Shown piece by piece: positions 1 through 64,000 of a stretch of DNA of 64,000 nt. A model generated the notes under the pieces. That model was not told the DNA's origin and searched no databases. It saw nothing but the letters and a program-made list of their open reading frames with translations. How positions within the stretch are numbered: the first letter of the stretch is position 1; every line of letters begins with the position of its first letter. The stretch is taken from the IMG/VR virus record IMGVR_UViG_3300042878_001826, positions 62,001 to 126,000 of that record. The stretch is one strand, 5' to 3'. Origin of the DNA: a virus. The position numbers were made by a program, and so were the translations under genes.

Positions 1-1
1 A

Positions 2-1411
2 AATCTTTCTAATGGTATAGGATTAAGTATAACTGCACCTATATTCATAGACTTCTATTTTATCGATGGTATCCAGAAAGTAAACGGAATAACCAGTTAT
101 ATACTTGCAGGAAAAGTAACGACTACTATTCCACAAGCACCAGAGTTTGAAAGATTGGCACTTATGGTACAACATTCAACTCAAGGAGACTTCTTTGAGA
201 TATACGGAACATACAACGACAACATAGCAGAGTTCAAAAAGTTCATAGATGATTCTGTGAAGATGGGACATAGATACTACGTTCAATACAACATAACAAC
301 ATACGAACAAAACATTAGGGGTAAGACTACTACAGTTACAGTTCATGATGGATTCAACGAATCTATCGAGTATAGACCTATTATAAAGTTCTCTACAACG
401 ACAGCCATAATAGATGTCGAGATGAGACTTGTAGACTCTGTGGACGACTCTTACATACTTAGAAGAGCATCTTATGGTATGTTACAAGATGAAGTTTCTA
501 AATATAGTACTAACATGCTTAAAATAAATCTTGTGAATGCATCTAAACCTAAAGTTTATAATGTTAAGAATGCAATCGATGCTTCTTTATTAGGTGTTAC
601 AAATGCAATGGGTAGAACTACAAAACCAAGAGGAAGAATAAACCAAACAACATCAAGTGGTGCAGGTTTCAATGTAGGAATTGCAGTGAATAAAGGTGAT
701 TTTGGTAGTGGAAATGGATTTGGTGCTGGAGTAGGTGCTAATGGTGGTGCTGGATTTGGTGGTAATGGAAGTGGAAATGGTAACGGAAATGGTAACGGAA
801 ATGGTTTAGGTGGACAAGTTAAGATAGAGACTATAAAAGTTCCATATCCAGTTCTTATAGACAGAGCAAATATAATCGGTAAGTCTGATAACTCTATATT
901 TAATAACAATGTTTTCTACGGAAACGCAAAGATGCAAATAAAGATTTATCCATATGACAACATAATCAAATTCATAATAGCATCTGGTGATCCACTAAAA
1001 CCTGACTATTTAGATATGACAGGATTGGGAGAAATAAAGATGACATTTAGAAACGATAATACTACAGAAGAGTTTACTCTTTTGGCAGAATCTACTGATA
1101 TAAACTTAAAATTAGGTCAGGTTGTATTTAAAGTACCACAATCTAAAGTGATATCTATAAAGAAAATATACGAATCAGGAGTAAATCTATTCTATATCAT
1201 AGCGAGTAGTCAAGAAAACGTTTCTGTAGTATATACAGGACTATTCCAGATATTCGACAATCTTGCAAATGTTTCTACTCTTAATAAAGATTCTGTTACA
1301 GAAGGAAACAAACCATCTATTAACCAAGATCCTAATTTACCGAAAGAAACTGCGGTTGTTACTAGAAAACTTATTACTGGAGAAACAGTACCAACTAAAA
1401 AGGGAGGATAA
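2..1411 (+). CDS. Gly-rich virion protein, 5' truncated (tail/baseplate region)
   Basis: The frame is open from the window's first bases, so the true start lies upstream; the first internal start-like codon (TTG at 155) is not convincing. At least 470 residues are visible. A Gly/Asn/Ala-rich low-complexity linker lies at about bases 655-820 (runs such as GNGNGNGNG), between two beta-rich halves, and the tail ends in KKGG. It is followed 15 bases later by a tail-tube-like gene on the same strand, which suggests a tail or baseplate role. A similar Gly-rich linker occurs in the structural protein at 32482. No family is recognised; the virion assignment is inference from composition and neighbour. 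Confidence 0.6.
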   Translation, partial: NLSNGIGLSITAPIFIDFYFIDGIQKVNGITSYILAGKVTTTIPQAPEFERLALMVQHSTQGDFFEIYGTYNDNIAEFKKFIDDSVKMGHRYYVQYNITTYEQNIRGKTTTVTVHDGFNESIEYRPIIKFSTTTAIIDVEMRLVDSVDDSYILRRASYGMLQDEVSKYSTNMLKINLVNASKPKVYNVKNAIDASLLGVTNAMGRTTKPRGRINQTTSSGAGFNVGIAVNKGDFGSGNGFGAGVGANGGAGFGGNGSGNGNGNGNGNGLGGQVKIETIKVPYPVLIDRANIIGKSDNSIFNNNVFYGNAKMQIKIYPYDNIIKFIIASGDPLKPDYLDMTGLGEIKMTFRNDNTTEEFTLLAESTDINLKLGQVVFKVPQSKVISIKKIYESGVNLFYIIASSQENVSVVYTGLFQIFDNLANVSTLNKDSVTEGNKPSINQDPNLPKETAVVTRKLITGETVPTKKGG

Positions 1412-1426
1412 AAATAATAAAAAACG

Positions 1427-2026
1427 ATGAGATTAAGTAGTCAGAATAGTCAGTTCATATTCAACCTTCCTGGTGATTTTATAAAACCAGAAACGATAAA
1501 CACGTATCAACCAATTTTGGAGAAGAACTGGGTTCAGTACGAAAATGTCATCGATTATCTAAATTCGACAATCAAATCTGTTAACTTTCCAGGTATGTCA
1601 TTTGAGATGCCGAAGCAGATTTTGATGAGAGGTAAGGAACGTCAGTTTAAGCCAGCAAAGAATGTTCAAGATATTACGACAACACACGATTTAACGATTA
1701 CTTTTAGATCTGTGGATTCCGATTTGAACTATTGGCTTATGTTTGATTTACTTTCTAAGCATTATATGGACGTAGAAAACTCGTTCTTGAACCCATTCAC
1801 AATAACGTGTGTGGATATACACAGAGATGCTTTGTATGTGATAAGATTCTATGAGATAATATTGAAGTCTTTGTCAGAAAACACATTTAACTATTCTTCA
1901 CAAAAAGTAACAAGTAAAGACTTCACTCTTGCCTTCCATTTTAACTTCTATGATATAGAGTTTATGTTAGACAAAAGTAAAGTTCTGGAACTTGGTGCGT
2001 TGCCACAGATTATTCAACGTCTTTAA
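1427..2026 (+). CDS. Tail-tube/tube-initiator-like protein
   Basis: 199 aa. The N-terminal third carries a 'NFPGMSFEMPKQ' segment followed by a basic stretch and 'HDLTITFRSVDSDLNYW', the order seen in gp19-type tail tube and gp54-type tube-initiator folds (central PG turn, Arg-rich loop, D-x-T-x-T-F strand, then an aromatic helix). Alternating beta strands continue to the end. T4 gp19 is 163 aa, so this one is a little longer. It follows the partial structural gene by 15 bases and was probably co-transcribed. The match is from pattern only; another baseplate component is possible. Its last bases overlap the convergent gene ending at 2010. Confidence 0.5.
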   Translation: MRLSSQNSQFIFNLPGDFIKPETINTYQPILEKNWVQYENVIDYLNSTIKSVNFPGMSFEMPKQILMRGKERQFKPAKNVQDITTTHDLTITFRSVDSDLNYWLMFDLLSKHYMDVENSFLNPFTITCVDIHRDALYVIRFYEIILKSLSENTFNYSSQKVTSKDFTLAFHFNFYDIEFMLDKSKVLELGALPQIIQRL

Positions 2027-2189
2027 TCTTTGGATAAAGCTTGTCGATAGAGTTCTTTCTTTTCCAAGATTTTGACAAGACGTAGTTTTTAAGGTTATTA
2101 CCTATTTCTAAATCTATGCTTTTAGAAATCTCTTGTGAAAGTATCTTCATAAGCTCGTCTTCTGCGTTTATACTATTTTTATTTTTCAT
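2010..2189 (-). CDS. Small hypothetical protein, end of sugar island
   Basis: 59 aa, mostly helical and charged (MKNKNSINAEDELMKIL...). Start chosen at 2189 because the upstream gene ends TAATG there, giving a stop/start overlap; a longer in-frame version would run back into the methyltransferase gene. It overlaps the convergent tail-tube-like gene by 17 bases. It is the last gene of the minus-strand sugar island. The DNA around its start is repeated at 5524-5547. No function recognised. Confidence 0.55.
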   Translation of the reverse strand: MKNKNSINAEDELMKILSQEISKSIDLEIGNNLKNYVLSKSWKRKNSIDKLYPKIKDVE

Positions 2190-2755
2190 TAGAGCCACCA
2201 AATTGCAGTCTTCCAATATTCACGTTCTGGGTGTTCATATACTTCTCCTTTATATTTAGAATTGAAATAGTCTTTGTTTGGTAAATCTGGATATCCTGAT
2301 GTATCTTGACAATAATTGTCAAAAATAATTATTCCACCTTTTTTTACAAACTCTTCGGATATCTGTAGAGCATCTGCTCTATATGATCCATCGACTATTA
2401 TACAATCCCACTTTTTATTCAGAGTTCTAATATAATTCAAATAGTTTTCTTTATTAGGATGTGCTTGTGTGGCGGAAAGTGGACATTGTACAACCTGCAT
2501 TGTATAGTTTTTCTTCTGATTTTCATTCAGATATTCTATTATTTCATCTGCCCAAACAGAGTCATTTTCTAATGTATCAACACTCTTACAATTATAAGAA
2601 TACCAAACCGTTGAGCAACCGCCTCCCCATTCGAATACATCCCAGTTTTTATAGTTCATTTTTAATAATACATCAAGACAAGGCTTGGTATACCAAGGTA
2701 AAATTAGACCACAACTCTGGTCTACAAACTGAATTTCATTAGGATTTTTAAACAT
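2189..2755 (-). CDS. Class I SAM-dependent methyltransferase-like protein
   Basis: 188 aa. Contains a motif I-like loop 'VFEWGGGCSTVWYS', an acidic strand end 'VDTLEND' (motif II position), and 'WDCIIVDGSYRADAL' followed by 'GGIIIFDNY' (motifs IV-VI). This is the Rossmann-like methyltransferase order seen in FkbM and related small sugar methyltransferases. It sits in the island next to a second methyltransferase, so a sugar or glycan methyl group is the likely target; the substrate is inference. The stop overlaps the next start (TAATG). Confidence 0.65.
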   Translation of the reverse strand: MFKNPNEIQFVDQSCGLILPWYTKPCLDVLLKMNYKNWDVFEWGGGCSTVWYSYNCKSVDTLENDSVWADEIIEYLNENQKKNYTMQVVQCPLSATQAHPNKENYLNYIRTLNKKWDCIIVDGSYRADALQISEEFVKKGGIIIFDNYCQDTSGYPDLPNKDYFNSKYKGEVYEHPEREYWKTAIWWL

Positions 2756-2764
2756 TTTTAAATA

Positions 2765-3406
2765 TTATTTTTTTTGAAATAACGAGAAGCCATTCCTTAA
2801 ATTTAGATTATCATAAAGTGTATTGTAACAACCACTTTCAATTATCTCTTTTCTTATTTTGGAACATTTGAGAATAGAGCTATCATCCAACGCCACAATT
2901 CTTGTTCTGTCTTTAAGTTTTATCCATTCCGGGTAAGTAGTATATTCACCACCATCTAAAATTAAAAAATCGATTTGTTCTGGCAATTCGGATAATACTT
3001 TTTTTGAAATCTTTAGTAGTGAAAGGTCTTTATCATACCATAATCGTGCATGCTCATCTATGTTAAAATCTATTTCACTATGATTGAACCAAAAAACATC
3101 CTCAAAGTCTATTATAGAACCATTTAGTAATGTTACATAGTCGGATAATTGTTTATTCTGTCCTGATTTGTTTAAAACATTTACCGAGTTCAAATTTGCC
3201 AATGCGGTATTATACATATCTTCATACATCTCTATAGAGATAAAGTTTTTATTCTCATTACTTTCTATGATTGCTCTTATAACACAATTTGTAGAACCTA
3301 ATCCATTCCATGTACCAATCTCTACAATGTTTTTAACATCATCTCTTTTTGAAACTTCGAAAATTAAGTCTCCTGCAATATCACCTAAATTTATTTGACC
3401 ACTCAT
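2765..3406 (-). CDS. Class I SAM-dependent methyltransferase / cephalosporin-hydroxylase-like protein
   Basis: 213 aa. Shows 'IVEIGTWNGLGSTN' (SAM-binding motif I), 'FISIEMYEDMY' (motif II acidic residue) and 'IDFLILDGGEYTT' (motif IV). A conserved 'IVALDDSS' strand near residue 175 is also typical. Its first codons (MSGQINL) and the bases before them are the source of half of the scar at 5524-5577. It probably decorates the sugar made by the island; the acceptor cannot be read from sequence. Confidence 0.6.
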   Translation of the reverse strand: MSGQINLGDIAGDLIFEVSKRDDVKNIVEIGTWNGLGSTNCVIRAIIESNENKNFISIEMYEDMYNTALANLNSVNVLNKSGQNKQLSDYVTLLNGSIIDFEDVFWFNHSEIDFNIDEHARLWYDKDLSLLKISKKVLSELPEQIDFLILDGGEYTTYPEWIKLKDRTRIVALDDSSILKCSKIRKEIIESGCYNTLYDNLNLRNGFSLFQKK

Positions 3407-3428
3407 TATTTATTTTTTATTTTTTTGT

Positions 3429-4004
3429 CTATTTGATTCTTTTTGCAGGAACTCCTACATAAGTACCGCTTTCTGTTATGTTTTTAACAACACCACTGTT
3501 TAGTCCTACGATTATATCGTCTGTTATTTTAGTTTTTTCTCTTACTGAACTATTTGATCCTAAATACACAGAGTCTCCTATTTTGCAATTTCCGGATATA
3601 ATCGAACCAGGCATGGCACTGAAGAAGTCGCCTATAACAGAATCATGTCCAATTTGTACTCCTCTGTTAAGAATACAATGACTTCCCAATTTTATGTTTG
3701 TTGTTAAAATAGAATATGGTCCAATATAGGTTCCTTCTCCTATTACTATATCGTCGGATATAATTGCGGTCGGATGCACAAACGAAAAGTATTTTGTATT
3801 CTTAGGAAGACTTTCTTTGACCTTTCTTCTTAAATTTGACTCTCCCAAACAAATCATCATTTCATATTTATCTGGATTAAAATCGCTTATAGGCTTTAAA
3901 AAATCGTTGCTGAAATCATCATCAACAAATATATCGACTTCCTCTTTCAAGAACAGAATCACTTCGCGCGCATGACCACCATATCCAAATATTGCTTTTT
4001 TCAT
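3429..4004 (-). CDS. NeuD/PglD-like sugar O/N-acetyltransferase (left-handed beta helix)
   Basis: 191 aa. The N-terminal 'AIFGYGGHAREV' (residues 4-15) is the nucleotide-sugar-binding Rossmann fold of the NeuD/PglD/PerB family. From about residue 85 to the end there are hexapeptide repeats of the left-handed beta helix, with the catalytic-type His in 'QIGHDSVIGDF' and the usual tail 'GVPAKRIK'. In the perosamine and bacillosamine pathways this family acetylates the 4-amino group made by a DegT aminotransferase, and exactly such a gene lies immediately upstream (overlap TAATG). Acetylation of a GDP-4-amino-6-deoxy sugar is therefore the inferred role. Confidence 0.75.
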   Translation of the reverse strand: MKKAIFGYGGHAREVILFLKEEVDIFVDDDFSNDFLKPISDFNPDKYEMMICLGESNLRRKVKESLPKNTKYFSFVHPTAIISDDIVIGEGTYIGPYSILTTNIKLGSHCILNRGVQIGHDSVIGDFFSAMPGSIISGNCKIGDSVYLGSNSSVREKTKITDDIIVGLNSGVVKNITESGTYVGVPAKRIK

Positions 4005-4639
4005 TATCTTTCTTTTGTGTATATTTCAAATTTTGATAAATCAGGGTATGGTAATTCCAAATCTTCATTCTTTTTAGGAGTTCCATCAGTATTGTAAAAT
4101 TGACCCATCAATAACATACCTCTCGCCGCAAGCTCTGGCATCATATAGAAGTTCCAACCTAGCATATCAAGATTGTCATCATGATAAGAACATTCTCTCC
4201 TACCACTATAGCGCGCTCTTTTGAACCAGTGATATGCCTCTAGGCTATCGGTTAGTATTGCACCACCCTTACTCAGTTTAAAGTGCTTGTAAGGACCTGT
4301 AAATGATATACACATATGTGTTCCTTTTTTGTACATATTCGATGTAAATGATAGAGCGGAGTCCCAAACATTTGTTGGTTCTAATTGATATGCACCTTTT
4401 ATTGTTTTACCCTTAACTTCTTTGAACTTTACCTTAGCACCTGCGTGTATTATCTCACAAGGAACTGAAGGATATGTTCTTGAAGGAATTGTTATATCAA
4501 TTCCTTTAACATTTTCATACATTAATGCTAAGAATAATGCATTACTTTGATTATCGACTGTTACCACATAGGGTGCACCCGTGTAGATACTTAGAGCCTT
4601 TTCGAAATCTTCTGTTATTTTATAAACACCGTTTGACAT
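4004..4639 (-). CDS. DegT/DnrJ/EryC1-family PLP aminotransferase, short form
   Basis: 211 aa. 'VDNQSNALFLAL' matches the phosphate-binding turn, 'IPSRTYPS' the conserved strand, and 'SFTGPYKHFKLSKGGAILTD' the PLP-lysine motif (SF..xKxx..GxGG), with Lys about residue 118 as the Schiff-base residue. Typical sugar aminotransferases are 360-400 aa; this one ends after the large domain, so the C-terminal small domain is missing or replaced. With GMD it could make a GDP-4-amino-4,6-dideoxyhexose such as perosamine. Activity with this truncation is uncertain. Confidence 0.7.
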   Translation of the reverse strand: MSNGVYKITEDFEKALSIYTGAPYVVTVDNQSNALFLALMYENVKGIDITIPSRTYPSVPCEIIHAGAKVKFKEVKGKTIKGAYQLEPTNVWDSALSFTSNMYKKGTHMCISFTGPYKHFKLSKGGAILTDSLEAYHWFKRARYSGRRECSYHDDNLDMLGWNFYMMPELAARGMLLMGQFYNTDGTPKKNEDLELPYPDLSKFEIYTKER

Positions 4640-4660
4640 ATATTTTTATTTTTATTTTTA

Positions 4661-5509
4661 TTACCAATAACAACCACCATCCATTAGGTTATGACCAGTC
4701 GGTATTTCATCTATAGATCTAGTCCAATGTTCGTTATAGTATTTATTTACTCTTTCCCAGTTATCCCATCGCGATCCTTTTATACCAAAAAGTATCTGAA
4801 GTTCCCCACCTACATAGATTGCCGATTTATTTAGACTATCTTTTATAAAAGAAACTAAAGGAATACCATAGTGTGAACATCCAAGAAGTGCAATATCAAA
4901 ATCCAACTCTGCAATTTCAGACTTCATAAAATCTAAAGATTCTTTCCAAGAAGAGTGAGGTCTATTTCCACCCAAAGTCCAAACCGGCTTATATGTTATA
5001 AGTTCAAAGTCTGGTAATTTTCCATCAGCCCATATAAGATTTCTTTTTTCATATTGCATTTTAATTGTTTCTTCAAAAGGGTAAATAACAAGAACTTTTT
5101 TACCTGCTAAACTTTTTGACCAAAAATCATTATGTCTAAATGAATAAAGTGACTCACAATCTATCTTAATAGATTCTGGAGATAGTGTATCAAAAATATT
5201 TTTTTGTTCGTCATAGACTAAATTAGATTCATCATCATTGAACCAAAATACCTGTAAGTCTGCATTAGATATACCATTACAGAATTCTTTGAAGAACTCT
5301 TCACCACATTGACCATAAACTCCACCTTGTTCTATTATAGAAGCTAAAGTATTACCATTAATAGTATAGTTTAATCCATGTTTTAAATACCAATCAACCC
5401 ATCTAACTTCTGCAAGTCCTATTCTGGTAAGTGCAAATGGTTTGTCATTTTTGATATGTTCTTTTATCAAAACATTCCCCGCAATTCCTTTATTTTTTAA
5501 ATATTTCAT
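4661..5509 (-). CDS. GT-D-fold (DUF1792-like) glycosyltransferase-like protein
   Basis: 282 aa. The N-terminal 'KPFALTRIGLAEVRW' resembles the 'RIGDGE' nucleotide-sugar motif of the GT-D/DUF1792 family. The second half has 'KKVLVIYPFEETI', 'DFDIALLGCSHYGIPL' and 'IYVGGELQILFGIKGSRW', all characteristic of that fold. It overlaps the upstream gene by 4 bases (ATGA type). It lies in a run of transferase genes and probably adds a sugar to the island's glycan; donor and acceptor are unknown. Confidence 0.6.
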   Translation of the reverse strand: MKYLKNKGIAGNVLIKEHIKNDKPFALTRIGLAEVRWVDWYLKHGLNYTINGNTLASIIEQGGVYGQCGEEFFKEFCNGISNADLQVFWFNDDESNLVYDEQKNIFDTLSPESIKIDCESLYSFRHNDFWSKSLAGKKVLVIYPFEETIKMQYEKRNLIWADGKLPDFELITYKPVWTLGGNRPHSSWKESLDFMKSEIAELDFDIALLGCSHYGIPLVSFIKDSLNKSAIYVGGELQILFGIKGSRWDNWERVNKYYNEHWTRSIDEIPTGHNLMDGGCYW

Positions 5510-6339
5510 ATTGTTTTTTTATTTTTCATTAGAGCCACCAAATTTATTTGACCATTATTTATTTTTTTGTCTATTTCTTTTATAGTATCAAGAAGCAATT
5601 GTTTATATTCATATCCACATTTGTTGGATTCTAAATAGTATTCCTTTCTTTTGTCATATTCACTATACTTTCCAATACTTTCTATTACGTATTTATCATA
5701 GTCCATATTATAGTGTTTATATAGGTCTCTTATGTAGTCGTTGACAAACGTAAGTCTTCCTGAACCTATTATCTTATGAGAGTTTGTTTTTATAGATTCA
5801 TCTACTACGTATTTGGGATGAACTATATCTCTATAGAAATAAGTATCTCCGATTTCTATTACTTTTTTGTTTATTATAGAGTCGAATATCTTACCAAAAA
5901 GAAAATTATCATTTCTATAAACAGAATTAAAGTTGAAAGGATACATAACAAAAACATTATGATATTTTTCGTTTTTTGTTACATACTTTGACATTTTGTA
6001 TTTTGATTGAAGATACAAAGAGGTGTAGAAGTTGTAGTTCATAGAAATGTTGATCTTACCATCATATTGATTCCAAAGTTCGCAAGTGGAATATACAACT
6101 ACGGACTTTGATATATCTTTAACCATATCAATAACTTTTATAGTAAGATTGAAGTTTATCTCATCATGCATAGTGACATCTTCTATAAACTTTCTGGATT
6201 CACCAAAACATATAAAAACTCTATTCCAATTTTCTCCTGAGATTAAATCATAATCGATTTCACGAGATGATATTTTTACATAATCTTCAGGAAAGTAGTA
6301 AGATAGTTGAGATGTGTTTCCTATTACAAGATTTCTCAT
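5506..6339 (-). CDS. Extended SDR / NAD-dependent epimerase-like protein, tail altered by scar
   Basis: 277 aa. Start set at 6339, where ATGA overlaps the stop of the upstream gene. The beginning 'MRNLVIGNTSQLSYYF' is a diverged dinucleotide-binding turn; 'VVVYSTCELWN' and 'YLQSKYKMSKY' match the Ser and YxxxK positions of extended SDR enzymes. 'FYRDIVHPKYV' fits the later substrate region. The last dozen codons (NGQINLVALMKNKKTI) come from the mosaic repeat at 5524-5577, so the C-terminus is not original. The substrate, presumably a nucleotide sugar, is unknown. Confidence 0.6.
   Translation of the reverse strand: MRNLVIGNTSQLSYYFPEDYVKISSREIDYDLISGENWNRVFICFGESRKFIEDVTMHDEINFNLTIKVIDMVKDISKSVVVYSTCELWNQYDGKINISMNYNFYTSLYLQSKYKMSKYVTKNEKYHNVFVMYPFNFNSVYRNDNFLFGKIFDSIINKKVIEIGDTYFYRDIVHPKYVVDESIKTNSHKIIGSGRLTFVNDYIRDLYKHYNMDYDKYVIESIGKYSEYDKRKEYYLESNKCGYEYKQLLLDTIKEIDKKINNGQINLVALMKNKKTI
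5524..5577 (-). repeat. Mosaic junction repeat (deletion scar candidate)
   Basis: Read on the minus strand, the first half (AAATAGACAAAAAAATAAAT then a GGTCAAATAAATTT stretch) matches 3388-3437, which is the gene junction plus the first codons of the methyltransferase at 2765-3406, except for a few deleted bases. The second half (TTTGGTGGCTCTAATGAAAA) matches 2185-2205, the end of the other methyltransferase gene. The join falls in a shared AATTT. This is what a second copy of the two-methyltransferase cassette would leave after internal deletion. Confidence 0.6.
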
Positions 6340-7397
6340 TTTATTTCTTCTATAGTTTTTTTCCAAAGATTGTAGATATCTTTCTTTCTTGTTTTGTTAA
6401 AATCCATCATTTTTGAGTGTATGTCCATTAAATCTGTTTCTTCAAGTTTTTTACCCAAGTCATCAAATGAATCAAAATAAACTATATGTGGCATCCAGTC
6501 TTTGTTGTAGAAGTCTGAATATTTTATCCATTTTGACATAATAGGAATGTTATCATATCTATTTGGATCATTTGATCTATCACATTCTATAGAGGATACT
6601 GGTTCTTTAGTACCAAAAGTTTTATTCCATGTAAGTTCACTTAAAACTTGATTACTATATTTTGAGTATAAATCAATCATGAATTCCTCAGAAGGACAGA
6701 ATATAGGTATACCTGAGGTATAATATTCAAAAATAGACATGGTTGAACAGTTATAAGGTATTATAATTATTCCTTTGTATCCAGATATATCTTCCCATTT
6801 ATATCTATGTAGTGTATCTTTATCCGTTATAAAACTAGTATCAAAATTTATTTTTAATCTACTAGAATATAAGAAAGTATTTTTTATTGGTGACCATATA
6901 GTATTAGTATAATCGCATATATTTGGTATCAACTTACATTCTCTTTCTACAAAAAATTCAAAGTATCTTTTATCATATTCTGAATTTGCAACAGGTATTA
7001 TCATACCAGAATCTATTCCATTTCTAAGATACTCATTAAAGTATTCCCACTTATTTATATCTGATTGAAATGGAACTTCATATCTAATAGGTATTTGTAG
7101 TATAATCGGCTTTTTGAATTTTTCATAAATCATACTAAAAGCAGGTGGGTATGTACATATAAATCCATCATATTCAGATAATTCATCTTTATATCTTTGG
7201 TAAAACTCATCACACATGTCTTGATTCAAAGATTGCCAATTGTTTTGATTAACTACATCAACAGATGTAGGCATTCTATCAAAAACCCAATTATGACCAG
7301 ATACCGACCAACTTGTTACTTCATGGCCTAAATACTCAAATGTTTTTTTTAAATCTGCTATAACAGATATATGACAATCTAAATTAAAAAATTTCAT
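6336..7397 (-). CDS. GT-B-like glycosyltransferase
   Basis: 353 aa. N-terminal 'FFNLDCHISVIADLKKTFEYLGHEVTSW' resembles the first Rossmann domain of GT-B enzymes. 'KGIIIIPYNCSTMSIFEYYTSGIPIFCPSE' near residue 215-245 matches the donor-binding motif (E-x7-E/P-rich loop) of that fold. It is one base from the upstream gene and overlaps the downstream one by 4 bases, so it belongs to the sugar-island operon. Donor and acceptor cannot be told from sequence. Confidence 0.6.
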   Translation of the reverse strand: MKFFNLDCHISVIADLKKTFEYLGHEVTSWSVSGHNWVFDRMPTSVDVVNQNNWQSLNQDMCDEFYQRYKDELSEYDGFICTYPPAFSMIYEKFKKPIILQIPIRYEVPFQSDINKWEYFNEYLRNGIDSGMIIPVANSEYDKRYFEFFVERECKLIPNICDYTNTIWSPIKNTFLYSSRLKINFDTSFITDKDTLHRYKWEDISGYKGIIIIPYNCSTMSIFEYYTSGIPIFCPSEEFMIDLYSKYSNQVLSELTWNKTFGTKEPVSSIECDRSNDPNRYDNIPIMSKWIKYSDFYNKDWMPHIVYFDSFDDLGKKLEETDLMDIHSKMMDFNKTRKKDIYNLWKKTIEEIK

Positions 7398-8108
7398 TTA
7401 TCCTAATATATTTTTTATTATTTTCCAATAGTCTGGATGTCTTTCATCATTTTCATCAAATGCATCACCAACAAACTCATAGTCTTTTCTTTGTGTTGGA
7501 AAAGGTCTTATTTCAGCACCGTATTTTAATCCAAACTCTGAATGTTCAAATGATTTACCAACAACCAACGGGTAAACTATCTGTCCCAAAAAATCCTGAT
7601 CCTCTGCTTGATACTTTCCTTTTCCTTGGTGTGCGTTCCACATCGCAAAAAGATTTGATATGTTTGATAGTATTCCGTTTCTGGAACCCCACATTCCTGT
7701 TAGTATAGGAACTTGATGATGTGGATGATCTCTCATTATATGAAAGTCTTTGTCAGATTTTAACCATTCGTTTATAGCCTCAACTTCTCTTAAAGATAAT
7801 CTAGAATCACAATCTCTTGATATCAATACATCAATTTCTGTATCTGCTAATGCGTTAAATCTCCAGAAAAGTCCACTATGGTTAAATCTTTCATACTCCG
7901 AAAATCTACCTTCTTTTCTTTTTAGAAGTATTATCTCTGTGTTGTCGGATTCCAATGACTTTATTAGATTCTCATCACATGAATCGTCTACATAGAATCT
8001 ACATATCCAACCAGGAAAATACTTTTTCGCTTGTTCAATGTTTTTACGTGCACCTATCCAATAGATTGGCTTGTCACCCCATAAGCTATATACTATTACT
8101 TTTTTCAT
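7398..8108 (-). CDS. GT-A-like glycosyltransferase
   Basis: 236 aa. Starts 'KKVIVYSLWGDKPIYWIGA', common in small GT-A proteins, followed by 'WICRFYVDD' and the acidic metal site 'DVLISRDCDSRLSLRE', equivalent to a DxD motif. 'EDQDFLGQIVYP' is typical of the catalytic end of this fold. Its stop abuts the next gene. Part of the sugar-island run; specificity unknown. Confidence 0.6.
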   Translation of the reverse strand: MKKVIVYSLWGDKPIYWIGARKNIEQAKKYFPGWICRFYVDDSCDENLIKSLESDNTEIILLKRKEGRFSEYERFNHSGLFWRFNALADTEIDVLISRDCDSRLSLREVEAINEWLKSDKDFHIMRDHPHHQVPILTGMWGSRNGILSNISNLFAMWNAHQGKGKYQAEDQDFLGQIVYPLVVGKSFEHSEFGLKYGAEIRPFPTQRKDYEFVGDAFDENDERHPDYWKIIKNILG

Positions 8109-8142
8109 AATACCGATATTATATCACATCTAATAATTTTTA

Positions 8143-8856
8143 TTATTGTCTTATTCTTGTTGCCAAAATAGGCATGTTTTTCAAATCATTCCAGTTCTCT
8201 GAATATGTTTCGTCTTTGATTATTAAGCTTTTATATCTCTTTCTTAAAATACCTAAAATAGATTGATCATGTCTGTGATCTCTAAACTCTGATGTTCTCT
8301 TATAGTCATTCCATATATCAGAAAAAAGATCTGGATGTTCACAAGCCATTCTATAATACTCATTTATTATCTTTGTGGAGTTTTCACACTTTCTAAAAAT
8401 CAAAACACCACCGACAATCTGACTTGTTTTTCTCATTTCGTCATTATCATCTATTCCAAAATGTTCAAAAACTTTCTCATTTGTGTACATACTTTCAGTT
8501 AGTCCCGTAATTTCAAAAGACATAACACCACAATCATCTTCTTTTATCATTTCTAAATACTCTTCGAGTCTTTGTTTACCGTTTATGTTTATGTGACATC
8601 CGGCGTCCGCATAAATACAATAATCACCATCATTCATTCTATCAAAAGTACTCTTCAAAAAGTGAGATTTCCATAACCAATACCCGGCTCCTCTTGGTTG
8701 AAATAAATGTGGTACGGTTTTTTCTATAAACTCTTTTGGTAGATTTTCAGGTCCGTAAACACTAACCTCATCAAATCCCATACTTATAGCTTCTTGTCTT
8801 ATACGTTGCTTACTTTGTACGTATTTTGAATCACCGTAAGAAAAAAAATATATCAT
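8143..8856 (-). CDS. GT-A-like glycosyltransferase-like protein
   Basis: 237 aa. The start is placed at 8856 because the upstream gene stops at 8858 and a longer version would run back through it. 'RGAGYWLWKSHFLKS' and 'GDYCIYADAGCHINI' match a class of capsule-type GT-A proteins in which DAG/DxD lies after a GYWxWK segment; 'HDQSILGIL' fits the late acidic motif. Membership of the island supports the role; the family assignment is moderate. Confidence 0.55.
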   Translation of the reverse strand: MIYFFSYGDSKYVQSKQRIRQEAISMGFDEVSVYGPENLPKEFIEKTVPHLFQPRGAGYWLWKSHFLKSTFDRMNDGDYCIYADAGCHININGKQRLEEYLEMIKEDDCGVMSFEITGLTESMYTNEKVFEHFGIDDNDEMRKTSQIVGGVLIFRKCENSTKIINEYYRMACEHPDLFSDIWNDYKRTSEFRDHRHDQSILGILRKRYKSLIIKDETYSENWNDLKNMPILATRIRQ

Positions 8857-8857
8857 T

Positions 8858-9688
8858 TTATTTTTCAAATATTTTATACAAGAATGATTTAATATTCTCA
8901 ATCTTGTTGTTGTCTGGTATATTATACTCTTCGAACCATGGTTTGTTTAACATCTTTAAATATCTACTATCATCTTTATCAAGTGCGATAATATAGTCAA
9001 TCATATCATCTTCACTTGCAAAATCATAAAAGTTTATGAAAGATTCTGTATTAAACTCTTTCCCTATCAAAGGATTACCCCAATATAAAGGAATTGAATT
9101 CACAGTCATCGGCTCCATTATTTTTTCAGTTGTATAACCAGGATGTTGTGGTCTATATGCGTTGTTCTCAAATGCAATAGAAAACTTATATTCGGATTGA
9201 AACTTTCTTTTGTCAGGTACTGCATAACCAATGTTGTTAGCAAATCTACCACCAGAATCAATCTTTTTATATTTAGAAAGTTTGGCAAAGAAGTTGTTTC
9301 GCTGCTGGCAATCTCCGTTAGAAACCACGAAGTTGCAGAACTTTCTTTTGGTCAACGATTCTTCTATCTTCTTTTCCAAAGCCAGTTCGTAGTATCCGTC
9401 GTATAAAAGATAGTGTGGTAGTCTATAGTTTCTGGAATCTTCCAAATAGTCGAAAGAGAAAGAATAGTCACAATATTCTAAAGGCGGTGCTATGTTCTCT
9501 CCGGTATAAAATATCTTCTTACAACTGTATCTTTGATGGTTCTGTCCAAACAAAGAAAAGAACAGAAAGTCAGGATTGTTTGAAATCTCTACTTCGAATT
9601 CTTCTTTAAGAAGATTGTAGAAATAGTTATCTGTCTTGTCGAATCCTCCCCAGAAGTCAGAGAAGTCTATCTTTATTTTTCTTTTCAT
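8858..9688 (-). CDS. GT10-family alpha-1,3/4-fucosyltransferase
   Basis: 276 aa. Start at 9688 (ATGA overlap with the upstream stop). 'FYTGENIAPPLEYCDYSFSF' and the block 'KFSIAFENNAYRPQHPGYTT' continuing 'EKIMEPMTVNSIPLYWGNP' are the two signature regions of GT10 fucosyltransferases such as Helicobacter FutA; 'FINFYDFAS' follows as in the family. The enzyme transfers L-fucose from GDP-fucose, and the island also encodes GMD and GDP-fucose synthase, so donor and transferase are supplied together. The best-supported transferase of the island. Confidence 0.85.
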   Translation of the reverse strand: MKRKIKIDFSDFWGGFDKTDNYFYNLLKEEFEVEISNNPDFLFFSLFGQNHQRYSCKKIFYTGENIAPPLEYCDYSFSFDYLEDSRNYRLPHYLLYDGYYELALEKKIEESLTKRKFCNFVVSNGDCQQRNNFFAKLSKYKKIDSGGRFANNIGYAVPDKRKFQSEYKFSIAFENNAYRPQHPGYTTEKIMEPMTVNSIPLYWGNPLIGKEFNTESFINFYDFASEDDMIDYIIALDKDDSRYLKMLNKPWFEEYNIPDNNKIENIKSFLYKIFEK

Positions 9689-10386
9689 ACTATTATTCTT
9701 TCTTCTATTGACATAGACTGTCTTTTTTTCCATGTCAAATCATCTTCTGCCCATTTTGCATTATAAGCCTGATCCGCTTGATCTACTTCTCTTTTACCAG
9801 CAGCGTAGTGTAGATGTTCAAACATTGTCTCATCGTTCAACCTATCGTCGTAAAGAAGGTTTAAATCTTTTAGATTGTTGTATAACTCACAATCCGAAAA
9901 CATATGATTATATGCTGGGTGGTATATAACTCCATTCATTTTTCTTAAACAACCATAAGTCATTATAGGAATAGTGATTGCGGCATGAAGCATATTTGAA
10001 GAGTCTGGTAGTTGATAACCATCTCTAACCATCAAACCTACATCTCCTTTCCCTTCTAACTTATTCTTCAAATAAGTGTCCCATCCTTGTGGTGCCATAA
10101 AGTCGTCGCTCGCAAATACGACTATATCACCATCTTCACATTTACCCATCTTAATTCCTAAGTTGGAAGAAAGTTGATATGAAGGATAACAAACACCAAT
10201 CTTATTAGTGTTCAATGTTATCAAAAAGTTTTTACTTAGATATTCTCTAAGTTCGTCTGCTTGTTCTTTCCAGTTGACAGCGACGTATGTCTGTATGTTT
10301 TCTGGATTGTCAGCTCTCTTAATCCATTCAGAATGTGCTGACTGAAATTGTGCAGGTCTAAGCGTGCACCATAGTATGTGTATCAT
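9685..10386 (-). CDS. GT2-like glycosyltransferase
   Basis: 233 aa. 'IHILWCTLRPAQFQSAHSEW', 'TYVAVNWKEQADELREYL' and especially 'EDGDIVVFASDDFMAPQGW' show a GT-A/GT2 donor domain with the metal-binding acidic pair after a hydrophobic strand; 'DETMFEHLHY' fits the later catalytic base region. It overlaps gmd by 29 bases and the GT10 gene by 4 bases, so translation is probably coupled. Confidence 0.6.
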   Translation of the reverse strand: MIHILWCTLRPAQFQSAHSEWIKRADNPENIQTYVAVNWKEQADELREYLSKNFLITLNTNKIGVCYPSYQLSSNLGIKMGKCEDGDIVVFASDDFMAPQGWDTYLKNKLEGKGDVGLMVRDGYQLPDSSNMLHAAITIPIMTYGCLRKMNGVIYHPAYNHMFSDCELYNNLKDLNLLYDDRLNDETMFEHLHYAAGKREVDQADQAYNAKWAEDDLTWKKRQSMSIEERIIV

Positions 10387-11422
10387 CTTTTAATATATTT
10401 TTATTGTCATGCCAAATCATCAGCTTGACTAAAGATTCGAATTTTACCTGTGGTTCCCAACCCAAAACTTCTTTGGCTTTAGAGTAGTCACCTAATAAAG
10501 TATCGACTTCTGCAGGTCTATAATACTTACTATCTATCTCAACGATTACTTTTCTACCAGATTTAGTTACTAGTTTTTCATCAATACCTTCACCAACCCA
10601 TTCTACATCTACACCACATTGTTCTATAGCCAAATCAACAAATTCTTTAATACTATGTGTTTCATTTGTTGCAAGAACATAATCATCTGGTGTATCATGT
10701 TGTAACATTCTCCACATTCCCTCTACATAATCTTTAGCATAACCCCAATCTCTTTTAGAATAAAGATTACCTAATTTTAAAGGTTCAAATTCTGTTTTAT
10801 CGAGTAATGATTTCTTTATCTTAGAAAGGCCGATTGTTATCTTTCTAGTTACAAAAGTCTCACCTCTGCGTTCTCCTTCGTGGTTGAAAAGTATTCCGTT
10901 ACATATAAACATTCCGTAAGACTCTCTGTAGTTCTTTGTTATCCAAAGACCATACATCTTTGCACAGCCATAAGGAGATCTTGGATGCATAACAGATGTT
11001 TCTGTATATCCAGTTTCGGGCATATTGTAACTCATCCCACCATAAAGTTCTGATGTAGATGCTTGATATACTCTTGCCTTAGGACAATGATTTTTAACCG
11101 CCTCTAATATCACAAGAGTTCCCATCGCGTCTACCTGTCCTGTGTAATAAGGTTCTTCAAAAGAAACCTTCACATGTGATTGTGCTGCAAGGTTATATAC
11201 CTCGTCTGGTTGTATTTTTGATATTAAGTTTGAAATCACCAACGGATCGGTAACGTCTCCATGATGTAGATTTAGTCTATCAAATATGTGGTCAATTCTT
11301 CCAGTATTGAAGGAAGATGATCTTCTGATAACTCCGTGTACTTCATATCCTTTTTCTAAAAGTAGTTCTGCTAAATGTGAACCATCTTGTCCCGTTATTC
11401 CTGTTATTAAAGCCTTTTTCAT
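10358..11422 (-). CDS. gmd: GDP-mannose 4,6-dehydratase
   Basis: 354 aa, normal length for GMD. Has the NADP-binding 'ALITGITGQDGSHLAELL' (residues 4-21), 'GVIRRSSSFNTGRIDH', the catalytic Ser/Thr-Glu segment 'QASTSELYGG', and the YxxxK site 'SPYGCAKMYG' (Tyr151, Lys155). It converts GDP-D-mannose to GDP-4-keto-6-deoxy-mannose in the cytosol, the branch point for GDP-L-fucose (by the fcl gene just upstream) and, in principle, GDP-perosamine (by the DegT aminotransferase downstream). Family assignment is firm; flux to the second branch is inference. Confidence 0.95.
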   Translation of the reverse strand: MKKALITGITGQDGSHLAELLLEKGYEVHGVIRRSSSFNTGRIDHIFDRLNLHHGDVTDPLVISNLISKIQPDEVYNLAAQSHVKVSFEEPYYTGQVDAMGTLVILEAVKNHCPKARVYQASTSELYGGMSYNMPETGYTETSVMHPRSPYGCAKMYGLWITKNYRESYGMFICNGILFNHEGERRGETFVTRKITIGLSKIKKSLLDKTEFEPLKLGNLYSKRDWGYAKDYVEGMWRMLQHDTPDDYVLATNETHSIKEFVDLAIEQCGVDVEWVGEGIDEKLVTKSGRKVIVEIDSKYYRPAEVDTLLGDYSKAKEVLGWEPQVKFESLVKLMIWHDNKNILKDDTHTMVHA

Positions 11423-11626
11423 TTATATTTTGTTTTTTAAATAAGCATTTACAATCTTTCCATCTTCTAACTCATAGGTTACTACTCTTAAATCATAAGA
11501 TTCTTTTATAGATTCACTATTATATAATAAGTATCCATTGAATTGGCATATTTCATTAGCGATTGCAAAATCTTTTCCTATAATCTCATCTGTTATACTG
11601 AAGATAAATCTTTTACTTTTTTTCAT
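11423..11626 (-). CDS. Small hypothetical protein between fcl and gmd
   Basis: 67 aa, beta-rich, Lys/Ile-rich (KKSKRFIFSITDEIIG...). Its start overlaps the end of fcl by 14 bases and its stop abuts gmd, so it is embedded in the operon. No recognised family. Confidence 0.55.
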   Translation of the reverse strand: MKKSKRFIFSITDEIIGKDFAIANEICQFNGYLLYNSESIKESYDLRVVTYELEDGKIVNAYLKNKI

Positions 11627-12536
11627 AGTCTCTGTATGTTTTTTCTATTCCATCTTTCAGTGAAGTAGTATACTTCCATCCAATCCCTTCTAATCTAGAT
11701 ACATCGAGTAACTTTCTTGGTGTTCCATCAGGCATACTGGTATTAAAGTGTATTCCTCCTTCATATCCAACAACTTTTGATATACCTACTGCAAGCTCTG
11801 CTATAGTAACATCTTGTCCAGTTCCGATATTCAAAATCTCATTTCCAGAATAGTTGTTCATTAAGAATACACAAGCATCTGCTAAATCTTCTACATAAAG
11901 AAACTCTCTCTTTGGTGTTCCTGTACCCCAGATCTCTACGGATTCCTTTCCTTCTAACTTTGCCTCATGAAACTTTCTAATCATCGCAGGAAGAACGTGA
12001 GAGTTATTTAGGTCGTAGTTGTCGTTGGGGCCATATAGGTTCGTTGGCATCACCGAAATAAAGTTTGTTCCATATTGTTCGTTGTAACTTTGACACATTT
12101 TGATACCAGCTATTTTGGCAATTGCATAAGCGTCATTTGTAGATTCAAGTTCACCAGTCATAAGATATTCTTCTTTTATAGGTTGTTCACAGAACTTTGG
12201 ATAGATACAAGAACTTCCTAAAAATATAAGTTTCTTTACATCATAAGAATATGAAGACTTGATAATGTTTGTCTGTATCATAATGTTTTCGTAGATGAAG
12301 TCGGCTTTCATATCACGATTTGCTTTAATACCACCAACTTTAGCAGCAGCTAAAAAGACATATTCAGGTCCTATCTTTCTAAAGAAGTTGTCTACTTCAG
12401 ATTGGTCGAGCAGGTTTAATTTACTTTTTGACATTGTTATTATGTTTGTATAACCGAGTTGTTCAAGTCTTCTTACTATGGCGGAGCCGACCATTCCGTT
12501 GTGTCCAGCCACAAATATTCTAGAATCTAAATTCAT
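11613..12536 (-). CDS. fcl: GDP-L-fucose synthase
   Basis: 307 aa, the usual length. 'FVAGHNGMVGSAIVRRL' is the NADPH-binding turn; 'FLGSSCIYPK' and 'DAYAIAKIAG' hold the catalytic Ser and YxxxK (Tyr137, Lys141); 'PTNLYGPNDNYD' is a family signature. It epimerises and reduces GDP-4-keto-6-deoxymannose, the product of the adjacent gmd, to GDP-L-fucose. First gene of the island; a terminator lies just upstream at 12568-12602, separating it from the ClpC gene. No clear promoter box was pinned down in the short leader. Confidence 0.93.
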   Translation of the reverse strand: MNLDSRIFVAGHNGMVGSAIVRRLEQLGYTNIITMSKSKLNLLDQSEVDNFFRKIGPEYVFLAAAKVGGIKANRDMKADFIYENIMIQTNIIKSSYSYDVKKLIFLGSSCIYPKFCEQPIKEEYLMTGELESTNDAYAIAKIAGIKMCQSYNEQYGTNFISVMPTNLYGPNDNYDLNNSHVLPAMIRKFHEAKLEGKESVEIWGTGTPKREFLYVEDLADACVFLMNNYSGNEILNIGTGQDVTIAELAVGISKVVGYEGGIHFNTSMPDGTPRKLLDVSRLEGIGWKYTTSLKDGIEKTYRDYEKK

Positions 12537-12567
12537 TTATAGTTTTTACGTTTTTTAGTTATATAGA

Positions 12568-12602
12568 AAAAAAAAGAGAGAGTTTAAAACTCTCTCTTTT
12601 TT
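12568..12602 (-). terminator. Intrinsic terminator after the ClpC gene (bidirectional)
   Basis: A 10-bp palindrome GAGAGAGTTT/AAACTCTCTC is flanked by T-runs on both strands. It lies directly after the clpC-like stop and before the fcl start, isolating the two minus-strand units. Confidence 0.85.
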
Positions 12603-12603
12603 A

Positions 12604-14730
12604 TTATTCGTCTTTTTTCTTTCTTACCTTTTTGACTGGCTTTTCAAGAATAACAAATGACTTATCGTCTTCTTTGTTGTAGTCCATTAAGAAACTTGTT
12701 CCTTCTTTAGGATTGTTCTCAATGATATAGTCAGTGATGATATCATCAACCCATCTTTGAATGGCTCTCTTTAAAGGTCGAGCACCATACTTAGGATCAT
12801 ATCCTACTTCTACCAAATGCTCTTTTAAAGCTTCTGTGATTTGTGTAGGGTATCCAATGTCTGAAGCTCTTTTGATAGTCTTAACAAGCTCAAGATCTAC
12901 GATTTTAAGAATCTCTTCTTTACCTAAATCTTTGAAGTAGATAATCTCGTCAAGTCTGTTAATGAACTCAGGAGCAAACTTGTTTTTAAGTTCTTTCTCT
13001 AAAATTCCTTTAATCTCTTCTTCTCTTACGTTTTCTTTGTTCTTCGTAGAGAATCCAACACCAGTTCCAAAGTCTTTTATCAATTTAGTTCCTACGTTAG
13101 AAGTCATCAAAATGATACAGTTTTTAAAACTTACCTTTCTTCCGTGTGAATCTGTTACGTGGCCGTCATCTAACATTTGAAGAAAGATGTTGAATACTTC
13201 AGGATGTGCTTTCTCAATCTCATCAAAAAGAACTACTGAATAAGGTTTTCTTCTGATTCTATCAAGAACATTTGCGTCATCGTATCCAACGTATCCAGGT
13301 GCAGAACCTTGTATTTTAGAGATAGATATTTTATCCATATACTCAGACATATCTAATCTAATCAAAGAATCTTCTGAATCGAATAAGTATTTAGCAATCT
13401 GTTTAGCTAACTCAGTCTTACCAACACCAGAGTTTCCAATAAGCATTCCACTAAAAACTGGTTTGTTTTCGTCTTTCATACCAACACGACCTCTTTGAAT
13501 AGCTCTAACGACTTTCTTAACAGCTTCGTCTTGACCAACAACTTTACCAGAGATTTCAGTTCCCATCTTAGCAAGTCTTGTGTTTTCTTTCTCACCAACT
13601 TTCTGTAATGGAATACCAGTCATCATAGAAACAACTTCAGCAACATTGTCTTCAGTAACAGTTTGTCTGTTTCTAGAAGATTCGTCTTCCCAATCTTTTC
13701 TAGCTTTCTCTAAACTCTCATTAAGTTGACGTTCAACGTCTCTTAATTTAGCAGCTTCTTCATACTTTTGAGAACGGATAACTTCGTTCTTTTTATCTTT
13801 GATGTCAGAAATCTTTTTCTCGATATCTGTAATCTCTTTAGGAACTACAATGTTAGAGATATGAACTCTTGATCCAGCTTCATCTAAAGCATCAATCGCT
13901 TTGTCTGGTAAGAATCTGTCGGTCATATATCTACTTGTTAAATCAACACAAGCTTTGATTGCTTCTGGTGTGTATTCAACATTGTGGTGTGATTCGTATT
14001 TGTCTTTGATGTTATTCAAAATTTCCATACTTTCTTCCGGAGAAGCAGCTTCGATGATTACTTTTTGAAATCTTCTTTCTAAAGCACCATCTTTCTCAAT
14101 GTGTTTTCTGTACTCATCAAGAGTAGTAGCACCAATGATTTGTATCTCACCTCTAGCCAATGCTGGCTTGAACATATTACTAGCATCCATAGAACCTGAA
14201 GCACCACCTGCACCAATCATAGTGTGAATCTCATCGATGAAAAGAATCACATCAGGATTTTTCTCCATCTCTCCCATAAGAGCTTTGATTCTTTCTTCAA
14301 ACTGACCTCTGTATTTAGTACCGGCAACCATAGAAGCTAAGTCTAACATAACAACTCTTTTGTTAAAAAGAATTCTACTAACTTTTCTTTGTATAATTCT
14401 AAGTGCCAATCCTTCTGCTACAGAAGATTTACCAACACCTGGCTCTCCTATTAAGATAGGGTTGTTCTTTTTTCTTCTCGCCAAGATTTGAGAAACTCTT
14501 TCGATTTCTTTCTCACGTCCTACGATAGGATCAAGTTTTCCTTCTTCTGCCATCTTCGTAAGATCACGGCTATAAGTATCCAATACTGGAGTCTTTGTCT
14601 TAGCATCGGTCTTTTTGTTTCCTGAACTGTAAGAAGATTTTTCATCGTCGTCGTCGTCATCTATCGCAGACTTGATGTTAGGCAGCCTTTTAAGGTATTC
14701 GCTGTCTTCTGATTTTTTATTTTTTCCCAT
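12604..14730 (-). CDS. clpC: ClpC-type AAA+ unfoldase lacking the N-domain
   Basis: 708 aa. Two AAA+ modules: D1 Walker [10 protein letters not shown] (residues 95-103) with Walker B '[10 protein letters not shown]'; D2 Walker [10 protein letters not shown] with '[12 protein letters not shown]'. Between them is a UVR-like segment '[16 protein letters not shown]', diagnostic of ClpC. The D2 loop '[10 protein letters not shown]' retains the VGF tripeptide used by ClpC to dock on ClpP. The ~145-residue N-terminal adaptor domain is absent and replaced by a 45-residue acidic, disordered tail ([14 protein letters not shown]). No clpP is in the window, so it may use the host peptidase or act as a free unfoldase. 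Confidence 0.92.
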
Positions 14731-14762
14731 ATATTCTTTTTTGTTTTAATATGTATTGATAT

Positions 14763-15116
14763 TTATATTTTTATAATAATAAAAGTTGTTTTGTCGTCTA
14801 ATATATCATCTATGATTGTGTCTCTTCTATTTGATATGTTATGAGCGTCCAGATTCTCACATCTGATGCTCATAGATATTTTTTTACCAAAGTCTATGTC
14901 CATTGTTTTTATTCTACAATTCTGTGCCGCAAACTTTACGGTTGATATGTCAAAGCTTTTCCTTCCTTCGTATATATTTATAAATTCATCGTAGTATTTC
15001 GGATATGTACTTATGTCTAATGTAAGGTATAGAATAGCCCATTTCTCAAAAGAAAGTTGTACATCACATTCCTTTACATAGAATGTATCGTTTGCTATTT
15101 TTAACCAGTTGTTCAT
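14763..15116 (-). CDS. Hypothetical protein
   Basis: 117 aa, mixed alpha/beta, no membrane segment. It begins 'NNWLKIANDTFYVKECDV' and ends 'DKTTFIIIKI'. Its start touches the stop of the upstream PTH2-like gene. The arrangement of strands could be a small phage structural fold, but no motif is recognised. Confidence 0.6.
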   Translation of the reverse strand: MNNWLKIANDTFYVKECDVQLSFEKWAILYLTLDISTYPKYYDEFINIYEGRKSFDISTVKFAAQNCRIKTMDIDFGKKISMSIRCENLDAHNISNRRDTIIDDILDDKTTFIIIKI

Positions 15117-15700
15117 TATGCCAGTTTTACTTTATTTGGATTTAAAAAGTCTCTAAGAAAAGCATTCTTCTCACCACCAACAAAATCTACCCAGTCAGAA
15201 TAAAGTTTTCTTTCTTTATCACTACCGTTAAGAAAGTATCCATCTTTTCTCATTTTTTCTATCTTGTTACTATTCATCATGTTATCTTGAAGATATGAGA
15301 AGTGATTTGTCATAACCCAATCTCCAAAGTCTGGATAGTCTTTTCTATTGAATACTCTTTCATCTATGATAAAAACTATTGCAGAAAGCATATCATTTAG
15401 ATCCGGTTCGTAGAACGTCGCTAGATTTACTTCATTAAGCATAAGAACTTCTAAAGTATCTTCCATCGTTCCCTGATATTCGTTTTCGTCGTGGTGATAT
15501 CTATTCATTGAGTGATTGGATGTTCCTCCATTTAGTATGATGAATGTCTTCCAATATTTGGCCCAATCAAGGTATTGTCCGACGTTGAAGTTTTCCAACG
15601 CATATTCAACTACTGCATGTCCGAATTGAATTCCTTTCTGTATCTCGCTGATATTGTAAGGAACGAATCCATACATTCTAAGTTCTAGTTCATTTTTCAT
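15116..15700 (-). CDS. PTH2-like (peptidyl-tRNA hydrolase II-like) hypothetical protein
   Basis: 194 aa. 'YGFVPYNISEIQKGIQFGHA' resembles the beta-strand plus Q-x-G/A-H-A helix start of the PTH2/DUF2000 fold, and 'FIILNGGTSN' and 'LNDMLSAIVFIIDERVF' fit later strands. The catalytic detail of true PTH2 enzymes is not evident, so this may be a fold relative with another role. Located between a CYTH gene and a small unknown gene on the minus strand. Confidence 0.45.
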   Translation of the reverse strand: MKNELELRMYGFVPYNISEIQKGIQFGHAVVEYALENFNVGQYLDWAKYWKTFIILNGGTSNHSMNRYHHDENEYQGTMEDTLEVLMLNEVNLATFYEPDLNDMLSAIVFIIDERVFNRKDYPDFGDWVMTNHFSYLQDNMMNSNKIEKMRKDGYFLNGSDKERKLYSDWVDFVGGEKNAFLRDFLNPNKVKLA

Positions 15701-15729
15701 AGATTTTATATAGTGAAAACTTCAAAAGT

Positions 15730-16215
15730 TTATTTAACCCTATTAGAAAGGCTTCTATTACTGAACTGTTTTAATCCTGTTACTTCAAGTAGATTTTTCT
15801 TTTGTATAAACTCTGGAATCTCTAACTCATAGTCTTCACTAGGTATTTCAATCTCTGCCACTATAATATGACATTTTTGAGAGAACACGTCGACTTCCCA
15901 CTTTAGTTCTCCGTCTGGATATATTCTTCTTTCTTTTGTGATGTATCTTGCATTTTGTTTTGCGGATTTACAACGCTTTACGAAATCATCAAATTCATCT
16001 TTGTCCATATCATATTCATCTTCAATATTCGAAATATCTGATATTCTAGTTTTTATCGTATGAACCCATTTAATTCCATAGATGTTAGAGTCCATTGAGC
16101 GAGCTCTTTCCCATATACCATCTACTTTAAGATACCATTGTTTTATTTTTATAACTTCCGTAGGCTTTAAATCCGGAACTGCCTTTAGTAAAAACTTTCT
16201 TTCAATCTCTATCAT
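15730..16215 (-). CDS. CYTH-domain protein (triphosphate tunnel metalloenzyme)
   Basis: 161 aa. It begins 'MIEIERKFLLK', the ExExK signature of CYTH enzymes, followed by basic strands ('KWVHTIKTRIS', 'YITKERRIY') and acidic strands ('EDEYDM', 'KWEVDVF', 'IIVAEIEI') that alternate around the tunnel as in CYTH proteins. Members hydrolyse inorganic or nucleoside triphosphates or cyclise ATP; length near the minimal CYTH size favours triphosphatase. It overlaps the MgtC-like gene by 14 bases, so the two are co-expressed. Confidence 0.8.
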   Translation of the reverse strand: MIEIERKFLLKAVPDLKPTEVIKIKQWYLKVDGIWERARSMDSNIYGIKWVHTIKTRISDISNIEDEYDMDKDEFDDFVKRCKSAKQNARYITKERRIYPDGELKWEVDVFSQKCHIIVAEIEIPSEDYELEIPEFIQKKNLLEVTGLKQFSNRSLSNRVK

Positions 16216-16657
16216 CCTCTGTGTCTTTTTTCATCCATCTTTCTACCTTCTCAAAAAAGTGAGATATAAATATAAGTCCAATAGTAAGTACTATCGGTGT
16301 TAGTGTAAGTCCCATTCCACATAGTATTCCTATGGCCGATATGGTCCAAATGAATGCTGCTGTAGTAAGTCCTATTATTTTGTCTTTATTTTGTATTATC
16401 GCTCCAGCACCTAAGAATCCAATCCCGGTTACTATAGTAGAAAGGATTCTGGTTGGATCAGATAAACTGAATTGTTGTGCTGCCAAAAAAGAAACAATTG
16501 TAAAGATACAAGATCCTACACATATAAGTATGTTGGTTCTTATACCAGCCACTTTGTTTCTTCGTTCTCTTTCCCAACCGACTAGCGCACCACATATAGT
16601 AGCAACTCCCACTTTTGGAAGTATAGTTGCAAGTGCTATTATTTCGTTTATGAACAT
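16202..16657 (-). CDS. MgtC/SapB-family membrane protein
   Basis: 151 aa with about four to five hydrophobic helices. 'GALVGWERERRNKVAGIRTN', 'GIGFLGAGAII' and 'GLTTAAFIWTISAIGIL' are the hallmark MgtC segments. The ATG at 16657 is preferred over an in-frame TTG at 16696 because that TTG lies inside the promoter box TATCTTTG. Family members sit in the inner membrane; bacterial MgtC restrains the F1Fo ATP synthase and helps survival under low Mg2+. The soluble C-terminal domain of long MgtC proteins is missing here. An auxiliary metabolic or anti-host role is inference. Confidence 0.85.
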   Translation of the reverse strand: MFINEIIALATILPKVGVATICGALVGWERERRNKVAGIRTNILICVGSCIFTIVSFLAAQQFSLSDPTRILSTIVTGIGFLGAGAIIQNKDKIIGLTTAAFIWTISAIGILCGMGLTLTPIVLTIGLIFISHFFEKVERWMKKDTEDDRD

Positions 16658-16693
16658 AAGAGTATTTATAAAAAACAGATGTTTATGTTTTGA

Positions 16694-16701
16694 CAAAGAT
16701 A
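16694..16701 (-). promoter_or_regulatory. Bacteroidota-type -7 box TATCTTTG
   Basis: TATCTTTG on the minus strand, about 36 bases before the MgtC-like ATG. Matches TAnnTTTG. Confidence 0.6.
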
Positions 16702-16725
16702 CAAAATTTAATATTAGATTTCAGA

Positions 16726-16736
16726 TTTAATATATA
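16726..16736 (+). promoter_or_regulatory. Phage motif TTTAATATATA
   Basis: Exact TTTAATATATA, four bases before the ATG at 16741. Candidate phage promoter giving a leaderless mRNA. Confidence 0.6.
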
Positions 16737-16740
16737 ATGT

Positions 16741-16971
16741 ATGGAAAACTTCATGGAAATAATGGCATACATTGGCTCACTTATCATATTGATTAGCTTT
16801 TGTACGAAAAACGTGAATCTACTTAGAGTTTTAAATAACGTAGGATGTGTTATATTTTTATTCTACGCTTTCTATCACGGAAGACTGCCGTTGATAATTT
16901 TAAATTCGATGGTGATTGTAGTAAATATGTATCACATATGGTCAGATAAAAAACAAGTAATAAAAAGATGA
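16741..16971 (+). CDS. Small YgjV/SemiSWEET-like membrane protein
   Basis: 76 aa with three predicted hydrophobic helices: 'YIGSLIILISFC', 'VGCVIFLFYAFY' and 'LIILNSMVIVVNMYHI'. The order, with an Asn-rich 'LLRVLNNVGC' linker, resembles the half-size YgjV or SemiSWEET-type bundle. It is expressed from the TTTAATATATA motif and overlaps the next gene by 4 bases (ATGA). Function unknown. Confidence 0.6.
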   Translation: MENFMEIMAYIGSLIILISFCTKNVNLLRVLNNVGCVIFLFYAFYHGRLPLIILNSMVIVVNMYHIWSDKKQVIKR

Positions 16972-17168
16972 AATACTTGAAAAGATTCAACGAATCCAAA
17001 AAAGATAAAGTTGAAATATCTGAATTGATAAAACGTAAAAATGCTGGAGAGAAATTGACTGATGATGAAATGTATTTAGTACACCGTCATTTTTATGAAA
17101 CTAGTAAAGAATATAAAGATCATTATAATAAAATGATAAATAAATTATTAAATAAAGATAAAAAATAA
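16968..17168 (+). CDS. Small tagged protein (N-terminal MKYLKRFNES)
   Basis: 66 aa, helical, highly charged. The first ten residues carry the capsid-targeting-like tag shared with a dozen genes in this window. 'ELIKRKNAGEKLTDDEMYLVH' follows. Start overlaps the previous stop by 4 bases. A packaged internal protein is possible by analogy to T4 internal proteins; this is inference. Confidence 0.6.
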   Translation: MKYLKRFNESKKDKVEISELIKRKNAGEKLTDDEMYLVHRHFYETSKEYKDHYNKMINKLLNKDKK

Positions 17169-17176
17169 ATAATAAA

Positions 17177-17359
17177 ATGAAACACTTAAAAAGATTCAAC
17201 GAAGCTGTTAAGACAGAGAAAACATCTAAGAAAGATGAAATCGAAGACTTTATCGGTAAAAACAAAAAAAACAAATCTTCTTACGAAATGTATAAAGTAT
17301 TAAGAGAGAAAGGTTATACTGAAGCTAATCTTAAAGATTATTTTCACGATAACTATTAA
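17177..17359 (+). CDS. Small tagged protein (N-terminal MKHLKRFNEA)
   Basis: 60 aa, Lys/Glu-rich, with the same N-terminal tag as the gene before it; here F-N-E is followed by Ala, a good fit to a prohead-protease cleavage site. The rest ('DEIEDFIGKNKKNKSSYEMY') looks like a short helical domain. Tandem position with the tagged gene at 16968 suggests duplication or a module of internal proteins. Confidence 0.6.
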   Translation: MKHLKRFNEAVKTEKTSKKDEIEDFIGKNKKNKSSYEMYKVLREKGYTEANLKDYFHDNY

Positions 17360-17374
17360 AAATAAATATACATT

Positions 17375-17977
17375 ATGTTAAAGAGTAAATCAAAAATGAT
17401 TAAACCGATTTCACTTCCTGAATACAGAGGTGATCAAGTTTATATGCACGAATTCGATATGGCCAATCCTTCTTTACCAAAAGGTTATGAAAGATGGAAT
17501 ACTACATTAAAAGAAATAGTTGCTGCTTCTCCTAAACAAACAGGGAAAGCTTATATCACTATCGATGAAAAGATTGTAAGAGCAGGTAAATCTCATAGAA
17601 GAGGTGGACCACATACTGATGGAAACTACCTATTTGGATGGGGCGGTGGCGGCGGTGGCTGGTTAACTGGTGAAGATGGAAGATTATTACCAAGAGAACA
17701 ACACGAAGAACAATATTGTTCTGAAAAGGGTGGAATGCTTATTGTTTCTTCCTATGAAGCTTGTAAAGGATGGAATGGAGAATTTGAAGGTCAGCCAAAC
17801 CAAGGTGGAGATTGCACTCATTTAGATCTTTCTAATATGAATAGCTTTAACTTAAAAAGCCATACTTTATATTGGGGAAATAGTACATTCATTCATGAAT
17901 CACTTCCATTAGAAGAAGATGTTGAAAGACAACTTGTAAGGATTACATTACCTGCAGATGCAGAAGATTTAGTATAA
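17375..17977 (+). CDS. Putative 2OG-Fe(II)-dioxygenase-like (double-stranded beta-helix) protein
   Basis: 200 aa. 'RGGPHTDGNYLFG' gives an HxD pair and 'TFIHESLPLEEDVERQLVRI' provides a distal His and a following Arg, the spacing expected for Fe(II)/2-oxoglutarate dioxygenases. A glycine run (GWGGGGGGW) sits between them. Such enzymes hydroxylate proteins or nucleic-acid bases. The family has not been confirmed and it could be a plain cupin. Ends at a strong bidirectional terminator. Confidence 0.4.
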   Translation: MLKSKSKMIKPISLPEYRGDQVYMHEFDMANPSLPKGYERWNTTLKEIVAASPKQTGKAYITIDEKIVRAGKSHRRGGPHTDGNYLFGWGGGGGGWLTGEDGRLLPREQHEEQYCSEKGGMLIVSSYEACKGWNGEFEGQPNQGGDCTHLDLSNMNSFNLKSHTLYWGNSTFIHESLPLEEDVERQLVRITLPADAEDLV

Positions 17978-17980
17978 CAA

Positions 17981-18008
17981 AAAACCACTCATTGAGTGGT
18001 TTTTTTTA
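17981..18008. terminator. Bidirectional terminator
   Basis: AAAACCACTC-ATT-GAGTGGTTTT with a T-run on both strands, between convergent genes ending at 17977 and 18006. Confidence 0.85.
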
Positions 18009-18863
18009 TTGATTGTTTTTATCTAAATAGTCCATTAGATTTTCCATTAAAAGAACTGCTCTTTCAAAGGGCTCTTTGTTTCTTCTTAACTCTTTATTGG
18101 CAGTGTTGTAGTCTACACCTTTATTCATATAGAATGCTTGTATAAGTTCATCAGGAACAAACACACCAGAGTATTTCATCTGAAGTACGAATGGCATAAC
18201 TACACTCTTTGGATCGATTGAAAAGTTATCAACCAAAACATCATTATAAGATTCAGGTAGATTCTTTCCTTCATAATCATCAGCACCATCATCACCGTGT
18301 GCGTAGAATCCACATACTTTTCCCTCTAAATGATTTCTCAACATATTATCATACTTTCCAGATCTGGCGAATTTTCCAGTGATATCGGCATTCTTTATGT
18401 TTCCGTCTCCCATTATCTTTTTTGCATCATCTACAGTAAGAGTTTGATTTACACAAACAAGTCTATCGAAAAGTGTTTTTATCTGAGAGCTTAGTGAGTG
18501 CCAATGTATTGGTGAGAATACTAAAAATGCGTCACACTCTTGAAGAAGTGTATAAACGTCTAGTTCTTTTAGTAAGTCTGGTTTCTTTTCATCACCTTTG
18601 AAATAGCAAGAGCATTGAAAATGACAATGATATCCACCAGATGTTGATATACACCCCTTACAAGGTTGTATGTTCGGCTTCTTAGAAAGGTTTATAGAAA
18701 GATCTATTACTTTGAAGTCTATGAATGGAGACCATTTCTCCACGATGAACTCAACTATTTTATGAGTCTTTGATTCCATTCCAGGACATGTGTCTTTGTC
18801 TCTTGGTGAACCTTGAAATAAAACCACCTTTGGTTTTCTGTCTCCTAGCTTTCTTATCTTCAT
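18006..18863 (-). CDS. Flavodoxin-like NAD(P)H-dependent FMN reductase family protein
   Basis: 285 aa. 'KVVLFQGSPRDKDTCPG' is the FMN phosphate-binding loop of the flavodoxin/NADPH-dependent FMN reductase family; 'PCKGCISTSGGYHCHFQCSC' supplies a Cys cluster and 'DAFLVFSPIHWHSLSSQIKT' the second flavin-contact region. Members reduce flavins or quinones using NAD(P)H. The Cys-rich insert suggests a metal site or redox disulphide. Transcribed from the TTTAATATATA motif just upstream. Confidence 0.7.
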   Translation of the reverse strand: MKIRKLGDRKPKVVLFQGSPRDKDTCPGMESKTHKIVEFIVEKWSPFIDFKVIDLSINLSKKPNIQPCKGCISTSGGYHCHFQCSCYFKGDEKKPDLLKELDVYTLLQECDAFLVFSPIHWHSLSSQIKTLFDRLVCVNQTLTVDDAKKIMGDGNIKNADITGKFARSGKYDNMLRNHLEGKVCGFYAHGDDGADDYEGKNLPESYNDVLVDNFSIDPKSVVMPFVLQMKYSGVFVPDELIQAFYMNKGVDYNTANKELRRNKEPFERAVLLMENLMDYLDKNNQ

Positions 18864-18869
18864 ATTATG

Positions 18870-18880
18870 TATATATTAAA
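18870..18880 (-). promoter_or_regulatory. Phage motif TTTAATATATA
   Basis: Minus-strand TTTAATATATA, six bases before the ATG at 18863. Confidence 0.6.
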
Positions 18881-18889
18881 AAAGTCGGA

Positions 18890-19177
18890 CTATAAATCCG
18901 GTCCTTTCAATATTTCTTCTAATCTAATATCTCGATATTCGGCGATTGCTTTTTCAACGTTGATTGCTATATTTTTTGTGTACCACTTTCTCCATTTTGG
19001 ATTTATTCTGGAAATATATTCGACTTCATATCCTATTTGATGTCGACCCGAACCGACTATTGTTCCAGGATCGAGCAGTATTTCTGGATTTATGTCGTAG
19101 TGGGGGTTCATAGTCACTTCGTGCTGGTAGATGACTCTCTTCACCGCGGTGATTCTATTCAATATATCTTTTCCCAT
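18890..19177 (-). CDS. Hypothetical protein
   Basis: 95 aa. Begins 'GKDILNRITAVKRVIYQHEV' and ends with a helical segment 'EYRDIRLEEILKGPDL'. The tail (R-D-I-R-L-E-E-I-L) resembles, in a displaced form, the C-terminal tag seen at 48-56 kb. It overlaps the upstream gene by 23 bases. No family recognised. Confidence 0.55.
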   Translation of the reverse strand: MGKDILNRITAVKRVIYQHEVTMNPHYDINPEILLDPGTIVGSGRHQIGYEVEYISRINPKWRKWYTKNIAINVEKAIAEYRDIRLEEILKGPDL

Positions 19178-19838
19178 CGTAGATTTTTCCTTCTATTATA
19201 GACATTCCTTCATGTTGATAGGTTACTGTCTCTTTAGATACCGCAAATCTTTTTGGTGGAATATTAGTAGCAGTACGAAATGCCCAGTTGAGCCATATAT
19301 CGAGACCGTCCCAAGTACCTGTTTTTAGTTGTCTCAAAAGATATTCTCTCGAATGTCTTGGAAACATTATACAATGTGTCATTATTATTTTATCTGTGAG
19401 ATAAAAACTTAAATAATTAGGATGTTCTTCTATAACAGGAGACCAAACTAAACCATCTACAGATCCTGGTGCACCAAAAGATACGTAGTTTATAAGATGA
19501 TCTTTACATACAGTTACCGCCTCTTTAGCCATTTCTGCAAAACGAGAATGTGGAACGGTTATTATACAATCACATTCACATATGATTATTCCATCCAAAT
19601 CTTCTGTGAATTCCTCTTCGATTGCTCTTTTAAATGATTGAAATAAGCCATAGTGACCAGGTCCGTGATTTCCGGTGTAAATAGGTATATTCTTTATGTG
19701 ACCATCACCTCGGTATATCTCATTTATATGAGGTGTGTACTCTATACCATACTCTTTGAGTGGTGAAAGAGATTGAATAGAAGCTTTCTCTCGTGTGGCT
19801 TCTATATCCGTTAGTAAATGAACTAATTTTATTTTCAT
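19155..19838 (-). CDS. GT-A-like glycosyltransferase-related protein
   Basis: 227 aa. 'KIKLVHLLTDIEATREKASI' and the acidic 'DGIIICECDCIITV' after a hydrophobic strand resemble the donor domain and DxD site of small GT-A transferases; 'DGLDIWLNWAF' fits the late catalytic motif. It lies apart from the main sugar island, so it might act on a different target. Specificity unknown. Confidence 0.45.
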   Translation of the reverse strand: MKIKLVHLLTDIEATREKASIQSLSPLKEYGIEYTPHINEIYRGDGHIKNIPIYTGNHGPGHYGLFQSFKRAIEEEFTEDLDGIIICECDCIITVPHSRFAEMAKEAVTVCKDHLINYVSFGAPGSVDGLVWSPVIEEHPNYLSFYLTDKIIMTHCIMFPRHSREYLLRQLKTGTWDGLDIWLNWAFRTATNIPPKRFAVSKETVTYQHEGMSIIEGKIYDGKRYIE

Positions 19839-20158
19839 AATTTTCTTGTTTCTCCTACAAAAACCACATTGTGGTCTCTTACTAATCTTTCTAAGTGCAT
19901 GTTGTCCTTTGCATAAAGGTAGAACTTTCCTTCTTTATATGTCTCAACGAAATGATATTCTTCGTCAAATAACTCGACACCGTACAAACGATCTTCTTCA
20001 CCGATACCAACATCGGTATGGTCATTACGTTTAAGCCAAGTAAGTATTCCGGTTTGTTCTTCGTTGTTCATTATATCAATATACTTGAACGAATACATTT
20101 CGTCAAGATCATCTAATATCCAACTTTTTGAATCAACTTCAAAATATACTTTTTTCAT
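19835..20158 (-). CDS. Hypothetical protein
   Basis: 107 aa, strongly acidic with aromatic strands ('KKVYFEVDSKSWILDDLDEM', 'YKEGKFYLYAKDN'). Overlaps both neighbours by 4 bases, implying translational coupling in the 18.9-20.8 kb run. No family recognised. Confidence 0.6.
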   Translation of the reverse strand: MKKVYFEVDSKSWILDDLDEMYSFKYIDIMNNEEQTGILTWLKRNDHTDVGIGEEDRLYGVELFDEEYHFVETYKEGKFYLYAKDNMHLERLVRDHNVVFVGETRKL

Positions 20159-20379
20159 ATTCCTATTTTGTTAAGTTTATAATCTCTTATTTCATCTAGA
20201 TTCAATTCTTTAAGATGTCTTTCATGAACAACTAAGTCGTATTCTTCATCATCGATAAAAAAGAATACTCTCATATAATATTTATTTTCAAAAGAAGCTT
20301 TATAGATACCACCGTATTTTAGAGGTTCGTAACAAAAATCCTTTATTTCTCTATCACTTGATATTACTTTAACATACAT
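20155..20379 (-). CDS. Hypothetical protein with C-terminal RDxKLxxIG tag
   Basis: 74 aa. Start at 20379 is chosen because the upstream gene stops at 20381 and a longer version would overlap it. The body is beta-rich ('MYVKVISSDREIKDF', 'MRVFFFIDDEEYDLVVHE'). It ends 'EIRDYKLNKIGI', the same C-terminal tag as proteins in the 48-56 kb plus-strand run, although it lies about 28 kb away on the other strand. Confidence 0.6.
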   Translation of the reverse strand: MYVKVISSDREIKDFCYEPLKYGGIYKASFENKYYMRVFFFIDDEEYDLVVHERHLKELNLDEIRDYKLNKIGI

Positions 20380-20380
20380 A

Positions 20381-20752
20381 TTACATTCCAATTTGTTTCT
20401 CAACCATACCTTCAAGAAATCTTTCCATTTCTTTAGACAATTCTACTTCAACATCATCAATAAGGAATCTGTTGATAGAAACCGTTGCTTCGTCTAAACA
20501 AAAATCAGATGCAGGTGGAGTCCAATAGTCGCCAGGACATTCGTCAAAGTATCCACTCAACTCAAGTGTGTATTCGATAACGATGCAAACGTCGTCGTTT
20601 CCAACAGGATTGAAAGAAATCCATTCTTCTTCTCTACAAACTGATCCATCATTTTCATAGATTAACTCACTGAAGTCTTCAGATTTTTTAAAGTCTCCAT
20701 CATAGAATGATAAGTTGTTGAAATCAATCGTGTATGTTTGGTCTAAGCTCAT
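20381..20752 (-). CDS. Hypothetical acidic protein
   Basis: 123 aa, very acidic, beta-rich. 'GYFDECPGDYWTPP' is a motif often met in phage hypotheticals of unknown role. Promoter box TATATTTG lies about 17 bases upstream of the ATG. It is the first gene of a four-to-five gene coupled run. Confidence 0.6.
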   Translation of the reverse strand: MSLDQTYTIDFNNLSFYDGDFKKSEDFSELIYENDGSVCREEEWISFNPVGNDDVCIVIEYTLELSGYFDECPGDYWTPPASDFCLDEATVSINRFLIDDVEVELSKEMERFLEGMVEKQIGM

Positions 20753-20768
20753 ATCGTTTTTATTTCTA

Positions 20769-20776
20769 CAAATATA
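20769..20776 (-). promoter_or_regulatory. Bacteroidota-type -7 box TATATTTG
   Basis: Minus-strand TATATTTG, 16 bases before the ATG at 20752. A hairpin (GCCGGATAGA/TCTACCCGGC) over the preceding gene's stop sits just upstream and may end that transcript. Confidence 0.6.
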
Positions 20777-20801
20777 CGCAAGAAATGCCGGGTAGACAAA
20801 T

Positions 20802-21110
20802 CTATCCGGCTATTTTTTTGATCTCTGAGAATAATTTTTTCCTTGGCTCTCGATGCTTGACATCGCTAGGTATATTTTCTGAGTAGTTATGTGTACTCTT
20901 TGAACCAATGGCATCTTCTACATAGGAAGTGTATGGATCTCCGATTCCATGAATATTCCGAAGCTTTTCGTAGAGTCCTTCCCAAAGGTTCTTCGGAGTC
21001 TCGTTTCTTTTCAGAAACTCAAATATGGGTTCTTTTCCAATCTCACTTAAACTTTTTCCGGAGGCGGTGACCGCGTCGGAAAGTGTCTGCAATAGTTCTT
21101 TCGTGTTCAT
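20802..21110 (-). CDS. Hypothetical protein
   Basis: 102 aa, helical. 'KNLWEGLYEKLRNIHGIGDPYTSYVEDAI' has an HGIG-type turn like DNA-binding helix-hairpin-helix elements, but a single weak match does not establish that. Its stop codon lies within a stem-loop at 20783-20806. Five bases separate it from the upstream P-loop kinase gene, so they share a transcript. Confidence 0.55.
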   Translation of the reverse strand: MNTKELLQTLSDAVTASGKSLSEIGKEPIFEFLKRNETPKNLWEGLYEKLRNIHGIGDPYTSYVEDAIGSKSTHNYSENIPSDVKHREPRKKLFSEIKKIAG

Positions 21111-21115
21111 CTTTT

Positions 21116-21595
21116 CTATAGTATAATTGTTGTATCATATCCTTCTTCTAAAGTTGGCTCTTGATATGAGTCAATCATAGATTTGATTACGAATGGTGGT
21201 ATCCATTTGTTTTCCTTTGCATTACGGTCGATGTTTCTTCGAGTGTATTCTTCATCCGATAAGATTGGAAATACTACTGCAACTCTTGAAAAGTCCTTTC
21301 CAAAGTTTCTTAAAGTCGCCATTCTTCTTTTAACGGTCATGTTGGTCATGTCGATTATGACGCTGGTCTTTAAGTCGTTTGCTTCTTTTAATCTGGTGGC
21401 CAATACTCTGTCTACTTCTTTTTGGTCAACTTCTTTGAACGCGAGGTTGTAGTCTCTCGATCCAAATACTTCCATAACAATCTCGTCACGAGAAATGACC
21501 TGCGTGTTTGGATAGTTGTTTCTTATATAAGTAGACTTACCTGAAAGAGTAGGTCCAATTAACATCATTACAAAAGGCTCTTTAATATTTTTCAT
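21116..21595 (-). CDS. P-loop kinase related to polynucleotide kinase (AAA_33)
   Basis: 159 aa. Walker A 'GPTLSGKST' at residues 14-22; 'QVISRDEI' and 'SVIIDMTNMTVKRR' are the substrate and lid-region motifs of the T4 Pnk kinase domain and related AAA_33 enzymes. These phosphorylate 5'-OH ends of RNA or DNA; the phosphatase domain of T4 Pnk is absent. Only four bases separate its -7 box from the ATG, so the mRNA should be leaderless. It may act with the RNA ligases at 51.8 and 58.3 kb. Confidence 0.75.
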   Translation of the reverse strand: MKNIKEPFVMMLIGPTLSGKSTYIRNNYPNTQVISRDEIVMEVFGSRDYNLAFKEVDQKEVDRVLATRLKEANDLKTSVIIDMTNMTVKRRMATLRNFGKDFSRVAVVFPILSDEEYTRRNIDRNAKENKWIPPFVIKSMIDSYQEPTLEEGYDTTIIL

Positions 21596-21599
21596 ATAT

Positions 21600-21607
21600 C
21601 AAAGATA
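21600..21607 (-). promoter_or_regulatory. Bacteroidota-type -7 box TATCTTTG
   Basis: Minus-strand TATCTTTG, four bases (ATAT) before the ATG at 21595; predicted leaderless start. Confidence 0.65.
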
Positions 21608-21631
21608 AGGAATATTTTTCGAGTAACAAAA

Positions 21632-21642
21632 TTTAATATATA
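21632..21642 (+). promoter_or_regulatory. Phage motif TTTAATATATA
   Basis: Plus-strand TTTAATATATA, five bases before the ATG at 21648. Confidence 0.65.
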
Positions 21643-21647
21643 AACTT

Positions 21648-22496
21648 ATGAGTGGAATAATAAGCAAACAAATAAATAACAAGAACATTTTGTTCTATTT
21701 TGATGCTGCAAACCTAAAATCATATAATGGAACCAGTAATGTTGGATATAGCCTTGTTCTTGGAACTACAGCATCTTTGTTAACAGGTGTTACTTGGAGT
21801 ACGGTAAATAGTGGTGTTATGAGGTTCAATGGAACGTATTCTGCCGTTCCAAATATAACTACTTATACTGGATATACAAAAGATTCTTGGATAACATGTG
21901 GAGACAGAATACCTAAACTTGGATTATCATTTCCATTTACTTTAGAAGCATGGATAAATCCAAAGAAGCTAAATGGTCTAACTACAACAATACCCTATGG
22001 AGTATTCGCACTAGATTCGACAGAGTCTTTTTCGCTCAATGGCTCTATTTCCTATTATTATGGTTTAGATTTAGGTCTTTCTACAAACGATGGGACAGAC
22101 ACGCATAATTTTACATGTGGGTACTACAACGGTACTGGGTATGGGTCTGGTGCTAGGAGGTCTACAATTACATTAGAAAGGCCTGTTATATGTGGAAATT
22201 GGAACCATGTAGTTGCTGTAGTTTCCGCACTTAACACGTTTACATTTTATATAAATGGAGAGTCTACACCAATCGAACTTGTGGGTTCCGAATTCGGATC
22301 GGGAGAGAACACTTCAGGAATAGTATGGAGTGGTGGAATTGGAAAGACGGTAATCGGAAAGGGTGCAGGATACTACAAATACATATTCAACGGAGATATA
22401 GCAATGGTAAGAGCTTACAACTCAGCACTAAGTGCGGATAATATAAAGCAAAACTACAACCTTCATGCAGTAAGGTTTGGACTTAATATAAAATAG
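21648..22496 (+). CDS. LamG/concanavalin-like tail adhesin
   Basis: 282 aa. 'ILFYFDAANLKSYNG' at the start, 'FPFTLEAWINPKK' and 'NWNHVVAVVSALNTFTFYIN' followed by 'IAMVRAYNSALSADNIKQNY' are the LamG jelly-roll pattern (lectin-like glucanase fold). This is the usual make-up of exposed fibre or fibritin-like proteins in Bacteroidota phages. It is followed by a much larger LamG protein on the same transcript. Binding to host surface glycans is inferred. Confidence 0.7.
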   Translation: MSGIISKQINNKNILFYFDAANLKSYNGTSNVGYSLVLGTTASLLTGVTWSTVNSGVMRFNGTYSAVPNITTYTGYTKDSWITCGDRIPKLGLSFPFTLEAWINPKKLNGLTTTIPYGVFALDSTESFSLNGSISYYYGLDLGLSTNDGTDTHNFTCGYYNGTGYGSGARRSTITLERPVICGNWNHVVAVVSALNTFTFYINGESTPIELVGSEFGSGENTSGIVWSGGIGKTVIGKGAGYYKYIFNGDIAMVRAYNSALSADNIKQNYNLHAVRFGLNIK

Positions 22497-22504
22497 ATTT
22501 AAAA

Positions 22505-25210
22505 ATGGGAGTAAGAGGAATATACTACGGAGGAATAGTCTTGGATGGCTTGGTATTCCATATCGACGCAGCAAAACAAGAGTCTTACGCGAAGAGAGGA
22601 CTTAGATACATGCAGAACGGAAACAGCAACCTGTTCATAGATTTCGCGGATACTTCTAAAAGTCCATCTACGGAAAATGCCACAGGTACTATAATAAATG
22701 GTGTTACTTTTAGTAACTTTGCACCATATCATCTATCAACCACACCATATTGGCACAATCCTGCAACGACTGCATGGAAAGATAGTGCAGGAATAGGAAC
22801 TTTCTACGGAAACTTAGAGTTTGATGGTGTAAATGACTATGTGAGTTTTGGATCGACACCTGAGATGGATGGAATAAAGGATATAACGGTATCTGCGTGG
22901 TTCTATGTAAATAAATTTAAAAGTGGTGCTGTTCCTGCCGGTGGAACAACAAGTATCATAGCGTCTCGATACAACGGTGTTAATGGATGGGCTCTTGGTT
23001 ATAATAATCAAGGAGTGGTTTATTTTGATGGAAGAGAAAGTGGTGCAGAATATCTGTCAGTAACTGCAAGTATTCCAGTAAAGTCTTCAAATAGTACTAC
23101 GAATGGTGGTTGGTACAACGCGGTTGGAACAAAACAAGGAAGTGTTTGGAGTATATACGTTGCAGAAACCAATAGGTATATTGTCGATGGAGATAGAAGT
23201 ATATATGTAGCAGCGTACCAACAATCTCTTTTAGGTACTCGAACAATGGGAGTTGGAACTACTACATTCACAACAAACAATCTATATTTAGGTTGTGTTG
23301 TATTTGGCACACCTACTTTACACATGGATGGAAGGTTGATGTCTTTGTCGGTATACAACAGAGCACTATCTCTTAGTGAGATAAACCAAAACTACGATTC
23401 TGTAACAAAGAGAATAATAAAAAATTCTGTTCCTGCAAGTCCTGAGTTCATAACAAAATGGAATACAAGCATTCCAATAATGGAAACAGCAACCGGTATT
23501 ATAGAGATACCTATAAATCCCTCATATACCTACAACTACACAGTCGACTGGGGAGATGGAATAACTACTACCGGACACACAGGAAATGCGACACATACAT
23601 ATGCTACGAATGGTATATACACAGTAAAGATAACCGGAACTTTTCCTGCGATTTTTACATCTAACAATATTTATAAAGTTAGGATGATTGAGGTGAGTCA
23701 ATGGGGAACAAATGTTTGGCAAACAATGGAGAGTGCATTCTATGAATGTTCAAATATGAACGTGACTGCAACGGATGCACCTAATCTTTCTGTAGTTACA
23801 AATATGTTTGCAATGTTTAGAGGATGTATATCCATGAATGGTAATATATCGAGCTGGGACGTATCTAATGTTACGAGAATGATTGATATGTTCTCTCAAG
23901 CAACTTCGTTTAATCAGCCACTTAATTCTTGGAATGTTTCGGCGGTTACTGAAATGCAAGGTATGTTTGCAGGAGCAACGTCTTTTAATATGCCACTTTA
24001 TTCTTGGAATACGATGTCAGTAATAAGTATGGCGGGTATGTTCGGAAATGCGGTATTATTTAATCAGAATATATCTGCTTGGAATACCTCGGCTGTTACT
24101 GAAATGTCTAGTATGTTCGATGGGGCGACCGATTTCAATAATGGTGGACAACCGATGCTTACTAGCGGAAATAGCTGGAATACATCGGCGGTTACAGATA
24201 TGAGTACCATGTTCTATCAGGCCAGTTCTTTCAATGCGAACATAAGCAATTGGAATACTGCAAATGTGACTAATATGGGTGCTATGTTCTATGAGGCAAG
24301 TGTTTTTAATTCGAACATAAGTAGTTGGAATACTGTAAATGTGACTGCAATGTATAGTATGTTCTTTAACGCATATTCCTTCAACAGACCAATCGGTTCT
24401 TGGAACACTGCAAATGTGACTGGTATGGGTAGTATGTTCTGGGGTGCAACATTGTTCAATCAGAATATATCCGCTTGGAATACCGCTGCGGTTGTAGATA
24501 TGAGTGGTATGTTCTTTAGTTCTGCATTCAACAATGGTGGACAGCCAATGCCTACTAACGGAAATAGCTGGAATACATCGTCGGTTCAATATATGAGCAA
24601 TATGTTCAATCAAGCTACAAACTTCAATCAAAATATAGCAACATGGAACACTTTGAGTGTTATTTCTATGAGACAGATGTTCTATGGTGCTTCTGCTTTC
24701 AACAATGGTGGACAACCGATGCCGACTAATGGAAATAGTTGGAATACCACGAATGTTACAGATATGTGGGGTATGTTCTCTTACACTACAAACTTTAATC
24801 AAAACATAGCAACATGGAATACTGCAAATGTTACTACTATGGGTCCTATGTTCAACGGTAGTATATTCAACAATGGAGGACAACCAATACCAAGAAATGG
24901 AAGTAGCTGGAACACCGCATTGGTTACGGATATGAACTCAATGTTCTATATGAACGACGCGTTCAACCAAAACATAGGAACTTGGAATGTTTCTAACGTA
25001 ACAGACTTCACAAATTTCATGTCGACAAAAACTCCGACTACGTTATCAACTGCGAATCTTGATGCTATATATATAGGATGGGTTAGTAGACCAGTTAAAC
25101 CAAATATCATCATCTCGTTTGGAACGGCGAATAGAACTTCCGCGAGTACAAGTGCAAGAAACGCATTAATAGTTGCTAATTTATGGACTATAACAGATGG
25201 TGGAATATAA
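22505..25210 (+). CDS. Large adhesin: LamG + PKD-like + BspA (DUF285) repeats
   Basis: 901 aa. Residues about 1-300: LamG jelly roll ('LVFHIDAAKQESYAKRG', 'DGVNDYVSFGSTPEM', 'LMSLSVYNRALSLSEINQNY'). About 305-390: PKD-like strand set with 'YTVDWGDGITTTGHTG'. About 400-850: some 15 repeats of the BspA/DUF285 type, consensus W-N-T-x-x-V-T-x-M-x-x-M-F, with a period of 25 residues, or 34 where 'NNGGQPMPTNGNS' is inserted. These modules form elongated surface-binding proteins in Bacteroidota. Most likely the receptor-binding fibre. No export signal is seen, as expected for a virion part. Confidence 0.75.
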   Translation: MGVRGIYYGGIVLDGLVFHIDAAKQESYAKRGLRYMQNGNSNLFIDFADTSKSPSTENATGTIINGVTFSNFAPYHLSTTPYWHNPATTAWKDSAGIGTFYGNLEFDGVNDYVSFGSTPEMDGIKDITVSAWFYVNKFKSGAVPAGGTTSIIASRYNGVNGWALGYNNQGVVYFDGRESGAEYLSVTASIPVKSSNSTTNGGWYNAVGTKQGSVWSIYVAETNRYIVDGDRSIYVAAYQQSLLGTRTMGVGTTTFTTNNLYLGCVVFGTPTLHMDGRLMSLSVYNRALSLSEINQNYDSVTKRIIKNSVPASPEFITKWNTSIPIMETATGIIEIPINPSYTYNYTVDWGDGITTTGHTGNATHTYATNGIYTVKITGTFPAIFTSNNIYKVRMIEVSQWGTNVWQTMESAFYECSNMNVTATDAPNLSVVTNMFAMFRGCISMNGNISSWDVSNVTRMIDMFSQATSFNQPLNSWNVSAVTEMQGMFAGATSFNMPLYSWNTMSVISMAGMFGNAVLFNQNISAWNTSAVTEMSSMFDGATDFNNGGQPMLTSGNSWNTSAVTDMSTMFYQASSFNANISNWNTANVTNMGAMFYEASVFNSNISSWNTVNVTAMYSMFFNAYSFNRPIGSWNTANVTGMGSMFWGATLFNQNISAWNTAAVVDMSGMFFSSAFNNGGQPMPTNGNSWNTSSVQYMSNMFNQATNFNQNIATWNTLSVISMRQMFYGASAFNNGGQPMPTNGNSWNTTNVTDMWGMFSYTTNFNQNIATWNTANVTTMGPMFNGSIFNNGGQPIPRNGSSWNTALVTDMNSMFYMNDAFNQNIGTWNVSNVTDFTNFMSTKTPTTLSTANLDAIYIGWVSRPVKPNIIISFGTANRTSASTSARNALIVANLWTITDGGI
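23830..25010 (+). repeat. Tandem DNA repeats encoding BspA-type units
   Basis: About fifteen degenerate in-frame copies of 75 or 102 bases within the adhesin gene, anchored by a TGGAATAC-type Trp-Asn codon pair. Long open frames on the opposite strand across this stretch are caused by the repeats. Confidence 0.7.
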
Positions 25211-25220
25211 TATATAGTAT

Positions 25221-27005
25221 ATGATATCAAAATATAATAACTTTATTTTAGAAAAAGCTTTAAACGAGTCTACTTTATATGTTTCTCCTGAGATACTTAA
25301 AAGGCTACAAAAGATTGGTAGTGAAATATCAAGAGATTTAATAAATCAGTTAGGACAGGATATAAAGCCAGATGCAACATTCTTGGACGAAAGTGATAAA
25401 GAAGGTGAACTTACTTTCATCACGATAAGAAATGCAATCAAAAAACTAAGTGATATATATCATGGTGATCCAGATTTCGTTAAGAGTATTGGGGAGCCAG
25501 CAGTTGATACTTTTGCAATAAATATTTCAACCATGTTAAAGAACAACGAACCTGATTTCTGGACTCAATCAAGAAATCCTATAAAGATAGGTAGATTCAT
25601 AAGACAGGTATTTCCAGGTAAATATTCAGATGTTGATATTGAGAAGTTTGTTAACGCATTCAAAAGCTCCGATGAAAAGGATCTACAGAAGTTCATTCTA
25701 GTAGAAGGAGAAGATATTGCAAAATACTATTGGCACGAAAACTATAAAGAGATGGCAGGAGACTTAGGAAGATCTTGTATGGCAAGAAAGAAATTCTTCA
25801 ACATCTATACTCAAAATCCAGAAGTTTGTAGACTTTTAGTTCTTTTAGAAGATGACAAAGTGATAGGAAGGTCTCTTATATGGAAGTTAGATAGAAACAA
25901 CGGAGAAAGTGAGATTGAGTATTTCATGGATAGACAATATACCATAGAGCAATCAGATGTCATCAAGTTCACAAACTACGCAAAAGAAAACGGATGGGCA
26001 TATAAAACATACAACAACCACCATAGCTATTCAAACATAACCCATTTAGGAAGAGAGATGAACTGTGAGATAGTCGTAAAGATAGAAAAGAAGAATTATG
26101 ATGAGTATCCTTATATGGATACACTCAAAAGATTTAATCCAAAGACAGGAGAACTTTTCAACGATACGGATAAAGATGGAAATGAAGGTCAGTTTCTATT
26201 AGAAGATACTGATGGAGACTACACGGAAATAAAATCGGGAAAATGGTCTGAATATTATGATACAGAAATAGATGAAGATGATGCTGTATGGTCTAATGCA
26301 TATGGCGACTGGTTACCTGAGAACAGAGCAGTTCACATAGAAACAGGAAGAGGTAGAAGTAATACTGGATGGTTTCCAGAAGATGACGAAAACATCTACT
26401 ACTCGGAATGGGAAGATGAATATCTACACATAGACGACTGTAGATATTCTGAAGACAAAGACGAATACATACTGAGTAGAAATTCTATATCGGCTGCATA
26501 TAAAATATATGAAGATGGAAGTATAGAAACAAGCTGGTATCACCAAGACGACGACCATTGCATAGATATAGACAGAACGATGAGATGGTATGAAATACTA
26601 TCGGAAAAAAATTCTGATTGGGAAGATGTTTCTAGAATGAATCTAAAAATCACAGATAGATGGAGTACAGTATATAAAGAATTCTATCCTAAGATATTCA
26701 AAGTATTCTTATATAGAATGAAAAATTCAAAAGATAAAATCTATCTAAGCGTAAGAGATGCGAAGATACTTGGATTTGAATATGACAAAGATGATATGAT
26801 TGAGATAGATGACTTCGAATACCACAAGAGATTGAATGAAGCTTATGTAAATGATAAAAGTTTATTTGATACTTTAACAGAGAAATTGGAGAATGATCTT
26901 ATTCCGAATACAGAAAGAATCGCGGATGAAGGCGAAGAAGATATGAAACAAATGTATGTCAATAGGCTTCAAAGAGCTTGGGACAAAATGGGTTATGATA
27001 AATAA
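25221..27005 (+). CDS. Large N-terminally tagged protein, paralogue of the 56501 gene
   Basis: 594 aa. Begins 'MISKYNNFILEKALNES', the tag in which I-L-E is a good prohead-protease site. 'DIAKYYWHENYKEMAGDLGR' then 'SCMARKKFFNIYTQNPEVCR' and 'GRSLIWKLDRNNGESEIEYF' match the equivalent segments of the 385-aa protein at 56501-57658, so they share a ~200-residue core. The C-terminal half is acidic and Tyr/Trp/Asp-rich ('DDAVWSNAYGDWLPENRAVH'). No catalytic family recognised. Follows the adhesin by 10 bases; ends at a bidirectional terminator. Confidence 0.65.
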   Translation: MISKYNNFILEKALNESTLYVSPEILKRLQKIGSEISRDLINQLGQDIKPDATFLDESDKEGELTFITIRNAIKKLSDIYHGDPDFVKSIGEPAVDTFAINISTMLKNNEPDFWTQSRNPIKIGRFIRQVFPGKYSDVDIEKFVNAFKSSDEKDLQKFILVEGEDIAKYYWHENYKEMAGDLGRSCMARKKFFNIYTQNPEVCRLLVLLEDDKVIGRSLIWKLDRNNGESEIEYFMDRQYTIEQSDVIKFTNYAKENGWAYKTYNNHHSYSNITHLGREMNCEIVVKIEKKNYDEYPYMDTLKRFNPKTGELFNDTDKDGNEGQFLLEDTDGDYTEIKSGKWSEYYDTEIDEDDAVWSNAYGDWLPENRAVHIETGRGRSNTGWFPEDDENIYYSEWEDEYLHIDDCRYSEDKDEYILSRNSISAAYKIYEDGSIETSWYHQDDDHCIDIDRTMRWYEILSEKNSDWEDVSRMNLKITDRWSTVYKEFYPKIFKVFLYRMKNSKDKIYLSVRDAKILGFEYDKDDMIEIDDFEYHKRLNEAYVNDKSLFDTLTEKLENDLIPNTERIADEGEEDMKQMYVNRLQRAWDKMGYDK

Positions 27006-27008
27006 GAA

Positions 27009-27032
27009 AAGTCGAAGAGAAATCTTCGACTT
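27009..27032. terminator. Bidirectional terminator
   Basis: AAGTCGAAGA-GAAA-TCTTCGACTT then T5, between convergent genes ending at 27005 and 27039. Confidence 0.85.
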
Positions 27033-27038
27033 TTTGAT

Positions 27039-27755
27039 TTATTTGGTGGCTACTAATACTTTTACTCTTGGAAACTTCGTGCTGAATATTCTATGGTATC
27101 CATCAATCACTCGCCATTTGTCTCCAGACTTCTTTACAATCCCTCTGATACCATTGTAGTTTTTATCAGAATAAAAATCTAAGTCTTTTTTCATTACTTT
27201 ATCTAAATGCTTTTCGGTACCGAATATGATGTCGTCTTTATCGATTGTAATAGATTCGTAGTTTGAATCTGTAATCTCTGGAAGAATCTTACCGTATTCT
27301 ACTTTCAAAAGATACTCAATCTTTTCTTTTAAACTAGGTAATGAAAATACAGTCATAAGCTCTTCTTCAATCTTGTCTGCAATAGATTCTTTTATTCTGA
27401 CATCGTTTACTTCTTGTCCATAGTACCCACCTTCAACTTCAATATCCCAGTTATCAGATTCCCATATTTTATAGGATCTAATAATTCTATCAATCGTATA
27501 GATGTCTATGTCTTTTCCAATACCATAAAGAACTTCGTTGATTGTGTTGTTTCTATTAGCAGCCTTTCCTTCTTCGAAAAATTCGTCGTATATTTTTTTG
27601 ACTATTAAAGATACATCAACAGACTCAACAGACTCATTATGAATACTACCACATCTACATATACCTTCTTCATCACACCCATAATTTTCACAATCATAAG
27701 TATAGCTATAGTCTACGTAAACACCGTTGTATTGAAATTTTATGTCTTTGAGCAT
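27039..27755 (-). CDS. ParB/sulfiredoxin-like domain protein with Cys cluster
   Basis: 238 aa. The C-terminal 'IRGIVKKSGDKWRVIDGYHR' is the ParB/Srx-fold nucleotide-binding strand-turn (x-V-I-D-G-x-H-R), followed by 'VLVATK'. Near the N-terminus 'CENYGCDEEGICRCGSI' holds five Cys in 15 residues, a likely zinc or Fe-S site. Middle is helical. ParB-like domains in phages occur in DNA-modifying or nuclease-type proteins, but the function here is unproven. Overlaps the next upstream gene by 16 bases. Confidence 0.6.
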   Translation of the reverse strand: MLKDIKFQYNGVYVDYSYTYDCENYGCDEEGICRCGSIHNESVESVDVSLIVKKIYDEFFEEGKAANRNNTINEVLYGIGKDIDIYTIDRIIRSYKIWESDNWDIEVEGGYYGQEVNDVRIKESIADKIEEELMTVFSLPSLKEKIEYLLKVEYGKILPEITDSNYESITIDKDDIIFGTEKHLDKVMKKDLDFYSDKNYNGIRGIVKKSGDKWRVIDGYHRIFSTKFPRVKVLVATK

Positions 27756-28045
27756 CTTCTTCTTAGTTTATATTTTCTACCCTCTATTGTTTTGTAGCCA
27801 TAAAACTTACCGTCTCTCATAGAGATATAGATTTCTTTGAGTATGTTTCCTGAAAGGTCGTGCCAGCCAGAATGAACCAGTTCTTCCTCACAGAATGGAT
27901 ACCATTGATTCAGTCTGTTGACTTTTCTCTTACCATCAACATTGATTGGATTATCTAAATAAAGAAACTTAGAATCACCAAGATTCTCGTTCTTCTTATA
28001 CATCATCTTTATTCTTGAAACAAGGTGTGCCTTTATGAAATTCAT
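27740..28045 (-). CDS. Hypothetical basic protein
   Basis: 101 aa, basic, ends 'KYKLRRRCSKT'. 'NQWYPFCEEELVHSGWHDLSGN' suggests a small beta domain. Start overlaps the cREC gene by 4 bases. No family recognised. Confidence 0.6.
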   Translation of the reverse strand: MNFIKAHLVSRIKMMYKKNENLGDSKFLYLDNPINVDGKRKVNRLNQWYPFCEEELVHSGWHDLSGNILKEIYISMRDGKFYGYKTIEGRKYKLRRRCSKT

Positions 28046-28461
28046 ACTGCTTGCCCGTTTACGACTCCTTTGTGGTATCCTCTGAAGTCTGGATAGGTAA
28101 TACCTTCTACTTTGTCTAAGTAGTTGGTGATTGCCCCAATGATGTTTTGACGACCATTAGTATTGTCAGAGTGAACGTACCAGCTTTTAGGAAATGATTT
28201 GTCATTATCTAAGCAGTATCCGATTACATAGTCGACTGCATTTTTTCCCGTCATTTCGTTTCCGTCCGCGTCAAAGCAAGCCAAGTCGTGGTCGAAAGAG
28301 ATCAAGTCAATGTCGTCGAATTTCGCGTTTACAACGTCTACAAAGTCGTCGTAGGTTCTAACAATAGTCCAGTCAGAATCTTTGGAATAAGCTACTCCTA
28401 ACCCTTTAGAAGAGTTGTGTGCCATGTTCGCGGATCTGATGTCGTCTAAAAATAAGTTCAT
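28042..28461 (-). CDS. Cyclic-phosphate-processing receiver-like (cREC) protein
   Basis: 139 aa. 'MNLFLDDIRSA' (Asp6, Asp7), 'WTIVRTYDDFVDVV', 'IDLISFDHDLA' and 'WYVHSDNTNGRQNIIGAI' match the cREC family of receiver-derived domains that occur with RNA-repair enzymes and are thought to process cyclic phosphates. Length fits the isolated domain. Other RNA-end-processing genes are scattered elsewhere in this window. Confidence 0.7.
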   Translation of the reverse strand: MNLFLDDIRSANMAHNSSKGLGVAYSKDSDWTIVRTYDDFVDVVNAKFDDIDLISFDHDLACFDADGNEMTGKNAVDYVIGYCLDNDKSFPKSWYVHSDNTNGRQNIIGAITNYLDKVEGITYPDFRGYHKGVVNGQAV

Positions 28462-28462
28462 T

Positions 28463-28633
28463 TTAGTCTAAGTAAATGTCTAAGTATTCAGTGAAGCAAT
28501 AGTCTAATAGTACGCCTTGGTACATCAGCTGTTCGTATTCAAAAAGGTTATCACACTTTGACAATCTGTCGATGATGAAGTTCGCGTAGATTTGTCCAAA
28601 GTATTGAGCGATTTGTTTTAGTTTATTTTTCAT
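28463..28633 (-). CDS. Small hypothetical protein
   Basis: 56 aa, helical and aromatic ('MKNKLKQIAQYFGQIYANF'). Start set at 28633, where ATGA overlaps the previous gene's stop. No function recognised. Confidence 0.55.
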   Translation of the reverse strand: MKNKLKQIAQYFGQIYANFIIDRLSKCDNLFEYEQLMYQGVLLDYCFTEYLDIYLD

Positions 28634-28884
28634 TGTTCGTTTTTTAAAAGTTCTTCTAATTGATTGATAGTTATTACAGACTCTACGTTTGTTAGGTTCT
28701 GCTCGCCTAGTGGTCTTGAAAGCTGAGATTTTAACCAAGTCTCTCTAGTACTATTCTTAATCTGCGTTGCCTTTTCAAAGGAAGTTGGATCGGAAGATAC
28801 AATGTCCCATTCTTTTTTCCCAAAGTTTTCGCTAAACGGATCTGTTTCGGTCCAGCTGCAGATAACAACATATATATTTTCCAT
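28630..28884 (-). CDS. Hypothetical protein
   Basis: 84 aa. 'NIYVVICSWTETDPFSENFG' and 'KEWDIVSSDPTSFEKATQIK' suggest a small alpha/beta domain. First gene of the transcript that starts at the TATCTTTG box at 28901. No family recognised. Confidence 0.6.
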   Translation of the reverse strand: MENIYVVICSWTETDPFSENFGKKEWDIVSSDPTSFEKATQIKNSTRETWLKSQLSRPLGEQNLTNVESVITINQLEELLKNEQ

Positions 28885-28900
28885 AGTGTTTTATTTTAAA

Positions 28901-28908
28901 CAAAGATA
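28901..28908 (-). promoter_or_regulatory. Bacteroidota-type -7 box TATCTTTG
   Basis: Minus-strand TATCTTTG, 16 bases before the ATG at 28884. Confidence 0.6.
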
Positions 28909-28919
28909 AGGAATGTTTG

Positions 28920-29372
28920 CTAGTTTTGAAAGTTTCTAAGAAATTTCTTTTCGACTGGTCTCAAACCATCCATTCCGCACTGTCCGATTCTGTCCAGAAC
29001 GAGGTCCATGTCGAGGTTGTCGTAGATCCATTGGTCGAGCTTGGCCTTGTACGTGTTCCATCTGAAACGGTTTAAGGCGTTCACGAATGGCTTAAGCGAG
29101 CTTTCGACACAGAGCTTGTTGTCCAGAACTCTTTCTGAAACATCTTCTGTTGTGTGCTCGATAAGGTTGTTGTCCAATATCTTAGAATACTTCTCTATGT
29201 CTAACGGAGAGAATATAAGATAAAGAGTATAACGTTCCTTGTCGTTGAAGTCAAAGAACGAATCCGGGTTCATAGAAGATATAGCAAGTTTCTCTTGCTC
29301 GGAAAACCTTTCGTAGTCTTTGTCAAGCTCGAAAGAGGATTTGTTGAATTCTATTTTGTATACTCTGTTCAT
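28920..29372 (-). CDS. Hypothetical protein with C-terminal helical motif
   Basis: 150 aa. The last 30 residues ('LDRIGQCGMDGLRPVEKKFL') match a short helix-turn-helix element (x-D-K-I-x-x-x-G-x-x-S-L-T-x-x-E) common at the end of Bacteroidota proteins. The rest is unrecognised. It follows the phage promoter motif at 29379-29389. Confidence 0.55.
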   Translation of the reverse strand: MNRVYKIEFNKSSFELDKDYERFSEQEKLAISSMNPDSFFDFNDKERYTLYLIFSPLDIEKYSKILDNNLIEHTTEDVSERVLDNKLCVESSLKPFVNALNRFRWNTYKAKLDQWIYDNLDMDLVLDRIGQCGMDGLRPVEKKFLRNFQN

Positions 29373-29378
29373 ATGGTA

Positions 29379-29389
29379 TATATATTAAA
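29379..29389 (-). promoter_or_regulatory. Phage motif TTTAATATATA
   Basis: Minus-strand TTTAATATATA, six bases before the ATG at 29372. Confidence 0.6.
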
Positions 29390-29411
29390 AACATGTAACA
29401 TCATGATATAC

Positions 29412-30065
29412 TTATAACTCTATAATATCATTATGTTCTTGTCCTAAGATTTCGAAAGATTTCCAATCATATCCTGATTGTCTAGAATCTTTTGTCAATG
29501 CCACATAGTAAATAGTGCCACCTAAATCTGCTTTTATTACTTTTGGTATAAGGTGATTCTTTACTTTCTTAAACTTCTCACAAAGTTTTTCGTTTACAGC
29601 TTCTTCGATTATACCAAATACATGACGATCAAAAACAGACTTCATCTTCTCTAATCTTCTAAGCTCTTCACCAAGCTCGAATTGTTTTTGTTTGCTTAAA
29701 ATAAAGTTTATCTTTTCTTCTCTTGCGAGAACTTTTTCTTTAGAGAAAGTAACTCTGTCAGTAGAGTAAGCCCATCCAAAATGTTCGTCTTTTCTTATAG
29801 AGTATTTATAAGTAATTCCATCTCTATCAAAATAGACTTGCATAGATCCTTTTTCACCTGGATTCATACTATCAATAGGTTCGACTTCATTGATTATCTT
29901 ATCGATGAAATCTGAAAAGTCTTTTCTTCTCCTATCCGCTCTTTCTTTTGCACGAAGATAAAGTTCATGTAGCTCTTTGAAGCTCCAAGTCTTTGGATCT
30001 CTATCGAATTTACATTCAAACTCCCATCTTCTCAAAAAGTTTACTCCCAGGTTTTTATTGTACAT
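29412..30065 (-). CDS. Hypothetical coiled-coil protein
   Basis: 217 aa with long charged helices ('ELYLRAKERADRRRKDFSDF', 'FELGEELRRLEKMKSVFD') flanking beta strands ('SMQVYFDRDGITYKYSIR', 'GGTIYYVAL'). Three bases from the upstream gene. No family recognised. Confidence 0.6.
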   Translation of the reverse strand: MYNKNLGVNFLRRWEFECKFDRDPKTWSFKELHELYLRAKERADRRRKDFSDFIDKIINEVEPIDSMNPGEKGSMQVYFDRDGITYKYSIRKDEHFGWAYSTDRVTFSKEKVLAREEKINFILSKQKQFELGEELRRLEKMKSVFDRHVFGIIEEAVNEKLCEKFKKVKNHLIPKVIKADLGGTIYYVALTKDSRQSGYDWKSFEILGQEHNDIIEL

Positions 30066-30068
30066 TGC

Positions 30069-30311
30069 TTATTTTTTTAAAGTCTCGTCAATCTTGATGT
30101 CTCTCTCAATCGCTTCTTTATTTTGATGATACCAAATTCTAAAGTCACATCCGTAGTAGATGAACTCTTTGATAGTTTTACCATCTTCTTCATATTCAGC
30201 ACAACAAGTTTGACCAAACATGAATCTACTAAAACTTTCTTTCCAGATATCCGGAATTTCAGAATCTTTGATGTCTCTACCTTCTTCGTATATTTCTTTT
30301 AGATTTTTCAT
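30069..30311 (-). CDS. Hypothetical protein
   Basis: 80 aa, acidic, with 'GQTCCAEYEEDGKTIKEFIY' holding a Cys pair. TATATTTG promoter box lies 19 bases upstream. No family recognised. Confidence 0.6.
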   Translation of the reverse strand: MKNLKEIYEEGRDIKDSEIPDIWKESFSRFMFGQTCCAEYEEDGKTIKEFIYYGCDFRIWYHQNKEAIERDIKIDETLKK

Positions 30312-30330
30312 GTACTTTTCTTTTAGTCTA

Positions 30331-30338
30331 CAAATATA
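30331..30338 (-). promoter_or_regulatory. Bacteroidota-type -7 box TATATTTG
   Basis: Minus-strand TATATTTG, 19 bases before the ATG at 30311. Confidence 0.6.
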
Positions 30339-30358
30339 CGGATTTTATTTCAAAGATA

Positions 30359-30961
30359 TTATCTTTTTATGAAATTGTCTAATATTATGAACGTGTCTCT
30401 TTTATTTTCTGGATGAAAAAGAAGTCCGTATCTTTTTTTAGAATCACTTAGTATTGCAGCAATCTTTCCGTTTATTGTTGCATGAACTTCAAATTCTTTA
30501 GGACAATCGATAGGATTATCGTTGAACGCAAACGAAACAGGAGTTGAATCTAAATCTATTCCTTCAAAAAGCCAATGTTCTTTTATGTTGCCTAATATAG
30601 ATTCTCCTATAGTAAGTTCAGTTCCACTATTTACCTTTGCACCATAGTGTATTGCCATGGTCTGCATACCAAAACATATACCTAATAAAGGACAGTCTAG
30701 TTTATCCATTGCCAACGCGGCCAAAGAATAGTCGTCTTTGTTTGCTCTATAGTCAGATCCGGTTGATATAGCACATAATATTTTTTCTGCACCCAAAATT
30801 TCATTTAGCTTCGCCACATCGTCCACTACAATGTGTTCGATATTCCTATCTTTTAGATAAAGAACTATGTTTTCTAAATACTTTTTTTCAGGTGGTTTAC
30901 TGTTATCTATTACTAACACCTTTCCTATATCAAAACTTTCAAATCTTTTTATCCATCTCAT
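30359..30961 (-). CDS. Class I glutamine amidotransferase (GuaA-type) with N-terminal tag
   Basis: 200 aa. After the tag 'MRWIKRFESFDIGK', 'KVLVIDNSKPPEKKYL' begins a class I GATase fold; 'CPLLGICFGMQTMAIHYGAK' contains the nucleophile Cys in GxCxGxQ, and 'YGLLFHPENK' the catalytic His-Glu. The closest pattern is the amidotransferase subunit of GMP synthase. It delivers ammonia from glutamine to a partner that is not in view. The tag suggests that, if the analogy holds, it is packaged in the head. Confidence 0.75.
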   Translation of the reverse strand: MRWIKRFESFDIGKVLVIDNSKPPEKKYLENIVLYLKDRNIEHIVVDDVAKLNEILGAEKILCAISTGSDYRANKDDYSLAALAMDKLDCPLLGICFGMQTMAIHYGAKVNSGTELTIGESILGNIKEHWLFEGIDLDSTPVSFAFNDNPIDCPKEFEVHATINGKIAAILSDSKKRYGLLFHPENKRDTFIILDNFIKR

Positions 30962-30989
30962 ATACTATATATTATTTATATGAAATAAA

Positions 30990-31009
30990 AAAAGAGCCGA
31001 AGCTCTTTT
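30990..31009 (-). terminator. Intrinsic terminator
   Basis: Read on the minus strand: AAAAGAGC-TTCG-GCTCTTTT followed by further T, just after the UVR-like gene's stop. UUCG-type tetraloop. Confidence 0.85.
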
Positions 31010-31166
31010 ATTTGTTTTCTTTTATTTGCTCTACACCGTAGAATATCATTAGTTCATCTATCCATCTTTTTATGATAGCCGCCTTTTCATATTCCTCAAT
31101 CTCTACTACATAATCTAATCTCATTTTTAAAAAGACTATATCGTATGGTAAATCTTCGTTTTTCAT
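31008..31166 (-). CDS. UVR-motif microprotein
   Basis: 52 aa. 'MRLDYVVEIEEYEKAAIIKR' followed by WIDEL fits the UVR helical hairpin (L-x6-AVxxExYExAAxxRDxI) found in UvrB/C, ClpC and McsA. Start at 31166 lies one base after the peptidase stop. A free UVR peptide could contact the phage or host ClpC, or UvrABC; this is inference. Confidence 0.55.
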   Translation of the reverse strand: MKNEDLPYDIVFLKMRLDYVVEIEEYEKAAIIKRWIDELMIFYGVEQIKENK

Positions 31167-31167
31167 T

Positions 31168-32391
31168 TTAGTCCCAAATATCGTCGCAGTATCCGTAGTT
31201 GTCTGCGTAGTCATTTACATTTTTACCTTTGTACTCTCCTAAGTCTCCACCATTTGAGTAGTCTAACTCTGGTAAGAACTCTAACAAATCGTTTCGAGTA
31301 CATTCAGTTTTGTGCTCACCATTTTTGTAGTAAGCAGTAAGGTTCATTCCATCCCACTCTACACTTATATATTCAATGTCAAGAGATTTCAACAAGTCTT
31401 CGATAAGAGATTTCTCATACTCTTTTCGGTCTTTACAAAGGTCTACTTTCACTACTTTTTTAGTAGTGGCATTTATTTCAATGTTAGAAACATAACCGTA
31501 CTTATTGTCGTAGAACCAGATTGGCTCTATTTTATCTACTGGTTTTCCCCAGTTAGAAGTTTTTGATCTACTGTAGTCGTAGTCGTATTCATCATCATCG
31601 TATCCACCTCGACTCCAACCACCGTAAGACCCGTAAGAAGATCCGTAAGATTTGTACTCTGTTGTTTTTGGGTCACGTTCTACCGGTAATGCGTTCCAAT
31701 CTACTTTCAAACAAGCTTCTGCAAGTTTAGTTAAGTGTTCAATATCTTGTTTCTCAGAAAATGTGTGCTCGTTTTGGTAACCTACTGATATGTTTGTACA
31801 CTCAGCATAGATACTTACAAACTGAACAGAGTCAGTTAAGATACCTGTGTCGTCATTTTCGTATTTGAAAGTAGAGTCTACATCGTTTAAAGCTTTTGCT
31901 AAAGCAGAACCGAATGTATCAGAGCAACATCTAGCACCACTTTGGTAAGTAATGATTGAGTTATTACCTCTACGGTCGAAAGATATTACTTTGTTGATAC
32001 CTTCAATCTTATTTTCTTTTTGAACAGTTGCAACTTTTCTAGAACCGATACAACCAACTTCTTCACCTAAGAAGAAGTAATAAAGTCCTGCTATGTTATT
32101 CTCAATCATATTAAGCATGATTGCAACACCAGCTTTATCATCTGCACCTAAGATAGATTTACCATCAGTTTTGATTATATTTCCTTCGAATACGTGAGTA
32201 ACATCCGTAAGTGCAGAAGTGGCAGTATCTAAGTGAGCAGTAAACATAACGTCGCTCTCACCTATTTTGATAAACAAGTTTCCGAACTCGTCAGCTTGAA
32301 GACCTTCACCTAAAAGTGGAAAGATCTCAGACTCAGTCCCGTGTGGGTATGTTCTGCTTGTCAATTCTAAAAACTTATCTTTAATATTCAT
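31168..32391 (-). CDS. M20-family zinc peptidase (peptidase T/M42-like)
   Basis: 407 aa. Start at 32391 is chosen because the promoter box TATCTTTG at 32414 lies upstream of it and inside any longer frame. 'FTAHLDTATSA' (His53-x-Asp55), 'LGADDKAGVAIML' and 'YFFLGEEVGCIGS' (Glu110-Glu111) are the metal and catalytic motifs of dinuclear-zinc M20/M42 exopeptidases; 'SFDRRGNN' and 'SVGYQNEHTFSE' supply the remaining ligands. A ~100-residue low-complexity tail (YGSSYGSYGGWSRGGYDDDEY) and an acidic C-terminus are added. Peptide or dipeptide substrate is inferred. Confidence 0.8.
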   Translation of the reverse strand: MNIKDKFLELTSRTYPHGTESEIFPLLGEGLQADEFGNLFIKIGESDVMFTAHLDTATSALTDVTHVFEGNIIKTDGKSILGADDKAGVAIMLNMIENNIAGLYYFFLGEEVGCIGSRKVATVQKENKIEGINKVISFDRRGNNSIITYQSGARCCSDTFGSALAKALNDVDSTFKYENDDTGILTDSVQFVSIYAECTNISVGYQNEHTFSEKQDIEHLTKLAEACLKVDWNALPVERDPKTTEYKSYGSSYGSYGGWSRGGYDDDEYDYDYSRSKTSNWGKPVDKIEPIWFYDNKYGYVSNIEINATTKKVVKVDLCKDRKEYEKSLIEDLLKSLDIEYISVEWDGMNLTAYYKNGEHKTECTRNDLLEFLPELDYSNGGDLGEYKGKNVNDYADNYGYCDDIWD

Positions 32392-32413
32392 CTTGCTTAT
32401 TTTATTTGTTTTA

Positions 32414-32421
32414 CAAAGATA
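32414..32421 (-). promoter_or_regulatory. Bacteroidota-type -7 box TATCTTTG
   Basis: Minus-strand TATCTTTG, 22 bases before the ATG at 32391; argues for that start. Confidence 0.65.
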
Positions 32422-32466
32422 TGGATAAATAAAGTTATTAACAAATATTTTAAATAGATTTTCTTT

Positions 32467-32477
32467 TTTAATATATA
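32467..32477 (+). promoter_or_regulatory. Phage motif TTTAATATATA
   Basis: Plus-strand TTTAATATATA, four bases before the ATG at 32482. Confidence 0.7.
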
Positions 32478-32481
32478 CTCT

Positions 32482-34755
32482 ATGCAACAAAATTCTGACC
32501 TTCTAAACGGAACAATACAAATATTCGACAAGTTCGATATTGGTGCGACACAATCTGGTGATTACAATTTCACACCTACATTTCCTTCTATAGGAAGTGA
32601 ATACATATTGACATTCGATAATCTGACGAATGTAATAAAGTTTGAGAAGTTTCAATACGACACGCTTGGAATGACAAGTGAAAGGTTCTTAAATAACTTT
32701 TATAGAATATCAAGAGACAAAACAAACTGGAGTGCATGGCTTCCTTTAAATAGGAATATTGAAAACTTTCCTGTAATCGATCCTAACGATCCACTTTACT
32801 TAGATATTAAATGGGTAAGAGCAGGAAGTTCTACTATAGGAACTATCAGACTTTTAGAATATGCAATCGAAGGCAAACTTAATAGAGTTGTAGTAGATGA
32901 CGGAAGTGTAGTTCAGGTTCCTCCTGGAAAGACTTTGATAATGAAAGCACCTTTTATCTATAAAGTATTCTCTGTAAACGATATTGAAATATTGTCTGGA
33001 TCAGACCTTTCTAATACAATAATAAAATACAGATACTCACAAGATAATGAAAGAACATGGTCTGAGTGGGAATTGTTCACAAAAGAAAACGTAACCACTA
33101 CAAGAATAAATCCTATTAGATTCTTTCAAGTAGAATATTCTATACACAACAACTCTGGCTCTAACATATCGATACAAGATATCAATATAATAGGTGATGT
33201 TCAAAATGTTAGTAAAGACTATTTCAAATCTAACCTTATGGGAATAAGAGAATGTTGTACTTCTAATATGACAGGATATACTGATGCTAATGGAAACTTC
33301 GTGGCTAGTACTGGTGCAAATGTTGGGGCTGGAGGAAATACACTTGGTGGAAGTGGAGTAGGTGGTGGTAGTGCATGTGCAACCGATGGTAATGGAAGTT
33401 CTCTTCCTAAGATGACAAGTGAGGACAAAGCAGGACTTTATAATCCCTATCAACAAAACACTGCTATGGATCTTCTTACTAAACTTAGTACGGACGCACA
33501 GGAAGTATTTGGACACGCGACTATATACTTCTGTACCGATCCTGATAAGAAAGGACAAGATCACACAATGCATGAGTATCAACTATTCAATGTAGTATGT
33601 GAAGGAAACATAAAAGTATCTGTTGATAATAATGCATTCCCGGATAGTCAGATAGTAATGAATCAATTTGATTTGAATCTATTTGAACAAATGGAAGTAC
33701 ATATAACGAAACAAGCATTCAAAGAAATATTTGGACCTCAAAGAAGACCTTCGAAAGAAGACTTTTTATATTTCTGTAATCTTAATAGAATGTATCAGGT
33801 AGATCACGCACAACAATTTAGAAACTTTAACAATGCTGCGGTGTACTACAAACTACATCTGAAAAAATACAGTCAAAAAGCAAACGTCAGGGCAGGTACT
33901 GCAGATATTGCAGATACACTTAAAAATCTTACTAAGAACACAACTCTTGATGAACTTATGGGAATCGAGATGGCTCAAGATAAAGCGGCCATCGCTAACA
34001 AAGACCAATACAAACCATTGACTAAAGATCCAATCAGATTGGAATACTTAGCTGAGATTGATAAAGAACTTATAGAAAATTCTAGTACTATTATATCTAG
34101 AGCAAACTACGACATGTCAAGTGTTGCATATAGAACCCCTGCAGTAAGATACAAAAATCTTGATGCTCAGTTGAAAGTATCTGATAATATAGGATTCTAT
34201 GTTTGGTTTAAACTTCAGAATTATATAAAAGATGAGTTATATAACTTGTTCCATTATTATGATGATACAAACTCTTTCGGTTGGAAAGCAGACATTGTAA
34301 ACGATGATATTGTATTTACTGCAAATGCAACTGAATATAGATACCATCTTAAAGGTAATCCAACAAACGATGTTATTGCATTAGACGAAGATACTTGGTA
34401 TTGCTATGCACTTAATGTGGATCAAAGAAACAGAGAAATGACTCAATGGATCTATAAGAGAGATATTTATGATGAGGATGAAGGAGCACAAGCACCTTCA
34501 ACAATACTACACAATGTTTATAGAGGTTCTCAGACAATCGTTCCATTTGAGTATGTAATCGAAGGAGACTATTGTAGTATCTTAGGTTCTGATATGAGAT
34601 TGACGAATGTTAGATTGTTCATAGAAACTATACCAGAAGGATATCATAATAAGATTCTTAACCAGTATATAATAAGAGACGACTCTAAGCATATGGTTTT
34701 TGCAGATAATGCAACAACAAGAATCTATCTACCGAACTTCCCGTACAACGAATAA
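32482..34755 (+). CDS. Large virion structural protein with Gly-rich linker
   Basis: 757 aa. Beta-rich N-terminal domains with two 'W-S-A/E-W' strand motifs ('NWSAWLPLNRN', 'TWSEWELFTKENVTTTR'), a Gly/Ser linker at about residues 275-305 ('GANVGAGGNTLGGSGVGGGS'), a helical middle ('YQVDHAQQFRNFNNAAVYY') and a lectin-like C-terminus ('IGFYVWFKLQNYI', 'DTWYCYALNVDQRNREM'). It has its own late-type promoter motif. The gene is a candidate tail or neck protein; exact role is not recognised. Confidence 0.6.
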   Translation: MQQNSDLLNGTIQIFDKFDIGATQSGDYNFTPTFPSIGSEYILTFDNLTNVIKFEKFQYDTLGMTSERFLNNFYRISRDKTNWSAWLPLNRNIENFPVIDPNDPLYLDIKWVRAGSSTIGTIRLLEYAIEGKLNRVVVDDGSVVQVPPGKTLIMKAPFIYKVFSVNDIEILSGSDLSNTIIKYRYSQDNERTWSEWELFTKENVTTTRINPIRFFQVEYSIHNNSGSNISIQDINIIGDVQNVSKDYFKSNLMGIRECCTSNMTGYTDANGNFVASTGANVGAGGNTLGGSGVGGGSACATDGNGSSLPKMTSEDKAGLYNPYQQNTAMDLLTKLSTDAQEVFGHATIYFCTDPDKKGQDHTMHEYQLFNVVCEGNIKVSVDNNAFPDSQIVMNQFDLNLFEQMEVHITKQAFKEIFGPQRRPSKEDFLYFCNLNRMYQVDHAQQFRNFNNAAVYYKLHLKKYSQKANVRAGTADIADTLKNLTKNTTLDELMGIEMAQDKAAIANKDQYKPLTKDPIRLEYLAEIDKELIENSSTIISRANYDMSSVAYRTPAVRYKNLDAQLKVSDNIGFYVWFKLQNYIKDELYNLFHYYDDTNSFGWKADIVNDDIVFTANATEYRYHLKGNPTNDVIALDEDTWYCYALNVDQRNREMTQWIYKRDIYDEDEGAQAPSTILHNVYRGSQTIVPFEYVIEGDYCSILGSDMRLTNVRLFIETIPEGYHNKILNQYIIRDDSKHMVFADNATTRIYLPNFPYNE

Positions 34756-35459
34756 TTTAGAGCTAGAAAATCATCAACTTCGTTTTTGTCGTGTGGTTCA
34801 AACTCTTCTAACTTTCTTTTTGCATACTGATCTGCTTGGCCCCTGTTTATCTTTTTTATAAACTCTGGTCTGGTTTTACAGAAGTAATGGTTTATCTGTG
34901 CAATATCTATATCACCTTTAAAGTTGACTGGTCCAAAAACCTCATTAAGATTAGTGTCGTTCAACATTACATTTGGATAATGTGGATTTACCATCTTTAC
35001 ACCAAATCGTTTCAACTTCAAAATCGTTTTTATATGTTTGTTTTTATCAATCTGTCTCTTTGTGAATCTTTCTAATAGACTGGTGTTTTCTGAAATCTCC
35101 TTATGTCCGTTGCTACCAAACATTACCCAGTTGATTGCGATTCCGTTTTCAACGTTATCATACTCATTTAAAAAATCTTTTATATTATCGTGTTTCTTTA
35201 AAACAATGAATTCATCCACGTCTATGAACGCGGCCCAATCGTAGTCGTATCTGAATCTTTCTATGAATGTGTTGTATGCAGGTATTTGTTTTCTATCACC
35301 ATCAAACTCTATGTTGGTGACTATATCGTCTTTGACTTTACAACGCCAATTATTTTCAAAGACAAATATGTTGTCAAATCCTAATTTCTTATGGTATTCA
35401 ATCCATTCTTTGATGTATTCGTCTTCGTCTTTTGCTATACAAACTAATGCGACTTTCAT
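34725..35459 (-). CDS. GT92-like (DUF23) glycosyltransferase
   Basis: 244 aa. 'KVALVCIAKDEDEYIKEWIE' and 'LGFDNIFVFENN' at the start, 'DWAAFIDVDEFIVL' (DxD metal site) and 'GIAINWVMFGSNGHK' are the signatures of GT92/Glyco_tranf_2_4. The 3' end overlaps the convergent structural gene by 31 bases. It could transfer galactose or a related sugar, perhaps to a virion protein; acceptor unknown. Confidence 0.75.
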   Translation of the reverse strand: MKVALVCIAKDEDEYIKEWIEYHKKLGFDNIFVFENNWRCKVKDDIVTNIEFDGDRKQIPAYNTFIERFRYDYDWAAFIDVDEFIVLKKHDNIKDFLNEYDNVENGIAINWVMFGSNGHKEISENTSLLERFTKRQIDKNKHIKTILKLKRFGVKMVNPHYPNVMLNDTNLNEVFGPVNFKGDIDIAQINHYFCKTRPEFIKKINRGQADQYAKRKLEEFEPHDKNEVDDFLALNYSLYGKFGR

Positions 35460-35461
35460 TG

Positions 35462-35632
35462 TTAGCCGGCATTGTTTTTTTGATTTCTTATTCTCCAGTT
35501 TTCTAAATCTCTTTCCATAAACTTTCTGATTCTTTTAGAAATGTTTATTGAGTTTTCGTCACAGAACTTTCTGTATTCTTCCAGAAGTTTGTCTGGTAAT
35601 CTTAGTGAAAACATCTTGTCTTTCGCGGCCAT
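35462..35632 (-). CDS. Ribbon-helix-helix (CopG/MetJ-type) DNA-binding protein
   Basis: 56 aa. 'KDKMFSLRLPDKLLEEYRKF' has the ribbon strand and first helix, 'ENSINISKRIRKFMERDL' the second helix, the standard RHH arrangement. Such small proteins act as dimeric repressors. It sits just upstream of the GT92 gene (two bases) and may control it or other early genes. TATATTTG promoter box 31 bases upstream. Confidence 0.75.
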   Translation of the reverse strand: MAAKDKMFSLRLPDKLLEEYRKFCDENSINISKRIRKFMERDLENWRIRNQKNNAG

Positions 35633-35663
35633 AAAATGTATATGCTATTTTTACTTATATATA

Positions 35664-35671
35664 CAAATATA
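35664..35671 (-). promoter_or_regulatory. Bacteroidota-type -7 box TATATTTG
   Basis: Minus-strand TATATTTG, 31 bases before the ATG at 35632. Confidence 0.6.
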
Positions 35672-35679
35672 TGCTGGTC

Positions 35680-36021
35680 CTATATTGTTTTTTCTACGTA
35701 AGTTACTATTTCACCGGTACTGAATCCTTTTTCGATTAGAAGTGTTAGAGAAGCATCTTTGCACCAAGCGTAGACTGTATATCCTTTGTAGTTTTCGTTG
35801 ACGTATTCCCATCTGGTTTCCCAAAGTTTTCTGTAGATTCCTTTTCTCCTGTGATCTTCGTCAACCCAAGCATCCAGGAATTTTATTCGTTTGTTGTTTT
35901 CTAAGGTCATAAAGATATGTCCTATTGCCTCTCCTCCATCTCCTTCGTACGCCATCCACATTTCGAGGTTCTGTGCATTCGTCTTAAGCCTAATTATTTT
36001 AAGGCCTGTATTCTCTCCCAT
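35680..36021 (-). CDS. GNAT-family acetyltransferase
   Basis: 113 aa. 'KFLDAWVDEDHRRKGIYRKL' is the GNAT motif A acetyl-CoA loop (R-x-x-G-x/I), and 'DASLTLLIEKGFSTGEIV' the final motif. Minimal size for the fold. Transfers acetyl from acetyl-CoA to an unknown amine. Preceded by an AATATATA motif (36038-36046) that might be its promoter. Confidence 0.7.
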   Translation of the reverse strand: MGENTGLKIIRLKTNAQNLEMWMAYEGDGGEAIGHIFMTLENNKRIKFLDAWVDEDHRRKGIYRKLWETRWEYVNENYKGYTVYAWCKDASLTLLIEKGFSTGEIVTYVEKTI

Positions 36022-36071
36022 CTATTCTACAGATTATTTTCCTATAATCTATATATTAATATAAAACAAAA

Positions 36072-36095
36072 AAAAGCAGCCAAACGACTGCTTTT
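36072..36095 (-). terminator. Intrinsic terminator
   Basis: AAAAGCAG-CCAAACGA-CTGCTTTT with a T-run on the minus strand, after the 27-aa membrane peptide gene. Confidence 0.7.
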
Positions 36096-36113
36096 GTTGA
36101 TTTATTTGGATTA

Positions 36114-36197
36114 TTATATTGCTAAGAATACCATTGTTGCTACTAAGACAACACCAATAACTGTGGAGTAGATGTCATTTTTATCAAAATACATCAT
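36114..36197 (-). CDS. 27-residue single-span membrane peptide
   Basis: Encodes MMYFDKNDIYSTVIGVVLVA plus TMVFLAI: a short polar lead and one hydrophobic helix. Start 2 bases after the preceding gene's stop (36199) and stop just before a terminator, which supports it being real. Tiny holin- or toxin-like peptides have such a form, but the length is too short to assign a role. Confidence 0.45.
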   Translation of the reverse strand: MMYFDKNDIYSTVIGVVLVATMVFLAI

Positions 36198-36198
36198 A

Positions 36199-36354
36199 TT
36201 ATTTTCCGTTTATAGTTTGACAAAATAGAACTGGTGTTACTTCTTTTGATTTCATCTCTAAGTATTCATCCATTGAGAATCCTTCTGGTAAGTTTTCTAA
36301 ATCGTATCCGTATTCGTTTTGTAAATCGATAACTAAGTCTTTGATGCGTCCCAT
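36199..36354 (-). CDS. Small hypothetical protein
   Basis: 51 aa, acidic, helical ('MGRIKDLVIDLQNEYGYDLE', 'GFSMDEYLEMKSKEV'). Transcribed from the TATATTTG box at 36380, with a terminator after the next small gene: a two-gene unit. No function recognised. Confidence 0.6.
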   Translation of the reverse strand: MGRIKDLVIDLQNEYGYDLENLPEGFSMDEYLEMKSKEVTPVLFCQTINGK

Positions 36355-36379
36355 AATATATTGTTTTAAGTTTGTTTTA

Positions 36380-36387
36380 CAAATATA
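36380..36387 (-). promoter_or_regulatory. Bacteroidota-type -7 box TATATTTG
   Basis: Minus-strand TATATTTG, 25 bases before the ATG at 36354. Confidence 0.65.
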
Positions 36388-36398
36388 AGGACAATATT

Positions 36399-37055
36399 CT
36401 ATTTGTACAACTTTAAACCAGCATCAATTGAAGAAGAAACGTCCATTTCGCAATATTCTTTTATTTCTTCTAGTCTACCAGTATGATAGTATTCGTGTAC
36501 TAATGATCCATCCATTTTAGTTTTAGGACTTGCAACTCCCAACTCATAACACATTTCGTCAAACGAGAAAGCATAAGCAAACTTTTGTTTCCAATCATCA
36601 GCCATATCTACGACTCTCATTTCCCACGGTTTCTTTTCGTAAGGACGAATCATATCAGCAGGTGTGATTTCGTATTTGTGTAGTTTGTGAAGTATCCAGG
36701 GAATGTCAAAGTAGTTTATTCTGAATCCTGATAGATTAAAACTTTTTTGTCCAATCTTTTTTAGTAAGTCGTTAAAACTTTCAACGATATATCTTTCATC
36801 AGTACCATGAAAGCTTCTAATCTGTTTCTGACCGTTACCATCTACGTATCCAAAAGATATACAACAGATTCTACCATAGGTAGACATTATTCCGGATTGG
36901 TCTAAGTAAGAATCTTCAAGTGTAAACTTTTGATCCCAACCCATTCTTTTCCATTTACCTTCAAAAAGGTTTGCACCACGTTCGTCGTGTGCTTTAAAAT
37001 CAGCGAAGCTTTTGTACTCGCCAGTTGTTTCGATATCAAACATAAATAATTCCAT
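36399..37055 (-). CDS. DEDDy 3'-5' exonuclease (PolB-exonuclease-like)
   Basis: 218 aa. 'MFDIETTGEY' holds the first acidic pair (Asp7, Glu9); 'FRINYFDIPWILHKL' the second Asp; 'EIKEYCEMDVSSSIDAG' the Y-x3-D of exo III, defining the DEDDy class. It resembles the stand-alone exonuclease domain of family B polymerases. It degrades single-stranded 3' ends; a role in repair or replication is inferred. A terminator and the Dam gene precede it on the same strand. Confidence 0.8.
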   Translation of the reverse strand: MELFMFDIETTGEYKSFADFKAHDERGANLFEGKWKRMGWDQKFTLEDSYLDQSGIMSTYGRICCISFGYVDGNGQKQIRSFHGTDERYIVESFNDLLKKIGQKSFNLSGFRINYFDIPWILHKLHKYEITPADMIRPYEKKPWEMRVVDMADDWKQKFAYAFSFDEMCYELGVASPKTKMDGSLVHEYYHTGRLEEIKEYCEMDVSSSIDAGLKLYK

Positions 37056-37067
37056 ATGTATTATATG

Positions 37068-37094
37068 AAAAAAGAGAGCAAATGCTCTCTTTTT
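37068..37094 (-). terminator. Intrinsic terminator after dam
   Basis: AAAAGAGAGCA-AA-TGCTCTCTTTT, immediately after the dam stop. Confidence 0.85.
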
Positions 37095-37095
37095 A

Positions 37096-37938
37096 TTATG
37101 CTTTTATCATAAGTACTTCTGTTGCAGCTTTGGCTTCAAACCCATCATCTGTTTTCTTTCTTCGACCCGCCGTATATGTTATAGGGAATGTCGTGATAGT
37201 ATAGTTCTCAGATCTTTCATTAATCCATTGAGTACCATCGTCTCTGTTACAAATGAAAACCAACCCTTCCACATTTCTACTAAGGTCAAGTAGTTCTTCA
37301 AACTCTTTGTCTCCCCAACCAGTTCCGTACTTAGTGAAACTATCTCTGTATGGTGGATCGAAGAAAGTGAACTCACTATAAGGACAGTTTTTCCAATCAC
37401 CACAAAGAATCTCTGTGTTTTGTAATAACTTATTCCATTCAAGAATGTTATCGTAATCAAAACAAGTTTCTTTTTGAGTAAGAAGTCCAGAAGGAGTTCC
37501 GAATCTGTTATTAGTGTTTTGATTTATCTGCCAGATTCCGTTGAATCCTGTCTTCATTAAAAAGTAAAGTGCTGCAGACTCTTCTAGTTTAGACCACTTT
37601 TGGAAGTCATAAGCATGTTCTAATCTTATTTCATAGTAAAGTTTCTTTCTGTCTTCTTTAGTCAAAGGAATAAATCTTTTGTCATAACCTTTAAGAATCT
37701 CTATGAAACCCAATGGATCGCTTTTAACTGATTTGTAAATCTCGATGATACCTTCATTGGCATCGTTTATGTAGCATTTTTCGGGTGCGAAGTTTTGCTG
37801 AACATAAATATACATTGCTCCACCACCAAAGAACGGCTCTGAGTAAGTGCTTACTTTTTCTGGCATGTGTGCAAGATAATTCTTAATCATCTTGTTCTTA
37901 CCGCCGGCCCACATAAATAATGGTTTTACTACTTTCAT
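37096..37938 (-). CDS. dam: Dam-type DNA N6-adenine methyltransferase (D12 class)
   Basis: 280 aa, near the usual 260-290. 'PLFMWAGGKNKMIKNYL' is the amino-terminal D12 signature, 'EPFFGGGAMYIYV' the SAM-binding F-x-G-x-G motif, 'DPPY' at 194-197 the catalytic motif IV. It methylates adenine, GATC being the usual D12 target, with other adenine sites also known. It is expressed separately from the EcoRI-like nuclease 0.7 kb upstream, with its own AT-rich promoter region and terminator. Protection against host GATC enzymes, or against its own nuclease, are both possible. Confidence 0.92.
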   Translation of the reverse strand: MKVVKPLFMWAGGKNKMIKNYLAHMPEKVSTYSEPFFGGGAMYIYVQQNFAPEKCYINDANEGIIEIYKSVKSDPLGFIEILKGYDKRFIPLTKEDRKKLYYEIRLEHAYDFQKWSKLEESAALYFLMKTGFNGIWQINQNTNNRFGTPSGLLTQKETCFDYDNILEWNKLLQNTEILCGDWKNCPYSEFTFFDPPYRDSFTKYGTGWGDKEFEELLDLSRNVEGLVFICNRDDGTQWINERSENYTITTFPITYTAGRRKKTDDGFEAKAATEVLMIKA

Positions 37939-37980
37939 ATATTGTTATATTTTTATATCTATTTTATATATAAAAAACAG

Positions 37981-38005
37981 AAAAGTCCTCTATTTGAGGA
38001 CTTTT
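37981..38005 (-). terminator. Intrinsic terminator after the EcoRI-like cassette
   Basis: AAAAGTCCTC-TATTT-GAGGACTTTT, just after the stop at 38032. Confidence 0.85.
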
Positions 38006-38031
38006 ATTATTAGTGGTTGGTTATTATTATT

Positions 38032-38628
38032 TTAAAATATAAGAGTTGATACATTTTTATAGTGTTTGAGTTGTATTTTTTCCTCGATAGTATTGTTATT
38101 TCTTAGTATATTATCTTTTTGATGTTCTTCTTTAGTTACACCAATAGTAATCCATAACCATAGATTTTCATATAACCAAACTTCTTTCATATATTCAATT
38201 AAGCTTATTGTGGATTCATTATCTAAATATCCTTTTTCGTTGACAATAGTTAATAAATCTTTACCTAATAAAGAAATAGAAGCTTTTTCAAACTCATTAT
38301 GTACATATCTACCAATTCCTACGGCACCTATAAGGTGGTCCCATGTAATATCTTTTGACAAAAGATTTTTTGCAGCACTTGTTCTTATACCAGATTTTAT
38401 ACCAGTAGTACCAGTTCCTATACCATCGTATCCAAAATTTCCTTTGAGCCAAGTATTTGAAACATTGTTATCTGTTTGTCTTATCTGTAATAAAAGATGT
38501 TCTAAAGCCCAACCAAATAGTGTTTTACATTTTTCTTTATTGGTGAATCCAATAAACTCTTTTGTTTGAGACTTTTTCTCCCAAAACAAATCTCTTTTAT
38601 TATTATTAAAACAAGTTATAATATCCAT
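38032..38628 (-). CDS. Hypothetical partner of the EcoRI-like nuclease
   Basis: 198 aa, no recognised family. 'WLKGNFGYDGIGTGTTGIKS' is a Gly-rich loop and 'DHLIGAVGIGRYVHNEFEKA' a helical segment; the C-terminal third is helical. It begins one base after the nuclease stop and shares its promoter and terminator, so the two form one operon. A partner, specificity subunit or immunity role is possible but unproven. Confidence 0.55.
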   Translation of the reverse strand: MDIITCFNNNKRDLFWEKKSQTKEFIGFTNKEKCKTLFGWALEHLLLQIRQTDNNVSNTWLKGNFGYDGIGTGTTGIKSGIRTSAAKNLLSKDITWDHLIGAVGIGRYVHNEFEKASISLLGKDLLTIVNEKGYLDNESTISLIEYMKEVWLYENLWLWITIGVTKEEHQKDNILRNNNTIEEKIQLKHYKNVSTLIF

Positions 38629-38629
38629 T

Positions 38630-39196
38630 TTATTTTACTTTTTCAATCGCCATTAAGATGATTTGTTTCAATGTAGATTTTACATAGTCAAAGTCAAAGT
38701 CAGTTTCAGATAAGAAGATAGAAAAGTTATCCATTCCGTAACCTTCGTTTGCTTTTTCTCTGATTGTGTTGTACTCACCTTCAACTGCGATGTGTAATGT
38801 GTTCCAGATTGGTCCGTTTACTGCAGTTCCTTTACCCGTACCAAAAGTTACATAAAGAATATCTTTGTTACAAGCTCTTGCGATGAATGGGTTTTTATAC
38901 CATCTTTCGATTGCGTTTCCACGCTCACCTTGTTTTTTAGCTTCTGATGCAAAGATTGGTAGGCCGTTGAAAAGCCAAATACCACCATCTGGTGCACAAG
39001 CACCAACACCACCACAGATTTGATCTTTTCTTAATTTTGCTTGGTATGTTAAACCTGGAATAGTTGCTTTCAATTCTTCGAACAACTCTTTGTTTGCAGT
39101 CTTAACTTGTTTGTCGATAAGTTTAGACTCTACAGAGCTTGCTACTGTACCTGGTTGTATTCCGCCTTTTTTCTTTGCTGTTGCTATTTCTGTCAT
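38630..39196 (-). CDS. EcoRI-family restriction endonuclease (compact form)
   Basis: 188 aa. 'APDGGIWLFNGLPIFASEAK' gives the PD...ExK active site (Asp70, Glu85, Lys87), and is followed by 'KQGERGNAIERWYKNPFIAR'. In EcoRI the same order is PDGGI...VAEAKHQG...AGNAIERSHKN, where the G-N-A-I-E-R stretch contacts GAATTC. About 20 residues between EAK-QG and GNAIER are deleted here, and the protein is about 90 residues shorter than EcoRI. It starts from a TATATTTG promoter and is followed by one gene and a terminator. No adjoining dedicated methylase; Dam is 0.7 kb away. Confidence 0.8.
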   Translation of the reverse strand: MTEIATAKKKGGIQPGTVASSVESKLIDKQVKTANKELFEELKATIPGLTYQAKLRKDQICGGVGACAPDGGIWLFNGLPIFASEAKKQGERGNAIERWYKNPFIARACNKDILYVTFGTGKGTAVNGPIWNTLHIAVEGEYNTIREKANEGYGMDNFSIFLSETDFDFDYVKSTLKQIILMAIEKVK

Positions 39197-39216
39197 AGTT
39201 GTCGTCGTTTGTTTTA

Positions 39217-39224
39217 CAAATATA
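39217..39224 (-). promoter_or_regulatory. Bacteroidota-type -7 box TATATTTG
   Basis: Minus-strand TATATTTG, 20 bases before the ATG of the EcoRI-like gene at 39196. Confidence 0.65.
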
Positions 39225-39265
39225 AGAATTATTTATTGATAAAACTATTTTTTTATAAATTATTA

Positions 39266-39970
39266 TTATTTATTTTTTATCAATTTACATTTACCATATC
39301 GTGGATTCTTACTTAGCATTTCTGCAAATAGTTCAAACTCTAATTCGATTGTAGGTATATTTATGAATAGTTCTGTATCTACCTTTATCTCATTTTTCTT
39401 ACATAGTCTAAAATCTTCAAAAAACTTATGTAATACTCTTTCGATTATAGAATAGTCTTCACATTCTATTCTCATAATCTCTTCTAAATTAAAAACACCA
39501 TATCTATGATCTTTTGATAGTTCTGATAGTCGCTGAGTGATGTTTTTAGTTTTTCCGACTTTATAAGTATCGTTGAAAGATTTACTTTTTAAAAGATATA
39601 CAATACCAAAAGTATCGACATTTTCTTCTATATCAATATTTTCTATAACAACGTCAATATTTTCTTCTTCTTCTTTGTTACTCTCTAAGTAGAATTTCTT
39701 ACCAAGTTCCGTTATATTATGTTTATTTAACGAACCTTTTTCTTTTGAGGTTTCAACAAGTGTTGGTATTGATATAATTCCTCTACCCATCTCTGCGTAG
39801 ATTTGTTGTCTTAATTCTTTTTCTGTTTTTTCACTACCTTTTGATATATAATAAACTCTCTTTTCATCAACCTTTTCAGTACATTCATCGTAGAATTTAT
39901 CTACTATTTCACTTGTTGATAATGTTCCGTTTAAAAATAACGATTTTATTATAAAGTCTTTTTTAGTCAT
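39266..39970 (-). CDS. GIY-YIG / T5orf172-type nuclease-domain protein with winged-helix N-terminus
   Basis: 234 aa. Residues 1-90 look like a winged helix ('KDFIIKSLFLNGTLSTSEIV'), followed by an acidic linker. Then 'GIVYLLKSKSFNDTYKVGKT' begins a GIY-YIG fold (G-x-V-Y-L-L, Y-K-V-G-x-T, R-L-x-x-L), with 'IIERVLHKFFEDFR' providing the E-x-x-L-H helix of the T5orf172/MUG113 subclass. Its DNA-cutting ability depends on residues not fully recognised. Could be a homing-type or restriction nuclease. Confidence 0.7.
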   Translation of the reverse strand: MTKKDFIIKSLFLNGTLSTSEIVDKFYDECTEKVDEKRVYYISKGSEKTEKELRQQIYAEMGRGIISIPTLVETSKEKGSLNKHNITELGKKFYLESNKEEEENIDVVIENIDIEENVDTFGIVYLLKSKSFNDTYKVGKTKNITQRLSELSKDHRYGVFNLEEIMRIECEDYSIIERVLHKFFEDFRLCKKNEIKVDTELFINIPTIELEFELFAEMLSKNPRYGKCKLIKNK

Positions 39971-39997
39971 AATATATTTTTTTTATAAATATACTGA

Positions 39998-40504
39998 TTA
40001 TTTCAATATACTATTTATTTTGTCCTCTCTAATATCAATAAAATGTTTATTGAACTCAGTCACAGTTGAGTAAACTCTTCCTCCTTTATCATCAAATATG
40101 ATGGCATCATCTTTACCAAAGAAAGAATCATATATGATTACATAGTTGTATTGTATCGTCTCGTAGAAGTCATATCCACCCTTTGCTCTAGGTTCTTCAT
40201 TCTTAAATCTCTTTATACAAACACATATTCTGGCATCATATGTTTTTCCACCAGTTGTGTATTTCTCAATCTTTAACTTTCTTTTCTTTAATATTTGTAT
40301 CTTATTAAAGTCAATCAGTCGATGATGTATTATCTTTCTTTCTTTTTGAAACTGCTTTACAAAAGACTCGGTATCTAATCCTTTTGATTTTGAAAAATTC
40401 TCTGGTGAGAACTTGAAGACTTCTTGTAATAGATTATGGTTACCCTTACGTATCTCTACGGTCTTGAGCATCTCAATCCATTTGTTATAGTCTTCTAATG
40501 TCAT
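39998..40504 (-). CDS. Hypothetical protein
   Basis: 168 aa. 'YKNWIEML'-like helix at the start, then 'RLIDFNKIQILKKRKLKIEK' and strands 'YNYVIIYDSFFGKDDAIIFD'. The strand-rich C-terminal half may be an enzyme core. Preceded by an AT-rich CATATATAA leader. No family recognised. Confidence 0.55.
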   Translation of the reverse strand: MTLEDYNKWIEMLKTVEIRKGNHNLLQEVFKFSPENFSKSKGLDTESFVKQFQKERKIIHHRLIDFNKIQILKKRKLKIEKYTTGGKTYDARICVCIKRFKNEEPRAKGGYDFYETIQYNYVIIYDSFFGKDDAIIFDDKGGRVYSTVTEFNKHFIDIREDKINSILK

Positions 40505-40521
40505 ATCTTTTATATATGAAA

Positions 40522-40549
40522 AAAGTTCTTATGTTATCATAAGAACTTT
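40522..40549 (-). terminator. Intrinsic terminator overlapping the HAD gene stop
   Basis: 12-bp stem AAAGTTCTTATG-TTAT-CATAAGAACTTT followed by T on the minus strand; the stop of the HAD gene (40537) lies inside the stem. Confidence 0.85.
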
Positions 40550-41058
40550 AAAATCTGCTCTTTTATGCCAGATTGTTTGATTCCTTCTTTCATTCTCTTA
40601 GTGTGAACGAAACATTGTAAAGCACTAAGATCCAAATCGTCAATGGCTACCCATTTCTCTACGTCTGGATGACTCGAAAGCCATTCCGATATTTCGGCTA
40701 CTCTCGTGCTTTCAAGTTCGTCCATAGACTTTAAAACGTGATTAGGTGTACTCCCAATCGGTGCTTTTAAAACTCCGTACTTGATAAACATATCCTGTAA
40801 CTGCTCTAGTGTACAATGCAACTTCCAATCAGAAGATACTACAATCTCAGCATCAGTTATTGTCAATATGTCGTTTAAGACTTTAACTGCCTTTGAGTTA
40901 AAGTTGTCCATTTTTATATGTGCCGGTATCTTTGGATCGTTTACGTATCCAGGATCTCCAGGATTAGAAAGCTTCCATTTCTTAATCTTTTTGTCGCGAC
41001 CGCCCCACTCTGTAGATAAGCACATTACTCCATCGTTATCCAAAAATATTACTTTCAT
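40537..41058 (-). CDS. HAD-superfamily phosphatase of the RNA-repair (Swiss Army Knife) type
   Basis: 173 aa. 'MKVIFLDNDGVMC' has the DxD nucleophile (Asp7, Asp9); 'AEIVVSSDWKLHC' is motif II; 'PIGSTPNHVLKSM', 'RVAEISEWLSSHP' and 'KWVAIDDLDL' complete the pattern of the HAD domain found with RNA-repair proteins. It probably removes terminal phosphates from nucleic-acid ends. TATATTTA-like box just upstream of the start at 41058. Confidence 0.75.
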   Translation of the reverse strand: MKVIFLDNDGVMCLSTEWGGRDKKIKKWKLSNPGDPGYVNDPKIPAHIKMDNFNSKAVKVLNDILTITDAEIVVSSDWKLHCTLEQLQDMFIKYGVLKAPIGSTPNHVLKSMDELESTRVAEISEWLSSHPDVEKWVAIDDLDLSALQCFVHTKRMKEGIKQSGIKEQILKFL

Positions 41059-41075
41059 AGTGTAAATATAATAAA

Positions 41076-41228
41076 TTATTTCTTCTTTAACAATTTTTTA
41101 AGCGATTTAAAAATATTTTTCTTTGCTTTTTTCTTTATCTTCTTTTTCTTTATCCTAAGGATTTCGTAACTTGATTCCAAGTTTCCGCTCATCACTTCCT
41201 TTGATATTATCTTTTCTTTTAATTCCAT
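41076..41228 (-). CDS. Small lysine-rich protein
   Basis: 50 aa, 'MELKEKIISKEVMSGNLESS' then about 20 lysines in the last 26 residues ('KKKKIKKKAKKN', 'LKKLLKKK'). Likely binds nucleic acid; pI is very high. It precedes the HAD gene on the same strand. Function unknown. Confidence 0.5.
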   Translation of the reverse strand: MELKEKIISKEVMSGNLESSYEILRIKKKKIKKKAKKNIFKSLKKLLKKK

Positions 41229-41245
41229 ATCTTTTTATTTTATTT

Positions 41246-41413
41246 TTAATCCATTGAGTGCAGCACAAAATCCTTTATGTCACAGTTCACTATTGGCTTT
41301 CCGTCATGTCTAACTGGTATCGCCAATATTTCTTTTTTCCCGTTCTCTTTTTCGACGGTATGAAACATGTACAACTTGCCATCTTTCATATACTTGTAAA
41401 TAGTCATTTCCAT
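41246..41413 (-). CDS. Small hypothetical protein
   Basis: 55 aa, beta-rich ('MEMTIYKYMKDGKLYMFHTV'). Start at 41413 follows the common AAAGATATG leader; a longer in-frame start at 41434 overlaps a terminator and is less likely. No family recognised. Confidence 0.5.
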   Translation of the reverse strand: MEMTIYKYMKDGKLYMFHTVEKENGKKEILAIPVRHDGKPIVNCDIKDFVLHSMD

Positions 41414-41435
41414 ATCTTTATTTTTTAAAATCAAA

Positions 41436-41463
41436 AAACCCAGCCTTAATAAAGACTGGGTTT
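41436..41463 (-). terminator. Intrinsic terminator
   Basis: AAACCCAG...CTGGGTTT with a minus-strand T-run. Ends the short transcript from the promoter at 41563. Confidence 0.8.
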
Positions 41464-41483
41464 AAATATCGTTGAATACAATA

Positions 41484-41546
41484 TCATAAACTCAGTCGTT
41501 GACTGTTTTGTTCATGCAAAATCATTTTGTTATTAAATTCTCTCAT
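41484..41546 (-). CDS. 20-residue peptide or small RNA transcript
   Basis: MREFNNKMILHEQNSQRLSL, in a transcript of about 125 bases bounded by TATCTTTG at 41563-41570 and a terminator at 41436-41463. Either a micropeptide or a regulatory RNA with an accidental frame. Confidence 0.35.
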   Translation of the reverse strand: MREFNNKMILHEQNSQRLSL

Positions 41547-41562
41547 TACTTTATTTCTTTTA

Positions 41563-41570
41563 CAAAGATA
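41563..41570 (-). promoter_or_regulatory. Bacteroidota-type -7 box TATCTTTG
   Basis: Minus-strand TATCTTTG upstream of the 20-residue frame. Confidence 0.6.
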
Positions 41571-41593
41571 TATATTATTTTTCAATAAACAAA

Positions 41594-41621
41594 AAACCCT
41601 CTCTTTAAAAGGAGAGGGTTT
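41594..41621 (-). terminator. Intrinsic terminator of the Hc1-like gene
   Basis: AAACCCTCTC-CTTTTAAA-GAGAGGGTTT and T-run on the minus strand. Confidence 0.85.
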
Positions 41622-41722
41622 GGGCCAAATCTTTATTAAGATCTTTGTTTTCGGCTCCACCACCTTGTTTTATGACTACAAGGAAAACATACTCTTATAT
41701 AGTTAGCTATATAATAAGTTTA
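41622..41722 (-). other. Structured 3' untranslated region of the Hc1-like gene
   Basis: Three hairpins before the terminator: TATATAG-CTAA-CTATATA (41696-41713), CCTTGT...ACAAGG (41663-41683) and AATCTT...AAGAT (41628-41641). No frame or tRNA fits. Could protect the mRNA's 3' end or be a released small RNA. Confidence 0.4.
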
Positions 41723-41893
41723 TTACTTAGCAACTTTTTCAGACTCAACTGAAGCAGCTCTGTAAGTAGTAACCAACTTTTTAATCTCTCCTAATGCTTT
41801 TCTTGCGTCAGCGTTAGATTTTTTAGTCGTTTTATTATGATTAGCATCAAATTGCTCCCATAATGTTTTCAAGTTCTCATAGATTTCTTGCAT
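41723..41893 (-). CDS. Hc1-like histone H1 family protein
   Basis: 56 aa. 'MQEIYENLKTLWEQFDANHN' then 'KKSNADARKALGEIKKLVTT' and 'YRAASVESEKVAK' match the short Hc1-type histone of Bacteroidota (helical, K/R-rich with S-x-A-R-K-x-L-x-E-I-K-K-L). These compact or shield DNA. Its position next to uvsX is notable. Structured 3' end and strong terminator suggest high expression. Family match is by pattern. Confidence 0.55.
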   Translation of the reverse strand: MQEIYENLKTLWEQFDANHNKTTKKSNADARKALGEIKKLVTTYRAASVESEKVAK

Positions 41894-41948
41894 AATTATT
41901 CATTTTTATTTTTTAGGGTTAAAGTACCCTTCGACTTTCTCTTACTAT

Positions 41949-43181
41949 CTATCCAAAAAGGTCTCCTGCGTCCGTAGCATCTGTGAAGCCATTTGTGTCA
42001 TCTTCTTCATCATCTTCTCCAACTATCTTGTTGAATTCGTTTTCTACCTCTTCGATCTCGTCTAATGACTTGAATCTAAAGTAGTCGTTTACAATCGGTG
42101 CCATTCTATCTAAGACGCCTGTTGTGAAAACCTCTTGTGAGAATAGTTGTTTTGTAGTAACTGATTTGTTTAGGTGTGATACATACCATCTGTTTCCTCC
42201 AGGTACAAAAGTCATTTCACCAGTAGCTTTGTTTACATCCATTTTACCCTTAGCAATACCAATCTGATCCATATACTCTGGTCTACAAAAAGCATCTAAT
42301 CCTGTATAAGGGTTCATACCATTTGCAAAAGAGATATCAAATCTAATTTTCTTTGGTTTGGCCATTCTGTTTTTTGCAGTTTTAAACAATACAGAGATTC
42401 CTGATTGACCTAAGTCCATATCATCTTCTTCACCTGTTTTCAATTTTGATTTAGACATAAAGCCGATTACTGATGCAGAGTATAACAAACCATTACCACC
42501 TTTTAATTTCTCTTGTGGAAAAAGGTCCATTGTTAGATAAGTGTGGTTACATACAATCATTGGAATATCTAAGTATCCTAAGTCTGTGTTGATTGAACGG
42601 AACATAGAACCTAATGCTTTTGCTTTAGTCATATCCTGTTTGATATCACCTTTCAATAAATCTGCCTTTTCTTTGTTACTTGCCATTTGACCTAAAGAGT
42701 CTAATACAATCATTAGTTTAGGCAGTTCAAATCCTGCAAGCTTTTGTTCTTTCAAATCATCTATCAACTGAGTCAATAACATGTTTACATCTTCTACTTT
42801 GTTAGATCTGATTAATCTGAACTTTTCCAAAGAGTTGTCGATTCCAAACTTTGGTAAGTCTTCTAAGTCAATCGCTTGTTCTGTATCGATATAGATTACC
42901 GAATATCCGGCTCTCTGTGCGTGCTTTGATACTGAATAAGCGATGAACGATTTACCTGCACCGGATTCTCCAGCGAATGCCGTGATTCTGTTTGATGCAA
43001 CTCCACCACCTAGCAATCTTCCTGATAGTGCGGCGTCTAATAAATAAACTCCTGTTGTGATGAATGTTTTTTCTTTAATTTCCTTTTCTATTAAGATTGG
43101 AATAGATTTAGCTATGTTGTCTAATATAGAACCAACTTTGCTGAATTCGAATTTCTTTCCTTCTTTTACTGCTTTTGCCAT
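41949..43181 (-). CDS. uvsX: UvsX/RecA-type recombinase
   Basis: 410 aa. Walker A 'GESGAGKS' at residues 71-78 preceded by 'LLGGGVASNRITAFA'; 'SVIYIDTEQAIDLEDL' and 'KLMIVLDSLGQMASNKEK' (Walker B); 'IPMIVCNHTY' and 'GGNGLLYSASVIGFMSKSKL' are the UvsX core motifs. An acidic C-terminal tail (EDDEEDDTNGFTDATDAG) is like T4 UvsX. It drives homologous recombination and recombination-dependent replication. One of the firmest T4-like markers in the window. Confidence 0.93.
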   Translation of the reverse strand: MAKAVKEGKKFEFSKVGSILDNIAKSIPILIEKEIKEKTFITTGVYLLDAALSGRLLGGGVASNRITAFAGESGAGKSFIAYSVSKHAQRAGYSVIYIDTEQAIDLEDLPKFGIDNSLEKFRLIRSNKVEDVNMLLTQLIDDLKEQKLAGFELPKLMIVLDSLGQMASNKEKADLLKGDIKQDMTKAKALGSMFRSINTDLGYLDIPMIVCNHTYLTMDLFPQEKLKGGNGLLYSASVIGFMSKSKLKTGEEDDMDLGQSGISVLFKTAKNRMAKPKKIRFDISFANGMNPYTGLDAFCRPEYMDQIGIAKGKMDVNKATGEMTFVPGGNRWYVSHLNKSVTTKQLFSQEVFTTGVLDRMAPIVNDYFRFKSLDEIEEVENEFNKIVGEDDEEDDTNGFTDATDAGDLFG

Positions 43182-43269
43182 CTTCTTAAATTATTTTTAT
43201 ACTTTATATATAAAGAAACTATACCTCCCTTTCAAGTTTTTTTAAAATAGTTCCGAAAGAGGGTGTGAT

Positions 43270-43281
43270 TTTTTATATATA
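43270..43281 (+). promoter_or_regulatory. Phage-type motif TTTTTATATATA
   Basis: Variant of TTTAATATATA, four bases before the ATG at 43286. Confidence 0.5.
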
Positions 43282-43285
43282 CTAT

Positions 43286-43999
43286 ATGAAGAAGATGGAA
43301 TTTTTAGAGAAAGCAAGAGAAAGGCACGGATATAAATACACATATCCTACTTTAAACGAGAAAGTTATATTGTCCGATAAGATTGATATAGAATATAATG
43401 GTGTTGAATATCAACAAAGTGTTGTCAAGCATTTAATGGGTCGATGTCCAGAGAAGTCGTCTACACGTCAGTCTACAGAAGATTTTGTTGAAAGAGCAAT
43501 AAATGTTTGGGGCGACAAATATGACTACTCTTTGGTACAGTATAAAAACATGCTTACTCCGATAACGATATTATATAGAGGTATAAAGTATGAGCAACGC
43601 CCTTCTTCACATTTAGAGGGTATGGCACCTGAGTTTAGAAAGAACGAAGAATCCATAATAAGAGACTTGCTGGATCAAAGCGACTTCAAAGGCGAGAGGG
43701 AGATAAAGGACTTTCTTAGAAAGTTCAAGATAGACTTCAAGCAGAACCATATGTTGGATAAGATTGAGTTTGACTTTTATCTTCCTTCTATAAGAGTTTG
43801 TGTAGAGTTTGATGGTATCTATCATTTTCAGTCGATAGAAGAGCTGGGTGGCTTGAATACCTATGAGAAATCAAAGATTGATGAAAAGATAAAGTCTGAC
43901 TATTGTGAAGACAACTATATTGATTTGGTTAAGATAAGGTATGACCAGATAGACAATATCTATATGATTCTTTGGGAGTGCTTGAAGAATAAGATTTAA
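43286..43999 (+). CDS. PD-(D/E)XK (Vsr/DUF559-like) endonuclease with DUF723-like repeats
   Basis: 237 aa. N-terminal 'RHGYKYTYPTLNEKVILSDK' and 'NVWGDKYDYSLVQYKNMLTP' are two copies of the homing-endonuclease-associated Y-D-Y repeat (DUF723). C-terminal 'GEREIKDFLRKFKIDF', then 'IEFDFYLPSIRVCVEFDGIY' with the D...ExD/K core and 'DEKIKSDYCEDNYIDLVKIR'. Start at 43286 fits the promoter motif. It runs opposite to uvsX in the gap to the next minus-strand block. A free-standing homing nuclease is plausible. Confidence 0.7.
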   Translation: MKKMEFLEKARERHGYKYTYPTLNEKVILSDKIDIEYNGVEYQQSVVKHLMGRCPEKSSTRQSTEDFVERAINVWGDKYDYSLVQYKNMLTPITILYRGIKYEQRPSSHLEGMAPEFRKNEESIIRDLLDQSDFKGEREIKDFLRKFKIDFKQNHMLDKIEFDFYLPSIRVCVEFDGIYHFQSIEELGGLNTYEKSKIDEKIKSDYCEDNYIDLVKIRYDQIDNIYMILWECLKNKI

Positions 44000-44442
44000 G
44001 ACTTTTTCACTTCGATTACAAAGTAGTCGAGACCTTTTATTCCATCTATTAAAGGCTGGTTAAAAGTGGTTTCTACTACATAGTCTGGATGTTCTTCTTT
44101 GAGCTTTTCCATATTTGCTTCAAGTTCATCTAAAAAAGCTGCAAATGCTTTGTTGTATTCTGTAAATTCTGATATGCTTCCTTTGAATCCGTCTGGTGTA
44201 TGCTCGATATTCAGCTGAGGACAGATAACAAATATGATTACGTTGGTAACATTTTTGGAAGTGGCGTCTCTGTCTTCTATCTGTTTCTTTGCACCAATAT
44301 CTGATACTTTATTCCAATATGATATCTCACCAAGTTCTTCGCCATCTTTCTTCTCTTCGACCATGTCGATAAAACAGAATTTGATATACTCGATATCTAA
44401 ACCTTCTTCTATGCTTTCGTTAAACCTCTTCAGATGCCTCAT
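43996..44442 (-). CDS. Tagged hypothetical protein (MRHLKRFNES)
   Basis: 148 aa, last gene of a five-gene run of tagged proteins. After the tag comes an acidic helical and strand mix ('VTNVIIFVICPQLNIEH', 'AFLDELEANMEKLKEEHPDY'). Overlaps the convergent nuclease gene by 4 bases. No family recognised. Confidence 0.65.
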   Translation of the reverse strand: MRHLKRFNESIEEGLDIEYIKFCFIDMVEEKKDGEELGEISYWNKVSDIGAKKQIEDRDATSKNVTNVIIFVICPQLNIEHTPDGFKGSISEFTEYNKAFAAFLDELEANMEKLKEEHPDYVVETTFNQPLIDGIKGLDYFVIEVKKS

Positions 44443-44456
44443 TCTCTTTATATTTT

Positions 44457-44912
44457 TTACAATCTATCCAATACGAATGCCTCTGGTCCGAATACCCAGT
44501 CAACACCTTCTTTGGTGCGAACTATTAAATTTGGTCGGATTAAGTTAGAAGATTCAACCCTTATAAAAGTTACCGGTTCGTCTAGGTTTATTTCATCTGT
44601 AAAAGATGGTGAATATTTCTTAATAAGATGGTTCTTATAGTGTTCCATGAATCTTAATTGATCTCCTTCTTTGACTTCATGAATTTTGTTATCACCTAAC
44701 ATAATTTCGGCAGATTCATTCATTTTCTTTTCGGATACTTCTTCTTCGCCTTCCTCACCTTCCTCGTTTGCTTCTTCCCATTCTTTTTGCATTCTTTCCT
44801 TCTCCTTTTCTTCATCAAGGTAGTTAGGTAGGATTATCTCTACAGGTGTTTCACTGTTCCATTTGTGTGCGAACTTCTTTGGGAAGTTTTTGTATGACTC
44901 TAAGTATTTCAT
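44457..44912 (-). CDS. Tagged acidic hypothetical protein (MKYLESYKNF)
   Basis: 151 aa. Tag followed by an acidic low-complexity patch 'EEANEEGEEGEEEVSEKK' and a beta-rich C-terminal domain ('VTFIRVESSNLIRPNLIVRT'). No family recognised; the patch suggests an internal or DNA-mimic type role, which is speculative. Confidence 0.6.
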   Translation of the reverse strand: MKYLESYKNFPKKFAHKWNSETPVEIILPNYLDEEKEKERMQKEWEEANEEGEEGEEEVSEKKMNESAEIMLGDNKIHEVKEGDQLRFMEHYKNHLIKKYSPSFTDEINLDEPVTFIRVESSNLIRPNLIVRTKEGVDWVFGPEAFVLDRL

Positions 44913-44921
44913 TCTCTTTTA

Positions 44922-45272
44922 TTATTTGTTAAATCCGAAAAAACTTTTTATTTTAGATCCAAGTGTTGGCTTTTCTTCTTCAACTTCTTTTTCTTCTTCT
45001 TTTTTAGAATCTGTGCTTTGGTTTCTGTATTGGCCATAATCACCAGTTGCCCATCCTGTGCTACGGTAATAGTTTTCCTCTTCCTCTTCTGTCATTTTTT
45101 TAGCAGGAACTGCTTTAGGTGTAATAGTAGGTTGAGTTGATTGAGGATTTTTTGCTTTTCTTTCTGCTTCTATCTTTTGGATTTCTGCTTCGATTTCCTC
45201 TTCTGTTGCACCCGGGAAAGCGTTGGCTCTCCAGTCGTGGCTGTTTTCGTTAAATCTTTTTAAGTGTTTCAT
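44922..45272 (-). CDS. Tagged hypothetical protein (MKHLKRFNEN)
   Basis: 116 aa. Start at 45272 lies just after the upstream stop (45274). The body is disordered ('STQPTITPKAVPAKKMTEEE', then KKEEEKEVEEEK) and ends in 'LGSKIKSFFGFNK', a short amphipathic helix. Low complexity fits an internal virion protein. Confidence 0.6.
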   Translation of the reverse strand: MKHLKRFNENSHDWRANAFPGATEEEIEAEIQKIEAERKAKNPQSTQPTITPKAVPAKKMTEEEEENYYRSTGWATGDYGQYRNQSTDSKKEEEKEVEEEKPTLGSKIKSFFGFNK

Positions 45273-45273
45273 A

Positions 45274-45594
45274 CTATCTAAATTTGTTTGGGTATATTGA
45301 TCTCCACTCATGTCCCTGTGGTACGTCTGATGCTCTTACACCAAAAACTTTCTTTTCAGGACTTACGTCTTTTCCGTCCATCAAAAAATTGTTGTTGCTT
45401 GCCCAGACTTCCATAGTTCTGTTGATTGGTTGACCGACAGAAAACGGAAATCTTATTCCCGTCTTGTTATCTATATTCGAGATTCTTCTATCAGGGGAAA
45501 TAGAAACGGTTATCAAAAGTCTTGGATTTCTCTGACTAATGAAAACTATTTCGTTTTTACCAAACTCTTCGTTGAATCTCTTTAAGTATTTCAT
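45274..45594 (-). CDS. Tagged hypothetical protein (MKYLKRFNEE)
   Basis: 106 aa, beta-rich ('EIVFISQRNPRLLITVSISP', 'RTMEVWASNNNFLMDG'). Member of the run of five tagged genes; stop and next start are one base apart. No family recognised. Confidence 0.65.
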   Translation of the reverse strand: MKYLKRFNEEFGKNEIVFISQRNPRLLITVSISPDRRISNIDNKTGIRFPFSVGQPINRTMEVWASNNNFLMDGKDVSPEKKVFGVRASDVPQGHEWRSIYPNKFR

Positions 45595-46343
45595 TATTTG
45601 AAGTTGTTGAATCTTTTTAAAGAACGTCTTTCGTATTGTTGAGCATCTTCTTGACCTTCTTTTCCTTTACGTACAATGTTGGGGTTGATGTTAATTTTAT
45701 CATAGTTACTATCTGAAAATCCGATATAATTACCAAATTCGTCAAATCCTTCTTCGTCCACTTGAACTTGTCTTTCTTCTTCGTCTTCTTGCATTCTTTT
45801 TTTCCTCTGATTCTTGTCTAAGCCATCATAATTACCAAATTCGTCAAATCCTTCTTCGTCTTCTTGAATATCATTAAATTCAAAGAACTTTTTCAATCCT
45901 TCGAAGTGTTGATCTTCTTGACCTTCTTCTTCATCATCATAACCTAAGTCATCAGAACCGTCAGCTCTCATTGCACCGAAATCTTCGTCGTGCTCTGGAT
46001 CGTAGTTATCATCATCATCAGAGTAGTTCTCATCATCACCTTCACCTATTTTATTATTACTTAAAAGTGTGTCAAATATTTCTATACCATCAACACCTTC
46101 TGATCTAAGTTTGTGATAGAATTCCATAACTTCTTGGTTAGATGGTTCATTATCACCAAATTCTTCTTCGAATCTAGCTAAAACGTCTACTGGTTCTTCG
46201 TCATTTTGAGAATATTGAGCATCATGTGTATCATGTTCGTCTTGGGCATCTCTATCTGCATAGATTTGGTCGTTGTTCATTTGATCCATTTCTTCATCAG
46301 CAGCAAGGCCATCAAAGTTTTCGAATTTTTTAAGATTTCTCAT
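45594..46343 (-). CDS. Tagged acidic protein with internal duplication (MRNLKKFENF)
   Basis: 249 aa, very acidic. An 11-residue unit EEGFDEFGNYDG/I recurs in about 35 residues' distance, and the DNA repeats 'ACCAAATTCGTCAAATCC' at 45731 and 45836. A copy of the tag-like 'SLKRFNNFK' occurs at the C-terminus. Acidic, repeated and disordered: possibly a scaffold-core or internal protein; inference. First gene in the block of tagged genes. Confidence 0.6.
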   Translation of the reverse strand: MRNLKKFENFDGLAADEEMDQMNNDQIYADRDAQDEHDTHDAQYSQNDEEPVDVLARFEEEFGDNEPSNQEVMEFYHKLRSEGVDGIEIFDTLLSNNKIGEGDDENYSDDDDNYDPEHDEDFGAMRADGSDDLGYDDEEEGQEDQHFEGLKKFFEFNDIQEDEEGFDEFGNYDGLDKNQRKKRMQEDEEERQVQVDEEGFDEFGNYIGFSDSNYDKININPNIVRKGKEGQEDAQQYERRSLKRFNNFK

Positions 46344-46383
46344 ATTTCTTTTTTGTTTTTTTTCTTATATACTATATATTAAT

Positions 46384-47253
46384 TTATAAAACCGATAAAT
46401 ATCTCTCGCCTCTATCACATAGTATTGTTATCACATCTCCTTCCATTTCAGGATATTTTTCTAAAAGTCTTTCAGCTGCCAATATATTTGCACCCGAGCT
46501 GATTCCCACAAATAAACCATTCTCACTAGCAAGTCTTTTTGCTCTATCTATTGCATCCTGTGTTGAAATAACCATTATGTCATCTACCAGATTCAAATCT
46601 ACTAAAAACTTACTACCATCACCAATCCCTTGTATTCCATGAAGACCTGGTTTACCACCACTCATTACCGGAGATTCTGCAGGTTCTACAGCAACCGTTT
46701 TCATAAAAGGATGATGCATCTTTAGTAGCATTGAAGTTCCCATTAAAGTGCCGCCGGTTCCTGTTCCTGAAACAAACGCGGCAATTCTGTTTGTATGTTG
46801 ATGTAGTATTTCTGGTGCTGTTGTTTCGTAGTGTGCTTTCGCGTTTAGTGGGTTTGAAAATTGTCTAGGATTGAAATAACCATTCTCTTCGGCCATTTTA
46901 TCTCTTAAAGCAATTGCATCATCAAATCTTCCATCTTCTACTTCAATAAGTTCTGCTCCGTATATCTTTAGTATCTTTTTTCTTTCTTCACTCATGTTCT
47001 TTGGCATGACTATGATTACTTTGTAACCTCTTTCTGCACCAAGCATAGCAAATGCTATTCCAGAGTTTCCCGAAGTGGCTTCTATCAATGTATCTCCTTT
47101 CTTTATAAGTCCTTGTTTTTCGGCATCATCTATTATATAGACTGCCATTCTGTCTTTTAAAGATCCGCTTGGGTTGTGTCCTTCGAATTTTGCAAATATT
47201 CTTTCTGATATTTTTACCAGCGGTGTCTGTCCGACGTTTTTAGAGAATTTCAT
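46384..47253 (-). CDS. cysK: Cysteine synthase (O-acetylserine sulfhydrylase family)
   Basis: 289 aa. Start at 47253 (MKFSKNVGQTPLVKI) is chosen because earlier in-frame starts lie in a divergent promoter region. 'EGHNPSGSLKDRMAVYII' has the PLP lysine, 'EATSGNSGIAFAM' the substrate loop, 'VSGTGTGGTLMG' the phosphate cup, and 'GISSGANILAAERLL' the C-terminal motif. It makes cysteine from O-acetylserine and sulphide; CysM/CysK or cystathionine synthase relatives cannot be separated by eye. A complete enzyme gene in a phage is unusual. Confidence 0.88.
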   Translation of the reverse strand: MKFSKNVGQTPLVKISERIFAKFEGHNPSGSLKDRMAVYIIDDAEKQGLIKKGDTLIEATSGNSGIAFAMLGAERGYKVIIVMPKNMSEERKKILKIYGAELIEVEDGRFDDAIALRDKMAEENGYFNPRQFSNPLNAKAHYETTAPEILHQHTNRIAAFVSGTGTGGTLMGTSMLLKMHHPFMKTVAVEPAESPVMSGGKPGLHGIQGIGDGSKFLVDLNLVDDIMVISTQDAIDRAKRLASENGLFVGISSGANILAAERLLEKYPEMEGDVITILCDRGERYLSVL

Positions 47254-47301
47254 TAAATACTTTTTTTTGTTTATATATTTGTCGGTGTCAGTTGTGTTTC
47301 G

Positions 47302-47309
47302 TATATTTG
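47302..47309 (+). promoter_or_regulatory. Bacteroidota-type -7 box TATATTTG
   Basis: Plus-strand TATATTTG, 14 bases before the ATG at 47324; a second TATATTTG lies at about 47271. Confidence 0.55.
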
Positions 47310-47323
47310 TAAAAAATAAAAGC

Positions 47324-47599
47324 ATGACTAGAATATTTAGATTCGACGAGTTCAACAAAATAGAGTCCACAATCTTTAGATTGAAGACTATCGAAAGAAC
47401 TGATGAAGAAGTTTGTTATACAGGAACATTGACAATAAACGGTGAAAAGATAGTAGGTCAAATATTCTGTGAAAAAAACGGAGATTTAGAGTGCTTTCAG
47501 TTCTATGATAAGAATGGTAAAGATATATGTGACACATACGGACAAAGTATAGTCGAGTCAATAATAAAAGAAAAAATAAAAAGATTAAAAAGAAAATGA
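47324..47599 (+). CDS. Tagged hypothetical protein (MTRIFRFDEF)
   Basis: 91 aa. Start at 47324 follows the promoter box; a longer frame would start inside the cysteine synthase leader. 'CYTGTLTINGEKIVGQIFCE' and 'GDLECFQFYDKNGKDICD' suggest a small beta sheet. N-terminus resembles the FDEF/FESF variant of the tag. Overlaps the next gene by 4 bases. Confidence 0.55.
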   Translation: MTRIFRFDEFNKIESTIFRLKTIERTDEEVCYTGTLTINGEKIVGQIFCEKNGDLECFQFYDKNGKDICDTYGQSIVESIIKEKIKRLKRK

Positions 47600-48204
47600 A
47601 ATACGAAAAACAAAACATATTCTTCATAAGTGATTTACACCTCTTTCATAAGAACGTGATAAAATTCGACAACAGACCATTTGTGGATGTTGAAGAAATG
47701 CACGTTGAAATGATTAAAAGGTGGAACAACGTTGTTGGGGAAAACGACATCGTCTACAACTTAGGAGACCTTTCTTTTGGAAGAAGTGATGGGACCAAAT
47801 GGTTTGTACACTCTCTGAAAGGAAAGATTATACATATTATGGGAAACCATGATAAGATGAAAGACATCATTGCAGTTGATAGAATGGATGGAGTCCACGA
47901 ATACGGAACTGAAATCTGGGTAAAAGATGAAGACAACGAAGGATTGAGAGGTTGCAACGGATACCAGCAAATCATAATGAGTCATTATCCAATCTTTTCT
48001 TGGAACAGAAGCCACTATGGATCTTGGCATCTTCACGGACACACTCACGGATCTTTAATGGCTACTCAACAAGAGTACTACAAAAGAAAAGTAATGGATG
48101 TTGGATGTCCTTGTATAGACTACACACCAATCTCATACGAGCAGGTGAAAGCAGAAATGAAGAAAAAGAAAGTAGGAGTAGTTGATCATCACGGAGAAAA
48201 ATAA
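47596..48204 (+). CDS. Calcineurin-like metallophosphoesterase
   Basis: 202 aa. 'FISDLHLFHKN' (Asp13, His15), 'NLGDLSFGR', 'MGNHDKMKDI' (83-86), 'MSHYPIFSW' and 'LHGHTHGSL' (147-151) complete the dimetal phosphodiesterase motif set. It hydrolyses phosphomonoesters or phosphodiesters. First gene of the long coupled plus-strand run; start ATG overlaps the previous stop. A role in nucleic-acid end processing is inferred from neighbours. Confidence 0.88.
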   Translation: MKYEKQNIFFISDLHLFHKNVIKFDNRPFVDVEEMHVEMIKRWNNVVGENDIVYNLGDLSFGRSDGTKWFVHSLKGKIIHIMGNHDKMKDIIAVDRMDGVHEYGTEIWVKDEDNEGLRGCNGYQQIIMSHYPIFSWNRSHYGSWHLHGHTHGSLMATQQEYYKRKVMDVGCPCIDYTPISYEQVKAEMKKKKVGVVDHHGEK

Positions 48205-48208
48205 AGAT

Positions 48209-48541
48209 ATGACAGAAAGATGGGATTGTATGGCAGTTGTTTGTATCGAACCAATCGAAGGACTTCGTGTTGGCTCTACATATAAAGTAAAAGGACAAGG
48301 TAATCTAGAATACAACGCAGCGACTGATAAGAAAGGTTGGGGATTGTGTTTAGAAGATGATTGGGTTGGTTGCTTTGATGAAAACAACAATCCTATTAAA
48401 GATTCATGGAAACGAAAATATGAGGATAGAACCAGATGGGTCTATATGACATTGGATGAATTAGAAAGACACTTCATAACAGACGATGAAAACTATGAGA
48501 TATACAGAAGAGACGAAAGATTAAAATCATTAGGAATATGA
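48209..48541 (+). CDS. Hypothetical protein with C-terminal RRDERLKSLGI tag
   Basis: 110 aa. 'CMAVVCIEPIEGLRVGSTYK' and 'KKGWGLCLEDDWVGCFDENN' suggest a small beta-barrel (SH3-like). The end 'RRDERLKSLGI' is the shared C-terminal tag. Start at 48209 is chosen by the AAAGATATG leader. Stop and next start overlap (ATATGA). Confidence 0.65.
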   Translation: MTERWDCMAVVCIEPIEGLRVGSTYKVKGQGNLEYNAATDKKGWGLCLEDDWVGCFDENNNPIKDSWKRKYEDRTRWVYMTLDELERHFITDDENYEIYRRDERLKSLGI

Positions 48542-48915
48542 AATATAAAGACAACAACTTTTCGAAGTTCCAGGATCGTCAGAGAGATGGTGAGGTTGGA
48601 TATTACTCTTCTTCAAAGTCTGATAGACAGGTAAGAAGAGAGCAAGAACATCGTCTTTCTCTTTTCTATTCAAAGTATCTTTCTAAAAAAGTAGAAAAGG
48701 ATTGGTGGTTGTGTCTAAGTTTCGACGACAAGCAGAGATTAGAGACATCATACTATAATCAAGAGCAGATGATGGAAGAGAAAGATCGAATGAGTATGTG
48801 GTCTAACTTTGAGTTCTTCGATACTTGGAAAGAATGGTTTGAACATATCGCTGATGAATACAAACCAGACAGGATAAAATATAGAGAAAGTAAGTTGAAA
48901 AAACTGGGTATATGA
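48538..48915 (+). CDS. Hypothetical protein with C-terminal YRESKLKKLGI tag
   Basis: 125 aa, Lys/Glu-rich helical protein ('RRQVRREQEHRLSLFYSKYL'-type helix, then 'WSNFEFFDTWKEWFEHIADE'). Ends in the C-terminal tag. Overlaps neighbours by 4 bases on both sides. No family recognised. Confidence 0.65.
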   Translation: MKYKDNNFSKFQDRQRDGEVGYYSSSKSDRQVRREQEHRLSLFYSKYLSKKVEKDWWLCLSFDDKQRLETSYYNQEQMMEEKDRMSMWSNFEFFDTWKEWFEHIADEYKPDRIKYRESKLKKLGI

Positions 48916-49190
48916 ATTTTTTTTTGATTAAAGATGGTGGAAAGTATTATCTTTGCTTAAAAGACGAACTTATAAAATGTGTGATGAAAGGAAGACTGAC
49001 ACCTCCGACTTTCTTCCGTCTTGAAAAGAGAATGTTCTCAACTCGTTTGGAATTTGACAAAACACACTCTATTATAAAAAAGGAACTATCTGAACTTGTT
49101 TGGACTCTGAAAGAAGGCGAAGACTATTCTTATGACGAAGTAATACTACCATTACTTAGAGAAGCTAAGTTAAAAAATATAGGACTATGA
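48912..49190 (+). CDS. Hypothetical protein with C-terminal LREAKLKNIGL tag
   Basis: 92 aa. 'MNFFLIKDGGKYYLCLKDEL' is a beta hairpin; 'KRMFSTRLEFDKTHSIIKKE' helical; ends in the tag. Coupled to its neighbours by ATGA overlaps. Confidence 0.65.
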   Translation: MNFFLIKDGGKYYLCLKDELIKCVMKGRLTPPTFFRLEKRMFSTRLEFDKTHSIIKKELSELVWTLKEGEDYSYDEVILPLLREAKLKNIGL

Positions 49191-49627
49191 ACGCAGATGA
49201 AATAAAATCATTGCTTGAAGAAGTGTTCTTCGAAGAGGAATACAAGATTTGTGATTTAGACTATGTAAAGTATGAACATAAACTGAAAAGAATATTTGTA
49301 AAATGTTATTCAGAGAAGTTGAATAATCATATGTCTATGTTAGTGATAGACAACTACATCATAGGAACTACGATAGTAGAAGATGTGTGGCAGATTACAT
49401 GGACGCTTCCAAAGCAGAACTATTATATGAACATACCTGGAACAAGCACGAAGAGAAACCCAAGAGATGTTGGTGATCCAAAGTCATTTCTGATGCTGTC
49501 GAAGGAGAAGTTGAAAGACGTAATCTTGATAAACGAAATGAATCGAAGATTGATGGAGGATATGGGTAGAATGAAGGATGAACCAACGACCATTGTAAGA
49601 GACTTTAAACTAAAAAAAATATTATGA
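49187..49627 (+). CDS. Hypothetical protein with C-terminal VRDFKLKKIL tag
   Basis: 146 aa. 'MLVIDNYIIGTTIVEDVWQI' is hydrophobic strand-rich; the second half is helical ('KEKLKDVILINEMNRRLMED'). Ends in the C-terminal tag, without the trailing G. No family recognised. Confidence 0.65.
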   Translation: MNADEIKSLLEEVFFEEEYKICDLDYVKYEHKLKRIFVKCYSEKLNNHMSMLVIDNYIIGTTIVEDVWQITWTLPKQNYYMNIPGTSTKRNPRDVGDPKSFLMLSKEKLKDVILINEMNRRLMEDMGRMKDEPTTIVRDFKLKKIL

Positions 49628-50049
49628 GAGAAGAAATAGAAACGGAAAAATCACTGGCTCAGCTGAAAAGATTCATCGTAAGAGAAATGAAAAACCAAAG
49701 TGCGGATTGGGTAAAAACAAAGATTCAACCTAGCTATGGACCTGACCAAAAAGGATTCAAATCAGAGTATCTAAAAATTCTTAAAGAGATTAAAAGGAAT
49801 AATGATGCTGATGATAATAGACCATACTATATACATCTTTGTGATGGTAGAGACGAATGTAAATACGAACTAAAGGATATTGGTCTGTCTAAAATAAGAT
49901 TCTATTTTCTACTTCAATATGTAAAGAGATTCTGTAAGAGACGAGACGAGCTACAGAAAAAAGAAAGACTTGCTGTTCATTGGGAAAGTTTCTTAAAAAG
50001 AAACAAAGTGTTGGATAGAGATAGAAAGATTGATGAAATTTTAAAATAA
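49624..50049 (+). CDS. Hypothetical protein with C-terminal DRDRKIDEILK tag
   Basis: 141 aa, charged helical ('VREMKNQSADWVKTKIQPSY', 'YFLLQYVKRFCKRRDELQKK'). Ends in a variant of the C-terminal tag. ATGA overlap with the previous gene; five bases to the next. Confidence 0.65.
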   Translation: MREEIETEKSLAQLKRFIVREMKNQSADWVKTKIQPSYGPDQKGFKSEYLKILKEIKRNNDADDNRPYYIHLCDGRDECKYELKDIGLSKIRFYFLLQYVKRFCKRRDELQKKERLAVHWESFLKRNKVLDRDRKIDEILK

Positions 50050-50054
50050 TAAAG

Positions 50055-50933
50055 ATGAAAGATATAAAGAGTTTTTGTAAGATGTTTGATTTGAACATAG
50101 CAAGTTTTGACGACTTCGAATACTACAAGAATCAATTCTCACGTATTGATAGATGGAAGAACCTTGACGAGCTTATTACACTATATGAAAAGGCAGAGTC
50201 AGAGATTGGAGACATGTTTGAATATCGTATGTCTAAGATTGACGAAATTGTTGCATTTGTTAAAGGAACTCGTGCATACAACGATATGGCAGACGAAAAT
50301 CTTATTCCAGATTATCCGACTAACAAGAGCTTCGAATATTCTGAGGGAGTGAACTATCTTTCTATTGACTTAAAGATGGCGAACTGGCAAGCAATGAAGA
50401 AATACGATCCATCTTTTATAAATGAATTAGGTGAAACCTATTCTGAGTTCTTGAATAAGTTTGGAGTACCAGAGGTATTCCATAAATCAAAACATTTCAG
50501 ACAGTATATCTTTGGAAATCTAAATCCAAAGAAACAGATAAAGGCACAAAGAGTGATGATTGAAGACATCAAAAACGCTATGTCAAAATATGGTCTTAAA
50601 ATAGAGTGTATTAAACACGACGAGATTATCTACTCTTTTGAAAAGATAGAAGATGTTAGAGAGATTATCGAAGGATTGGATGGTGAAGATTTTACTATAA
50701 CACCATTTACTATTAAAAAAGTTGAAAACTTCAGAATAAATCAGTATCTTTGTAAAGATAGTGGTGAAATACTACATAGCGAGCCAGTTGGATGTAATGG
50801 TCATAAGTTTTTTATGTATTTGAAAAAATATATCTTCAACGAGCCATATGACATCAGAGACTTGTATTTCCGAATGGATGGCGAGCTTGCAATCTGGAGC
50901 ACAGACAACTTAAAATTAGAATTGAATGACTGA
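50055..50933 (+). CDS. Protein with PolA-like palm motifs (uncertain)
   Basis: 292 aa. 'NYLSIDLKMANWQAMKKYDP' resembles polymerase motif A (D-x-x-x-x-N), 'KHFRQYIFGNLNPKKQIKAQ' a motif B-like R-x3-x-x-F-G helix, and 'IECIKHDEIIYSF' the H-D-E motif C of family A polymerases and T7-like RNA polymerases. The thumb and fingers seen in a full enzyme are not obvious, and the protein is less than half the length of a PolA. It might be a palm-fold remnant, or coincidence. The next gene overlaps by 8 bases. Confidence 0.5.
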   Translation: MKDIKSFCKMFDLNIASFDDFEYYKNQFSRIDRWKNLDELITLYEKAESEIGDMFEYRMSKIDEIVAFVKGTRAYNDMADENLIPDYPTNKSFEYSEGVNYLSIDLKMANWQAMKKYDPSFINELGETYSEFLNKFGVPEVFHKSKHFRQYIFGNLNPKKQIKAQRVMIEDIKNAMSKYGLKIECIKHDEIIYSFEKIEDVREIIEGLDGEDFTITPFTIKKVENFRINQYLCKDSGEILHSEPVGCNGHKFFMYLKKYIFNEPYDIRDLYFRMDGELAIWSTDNLKLELND

Positions 50934-51186
50934 CATTTACTTTTATGATACCAACAAAAAACTTATACTGAAAGATGTTATAGATGATAAGGTTGTTGGT
51001 TTTGATACTGTGTTTGCAAAAACGAGAGCAACAGAGTATCTCAGAAAGATTGGTATACCAGCGAGTGTGAAGTCGTTTGAAAAAGCGACTATACTAAATA
51101 AGTTCAATGGTACTTTCTGTATAAAAGTTTATTTGAATGATACCGCAACAATAAGAGAAATTATATTAAAAAACATATTAGACTAA
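50926..51186 (+). CDS. Small hypothetical protein, tag-like end (TIREIILKNILD)
   Basis: 86 aa. 'MTDIYFYDTNKKLILKDVID' is a beta-rich start; its C-terminus resembles the shared tag loosely (I-R-E-I-I-L-K-N-I-L). Coupled to neighbours by overlaps. No family recognised. Confidence 0.6.
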   Translation: MTDIYFYDTNKKLILKDVIDDKVVGFDTVFAKTRATEYLRKIGIPASVKSFEKATILNKFNGTFCIKVYLNDTATIREIILKNILD

Positions 51187-51800
51187 TGGATATTTTCAAC
51201 ACAAAAATAGATCTTACTAAAATAACTTGTCATTCCGGTGGTGCCACCGGTGCTGATACAGTTTGGGATGAAATTGGTGAAGAGTTTGGTGTTAAGACTA
51301 AGGCTTATTCATATAGAACAAAGTCTCACGTATCTCCAAATAAAGTAGAGATTTCGGATGCAGATTATGAAGAAGGTGTTATTCAAATAACCAAAGCAAA
51401 CAAAACTTTGGGTAGATTTGGTATTCATAAGTATATGAGTTTGTTGGCCAGAAACTGGGCACAAGTTAAATATTCAAAGCAAGTTTTTGCTATCGGTACT
51501 ATAATCAAAGCAGGTGAGAAATCTGTTAAAGGATATAAGAACAACTCTAAGAATGATGTAGTTGATGGTGGTACTGGATATGCTGTAATGATGGCGATAA
51601 ACCAAGAAAACGATGTTTTTGTTTTTGATCAGATTAAAGATAAATGGTTTAGATGGTCTTACAATTCTCTTAGGTTTGTAGAATTAAAAGAAGTACCTTT
51701 GATAACAGAACAGGATTTTGCTGGTATAGGAACCAGAGAGATTCAACCAAATGGAATAAAAGCAATCAGAGATGTTTATGAAAAAACATTTCTTAAATAA
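51186..51800 (+). CDS. SLOG-superfamily (YpsA/DprA-like) nucleotide-binding protein
   Basis: 204 aa. 'ITCHSGGATGADTVWDEIGE' is the SLOG signature (x-S-G-G-A-x-G-A-D-x-x-W); 'VVDGGTGYAVMMAINQ' is a second glycine-rich turn. SLOG proteins bind nucleotides and are used in nucleotide signalling and phage-host conflict. A function within the RNA-end-processing run is inference. Stop of the previous gene overlaps the start. Confidence 0.7.
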   Translation: MDIFNTKIDLTKITCHSGGATGADTVWDEIGEEFGVKTKAYSYRTKSHVSPNKVEISDADYEEGVIQITKANKTLGRFGIHKYMSLLARNWAQVKYSKQVFAIGTIIKAGEKSVKGYKNNSKNDVVDGGTGYAVMMAINQENDVFVFDQIKDKWFRWSYNSLRFVELKEVPLITEQDFAGIGTREIQPNGIKAIRDVYEKTFLK

Positions 51801-51808
51801 AAATAAAA

Positions 51809-53125
51809 ATGGTAAAGATAGTAGAAATTGTAACGATAACTAATTTGATTCCAGTCTTCAAAGAAGGAGCTGAGGCAAATGCTATTCAAGTAGCTAAGTT
51901 TAGTTTTGATAATGGTGGTGAATGTGGTTTTAATGTGATTGCACAGAAAGGCTTATATGAGATAGGTTCAAAGGCAATCTATATCCAACCAGACTATTGT
52001 CTTTCTGAAAACGACTTATTTATGAGTTTCATTGCACCTGGTGGAGATCCAAAGAGATCTAGATTAGGTAAGCAAAATCGTATTCGTGCGATTAAGTTTA
52101 ACTTTTCTTTCGAAGGTTCTAACGACCCTATTTATTCAAATGGTGTCTTACTACCTTTAGAAGAAGTAGAAGCTTTCTTGTTTGAAGGTGATGAAAACTA
52201 TTGCTTCTATAGTGATATGCCTTCTCCTGAAGCATATAGAGAATTAGACTTAGCAGAAGAGTTGGGTGTCACTAAGTATGAAGAACCAGAAACTGCAGGC
52301 TCTGGTTTAATCGCTGGTGAGTTCCCTTCTTTTATGTATAAGACTGATGAACAAAACATCAACAACATTGTAGACCACGTCAAAAAGATAATAACAGAAG
52401 GTCAGGAAATGGGAATCACTATCAAACGTGATGGTAGTTCTCACACGACTTACTTCAAATTAGAAGGTGAAGACTACAAATCTGGTGTTTGTTCCAGAGC
52501 TCAAGAAAAGAAAATGGATCAAACCTTTGTTACTGAATACTTAGATGAAGATAAAAATCTTTATCATAGATACTTTGATAAAGACACTATGACTAAAGGA
52601 TGGTTTTGTGATAATTTATCTCAGTTCAGAGAAGATGATGAAATGGATGGTTTTGAAGCAATCACTAAAGAAGTAAAAGACTCTTGGATTGAATTGGCTA
52701 CAAACTCTGGACTATTGGAAAATGGTTTAGCTTATTGTAAAGAGCATGGATTGCAGCTTGCTTTCCGTGGAGAGATTATCGGACAAGGATTGAAAGGTTC
52801 TGGAAACAAAGTGAATCCGGATTCAAATGAAAAACAGAAACTTGTTCTTTTCGGGATTGATGATTTGTCTGAAGGATTCTCTAAAAGAATCAACTATTCA
52901 TCTCCTCACAATTTGAGAGATGTTTCTAAGATTCTTGGGATTGAATACACTCCGGTGTTTATCGCTAAGTTTGCGACCTATGAAGCTCTTTGTGAATACT
53001 GTGATGGTATCTTTGCTAAAGAGAAATCAGAGGGTAGAATCATTGAGGGTGTTGTTGTAAGAACTCTGTACACAAATGACTTGAGTTGTAAGTACATGAA
53101 TCCTGAATATGATGCTAAGAAATGA
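51809..53125 (+). CDS. ATP-dependent RNA ligase (Rnl-like)
   Basis: 438 aa. Motif I 'ITIKRDGSSHTTYF' (Lys206, nucleotidyl acceptor), motif III/IIIa 'QLAFRGEIIGQGLKGSGNK', 'KLVLFGIDDL', motif IV 'IIEGVVVRTLY', and the distal 'CKYMNPEYDAKK' (motif V Lys). About 200 residues before motif I form an OB-like domain as in DraRnl (Rnl5-type). It seals RNA ends with 3'-OH/5'-PO4. It could repair tRNA cut by host anticodon nucleases; partner kinase at 21116. Confidence 0.88.
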   Translation: MVKIVEIVTITNLIPVFKEGAEANAIQVAKFSFDNGGECGFNVIAQKGLYEIGSKAIYIQPDYCLSENDLFMSFIAPGGDPKRSRLGKQNRIRAIKFNFSFEGSNDPIYSNGVLLPLEEVEAFLFEGDENYCFYSDMPSPEAYRELDLAEELGVTKYEEPETAGSGLIAGEFPSFMYKTDEQNINNIVDHVKKIITEGQEMGITIKRDGSSHTTYFKLEGEDYKSGVCSRAQEKKMDQTFVTEYLDEDKNLYHRYFDKDTMTKGWFCDNLSQFREDDEMDGFEAITKEVKDSWIELATNSGLLENGLAYCKEHGLQLAFRGEIIGQGLKGSGNKVNPDSNEKQKLVLFGIDDLSEGFSKRINYSSPHNLRDVSKILGIEYTPVFIAKFATYEALCEYCDGIFAKEKSEGRIIEGVVVRTLYTNDLSCKYMNPEYDAKK

Positions 53126-53186
53126 TTGTTTCTAAAAACTTATATATAGAGAAGGGAGAAAATCCCTTCAAAATATATGAGTCGAT

Positions 53187-53756
53187 ATGCTATCAAGAGA
53201 ACGTCTGATAAGAATGGTGAGAAGGTCTCAGACCTATATTTCCATATTTATATTTTTGTCAGTATTCTTGGTTTGTTGGAAGTTTGCCAATTTGGACATA
53301 CGTGAGATACAGCTTTCAAACTGGGGCAAGTCTGGATGGATTGGAAGAATATGGAATTCCGCGGTGTGTCTTTTCGCGGTATCGATATTTGTGAACTCTT
53401 TTCTTTATTTAAAGAACAATACTAGAATAAAGTATAAGAAAAAGTTTTATTTTTTATTTGGATTCTTATCGACTTGTCTTTTTGCAGTAGGTTTTTTCAA
53501 CATAGATTATAGACTGATACACAATGTTTCCGCAGGGCTTTATTTCTTCTTCTATCCTCTGACTATATTTATGTTTGCTTATCTGAATCGAAAATATATG
53601 CAGTATTCTGATTGGTTACAAAAGGTTATAATATCAACATCGATGGCCGTGTTTCCTATAATACTTTTGAGTATGTTTCATGGGATGGCGATTGCAGAGA
53701 TTGCACATACTTTTTTAGTAATTTTGTACAACATTAAAATAGCACGACATGAGTGA
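53187..53756 (+). CDS. Multi-span membrane protein (DUF998/Frag1-like)
   Basis: 189 aa with about six hydrophobic helices, e.g. 'YISIFIFLSVFLVCWKF', 'FLFGFLSTCLFAVGFFNID', 'VFPIILLSMFHGMAIAEIA'. Spacing and 'HNVSAGLYFFFYPLTIFMFA' resemble DUF998-type proteins. Inner-membrane location. A weak hairpin (AAGGGA...TCCCTT, 53153-53169) lies upstream of the start. Its function, lysis-related or otherwise, is unknown. Confidence 0.6.
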   Translation: MLSRERLIRMVRRSQTYISIFIFLSVFLVCWKFANLDIREIQLSNWGKSGWIGRIWNSAVCLFAVSIFVNSFLYLKNNTRIKYKKKFYFLFGFLSTCLFAVGFFNIDYRLIHNVSAGLYFFFYPLTIFMFAYLNRKYMQYSDWLQKVIISTSMAVFPIILLSMFHGMAIAEIAHTFLVILYNIKIARHE

Positions 53757-54045
53757 CTACTTCATAAAATATAAAAGCCTTGCGATTCACGCACATCAAA
53801 CATCTAAACTAATAAATAAATATTCGTATAAAGTTATTCCAATCGCAAGCGATATGGAGTATGAGTACATACGTCTTAGGTTTCCTTATGCAAACTGTAT
53901 AAGGATGGATCTGAGAGAACAACTCTTTGGTAAGAATCTTCAAAAGACACTACCAAAAAAGATAATGAAGGAAGTCTGCAATCTTGTCGAGGTTAAATCA
54001 CTGATAAGAGACGAAAGGCTTGAAAGACTTTTGAACAATGAATAA
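53749..54045 (+). CDS. Hypothetical protein with C-terminal IRDERLERLLNNE tag
   Basis: 98 aa. 'MSDYFIKYKSLAIHAHQTSK' and 'GKNLQKTLPKKIMKEVCNLV' are helical. Ends in the shared tag with three extra residues. Overlaps the membrane protein gene by 8 bases. Confidence 0.65.
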   Translation: MSDYFIKYKSLAIHAHQTSKLINKYSYKVIPIASDMEYEYIRLRFPYANCIRMDLREQLFGKNLQKTLPKKIMKEVCNLVEVKSLIRDERLERLLNNE

Positions 54046-54052
54046 TTTTTGA

Positions 54053-54060
54053 TATATTTG
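54053..54060 (+). promoter_or_regulatory. Bacteroidota-type -7 box TATATTTG
   Basis: Plus-strand TATATTTG, four bases (TTAT) before the ATG at 54065; predicted leaderless start. Confidence 0.7.
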
Positions 54061-54064
54061 TTAT

Positions 54065-54436
54065 ATGAGTGATATTGTTATAAAAATGACTCCGTTTATT
54101 TTTGAAGACGGAAATACATACTACTTTCAGATAGAAGATAGAGATAGTAGTAATGACTATCATGATCTTTATGTCTATAAAAAGGTAGTTATTAAAAGAA
54201 AGTTTCTTTGGTGGAAGTGGGAAAACATTCGTTATGATTTAATAAATGAAAGTCCTGAGTTAGTTGATACTAAATTGAATATTAGTGAAATCAAATCTGA
54301 TATAAAAAAGATAATCATAGCAAAATCTGCAAACCATCAGATAAGGGGCTGGGATGGCTTCGTCGGTAATGTACCAGAGGAACTAAAGAAGTCTATGCAA
54401 AGAGATTCTAAATTAAATGATTTATTCAACGAATGA
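54065..54436 (+). CDS. Hypothetical protein with C-terminal QRDSKLNDLFNE tag
   Basis: 123 aa. 'KMTPFIFEDGNTYYFQIEDR' (beta) and 'KRKFLWWKWENIRYDLINES' (Trp/Lys-rich) suggest a nucleic-acid- or lipid-facing surface. Ends in the C-terminal tag. New promoter directly upstream. Confidence 0.65.
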   Translation: MSDIVIKMTPFIFEDGNTYYFQIEDRDSSNDYHDLYVYKKVVIKRKFLWWKWENIRYDLINESPELVDTKLNISEIKSDIKKIIIAKSANHQIRGWDGFVGNVPEELKKSMQRDSKLNDLFNE

Positions 54437-54867
54437 AACTAGGACTAGACATACACGGTGTTATTGACTCAAACCCAAAATCTTTTGCGTTTATGAGTCA
54501 ATCTGTTATTTCCAACAATGGAGAAGTACATATCATCACCGGTGGTTCGTGGACAACAGAACTCGAAAATCAGCTTAAAGATTATGGTATTCAGTGGACT
54601 TCTCACTTTTCAGTGTACGACTATCTTGTCGACTCTGGAATAGACAGTATCGGAACTATTCAGTTTCCTGATGGAACTATTCAAGAGAAGTTTGACTACG
54701 ACCTTTGGGACACTATAAAGGCAGGATATTGTAAGTCAAATGAGATTGATTTACATATTGATGATACTGAAGTTTATTCAAAATATTTTACTACACCATT
54801 CTTATTATACAAGTCTTCAGAAGACTTTGAGAAGATTTCTCATATAGATATAAGAAAACATATGTAG
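54433..54867 (+). CDS. HAD-superfamily phosphatase-like protein
   Basis: 144 aa. 'MKLGLDIHGVIDSNPKSF' has the DxH/D motif (Asp6), 'VHIITGGSWTTELENQL' motif II (Thr/Ser), and 'IDLHIDDTEVYSKYF' the DD motif IV. Note His8 replaces the usual second Asp, which would alter or abolish phosphatase chemistry. Typical of the 5'-nucleotidase/HAD_2 small class. ATGA overlap with the previous gene. Confidence 0.7.
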   Translation: MKLGLDIHGVIDSNPKSFAFMSQSVISNNGEVHIITGGSWTTELENQLKDYGIQWTSHFSVYDYLVDSGIDSIGTIQFPDGTIQEKFDYDLWDTIKAGYCKSNEIDLHIDDTEVYSKYFTTPFLLYKSSEDFEKISHIDIRKHM

Positions 54868-54887
54868 CTTTTGTGTATATAACATAC

Positions 54888-55241
54888 ATGAATGTAAATT
54901 ATGGAATAAAAGAACCACAGGTGGAAATAGACCTGGACAATCCAATCTTTGTCTACTACATAAACGTGAACGGACTGTCACCACAAAGGGCGAATGAAGT
55001 AATCAGTCAGGTCAAAGATCAATGGAGTTATTCGAACGTCGTTACCTGGATTGTTCCTCGTCAACAAGGAGATACAAAGATAGAATGTGTCTATGATGGT
55101 AGAATAAAAGAAAGAAGTGAGGAACTTAAAGAACTTATCGAAGAGATAAACGAAAAGGTAGACTTGATGTCACAGTCTTCTAGCTTCGAAGACTTTAAAA
55201 TCATAGTAAGAGACTGGAGATTAAAAACTCTATTAAAGTAA
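54888..55241 (+). CDS. Hypothetical protein with C-terminal VRDWRLKTLLK tag
   Basis: 117 aa. Start at 54888 preferred over a GTG at 54873. 'NVNYGIKEPQVEIDLDNPIF' and 'KIECVYDGRIKERSEELKEL' show strand then helix. Ends in the shared tag. No family recognised. Confidence 0.65.
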   Translation: MNVNYGIKEPQVEIDLDNPIFVYYINVNGLSPQRANEVISQVKDQWSYSNVVTWIVPRQQGDTKIECVYDGRIKERSEELKELIEEINEKVDLMSQSSSFEDFKIIVRDWRLKTLLK

Positions 55242-55615
55242 TGTCATTAGGAAAGTACAAAAGTAAATCTGAAATATACTCAGACACCTTCACGGTAGAT
55301 TGGGAAATGATCGCGGACAATTGGTATTGTTGGGATGATTACTACCACTATGGTTGGGAGTATGATTCCTATTCATATTACGATTATGAGTACGAGTCTT
55401 GGCAATACAAAGAAAAGGTTTACCGAACGTACGTGTCTAAACGAGTAAGAGTTACCATAGAGGAAAGACTTATTGGTGAGTTCATCGACATGGATAGTAT
55501 CTATGAAATGGGAACTATCTATTATAGGGAAAGAATGCTGAACAGGCTTTTGGGTTTAGAACAGTTTGACGAAGAAAGAAAAACAACAATCGGGGATTAC
55601 TTCCCTTTAAAATAA
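55241..55615 (+). CDS. Tyr/Trp-rich hypothetical protein
   Basis: 124 aa. Unusual aromatic cluster 'WDDYYHYGWEYDSYSYYDYE' at about residues 27-50. It has 'YRERMLNRLLGLEQ', a variant of the shared tag, followed by 18 more residues. Overlaps the previous stop by one base. No family recognised. Confidence 0.6.
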   Translation: MSLGKYKSKSEIYSDTFTVDWEMIADNWYCWDDYYHYGWEYDSYSYYDYEYESWQYKEKVYRTYVSKRVRVTIEERLIGEFIDMDSIYEMGTIYYRERMLNRLLGLEQFDEERKTTIGDYFPLK

Positions 55616-55624
55616 ATAAATAAT

Positions 55625-56095
55625 ATGATTACAGAAAAATATGTGTTCTTTTGGAACGGAGTTTTCTCGCAATGGTATCCATCTAAATTCATTATAGAAG
55701 AAGTTGAGTACAACTGTTGTGAACAATATATGATGGCTCAGAAAGCTTTGCTTTTCAATGATGTAGAAAGTCATAAGATGATTATGTACTCAAAGAGTCC
55801 TGATGAGCAAAAAGGATTTGGTCGTAGAGTAAAAGGATTCGACAAAGACAAATGGGAAGCTATCTGTCGCCAGGTTGTATTCGATGCAAATATGGCGAAG
55901 TTCACACAGAATCCTAAAATGTTGGAAGAACTTATGTACACTGATGATCTTGAGATTGTGGAAGCTAGTCCTTATGACAAGATTTGGGGAATCGGATTGC
56001 ATGAGACAGACGCGAGATGTTTAGATAAGTCTCAATGGCAAGGAACGAATTGGCTTGGAGAAGCAATAATGAGTGTTAGAGAAAAACTAAGATAA
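55625..56095 (+). CDS. NADAR (YbiA-like) domain protein
   Basis: 156 aa. 'YVFFWNGVFSQWYPSKFIIE', 'YNCCEQYMMAQKALLFNDV', 'DKWEAICRQVVFDANMAKF' and 'WGIGLHETDARCLDKSQWQG' with 'TNWLGEAIMSVREKL' are the NADAR/YbiA signature, at the normal length (about 150-160). Family members act on NAD or ADP-ribose-linked substrates, and some remove ADP-ribose from nucleic-acid guanine. An anti-DarT or NAD-metabolic role is inferred. No cognate toxin in view. Confidence 0.88.
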   Translation: MITEKYVFFWNGVFSQWYPSKFIIEEVEYNCCEQYMMAQKALLFNDVESHKMIMYSKSPDEQKGFGRRVKGFDKDKWEAICRQVVFDANMAKFTQNPKMLEELMYTDDLEIVEASPYDKIWGIGLHETDARCLDKSQWQGTNWLGEAIMSVREKLR

Positions 56096-56096
56096 T

Positions 56097-56315
56097 ATGG
56101 GAAGTGGAGTTAGTAAGATGTATGATGACTATGATGATTATGAATACATCTGTAAAATGTTAAATGAGAAAACGGTTGGCTTAAGAGAGTTCTTGGATCA
56201 CGAAGAAGAGATTTTGGTCAAGCACGGATTCAAAGACAAATATGACTATTTTCAATATCTGAACCTTCAAGAAGAAAGAGATAAAAAGATAGTGAAAATA
56301 TTGGGCGAATCTTAA
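56097..56315 (+). CDS. Small hypothetical protein, tag-like end (ERDKKIVKILGES)
   Basis: 72 aa, acidic helical ('YDDYDDYEYICKMLNEKTVG'). Ends in a variant of the C-terminal tag. Two bases after the NADAR gene, so co-transcribed. No family recognised. Confidence 0.65.
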   Translation: MGSGVSKMYDDYDDYEYICKMLNEKTVGLREFLDHEEEILVKHGFKDKYDYFQYLNLQEERDKKIVKILGES

Positions 56316-56323
56316 AGATTCCT

Positions 56324-56331
56324 TATCTTTG
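56324..56331 (+). promoter_or_regulatory. Bacteroidota-type -7 box TATCTTTG
   Basis: Plus-strand TATCTTTG, 17 bases before the ATG at 56349. Confidence 0.6.
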
Positions 56332-56348
56332 TTAAAACAAACAGAGAT

Positions 56349-56504
56349 ATGATAGACAACATTGCATACGATATGATAGAGAATCTTGAAGCTTCTAAAA
56401 TGGTAGACTTTTTAAGAATGATGAATGATTATAAAGCTACTCTTCTAATGCAAGAGATAAACAAATCTGAATCAGAAGACTTCTCTGACGATTTACCTTT
56501 TTAA
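56349..56504 (+). CDS. Micropotein ending in an SSB-tip-like sequence
   Basis: 51 aa: helical body ('YDMIENLEASKMVDFLRMMN') then acidic tail 'SESEDFSDDLPF'. The final DDLPF matches the conserved C-terminal tip of bacterial SSB (DDDIPF in E. coli), which recruits RecQ, RecO, PriA and other partners. Has its own promoter. Overlaps the convergent tagged gene by 4 bases. A decoy that competes for SSB partners is plausible. Confidence 0.6.
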   Translation: MIDNIAYDMIENLEASKMVDFLRMMNDYKATLLMQEINKSESEDFSDDLPF

Positions 56505-57658
56505 TTCGGTAAATCGTATTTTAGATTTATAGAGGTATCAACTCCATAATTCTTCAAAGCTATATGACCATCACCACAATTATTACAGATTACTTTAATA
56601 CCCAAATCTCTTTCGAAGCATTTACCTTTGCAGGTTCCACATTCATCATAGCTTCCATCGGTGTAGTGTAACCAATTACAATCCTTCGACGGAAGGTTTG
56701 AAAGAGTATTCTGTTGCTTGTTCAAAAAGCAAAGTGTGTCTACGAATGGTGCTTTGTCTACGTCTCCGTTTAGCTTTACGGTTATTTCTCCATATACATC
56801 TTTACCACCATATACAAACTCAACATTGCTTTTGGTATGACTATTCATATATTTCTTGTATAGGAATCTGTTTTCGTTTGCAAACTTTTTGAATTTTATC
56901 ACATCAGAGTCGTTGTTTGAATATACTCTATCCATGAAAAAATTAGACTCACACGGAGAATTCTTTAGTTTCCAAACCAATGCCCTTCCAGATATCTGGT
57001 CGGTTTCTTTGTCTACTAGTATCAAAAGTTGAACTTTTGTTTCGTTTTGAGTGTATAATTTAAAAGTTTTCTTTCCTTTTTCTGCCATACAAGAACTACC
57101 TAAACTTCCTTTATCACTTAAATATTTTTCGTTATTGTAGTATTTGGCTATTTCTTCTCCTTTTACAAGTCTGAACTCCATGTTGCTGCTTGATTCTGAT
57201 GCTTTGTATGCGTTTACGAAAGCTTCTAATTCACTATCACTTACACTAAACTTTCCTTTCTTACGAAATGTTGTTACGCCAGATGATGTATTTAAAACGT
57301 TTATGATATATTTAACAAGTTTTCCAATCTTCATTTCGGATCTACCCATAGAATATGGCAGTCCTGCATCATATTCAGAATCCCACTCTTCAGGTACTTT
57401 GTTGTTCATCGTAAAGCTGACCATATCTGCTTTGTCTGTAGTGTCGAAGAAGTTCTGAGCTATTTCATCATCTTCTATATACTGTTCGTCTTCTATATAC
57501 TTTCTTATGAATCTAGCAATCTCTGCAGTTTTTCCGTTGTCCAATGACAATTCGAAAAGCTTTCTCAAAAAATCGGATGATGCATGAAGTTGTCCTTCTA
57601 ACATAAGTTTTATTTCTTCGTTAAGCTTTTCTAATATAAACTGGTTATACTTTCTCAT
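56501..57658 (-). CDS. Large N-terminally tagged protein, paralogue of the 25221 gene
   Basis: 385 aa. Start at 57658 (MRKYNQFILEK) gives the tag and fits the divergent promoter; a longer frame would begin with poor residues. 'IAKYYNNEKYLSDKGSLGSS' and 'CMAEKGKKTFKLYTQNETKV', then 'GRALVWKLKNSPCESNFFMD' align with the 594-aa protein. The C-terminus has a Cys cluster 'CGTCKGKCFERDLGIKVICN', a zinc-ribbon-like motif absent from the paralogue. No catalytic family recognised. Confidence 0.65.
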   Translation of the reverse strand: MRKYNQFILEKLNEEIKLMLEGQLHASSDFLRKLFELSLDNGKTAEIARFIRKYIEDEQYIEDDEIAQNFFDTTDKADMVSFTMNNKVPEEWDSEYDAGLPYSMGRSEMKIGKLVKYIINVLNTSSGVTTFRKKGKFSVSDSELEAFVNAYKASESSSNMEFRLVKGEEIAKYYNNEKYLSDKGSLGSSCMAEKGKKTFKLYTQNETKVQLLILVDKETDQISGRALVWKLKNSPCESNFFMDRVYSNNDSDVIKFKKFANENRFLYKKYMNSHTKSNVEFVYGGKDVYGEITVKLNGDVDKAPFVDTLCFLNKQQNTLSNLPSKDCNWLHYTDGSYDECGTCKGKCFERDLGIKVICNNCGDGHIALKNYGVDTSINLKYDLPN

Positions 57659-57675
57659 AATGATAAAAATTTTAG

Positions 57676-57683
57676 TATTTTTG
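57676..57683 (+). promoter_or_regulatory. Bacteroidota-type -7 box TATTTTTG
   Basis: Plus-strand TATTTTTG, 25 bases before the ATG at 57709. Confidence 0.55.
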
Positions 57684-57708
57684 TATATATTAAATAATAA
57701 AAACACTT

Positions 57709-58257
57709 ATGAGAAATAGAGCTCAGCAAACGAATGGTGATAAAGATTGGACTCCATATTTAAGAGACTTCAAGCTAAGTATTATTACTGGCGAACGAGA
57801 AATAAAAATCAGCCAAGAATGTTTAACGATATTCGACGAGCAGTTAGCATTCATCAGAGACGAATTCCCTAATGATATCATAACAGGGTCGCTGGGTCTT
57901 AACATATTTGGCTTTCTGGAACGAGAGATATCAGATATCGACATCTTGATAAAGGATAGAGAAAGATATAGTCAATATAATAGTGGTGAATACTATCGAC
58001 GAACAAAAAACAACGAGCTGGACATGGAACGCAGACTTGGTTATTTGGAAATAAAGCATAGAAAGCGTGGAATCTGGGGCAAGCTTTTCCCTAAGAAATA
58101 TAAAGTAGACTTCTTCGAAGACAAAGGCACGAGATATTCCGAAGTAAAATACAAAGGACATGTCTACAAAGTGCAGCATCCTATAGATATAATAGAAACA
58201 AAAATAACACTCGAAGGTAGCAAGCATTATCGTGATCTTTATTGTATATTCGGATAA
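57709..58257 (+). CDS. Nucleotidyltransferase-fold protein (MNT/Cca-like)
   Basis: 182 aa. 'NDIITGSLGLNIFGFLEREI' with Gly60-Ser61 and 'SDIDILIKDRERY' with Asp76/Asp78 match the G-S...D-x-D core of pol-beta-type NTases. 'VHPIDIIETK'-like ending ('VQHPIDIIETKITLEGSKHY') fits the family's third Asp region. It could add a nucleotide to RNA ends or a protein. Contains LRDFKLSII near the N-terminus, a tag-like string not at the end. Confidence 0.7.
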   Translation: MRNRAQQTNGDKDWTPYLRDFKLSIITGEREIKISQECLTIFDEQLAFIRDEFPNDIITGSLGLNIFGFLEREISDIDILIKDRERYSQYNSGEYYRRTKNNELDMERRLGYLEIKHRKRGIWGKLFPKKYKVDFFEDKGTRYSEVKYKGHVYKVQHPIDIIETKITLEGSKHYRDLYCIFG

Positions 58258-58263
58258 TTTACT

Positions 58264-58271
58264 TATCTTTG
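58264..58271 (+). promoter_or_regulatory. Bacteroidota-type -7 box TATCTTTG
   Basis: Plus-strand TATCTTTG, four bases (TCAT) before the ATG at 58276; predicted leaderless start. Confidence 0.7.
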
Positions 58272-58275
58272 TCAT

Positions 58276-58911
58276 ATGAAATACGCAAGCTTTAGATATA
58301 TTTTTCCTCCACGTCCAAAAAATCCAATCCCAAATACAGAGTTGGGTTTTTGGGACAATGGATCTTTGATAGCACAGCCAAAATTAAATGGTTCTAACTG
58401 TCTTATCTTCACCAATGGTGAGAAGCATATTTCTATGAACAGACACAATGGTCGTCTTACAAACTTTCAGTTGAAAGATGATGAAATCAAATCACTTTAT
58501 AAAGGAACAGGTGGATGGACAATCTTGAATGGTGAATATCTTAATAAGAATAAACAGGATGAAAACAGAAAAGCTTTCAACCATAAGTTTGTCATATTCG
58601 ACATTCTTGTAAATGATGGTGATTATCTTGTGGGAAAAACTTTTGAAGAAAGAATCACGTTATTGGATAATATGTTCGGACAGAACGAATGTGAGAAAGA
58701 CTACCTTTATGGTATTTCTGAAAACGTTTACCGTGTTAAGTCATACCAAAATCAGTTCAATATGCTTTATGATACTCTGACACCAATCGATTTGATTGAA
58801 GGTCTTGTTTTAAAAAGAAAGACTGCAAGATTGGAAATGGGTACTTCTGAGTTGAACAACGTGAAGAGTCAAATCAAATGTAGAAAGGAAACAAAAAACT
58901 ATAAATACTAA
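58276..58911 (+). CDS. Minimal ATP-dependent DNA/RNA ligase (nucleotidyltransferase domain)
   Basis: 211 aa. Motif I 'AQPKLNGSNCLIF' (Lys36-x-x-Gly), III 'WTILNGEYLNKN', IIIa 'HKFVIFDILVNDG', IV 'LIEGLVLKRKTA', V 'VKSQIKCRKETKN'. Only the nucleotidyltransferase core is present, without an OB domain. Close in layout to small RNA ligase families; DNA versus RNA specificity cannot be told. Strong companion to the ligase at 51809. Confidence 0.8.
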   Translation: MKYASFRYIFPPRPKNPIPNTELGFWDNGSLIAQPKLNGSNCLIFTNGEKHISMNRHNGRLTNFQLKDDEIKSLYKGTGGWTILNGEYLNKNKQDENRKAFNHKFVIFDILVNDGDYLVGKTFEERITLLDNMFGQNECEKDYLYGISENVYRVKSYQNQFNMLYDTLTPIDLIEGLVLKRKTARLEMGTSELNNVKSQIKCRKETKNYKY

Positions 58912-59121
58912 ATGGAAAATATATTAGATACTCTAATAAAACACTTAGAGTCGATTAAAAATAGTGCACCTATCAATCACGGAGATTTGAGTGATTTAGG
59001 AAATGAGATTGGTATTATTATAGGACAGTATACCAATGATGAAATGGGTTATGAGAAAGACGACTTTGTAAGTGGTGTGCGTCATGGCATTTCTATTTCT
59101 GACGGAACTCACGGATTTTAG
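58912..59121 (+). CDS. Small hypothetical protein
   Basis: 69 aa, acidic helical ('ILDTLIKHLESIKNSAPINH', 'DDFVSGVRHGISISDGTHGF'). Immediately follows the ligase stop, so co-transcribed. No family recognised. Confidence 0.6.
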   Translation: MENILDTLIKHLESIKNSAPINHGDLSDLGNEIGIIIGQYTNDEMGYEKDDFVSGVRHGISISDGTHGF

Positions 59122-59131
59122 AATACGGCTT

Positions 59132-59142
59132 TTTAATATATA
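59132..59142 (+). promoter_or_regulatory. Phage motif TTTAATATATA
   Basis: Plus-strand TTTAATATATA, 20 bases before the ATG at 59163; the only listed copy with a long leader. Confidence 0.6.
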
Positions 59143-59162
59143 AGAAAATACAAATATTTTAA

Positions 59163-59735
59163 ATGGATAAGTTTTCTAAATTAAGACCAAAAACCGAGAC
59201 TGAAAAAAAAGATAAAGAACTATTCTCTAAAGGACCTTTAAAGGTAATAGAGTTTGAGGATTGGAGTATCATAAAGACTAAAGACTGTATACTTTGCATT
59301 CCTATTCTTATAGAAACAAACCAAGTCGTTCTTAGACAAGAATACATACCTACATTCAAATACGTTACTGGACAAGAGTATCATGCAACTATAGTTGCTG
59401 GTGGTATAGAACCAGGTGAAGATCCTAAGACTGCACTTTTAAGAGAGTTAGAAGAAGAAGCTGGAATAGTTTTAAGAGAAGACTATGATGATTTTGAAGA
59501 ACTTAAACCATTCTTTTTAACAAAGGGTTCTGCAAACAAAGCGTATCCTTTCATACTTCCATTGAATGAGAAAGACTATCAAGAAGTAATGGCAAAAGGA
59601 GATGGATCAAAGGCAGAGAGTATGAGTAAAGCAGTTAAGATAGATTTGAAATATCTTGACTCTGTAAACTTTTCAGACCTTGCAAGTGCTTACATGGTTT
59701 TGAAAGCAAAAGAATATCTAAACTTATCAAAATAG
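59163..59735 (+). CDS. Nudix hydrolase (ADP-ribose pyrophosphatase-like)
   Basis: 190 aa. The full Nudix box 'GGIEPGEDPKTALLRELEEE' continuing 'AG' (G-x5-E-x7-R-E-x2-E-E-x-G) lies in residues about 80-101. 'QVVLRQEYIPTFKYVTGQEY' before it is the N-terminal sheet seen in ADP-ribose pyrophosphatases. Hydrolyses ADP-ribose or a related dinucleotide, yielding AMP. Possible pathway link to the NADAR protein at 55625. Confidence 0.88.
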   Translation: MDKFSKLRPKTETEKKDKELFSKGPLKVIEFEDWSIIKTKDCILCIPILIETNQVVLRQEYIPTFKYVTGQEYHATIVAGGIEPGEDPKTALLRELEEEAGIVLREDYDDFEELKPFFLTKGSANKAYPFILPLNEKDYQEVMAKGDGSKAESMSKAVKIDLKYLDSVNFSDLASAYMVLKAKEYLNLSK

Positions 59736-59761
59736 TTTAATATAAAAAGAAAAACTTTTTT

Positions 59762-59980
59762 ATGGAAAAAATACCATTGAGAAACTTCGGAGTATTTTCC
59801 GAATCAGAATACAAAGGAAAGACATTACAAGAAGCAACAAAATATGCCGAAGATGGTGGATTTGTTGTTAGGATTGTAGAAGAAGAAGGAGATGTTAAAA
59901 TGCTTGATATGTCTGTTCGTGCAGATAGATTAAATTTTAGAGTAAGAGGCGGATTCATCACTGCAGTCTTTGGAGGATAA
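59762..59980 (+). CDS. I78-type peptidase-inhibitor-like protein
   Basis: 72 aa. 'GGFVVRIVEEEGDVKMLDMS' and 'VRADRLNFRVRGGFITAVFG' match the I78/potato-inhibitor-I layout (R-V-I-x-P-G-x-x-V-T-x-D-x-R-x-D-R-L-N-V-x-x-D-x-x-x-I-T). The P1-loop residue is uncertain here because the usual PG is replaced by E-E-G. It may inhibit a host serine protease. Ends at a bidirectional terminator. Confidence 0.55.
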   Translation: MEKIPLRNFGVFSESEYKGKTLQEATKYAEDGGFVVRIVEEEGDVKMLDMSVRADRLNFRVRGGFITAVFGG

Positions 59981-59987
59981 AAACTAT

Positions 59988-60011
59988 AAAGCCACTCAAA
60001 TGAGTGGCTTT
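59988..60011. terminator. Bidirectional terminator
   Basis: AAAGCCACTCA-AA-TGAGTGGCTTT with T-runs on both sides, between convergent genes at 59980 and 60014. Nearly the same hairpin as at 63177. Confidence 0.85.
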
Positions 60012-60013
60012 TT

Positions 60014-61420
60014 TTATTTGTTTAAAAATCTTAGTAAATCTGATTTGATATCTTTGTTCCATTCTTTATCATCTACATCTCCGTAGTCCGAGAAGTGTGG
60101 TTTAAGTTCATATCCAGTTTTTTCAGTTTTGTAGCAGTATTCGCTGAAGATAGTCTCCAGACTTTCTTGTTCTAAGTCGTCTACCTCAAAATCCTCGATC
60201 CAGTCATCGCTGAAACGTATAAGATAGAAAGTCTCTTCTTCTTTGTATGTTCTCCAGTTTCCGTTTTCGTCTTTATTGAATTTGGACTTCTTCTCCACTT
60301 CTCTTGTTCCTTTTATATATGTGAAGTTGTCGTCGAGTATTTCGTCGAACTCGTCTTTTATCTGTTGTAGGTTTGCCTCTGCATGTGCGTTGGATGCCCA
60401 ATCTCCGTAGGATTGCTTGATATCCGAAAGTATTTCGGAATCGTTAGAAATCTGCTTCAGAGTATTGTAGAATCTTTCTTTAAGAAGATATTCTGTTATA
60501 TCTTTGGTTTTTCTTTCTTCTTTAGTTGACTCTGGTTCTCCTTCTTTGTCTTCTATCATTACTTTTATGGCATCATACACCATGTCGTCGCATTCGTCGC
60601 CTATATAACTAACAAATTCTTCCAATCCACCAGCGTCCTTTATCAAAGCCTTCACGAAGAGAGACTTGTTCTCTTTGTCTAGATAGTATTCAAATAGAGA
60701 GTTAAAATCTGGCTGGTAGTCATTACCACAATAGCTGTCATATATACCCGATCCGTCTATCAGCAGATCCTTATAGTTCGAATCTCTGGAAAGAAGTAGG
60801 TCTGATAAATCTTCGAGGTTGTATTCTACGTATATACTGTCATCTTTTTCTTCGTATCTACTCCAGTCGTAGTATTTTGCAAGCTGTGTCTGTGTTATCT
60901 TTACTGCTTGTTTCTTTTTGACTAAAAATTCTACGTAGCCATCAGCCTCTGTTATGGTAGGTTCTTTACCTTCGACATTGTTCCAAGTCTCTGTAAAGAA
61001 TAAGCCTTCTTTTGCTATTATTCCTTCTATATCACCTATCTCTCCATCATTATCTAATATAGAAATATCACCATCAGCTTCTTCTGCTATTATACTATAA
61101 GCAAACTTTAGATTGTCAGAAACGTCATTGCTTGATACTTTTTCACTTGTGATGAGTATGCTTATTGCCGGTGTATTGTTTCCAGACTCCATCTTCTTTG
61201 TGAATCTTTCCACATAATGTGTTCTACTTTCTTTGTAGTTCCACATTCTTTCCTCTCCAACAAATCCATATCTGACTTCAATCTGATATCCTTCATCTAT
61301 AGATTCTTGGAAGTAGTCTCTTATATCGTCTTCGTCCAACATCCAAGGATTGAATTCCTCTTCCGTCTCTTTTGATTCTTTTATGTAAGAAATAAAATCA
61401 TTCCATCTTTTTATCTTCAT
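60014..61420 (-). CDS. Large N-terminally tagged acidic protein
   Basis: 468 aa. Tag 'MKIKRWNDFISYIKESKE', then a strongly acidic alpha/beta protein ('EEEFNPWMLDEDDIRDYFQE', 'VEKKSKFNKDENGNWRTYKE'). Repeated Y/W-D/E pairs. Transcribed divergently from the next tagged gene, each with a TTTAATATATA motif. No family recognised; a packaged protein is inferred. Confidence 0.65.
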   Translation of the reverse strand: MKIKRWNDFISYIKESKETEEEFNPWMLDEDDIRDYFQESIDEGYQIEVRYGFVGEERMWNYKESRTHYVERFTKKMESGNNTPAISILITSEKVSSNDVSDNLKFAYSIIAEEADGDISILDNDGEIGDIEGIIAKEGLFFTETWNNVEGKEPTITEADGYVEFLVKKKQAVKITQTQLAKYYDWSRYEEKDDSIYVEYNLEDLSDLLLSRDSNYKDLLIDGSGIYDSYCGNDYQPDFNSLFEYYLDKENKSLFVKALIKDAGGLEEFVSYIGDECDDMVYDAIKVMIEDKEGEPESTKEERKTKDITEYLLKERFYNTLKQISNDSEILSDIKQSYGDWASNAHAEANLQQIKDEFDEILDDNFTYIKGTREVEKKSKFNKDENGNWRTYKEEETFYLIRFSDDWIEDFEVDDLEQESLETIFSEYCYKTEKTGYELKPHFSDYGDVDDKEWNKDIKSDLLRFLNK

Positions 61421-61424
61421 TCAT

Positions 61425-61435
61425 TATATATTAAA
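61425..61435 (-). promoter_or_regulatory. Phage motif TTTAATATATA
   Basis: Minus-strand TTTAATATATA, four bases before the ATG at 61420. Confidence 0.65.
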
Positions 61436-61450
61436 AATCGACATCTATTT

Positions 61451-61461
61451 TTTAATATATA
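61451..61461 (+). promoter_or_regulatory. Phage motif TTTAATATATA
   Basis: Plus-strand TTTAATATATA, four bases before the ATG at 61466; divergent with the one at 61425. Confidence 0.7.
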
Positions 61462-61465
61462 TGCT

Positions 61466-63175
61466 ATGAGATATCTAAAACTATACGAAGCGTTTTCATC
61501 TAATACGCTTTCAAAGCTTTATAAGCATCTAAAGAAAAAGAATGCTAGTAATAAAAGTCTTAATCAATTCAAAGAAGACATGGAAGTAATCGCAAAGTCT
61601 TTTGATATTCCTATGGACAAAATATCAGACGAAGATGTTTCTTATATTTCTAGAAGAAAGGCTCTTCCGCTTAGATCGGAAGCAAAGAATGATTCTGGAA
61701 TATGGGCCATAAAATTTTGGTTTGATAAAGACGGAGAATATATCGGTACTTCAGGAACAGGAAACGCAAAGTTTGCTACTTCAAATGTGCCAAGTACTAG
61801 TAGTTATCACAGTAAACCATATTCAAAAGCACAATGGGATAAGATTAAAAAATCAATGACTTTTGGCTTTCCAAAAACTGGGTATTTAATACCTGTACTC
61901 CATGATGAATATGATCAGTTAAAAGATGGTGATGAGGTTATAGTATGTCTTTGTGATGAGGAAGAATATGATGACTATCCAGATTCTAGAGTAGATAGGT
62001 TAGTATGTGGAAAGATATTTGTGGATGGAAACGTATATGTCATACATGACAACGATATCGCGGAAGGATCGGAACCAAGTAATACTCCATCAGAAGAATA
62101 TCCGGACATAGAATGGGGTGAGTATTCCTGGAGTATTGTGAGTATCAATGGAGGTGTAGGTTCCGATCATTTCAACCTTCATAAAGTCATAAAGTCCGAT
62201 ACTCCAATATCTTACTATAGTGAAAAAGTTGATAATGAAGAAGGTAATAATCCTTTTGAATTCAACCTTTCTTTAGAAGAGATAGAAGATAATAAGTTGA
62301 TTCTTTCTGACTGGTCAGGAAACATTGATGAAAAGAATAAAATAGAAAAAGAGGCAGACTTTGCAGTTATTTTATACGTCGATGGTATTCTAAGTAGAGG
62401 ATTGAAAAGTAAATCCGCTACTTCCGAAGAAAGAAAAGAAACTAGAAAAGGAGCAATCGCTTTGATGTCCGACGAAGACTTCAAGCAAGCAAACATAGAG
62501 AAATATCTCAACCAGTTAGTTGAGAAGATTGGAATCACTCCAGAATCAGTGGAGCTTAAGAATCTACAGAAGGTCGCAGCGACTATAATGTCTACTGGAA
62601 TATCAGACTCATATGCACTTTTTTCAATTATGAGTCGAGATTATAGGGCTATAGATAATTTGGCATATCAACTAAAGAGATTGATATCAAGTGTTTCTCT
62701 ACAAAATCCAGAAATGATTAAATTTGTCTACAACGAATTTGCAGGTGATTATAGAAGAACTAAAAAAAATGCGAGTAATGCATATAAATCAAAAAAAGCT
62801 TCAATGGATATGTTAAAAGAAAGAGAATATCTAAAACCTTTATATGATTCTATACTCAGAATAAGTAATAAAATATCCAAAGGAATAGTATCTAAAGAGA
62901 TTACTAGAGGAGAAGATTTAAAAAAGATATTATTCAAACTTGAAAGTATTGAATCAATGATGAGAGATGATGATTTTGAGCTTTCTCGACAGTTCAGAGA
63001 CTTCTCGGAAAATGTAAGATATGGAGTGAGTGATTCCGACATGGTTATAAGAAGACTAGAAAATATGGATGGAGACTATTCTACTTTAACAAACGACAAT
63101 AAGACGACTCTTTTAGAAATGGATCTGAAAAAACTTAAAGAAATAGAATCTTATGTAGATGATATAATGAAATAA
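61466..63175 (+). CDS. Large N-terminally tagged protein
   Basis: 569 aa. Tag 'MRYLKLYEAFSS': L-Y-E then Ala is a textbook prohead-protease site (L-x-E). Middle has beta-rich domain 'IWAIKFWFDKDGEYIGTSGT' and 'KTGYLIPVLHDEYDQLKDGD', and the C-terminal 300 residues are helical ('LSRQFRDFSENVRYGVSDSD', 'LLEMDLKKLKEIESYVDDIM'). No enzyme family recognised. Ends at a bidirectional terminator. Confidence 0.65.
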   Translation: MRYLKLYEAFSSNTLSKLYKHLKKKNASNKSLNQFKEDMEVIAKSFDIPMDKISDEDVSYISRRKALPLRSEAKNDSGIWAIKFWFDKDGEYIGTSGTGNAKFATSNVPSTSSYHSKPYSKAQWDKIKKSMTFGFPKTGYLIPVLHDEYDQLKDGDEVIVCLCDEEEYDDYPDSRVDRLVCGKIFVDGNVYVIHDNDIAEGSEPSNTPSEEYPDIEWGEYSWSIVSINGGVGSDHFNLHKVIKSDTPISYYSEKVDNEEGNNPFEFNLSLEEIEDNKLILSDWSGNIDEKNKIEKEADFAVILYVDGILSRGLKSKSATSEERKETRKGAIALMSDEDFKQANIEKYLNQLVEKIGITPESVELKNLQKVAATIMSTGISDSYALFSIMSRDYRAIDNLAYQLKRLISSVSLQNPEMIKFVYNEFAGDYRRTKKNASNAYKSKKASMDMLKEREYLKPLYDSILRISNKISKGIVSKEITRGEDLKKILFKLESIESMMRDDDFELSRQFRDFSENVRYGVSDSDMVIRRLENMDGDYSTLTNDNKTTLLEMDLKKLKEIESYVDDIMK

Positions 63176-63176
63176 A

Positions 63177-63202
63177 AAAAGCCACTCAAACGAGTGGCTT
63201 TT
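63177..63202. terminator. Bidirectional terminator
   Basis: AAAAGCCACTC-AAAC-GAGTGGCTTTT, between convergent genes ending at 63175 and 63207. Confidence 0.85.
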
Positions 63203-63206
63203 CTTT

Positions 63207-64000
63207 TTATATTCTATTTAGAAGCTCTGCCTTCTTTTCTGAAAACTCTTCGTCTGTCAATATCCCTGCAGAGTTTAAATCTGCAAGTTTCTTTATCAAA
63301 CCGATTATGTCTTCTGTTGGATTCGAAGCTTTTTCTTTTTTCAAATCTTTTGTATCAACTGGTTTTACACTCTCTGGTAAAAGCTGAAGAACTATAGAAG
63401 ATATGTGAAACTTCTCAAAGTCCATATCAACCTCTTCGAACTTTTGGTTTGATTTTTTACCTTTTTCAACACGTCCTGTCTCTATCGAATTGGTCGAATA
63501 GCTTGTAGTCGTCGCCATATTTCCTAAATCTGAAATATTGATACCAGCAGTATATGTAGAGTTTATAGACTGTAGATTTGTGGTATTAGTTGTAGTAGTA
63601 CCAATAATGTTATTACTCAAGCCATTTGTATAATAACCACCGGTTGTTGTGCCACTAAGTCCACCGGTTGTTGTTCCACAATAAACGTTTGGAACTCCAT
63701 ACCAGTAAGGTTGATAATGTGGATAGTGAACAGGATAATATCTTTCTACTATCACTCTGTTGAATCTATTTCTCCAGTTATTTAAACTCACTACATTTTC
63801 TTTGTAGAAGAATACTTCAAGCATTCCGTTTTTAGAAATAGCGACCTTTGTACTTTGATTGTCTTCGACTTCGTATGTATTGAACACAAACTTTTTGTTA
63901 TCATCTACGAAACAATCAAGATAGAATCTTTCACCGGGTCTGATTACCAGTCCGCTTTGTGATATTGTATTTCCGTTTAGTTTGATGTCTGCGAGTACGC
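63207..64000 (-). CDS. SHOCT-domain protein, 5' end beyond the window
   Basis: At least 264 residues; the frame is open through the right edge, and the GTG near 63887 is not a convincing start. Region before it reads 'ADIKLNGNTISQSGLVIRPG', a beta-rich domain. The middle is a low-complexity Gly/Thr/Asn/Tyr stretch ('GTTTGGYYTNGLSNNIIG'). The last 32 residues, 'IGLIKKLADLNSAGILTDEE' then FSEKKAELL, are a SHOCT domain, a short helical hairpin that mediates oligomerisation or membrane association. Possibly virion; not assigned. Confidence 0.7.
   Translation of the reverse strand, partial: VLADIKLNGNTISQSGLVIRPGERFYLDCFVDDNKKFVFNTYEVEDNQSTKVAISKNGMLEVFFYKENVVSLNNWRNRFNRVIVERYYPVHYPHYQPYWYGVPNVYCGTTTGGLSGTTTGGYYTNGLSNNIIGTTTTNTTNLQSINSTYTAGINISDLGNMATTTSYSTNSIETGRVEKGKKSNQKFEEVDMDFEKFHISSIVLQLLPESVKPVDTKDLKKEKASNPTEDIIGLIKKLADLNSAGILTDEEFSEKKAELLNRI

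Follow-up and report, generated by a model that had tools for sequence, protein, structure and literature searches.

A phage-borne EcoRI-fold nuclease, its Dam-type methyltransferase partner and AATT as the most likely site

Introduction

Type II restriction is usually viewed as a bacterial defence. What, then, does an EcoRI-like endonuclease do in a phage: which sequence would it cut, in whose DNA, and how would its carrier survive it? These questions are raised by a locus on the minus strand of a 64,000-nucleotide stretch (hereafter the window), positions 62,001 to 126,000 of the 150,251-base virus record IMGVR_UViG_3300042878_001826 of IMG/VR (G000 below). A preliminary description of the window proposed a phage-borne EcoRI-family endonuclease in a self-contained two-gene cassette with a 198-aa gene, and offered as possible uses the destruction of host DNA, attack on co-infecting phages, or a complete restriction–modification (R-M) system with the 198-aa protein as partner. 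In this study, we examine the nuclease, its neighbours and the genomes that carry it.

Results

Layout of the locus

On the minus strand, the order is T5orf172/MUG113 gene, TATATTTG, nuclease, 198-aa gene, hairpin and Dam-type methyltransferase. The nuclease gene (38630-39196, minus strand; 188 aa; phrog_2400), a putative AATT-specific restriction enzyme delimited by open reading frame, conservation, profile and model, is followed, one base past its stop codon as previously described, by the start of the 198-aa orphan gene taken from the list of open reading frames (38032-38628, minus strand). The terminator said to close this cassette corresponds to a terminator-like hairpin at 38005-37981 (minus strand), with 10 pairs and a folding energy of -13 kcal/mol (z -3.7; equally stable in 2 of 200 shuffles). 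Beyond it lies the Dam-type (D12) adenine methyltransferase (37096-37938, minus strand; 280 aa), a putative protecting partner, at a measured distance of 691 bases from the nuclease, close to the 0.7 kb first given. The hairpin between the 198-aa gene and this methyltransferase supports the earlier suggestion of separate transcription, to the extent that Dam may be a separate unit.

A promoter had also been placed before the nuclease. The motif itself, TATATTTG, is present at 39217-39224 (minus strand) and presumably resembles the Bacteroidota -7 motif; its word count, 13 in the window against 6.2 expected with 3 of 100 shuffles reaching 13, backs a promoter role weakly. Directly upstream of the nuclease, a 234-aa T5orf172/MUG113 protein (39266-39970, minus strand; a weak GIY-YIG domain match) has no relative in 51 RecA-matched huge-phage stretches, and it also matches the candidate defence family PDC-S57 (2.5e-10). 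Just downstream of Dam, a 218-aa protein (36399-37055, minus strand), which on inspection looks like a 3'-5' exonuclease, is present in 3 of the 51 RecA-matched stretches. By its RecA-like protein, which shares 84% identity with the counterpart in an uncultured phage of 642 kb (Prevotella Lak phages come next, at 33%), the record is probably a fragment of a huge phage, whose host was perhaps a member of the Bacteroidota.

Kinship of the nuclease with EcoRI

Three motifs stand in the EcoRI order, as had been read from the letters of the window: PDGGI with the catalytic Asp70 (residues 69-73; 38978-38992, minus strand), EAKKQG with the catalytic Glu85 and Lys87 (residues 85-90; 38927-38944, minus strand) and GNAIER (residues 93-98; 38903-38920, minus strand). 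They begin at residues 69, 85 and 93, against 90, 111 and 140 in the plasmid translation of EcoRI. The spacing from Asp to Glu is 15 residues (20 in EcoRI) and that from Glu to GNAIER is 8 (29 in EcoRI), so that the deletion of about 20 residues first noted between the catalytic and recognition segments measures 21. Residues matching EcoRI Asp91, Glu111, Lys113, Asn141, Ala142, Glu144 and Arg145 (in the window, D70, E85, K87, N94, A95, E97 and R98) are invariant in all 36 aligned sequences, the window's included, as are P69, Q89 and G93, and Ile96 is kept in at least 90% of the rows. In EcoRI, Arg145, Asn141 and Ala142 contact the central A-T pairs (PMC4081073). GNAIER, the counterpart of this AATT-core-contacting segment, is kept in the window nuclease, and the 21 residues ahead of it are absent.

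The preliminary description suggested comparing a predicted structure with EcoRI. The model obtained has a pLDDT of 88.7, and VIA-align, applied among Foldseek's top 1000, placed EcoRI in its five best rows (Z 15.4-16.2, 158-160 residues, rmsd 2.5-2.6), followed by a row at Z 9.1 and with MunI at Z 7.3; Foldseek alone gave no match at E < 0.001. A profile of the nuclease compared with a profile of five EcoRI-family proteins gave a probability of 97.7 (E 2e-12 for that one comparison). Direct BLAST against EcoRI was weak (E 0.002), and a PDB sequence search with the single protein or its profile did not find EcoRI. Kinship with EcoRI, based on the profile comparison and on VIA-align of the predicted model, bears out the family assignment made earlier and confirms 38630-39196 (minus strand) as encoding a nuclease with a predicted EcoRI fold. 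In the family libraries, PHROG 2400 (function unknown) matches the nuclease at 1.8e-41, and no family was found in Pfam at E up to 10 or in NCBIfam at E up to 1.

Relatives occur in 65 Synechococcus phage records (42-47% identity among the matches listed) and in at least 80 distinct IMG/VR contigs, counted after 16 second fetches were dropped (one relative search gave 80 of 84 confirmed), which agrees with its description as phage-borne; bacterial and archaeal genomes yielded no relative in two pattern scans. Because of this spread and the profile probability, the nuclease is more than a chance resemblance. One member is already known under the name, gp11 of S-CREM2 having been annotated 'restriction endonuclease EcoRI' by its depositors (GenBank OR473000). 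In the same phage (L282), gp11 adjoins a gene whose annotation is that of a Cas9-type virion protein (gp12) and lies near gp6, a virion SAM hydrolase that could counter SAM-dependent methylation. On a Paracoccus marcusii plasmid (L101:1104-2974), a 238-aa EcoRI-family enzyme sits beside a gene annotated as a DNA adenine methylase, and its alignment with the phage nuclease is better than that of EcoRI (E 1e-5 versus 0.002).

The partner gene

In 62 of the 80 viral contigs, a D12 methyltransferase lies next to the nuclease or no farther than 1.44 kb from it, and these contigs hold the combination by which a type II R-M system is recognised, a nuclease gene with a linked methyltransferase gene. 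The D12 match begins no more than 39 bases from the end of the nuclease in 45 contigs and 929-1439 bases downstream in 15, lies directly upstream in one (L047), and in another (L089:1887-3299) is fused in frame to the nuclease as a single 470-aa open reading frame. For this fusion, a stop codon lost through sequencing error is a possible alternative. The other 18 contigs show no D12 gene within the fetched stretch; one of them (L046) stops inside the nuclease, and the record of another (L061, G001) has a D12 gene about 18 kb off, 55% identical to that of the window. A further one (L094:4661-5703) carries an MT-A70 methyltransferase overlapping the nuclease end, possibly a partner swap, and has an AATT ratio of 0.76 in 6.8 kb. 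The nuclease is found in 65 records of the phage collection and a close D12 enzyme in 64, a comparison of totals and not of accession against accession. By host label S-CREM2 stands apart, with a Dam (gp8) that belongs to a different D12 type and two genes lying between it and the nuclease. Across 27 of the 36 aligned sequences, distances between nucleases track those between D12 enzymes (Mantel r 0.54, reached in 0 of 2000 permutations), a correlation that could also come from common descent of the phages.

For the 198-aa gene, no relative was found in family libraries, the phage collection, one viral-contig pattern scan or 51 huge-phage stretches, and its protein model is uninformative (pLDDT 34). 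Of two S-RIM2 records, HQ317291 has between nuclease and Dam a 351-aa gene that encodes a protein other than the window's, while KX349259 has no middle gene and its nuclease and Dam overlap by 4 bases, as they do in S-BM1; since the S-RIM2 records differ in this way, the slot is variable. A gap of 929-1439 bases, as in 15 of the IMG/VR contigs, is wide enough for a gene, and in at least nine of those 15 it is occupied by a relative of the S-RIM2 351-aa gene. The 351-aa gene itself (L002:6630-7685) has a weak match to DUF6551 (0.00027, below cut-off). Probably, then, the 198-aa gene is an optional occupant of the slot between nuclease and Dam. Were it instead the functional partner of the nuclease, with Dam unrelated, the shared strand, the one-base spacing and the flanking promoter-like motif and terminator would be well explained; we give this very little credence, as relatives of the 198-aa gene are lacking in the places searched whereas D12 is the constant neighbour, and as the S-RIM2 middle gene is a different one or missing. 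The conserved partner is the D12 methyltransferase and not the 198-aa gene, and the notion of a self-contained two-gene cassette gives way to a pair seen in most contigs and once as a fusion.

The window's methyltransferase matches PF02086 (2e-28) and TIGR00571 (144 bits, cut-off 114.85), and its nearest PDB entry is the DpnII methylase. In E. coli Dam, Lys9 and Arg124 contact base pairs 1 and 4 of GATC (PMC10073500, in excerpt). Among 63 sequences, near-duplicates included, the place of Lys9 could be read in 62 (Ile in 33, Met in 27, Thr in one, Lys in one) and that of Arg124 in 58, all with Gln; the window enzyme has Met9 and Gln137. The Lys9 and Arg124 combination of Dam (GATC) is not what the D12 partners carry, and these residues would argue, as supporting evidence, against GATC as their site. 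They do not single out AATT, because Gln stands in the Arg124 position of other D12 enzymes as well, among them the Dam of S-CREM2 and one whose gene, on a Citrobacter plasmid, has no such nuclease annotated in its vicinity.

AATT is depleted in carriers

In around half of the type II systems studied, the prokaryotic carrier avoids the system's recognition site (PMC4687349, in excerpt), and we therefore compared the words that separate carriers from non-carriers. As controls we took nuclease-less loci, located by way of the helicase gene that S-RIM2 carries after Dam and drawn from 80 of 128 relatives; four loci with the nuclease, on contigs already counted as carriers, were dropped. Loci of at least 7 kb were used, that is 66 of 76 controls and 46 of 80 carriers (10 and 34 shorter ones left out), 'nuclease-less' applying to the fetched stretch of up to 21 kb. 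The median observed/expected ratio of AATT was 0.39 in the 46 carrier loci and 0.84 in the 66 nuclease-less loci (p 6e-15). With near-duplicates removed, the values were 0.40 (39 carriers) and 0.85 (54 controls), placing AATT first of 136 words; it was also first among palindromes under a first-order null, and without the L040-L042 group the carriers still stood at 0.41 (p 7e-12). CGCG differed in the same direction, more weakly (0.62 versus 0.87, p 0.005), and CCGG (0.33 versus 0.00) and AGCT (0.32 versus 0.05) in the opposite one. GATC stood at 0.74 in carriers and 0.81 in controls (p 0.25; GC-matched 0.72 versus 0.81, p 0.04).

The window's phage belongs to another group, where it is the one carrier. 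Its AATT ratio of 0.58 lies below those of all 49 nuclease-less relatives (0.65-1.09, median 0.96), which remained from 51 RecA-matched relatives after two under 10 kb were dropped; of the 16 palindromes, AATT alone places G000 under every relative compared. The depletion holds with every flank, at 0.34-0.72 in G000 and 0.00-0.56 in 60 of the 175 kb of S-RIM2. Some carriers are little depleted (L048 0.95, L077 0.86, L037 0.80, L087 0.80, L088 0.78, and L076 0.84 in 5.7 kb), and S-CREM2 has 0.66 in 16 kb. Samples of 50-60 kb gave 0.66 (G010), 0.63 (G011), 0.27 (S-RIM2), 0.27 (G009) and 0.20 (G001) for carriers, and 0.61 (ACG-2014f), 0.78 (S-H34) and 0.97 (syn9) for nuclease-less controls, the carriers G010 and G011 being no different from the control ACG-2014f.

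On the genomic evidence, the site of the nuclease is most likely AATT and not GAATTC. The preliminary description had located GAATTC at more than ten places in the window (we count 20, fewer than the 33.7 expected) and reasoned that the DNA of a phage with a GAATTC-cutting nuclease must be protected. Its argument for self-protection stands, as the window contains 274 AATT and the phage would therefore need a methyltransferase; what changes is the site. GAATTC was dropped as a candidate, given that the depletion covers all AATT flanks and that the contigs G002-G004, described below, lack AATT in every context. GATC was dropped as a shared site on the comparison above and because it is common in G002-G004.

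Contigs without AATT

Three contigs, each with an intact nuclease gene, contain no AATT at all: G002 (111,864 bases, 340 expected), G003 (89,959 bases, 282 expected) and G004 (73,883 bases, 233 expected). Their GATC counts are 673, 516 and 426. Identity is 99.99% between G002 and G003 and, over the aligned part, 86.7% between G004 and G002; they count as one or two lineages. No D12, N6_N4, PF05869 or MT-A70 methyltransferase was found in these fragments, although one may lie off contig. AATT ratios are 0.66-0.85 in the nine nuclease-less relatives closest to them (70.5-74.4% identity in the helicase), and none of the 66 nuclease-less loci lies under 0.1. The nuclease pair L040/L042 has a dN/dS of 0.09 (one pair). 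It seems that this lineage has lost the methyltransferase and removed every AATT instead. G005, a 62-kb fragment with the nuclease and no detected adenine methyltransferase, has kept AATT at 0.66; by eye, its nuclease resembles that of G001, whose D12 gene is the distant one mentioned above.

CCGG is likewise absent from G002-G005, a loss that has another cause, because its median is 0.00 in the nuclease-less controls too; this loss and the rarity of AGCT in nuclease-less cyanophage loci (0.05) are probably due to host restriction. The same could be asked of AATT, with hosts restricting it and the nuclease recognising another site or being inactive: CCGG demonstrates that a word can be purged without the nuclease, and some carriers keep most of their AATT. 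We consider this improbable, however, since AATT loss tracks the nuclease in two distant groups, the T4-like cyanophages and the huge-phage group (with its one carrier), since none of the 66 nuclease-less loci has a ratio under 0.1, and since the AATT-core segment of EcoRI is kept in the nuclease.

Discussion

Our reading of this locus, to which we assign a probability of roughly 0.8, is that the nuclease and its D12 partner are a phage-borne, AATT-specific type II R-M pair directed at host or rival DNA, from which the phage is safe by methylation or by purging the site. The 188-aa EcoRI-fold PD-(D/E)xK nuclease, presumably a homodimer like EcoRI, would cut AATT through the retained core contacts, having lost the segment ahead of them. 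The Dam-type enzyme would methylate the adenine in AATT and so protect the phage's own DNA, and during infection the nuclease would cut unmodified DNA, that is the host chromosome and also any co-infecting phage. Where the methyltransferase is seemingly missing, removal of every AATT would take its place. An AATT-cutting enzyme that the phage must survive would account for the presence of a methyltransferase, for the low AATT ratios of carriers and for the total disappearance of AATT where no methyltransferase was detected. Counting against such a pair are the little-depleted carriers, the ratio of 0.66 in G005, the fragmentary state of G002-G004, the purging of CCGG and the 18 of 80 contigs without D12. 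Of the uses first suggested, a complete R-M system attacking other DNA fits best, with D12 in the place proposed for the 198-aa protein.

Selection seems to maintain the nuclease even in phages with no AATT of their own, and its use is therefore probably against other DNA. A patchy unit of linked nuclease and methyltransferase genes also recalls a selfish addiction module, kept since its loss kills the carrier. That origin appears most unlikely to us: in G002-G004 the nuclease, with no AATT and no detected adenine methyltransferase beside it, seems to be under purifying selection (judged on one pair) and useful alone, and a lytic phage would presumably gain little from addiction.

Whose DNA is cut bears on a variant of the R-M pair that does not exclude it, in which the main role is the exclusion of co-infecting phages by cutting their unmethylated AATT and host cutting is secondary. 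Nuclease-less T4-like cyanophages, which keep AATT near expectation (medians 0.84-0.85), would be cut, and the marseillevirus GATC system, proposed as a weapon against competitors, spares host DNA (PMC7253447, in excerpt). Against this, host DNA that is unmethylated would be expected to suffer as well unless the nuclease acts late or is kept away, and the present results fit host and competitor DNA alike; we regard the variant as possible, though somewhat doubtful as the main role.

Returning to the AATT-specific pair itself, we incline slightly to the view that one phage lineage (G002-G004) has an AATT-cutting enzyme without any methyltransferase, with which it would cut host or rival DNA while immune through its AATT-purged genome. 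If true, restriction would be a stand-alone weapon there, with the mark of self and non-self written in the sequence and methylation serving as the alternative mark in sister phages. The AATT-free contigs would show, as a natural experiment, how a genome adjusts to a nuclease of its own. More broadly, phages as far apart as T4-like cyanophages and a huge-phage relative appear to use restriction offensively, and the site of a putative phage R-M pair can be read from the genomes of its carriers. The cultured carriers S-BM1 and S-RIM2 make cleavage and methylation testable, and those cultured on Synechococcus WH7803 open the disposal of host or rival DNA to direct test.

Among known systems, EcoRI (type IIP, GAATTC) with M.EcoRI shares the fold, the catalytic residues, the GNAIER segment and an adenine methyltransferase partner with the phage pair. 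It differs in length (277 aa versus 188 aa, the phage nuclease being without 21 residues before GNAIER), in being plasmid-borne and not phage-borne, in its site (GAATTC against, apparently, AATT) and in its EcoRI-type methyltransferase, where the phage partner is D12. Such a partner is not a strict feature of the family, because of four EcoRI-family plasmids two carry an 'adenine-specific methyltransferase EcoRI family' and the two others a 'DNA methyltransferase' and a 'DNA adenine methylase'. MunI, which recognises CAATTG, is among the structural matches of the phage nuclease; MluCI, Tsp509I and Sse9I, the last two recognising AATT, are likened to it by site or description, not by sequence, and all four are cellular enzymes. 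EcoRI, MunI and MluCI have been named together as a possible case of mosaicism (PMC4081073, in excerpt). S-CREM2 gp11 differs in its treatment, neither pairing nor site being discussed in the excerpted text of PMC10665884, and among the matches listed, titles and abstract openings of open-licence literature give no description of a nuclease–D12 pairing, a phage AATT system or purged genomes. Chlorovirus CviAI (GATC) and CviAII (CATG) also combine a virus-encoded restriction enzyme for a 4-base site with an m6A methyltransferase; they belong to algal viruses and have other sites, and the excerpt of PMC7248222 mentions no methyltransferase-less, site-purged relative. The R-M systems of chloroviruses are described as directed at host DNA, and the marseillevirus GATC system, from an amoebal virus and with another site, resembles ours as a virus-encoded pair with a proposed role against competitors (both PMC7253447, in excerpt).

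Follow-up and report, generated by a model that had tools for sequence, protein, structure and literature searches.

In phage T4, the internal proteins IPI, IPII and IPIII have unrelated and hypervariable bodies, each preceded by a tag of about 10 residues at the N-terminus. In IPIII (MKTYQEFIAE), targeting depends mainly on residues 4 and 7 and processing on residues 8 and 10, a signal with aspartate at position 10 keeps targeting and loses processing, and gp21 cuts after L/I-x-E (PMC9026906). In this study, we provide evidence that a short N-terminal tag on many unrelated proteins of Mahaphage-type megaphages is probably a capsid-targeting sequence of this T4 internal-protein type, greatly expanded in the clade. 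Neither a description of tags of such kind in megaphages nor virion proteomics for this clade was found in the literature searched. As is presumed for this clade, many internal head proteins of the phiKZ/SPN3US type, known as ejection proteins, are cut after glutamate by a gp21-related protease; however, their propeptides are mostly longer than 100 residues with no common short tag (PMC5694885), and they are cut at S/A-x-E or A-x-E, whereas the Mahaphage tags have hydrophobic-x-E. Phage PAU, the host of which is now placed in Sphingobacterium (PMC3738902), was found to use its own dialect, MK[TS][LI]xxL[YF]E[AS], on 18 proteins, five of them between the portal and capsid genes, and one of these five is annotated as an internal capsid protein. 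PAU thus also has one N-terminus common to many head-locus proteins, but its tag sequence falls outside both Mahaphage forms.

The window, that is, the whole stretch of 64,000 nucleotides that was analysed, covers bases 62001-126000 of a 150,251-base virus record, which is probably a fragment of a larger phage genome. Its UvsX gene (window 41949-43181, minus strand) encodes a protein with 83-84% identity to UvsX of LR745206 (634 kb) and LR756502 (642 kb), and 48-54% identity to that of LR756501 and LR756504 (735- and 636-kb genomes). By UvsX relatedness, the source record is assigned to a Mahaphage-type megaphage, of which it represents a fragment. The four genomes used for this comparison are the largest complete ones in Al-Shayeb et al. 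2020, where they were placed in the Mahaphage clade, with predicted Bacteroidetes hosts (PMC7162821). Genes of the record and its relatives were called with one simple caller. The original prediction had named 13 tagged N-termini in the window, and all of them are present in the sequence at the given starts; they are listed below together with two promoter-like elements.

16968..17168, plus strand: tagged ORF MKYLKRFNES, form A, 66 aa, 18.9 bits
17177..17359, plus strand: tagged ORF MKHLKRFNEA, form A, 60 aa, 20.3 bits
25221..27005, plus strand: tagged ORF MISKYNNFILE, form B, 594 aa, multi-copy family, with form-B core and tagged relatives
30359..30961, minus strand: tagged ORF MRWIKRFESF, form A, glutamine amidotransferase class I, 16.0 bits
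43996..44442, minus strand: tagged ORF MRHLKRFNES, form A, 148 aa, last gene of the operon, 20.2 bits
44457..44912, minus strand: tagged ORF MKYLESYKNF, form A, 151 aa, 14.2 bits
44922..45272, minus strand: tagged ORF MKHLKRFNEN, form A, 116 aa from the tag start, 18.1 bits
45274..45594, minus strand: tagged ORF MKYLKRFNEE, form A, 106 aa, conserved body, 16.4 bits
45594..46343, minus strand: tagged ORF MRNLKKFENF, form A, 249 aa, acidic, heading the operon, 14.1 bits
46373..46381, minus strand: promoter-like element TAATATATA upstream of the five-gene operon
47324..47599, plus strand: marginal tag MTRIFRFDEF, -2.6 bits, without form-B core
56501..57658, minus strand: tagged ORF MRKYNQFILE, form B, 385 aa, same family as 25221, with form-B core
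60014..61420, minus strand: near form-B tag MKIKRWNDFISYIKES, 468 aa, missing the strict core at one position, with IKE-S next
61453..61461, plus strand: promoter-like element TAATATATA upstream of 61466
61466..63175, plus strand: tagged ORF MRYLKLYEAF, form A, 569 aa, 17.5 bits

The five tagged genes of the operon directly follow one another on the minus strand (43996-46343). With the motif trained on LR756502, nine of the 13 named tags reach 14-20 bits as form A and two (25221 and 56501) have the form-B core, so that 11 fit the motif, whereas 47324 and 60014 are marginal; on the other hand, the predicted number was too low, as at least 18 tagged proteins were counted over the full 150 kb of the record, including those outside the window at record positions 9547, 25814, 27267, 50294, 56708, 57611, 58172 and 138071. 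The tag is kept on orthologues of the operon genes in six contigs (L040, L022, L023, L043, L042 and L060), which supports the called starts. Tagged orthologues were found for the 43996 ORF in L040, L022, L023 and L043 and for the 44457 ORF in L040 and L043. The 45274 ORF has homologues in 14 loci; most of those listed are tagged (e.g. MKHLKSYNEG, MKHIKIFEEF), and those in L059, L039 and L041 are untagged as read. ORF 44922-45311 also has an upstream ATG, the tag beginning at 45272. Homologues of 61466 start with MKNKHILLFEAF (LR756502) and MKHIKLFEAF (L022, L023). The operon sits in an island between a cysteine-synthase-like gene and uvsX, and the tagged gene set of this island varies among other contigs (L042, L039, L060, L040, L022), a variability reminiscent of that of the internal proteins in T-even phages, which are hypervariable.

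An unsupervised motif search was run on residues 2-19 of the called proteins. Among the 883 ORFs of LR756502, unrelated seeds converged on K[HY][LI]K[KT][YF][NKE]x[FS], which about 17% of ORFs fit; the gain in log-likelihood was 975, versus 134-155 for shuffled sequences and 155-170 for internal segments. The motif re-emerged in LR756501 (543 versus 154-167 in controls) and LR756504 (319 versus 146-161), and more weakly in two short records, our own and G001. When ORFs were counted that score more than 8 bits for form A or have the form-B core, 155 of 883 N-termini were tagged in LR756502 versus one internal control, at least 18 of 186 in the source record (no internal control), 21 of 146 in G001, 40 of 556 in the first two thirds of the LR756504 genome and 55 of 941 in LR756501, with 0-1 internal matches in each of the last three. 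The motif trained on LR756502 also detected 146 of 1167 genes on 51 other UvsX-bearing contigs, 42 of which contained at least one, together with two internal matches. Since 111 of 24,664 internal 18-mers pass (0.45%), about 0.06 of the 13 named tags would be expected by chance, versus 11 observed. The tag is a short signal restricted to the extreme N-terminus and near-absent at internal positions. In about half of the counted full-body homologue pairs one member falls below the tag thresholds, and several such members carry variant tags or miscalled starts.

Two forms of the tag were recognized. Form A, MKHLK[RKT][YF]NE[SF], is exemplified by MKHLKRFNES, MKHLKTYKIFES and MKYIKLFEAF, with the first aromatic present in 87% and F/Y at the second aromatic position in about 61%. 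Form B, M..K[KR][YF]xx[FY][IL]xE^[SEA], is exemplified by MISKYNNFILEK, MRKYNQFILEK and MKIKKYTQFLNES; its cleavage-motif positions hold I/L/V in 96% and E in 92%. The two forms swap on one cargo body in 11 of 46 families, as in a cargo starting with MKYLKRYNENF in our record, MEIKKYNQFLKES in L037 and MKHITPHKLFENK in LR756502, which argues that both forms do the same job. With the first 16 residues cut off, 138 tagged bodies of LR756502 fall into 125 families.

Form B places two aromatics, I/L and glutamate at the exact spacing of T4 IPIII (aromatics at i and i+3, I/L at i+4, E at i+6), and the pair [FY]xx[FY] was also found without supervision in LR756501. On a matrix derived from 88 form-B tags of megaphages, T4 KTYQEFIAEA reaches 16.2 bits, a score above all 158,068 internal windows of LR756502. 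Applied to T4, the form-B pattern picks three of 250 ORFs, namely IPII, IPIII and the hypothetical gp61.1 (MKTFKEFIKE), versus 55-155 tagged proteins per genome in the Mahaphage clade (most or all of the genome measured); the clade further differs from T4 in having the second, looser form A. The predicted L/I-x-E cut motif suits form B, but occurs in strict form in only about 40% of form-A tags, the rest having mostly F/Y-x-E or T-F-E; a broader site, hydrophobic-x-E followed by a small or acidic residue within residues 5-22, is present in 68% of tagged versus 17% of untagged and 21% of shuffled sequences.

Like T4, the Mahaphage clade has a gp21-like protease and a gp23-like capsid protein. 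The capsid gene was found in nine of 10 relatives searched, and the protease domain, which is below the Pfam cut-off yet conserved, in eight of 10. This domain lies upstream of the capsid match, at a distance of about 2.4 kb, and the protein that contains it has about 700-800 aa. The search for a gp21-like protease suggested by the original prediction thus succeeded in the relatives, but neither gp21 nor gp23 gave a credible match in the 150-kb source record, as expected for a fragment. Behind the protease domain, the same polypeptide carries 10-12 tandem 14-residue repeats of the type ISYSEYIAENLDKN or YSEYIAENLDKNI, which contain the tag core and are modelled by AlphaFold as a single long helix (pLDDT about 70-84; rest of the model poor). 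The Mahaphage scaffold hence differs from that of T4 in consisting of tandem repeats of the tag core fused to the protease. In all four genomes that hold it, this fusion has the most internal matches to the form-B matrix. A candidate cut site of the tag type, EYAEFHQINE-NAYVN, is present in the capsid precursor.

Scaffold repeats and tags co-occur in LR756502, LR756501, LR756504 and G001, and LR756500 has degenerate repeats with only two weak tags in 100 kb. Protease and scaffold are also joined in one polypeptide in GAP32, Munch and PTm1; however, the PTm1 fusion lacks the YSEYIAEN repeat, and no tag was found in this phage. The Lak-A1 fusion lacks the repeat as well, and no form A or B tag was detected in the 150 kb sampled of this phage, with TAG read as Gln. 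In this small comparison of few phages, repeat and tag covary in the predicted direction. A weak alternative motif was seen in Lak-A1, too rare to claim. Scans of MaF61 and PA5oct gave no tag, and PA5oct, the annotation of which marks virion proteins, was accordingly rejected as a proteomic anchor.

The element TAATATATA or close variants of it also precede the portal, protease-scaffold and capsid genes in relatives. This motif was chosen and refined after inspection of upstream sequences, and as such is enriched before tagged genes with an upstream gap (pooled odds ratio 3.0, p=2.7e-6; 51 contigs, odds ratio 5.0, p=5.8e-8); in LR756502 alone, neither this enrichment nor a test of plain ATATATA was significant.

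The glutamine amidotransferase named in the prediction was recovered among the tagged proteins (30359..30961; PF00117, 2.2e-14). The tagged product of record 58172-58702 is a predicted 2H phosphoesterase, of Acb1-type anti-CBASS by family cut-off (PF23474, 29.1 bits versus a cut-off of 27), and scores higher on 2_5_RNA_ligase2 (PF13563, 39.7 bits). Candidate tagged cargo in LR756502, as scored, includes GNAT, SET, methyltransferase, RNA ligase, HNH and lysozyme domains, and most tagged cargo is without known domain. The 25221 and 56501 proteins belong to one multi-copy family, the model of which weakly resembles GNAT enzymes (best PDB E 2e-3); the predicted model of 56501 has a low-confidence N-terminal helix and an ordered body. 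The N-terminal extensions of ribosomal protein S21 in megaphages are basic and aromatic (PMC7162821). S21 of this clade was checked for the tag and has none; it was thus rejected as a tag carrier and serves as a negative control.

At the level of sequence, strong support for a capsid-targeting function like that in T4 comes from the residue spacing, the T4 score, the protease and capsid genes of relatives and the scaffold repeat; docking, cleavage, packaging and injection would be the presumed consequences of this function. We propose that many unrelated proteins are made from the promoter type used by head genes, probably late. The 8-14 residues at their N-terminus, which probably form a short helix with aromatics at a spacing of three, would dock on the prohead core as mimics of a single unit of the tandem 14-residue helical repeat of the scaffold, which is part of the same polypeptide as the gp21-like protease. 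During maturation, the protease would cut after the tag glutamate ([I/L/F/Y]-x-E before S/A/N/E/G) while shredding the scaffold, which would free the cargo inside the head; the cargo may then exit with the DNA and act early on host metabolism or defence.

It is also conceivable, although rather unlikely, that the tag does target the prohead core, but that the tagged proteins are assembly factors or DNA-condensing proteins that are not injected, or that the tag is not removed. A head-assembly role has been suspected for T4 IPIII, and the aspartate variant at position 10 shows targeting without processing (PMC9026906). Several tagged genes adjoin portal and capsid genes as well; however, an Acb1-type phosphoesterase, a glutamine amidotransferase and GNAT, SET and RNA ligase proteins have no obvious use in a capsid, and the enrichment of a single cut site near the tag end (68% versus 17-21%) argues for removal. 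That the tag is an address elsewhere, such as the replication compartment, a host membrane or a host partner, with a coincidental likeness to T4, seems improbable: basic, aromatic and amphipathic N-termini could bind membranes or partners, but the residues are spaced exactly as in the T4 signal mapped by genetics, arrays of the tag core occur in the protease-scaffold only, and S21, expected in the cytoplasm, is untagged.

The tags might finally be copied DNA, either a duplicated translation-start cassette or a recombination seam, whose peptide has no function. Tagged genes in LR756502 are indeed often adjacent (60 pairs versus 27 expected), which could reflect cassette copying. On the other hand, all 139 tag 27-mers of this genome differ, synonymous codon use in tags matches that at the starts of untagged genes, the 30 bases upstream of tagged genes are alike in A/T richness only, and two peptide forms swap on the same body; this explanation is thus hardly credible, and DNA-copy and translation-element readings were rejected by the codon tests.

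Most megaphage genes have no assigned function. The occurrence of capsid-targeting-like tags on dozens to about 155 unrelated proteins in genomes of 630-735 kb suggests that an unusually large protein set is pre-loaded into the heads. As a wider proposal, to which we give slightly less than even chances, the largest phages may use a general protein-packaging code, in which the scaffold is built of tandem binding units, proteins tagged with one unit co-assemble with it, and the fused protease frees more than a hundred effectors, counter-defence enzymes included, for injection, the tag dialects matching the scaffold of each lineage. Should the tag be a capsid address, virion cargo would at once account for about 6-18% of megaphage genes, and candidates for injected effectors and counter-defence proteins could be listed from these. 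This would also hint at how the T4 targeting signal works, namely by scaffold-repeat imitation, a step without explanation in the cited T4 literature, and the motif may be of predictive use in virion proteomics and in attempts to load phage heads with proteins.

A family of proteins of 385-594 aa carrying form B of the N-terminal tag (M..K[KR][YF]xx[FY][IL]xE, then [SEA]) is present in several copies in the phage record (pieces L003-L008 and the window), and several further copies were identified in the large megaphage genomes LR756502, LR756504 and LR756501. Its invariant residues are SC, an FMDRIY-like motif and D, and a weak match suggests that the fold may be GNAT-like.

Members of the form-B family
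record 27267-28568
window 25221-27005
window 56501-57658

An N-terminal tag was also found on a 2H phosphoesterase, and a homologue in LR756502 is likewise tagged at its N-terminus, MIKKYLEFMKES.

record 58172-58702 (L005:18172-18702), tagged 2H phosphoesterase, score exceeding the Acb1 anti-CBASS cut-off

Beside uvsX, a variable island of tagged genes is flanked by a cysteine-synthase-like gene. The window also holds a probable glycosyltransferase and GDP-sugar gene cluster (4661-12536), recognised by eye from sequence. DnaK-like and DnaJ-like chaperone genes lie on the phage record outside the window.

Other genes of the record, assigned by eye
window 46384-47325, minus strand, cysteine-synthase-like gene (identity by eye only)
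window 10358-11422 and 11613-12536, examples from the probable sugar cluster
L004:10227-12119 and L005:1390-2460, DnaK-like and DnaJ-like chaperone genes

In cultured phage PAU (L232-L243), 18 proteins bear a tag dialect of their own, MK[TS][LI]xxL[YF]E[AS], and these proteins cluster at the PAU head locus.

PAU record 106051-108180 and 110719-113735, examples of the dialect

The capsid-targeting pattern is matched in full by T4 gp61.1, which may be an overlooked internal protein.

T4 (L202) 18966-19130, minus strand, gp61.1, hypothetical protein, N-terminus MKTFKEFIKE

In two pieces from relatives (L098 and L120), the portal, protease-scaffold and capsid genes are preceded by a TAATATATA-like element, a candidate late promoter of the megaphage clade.
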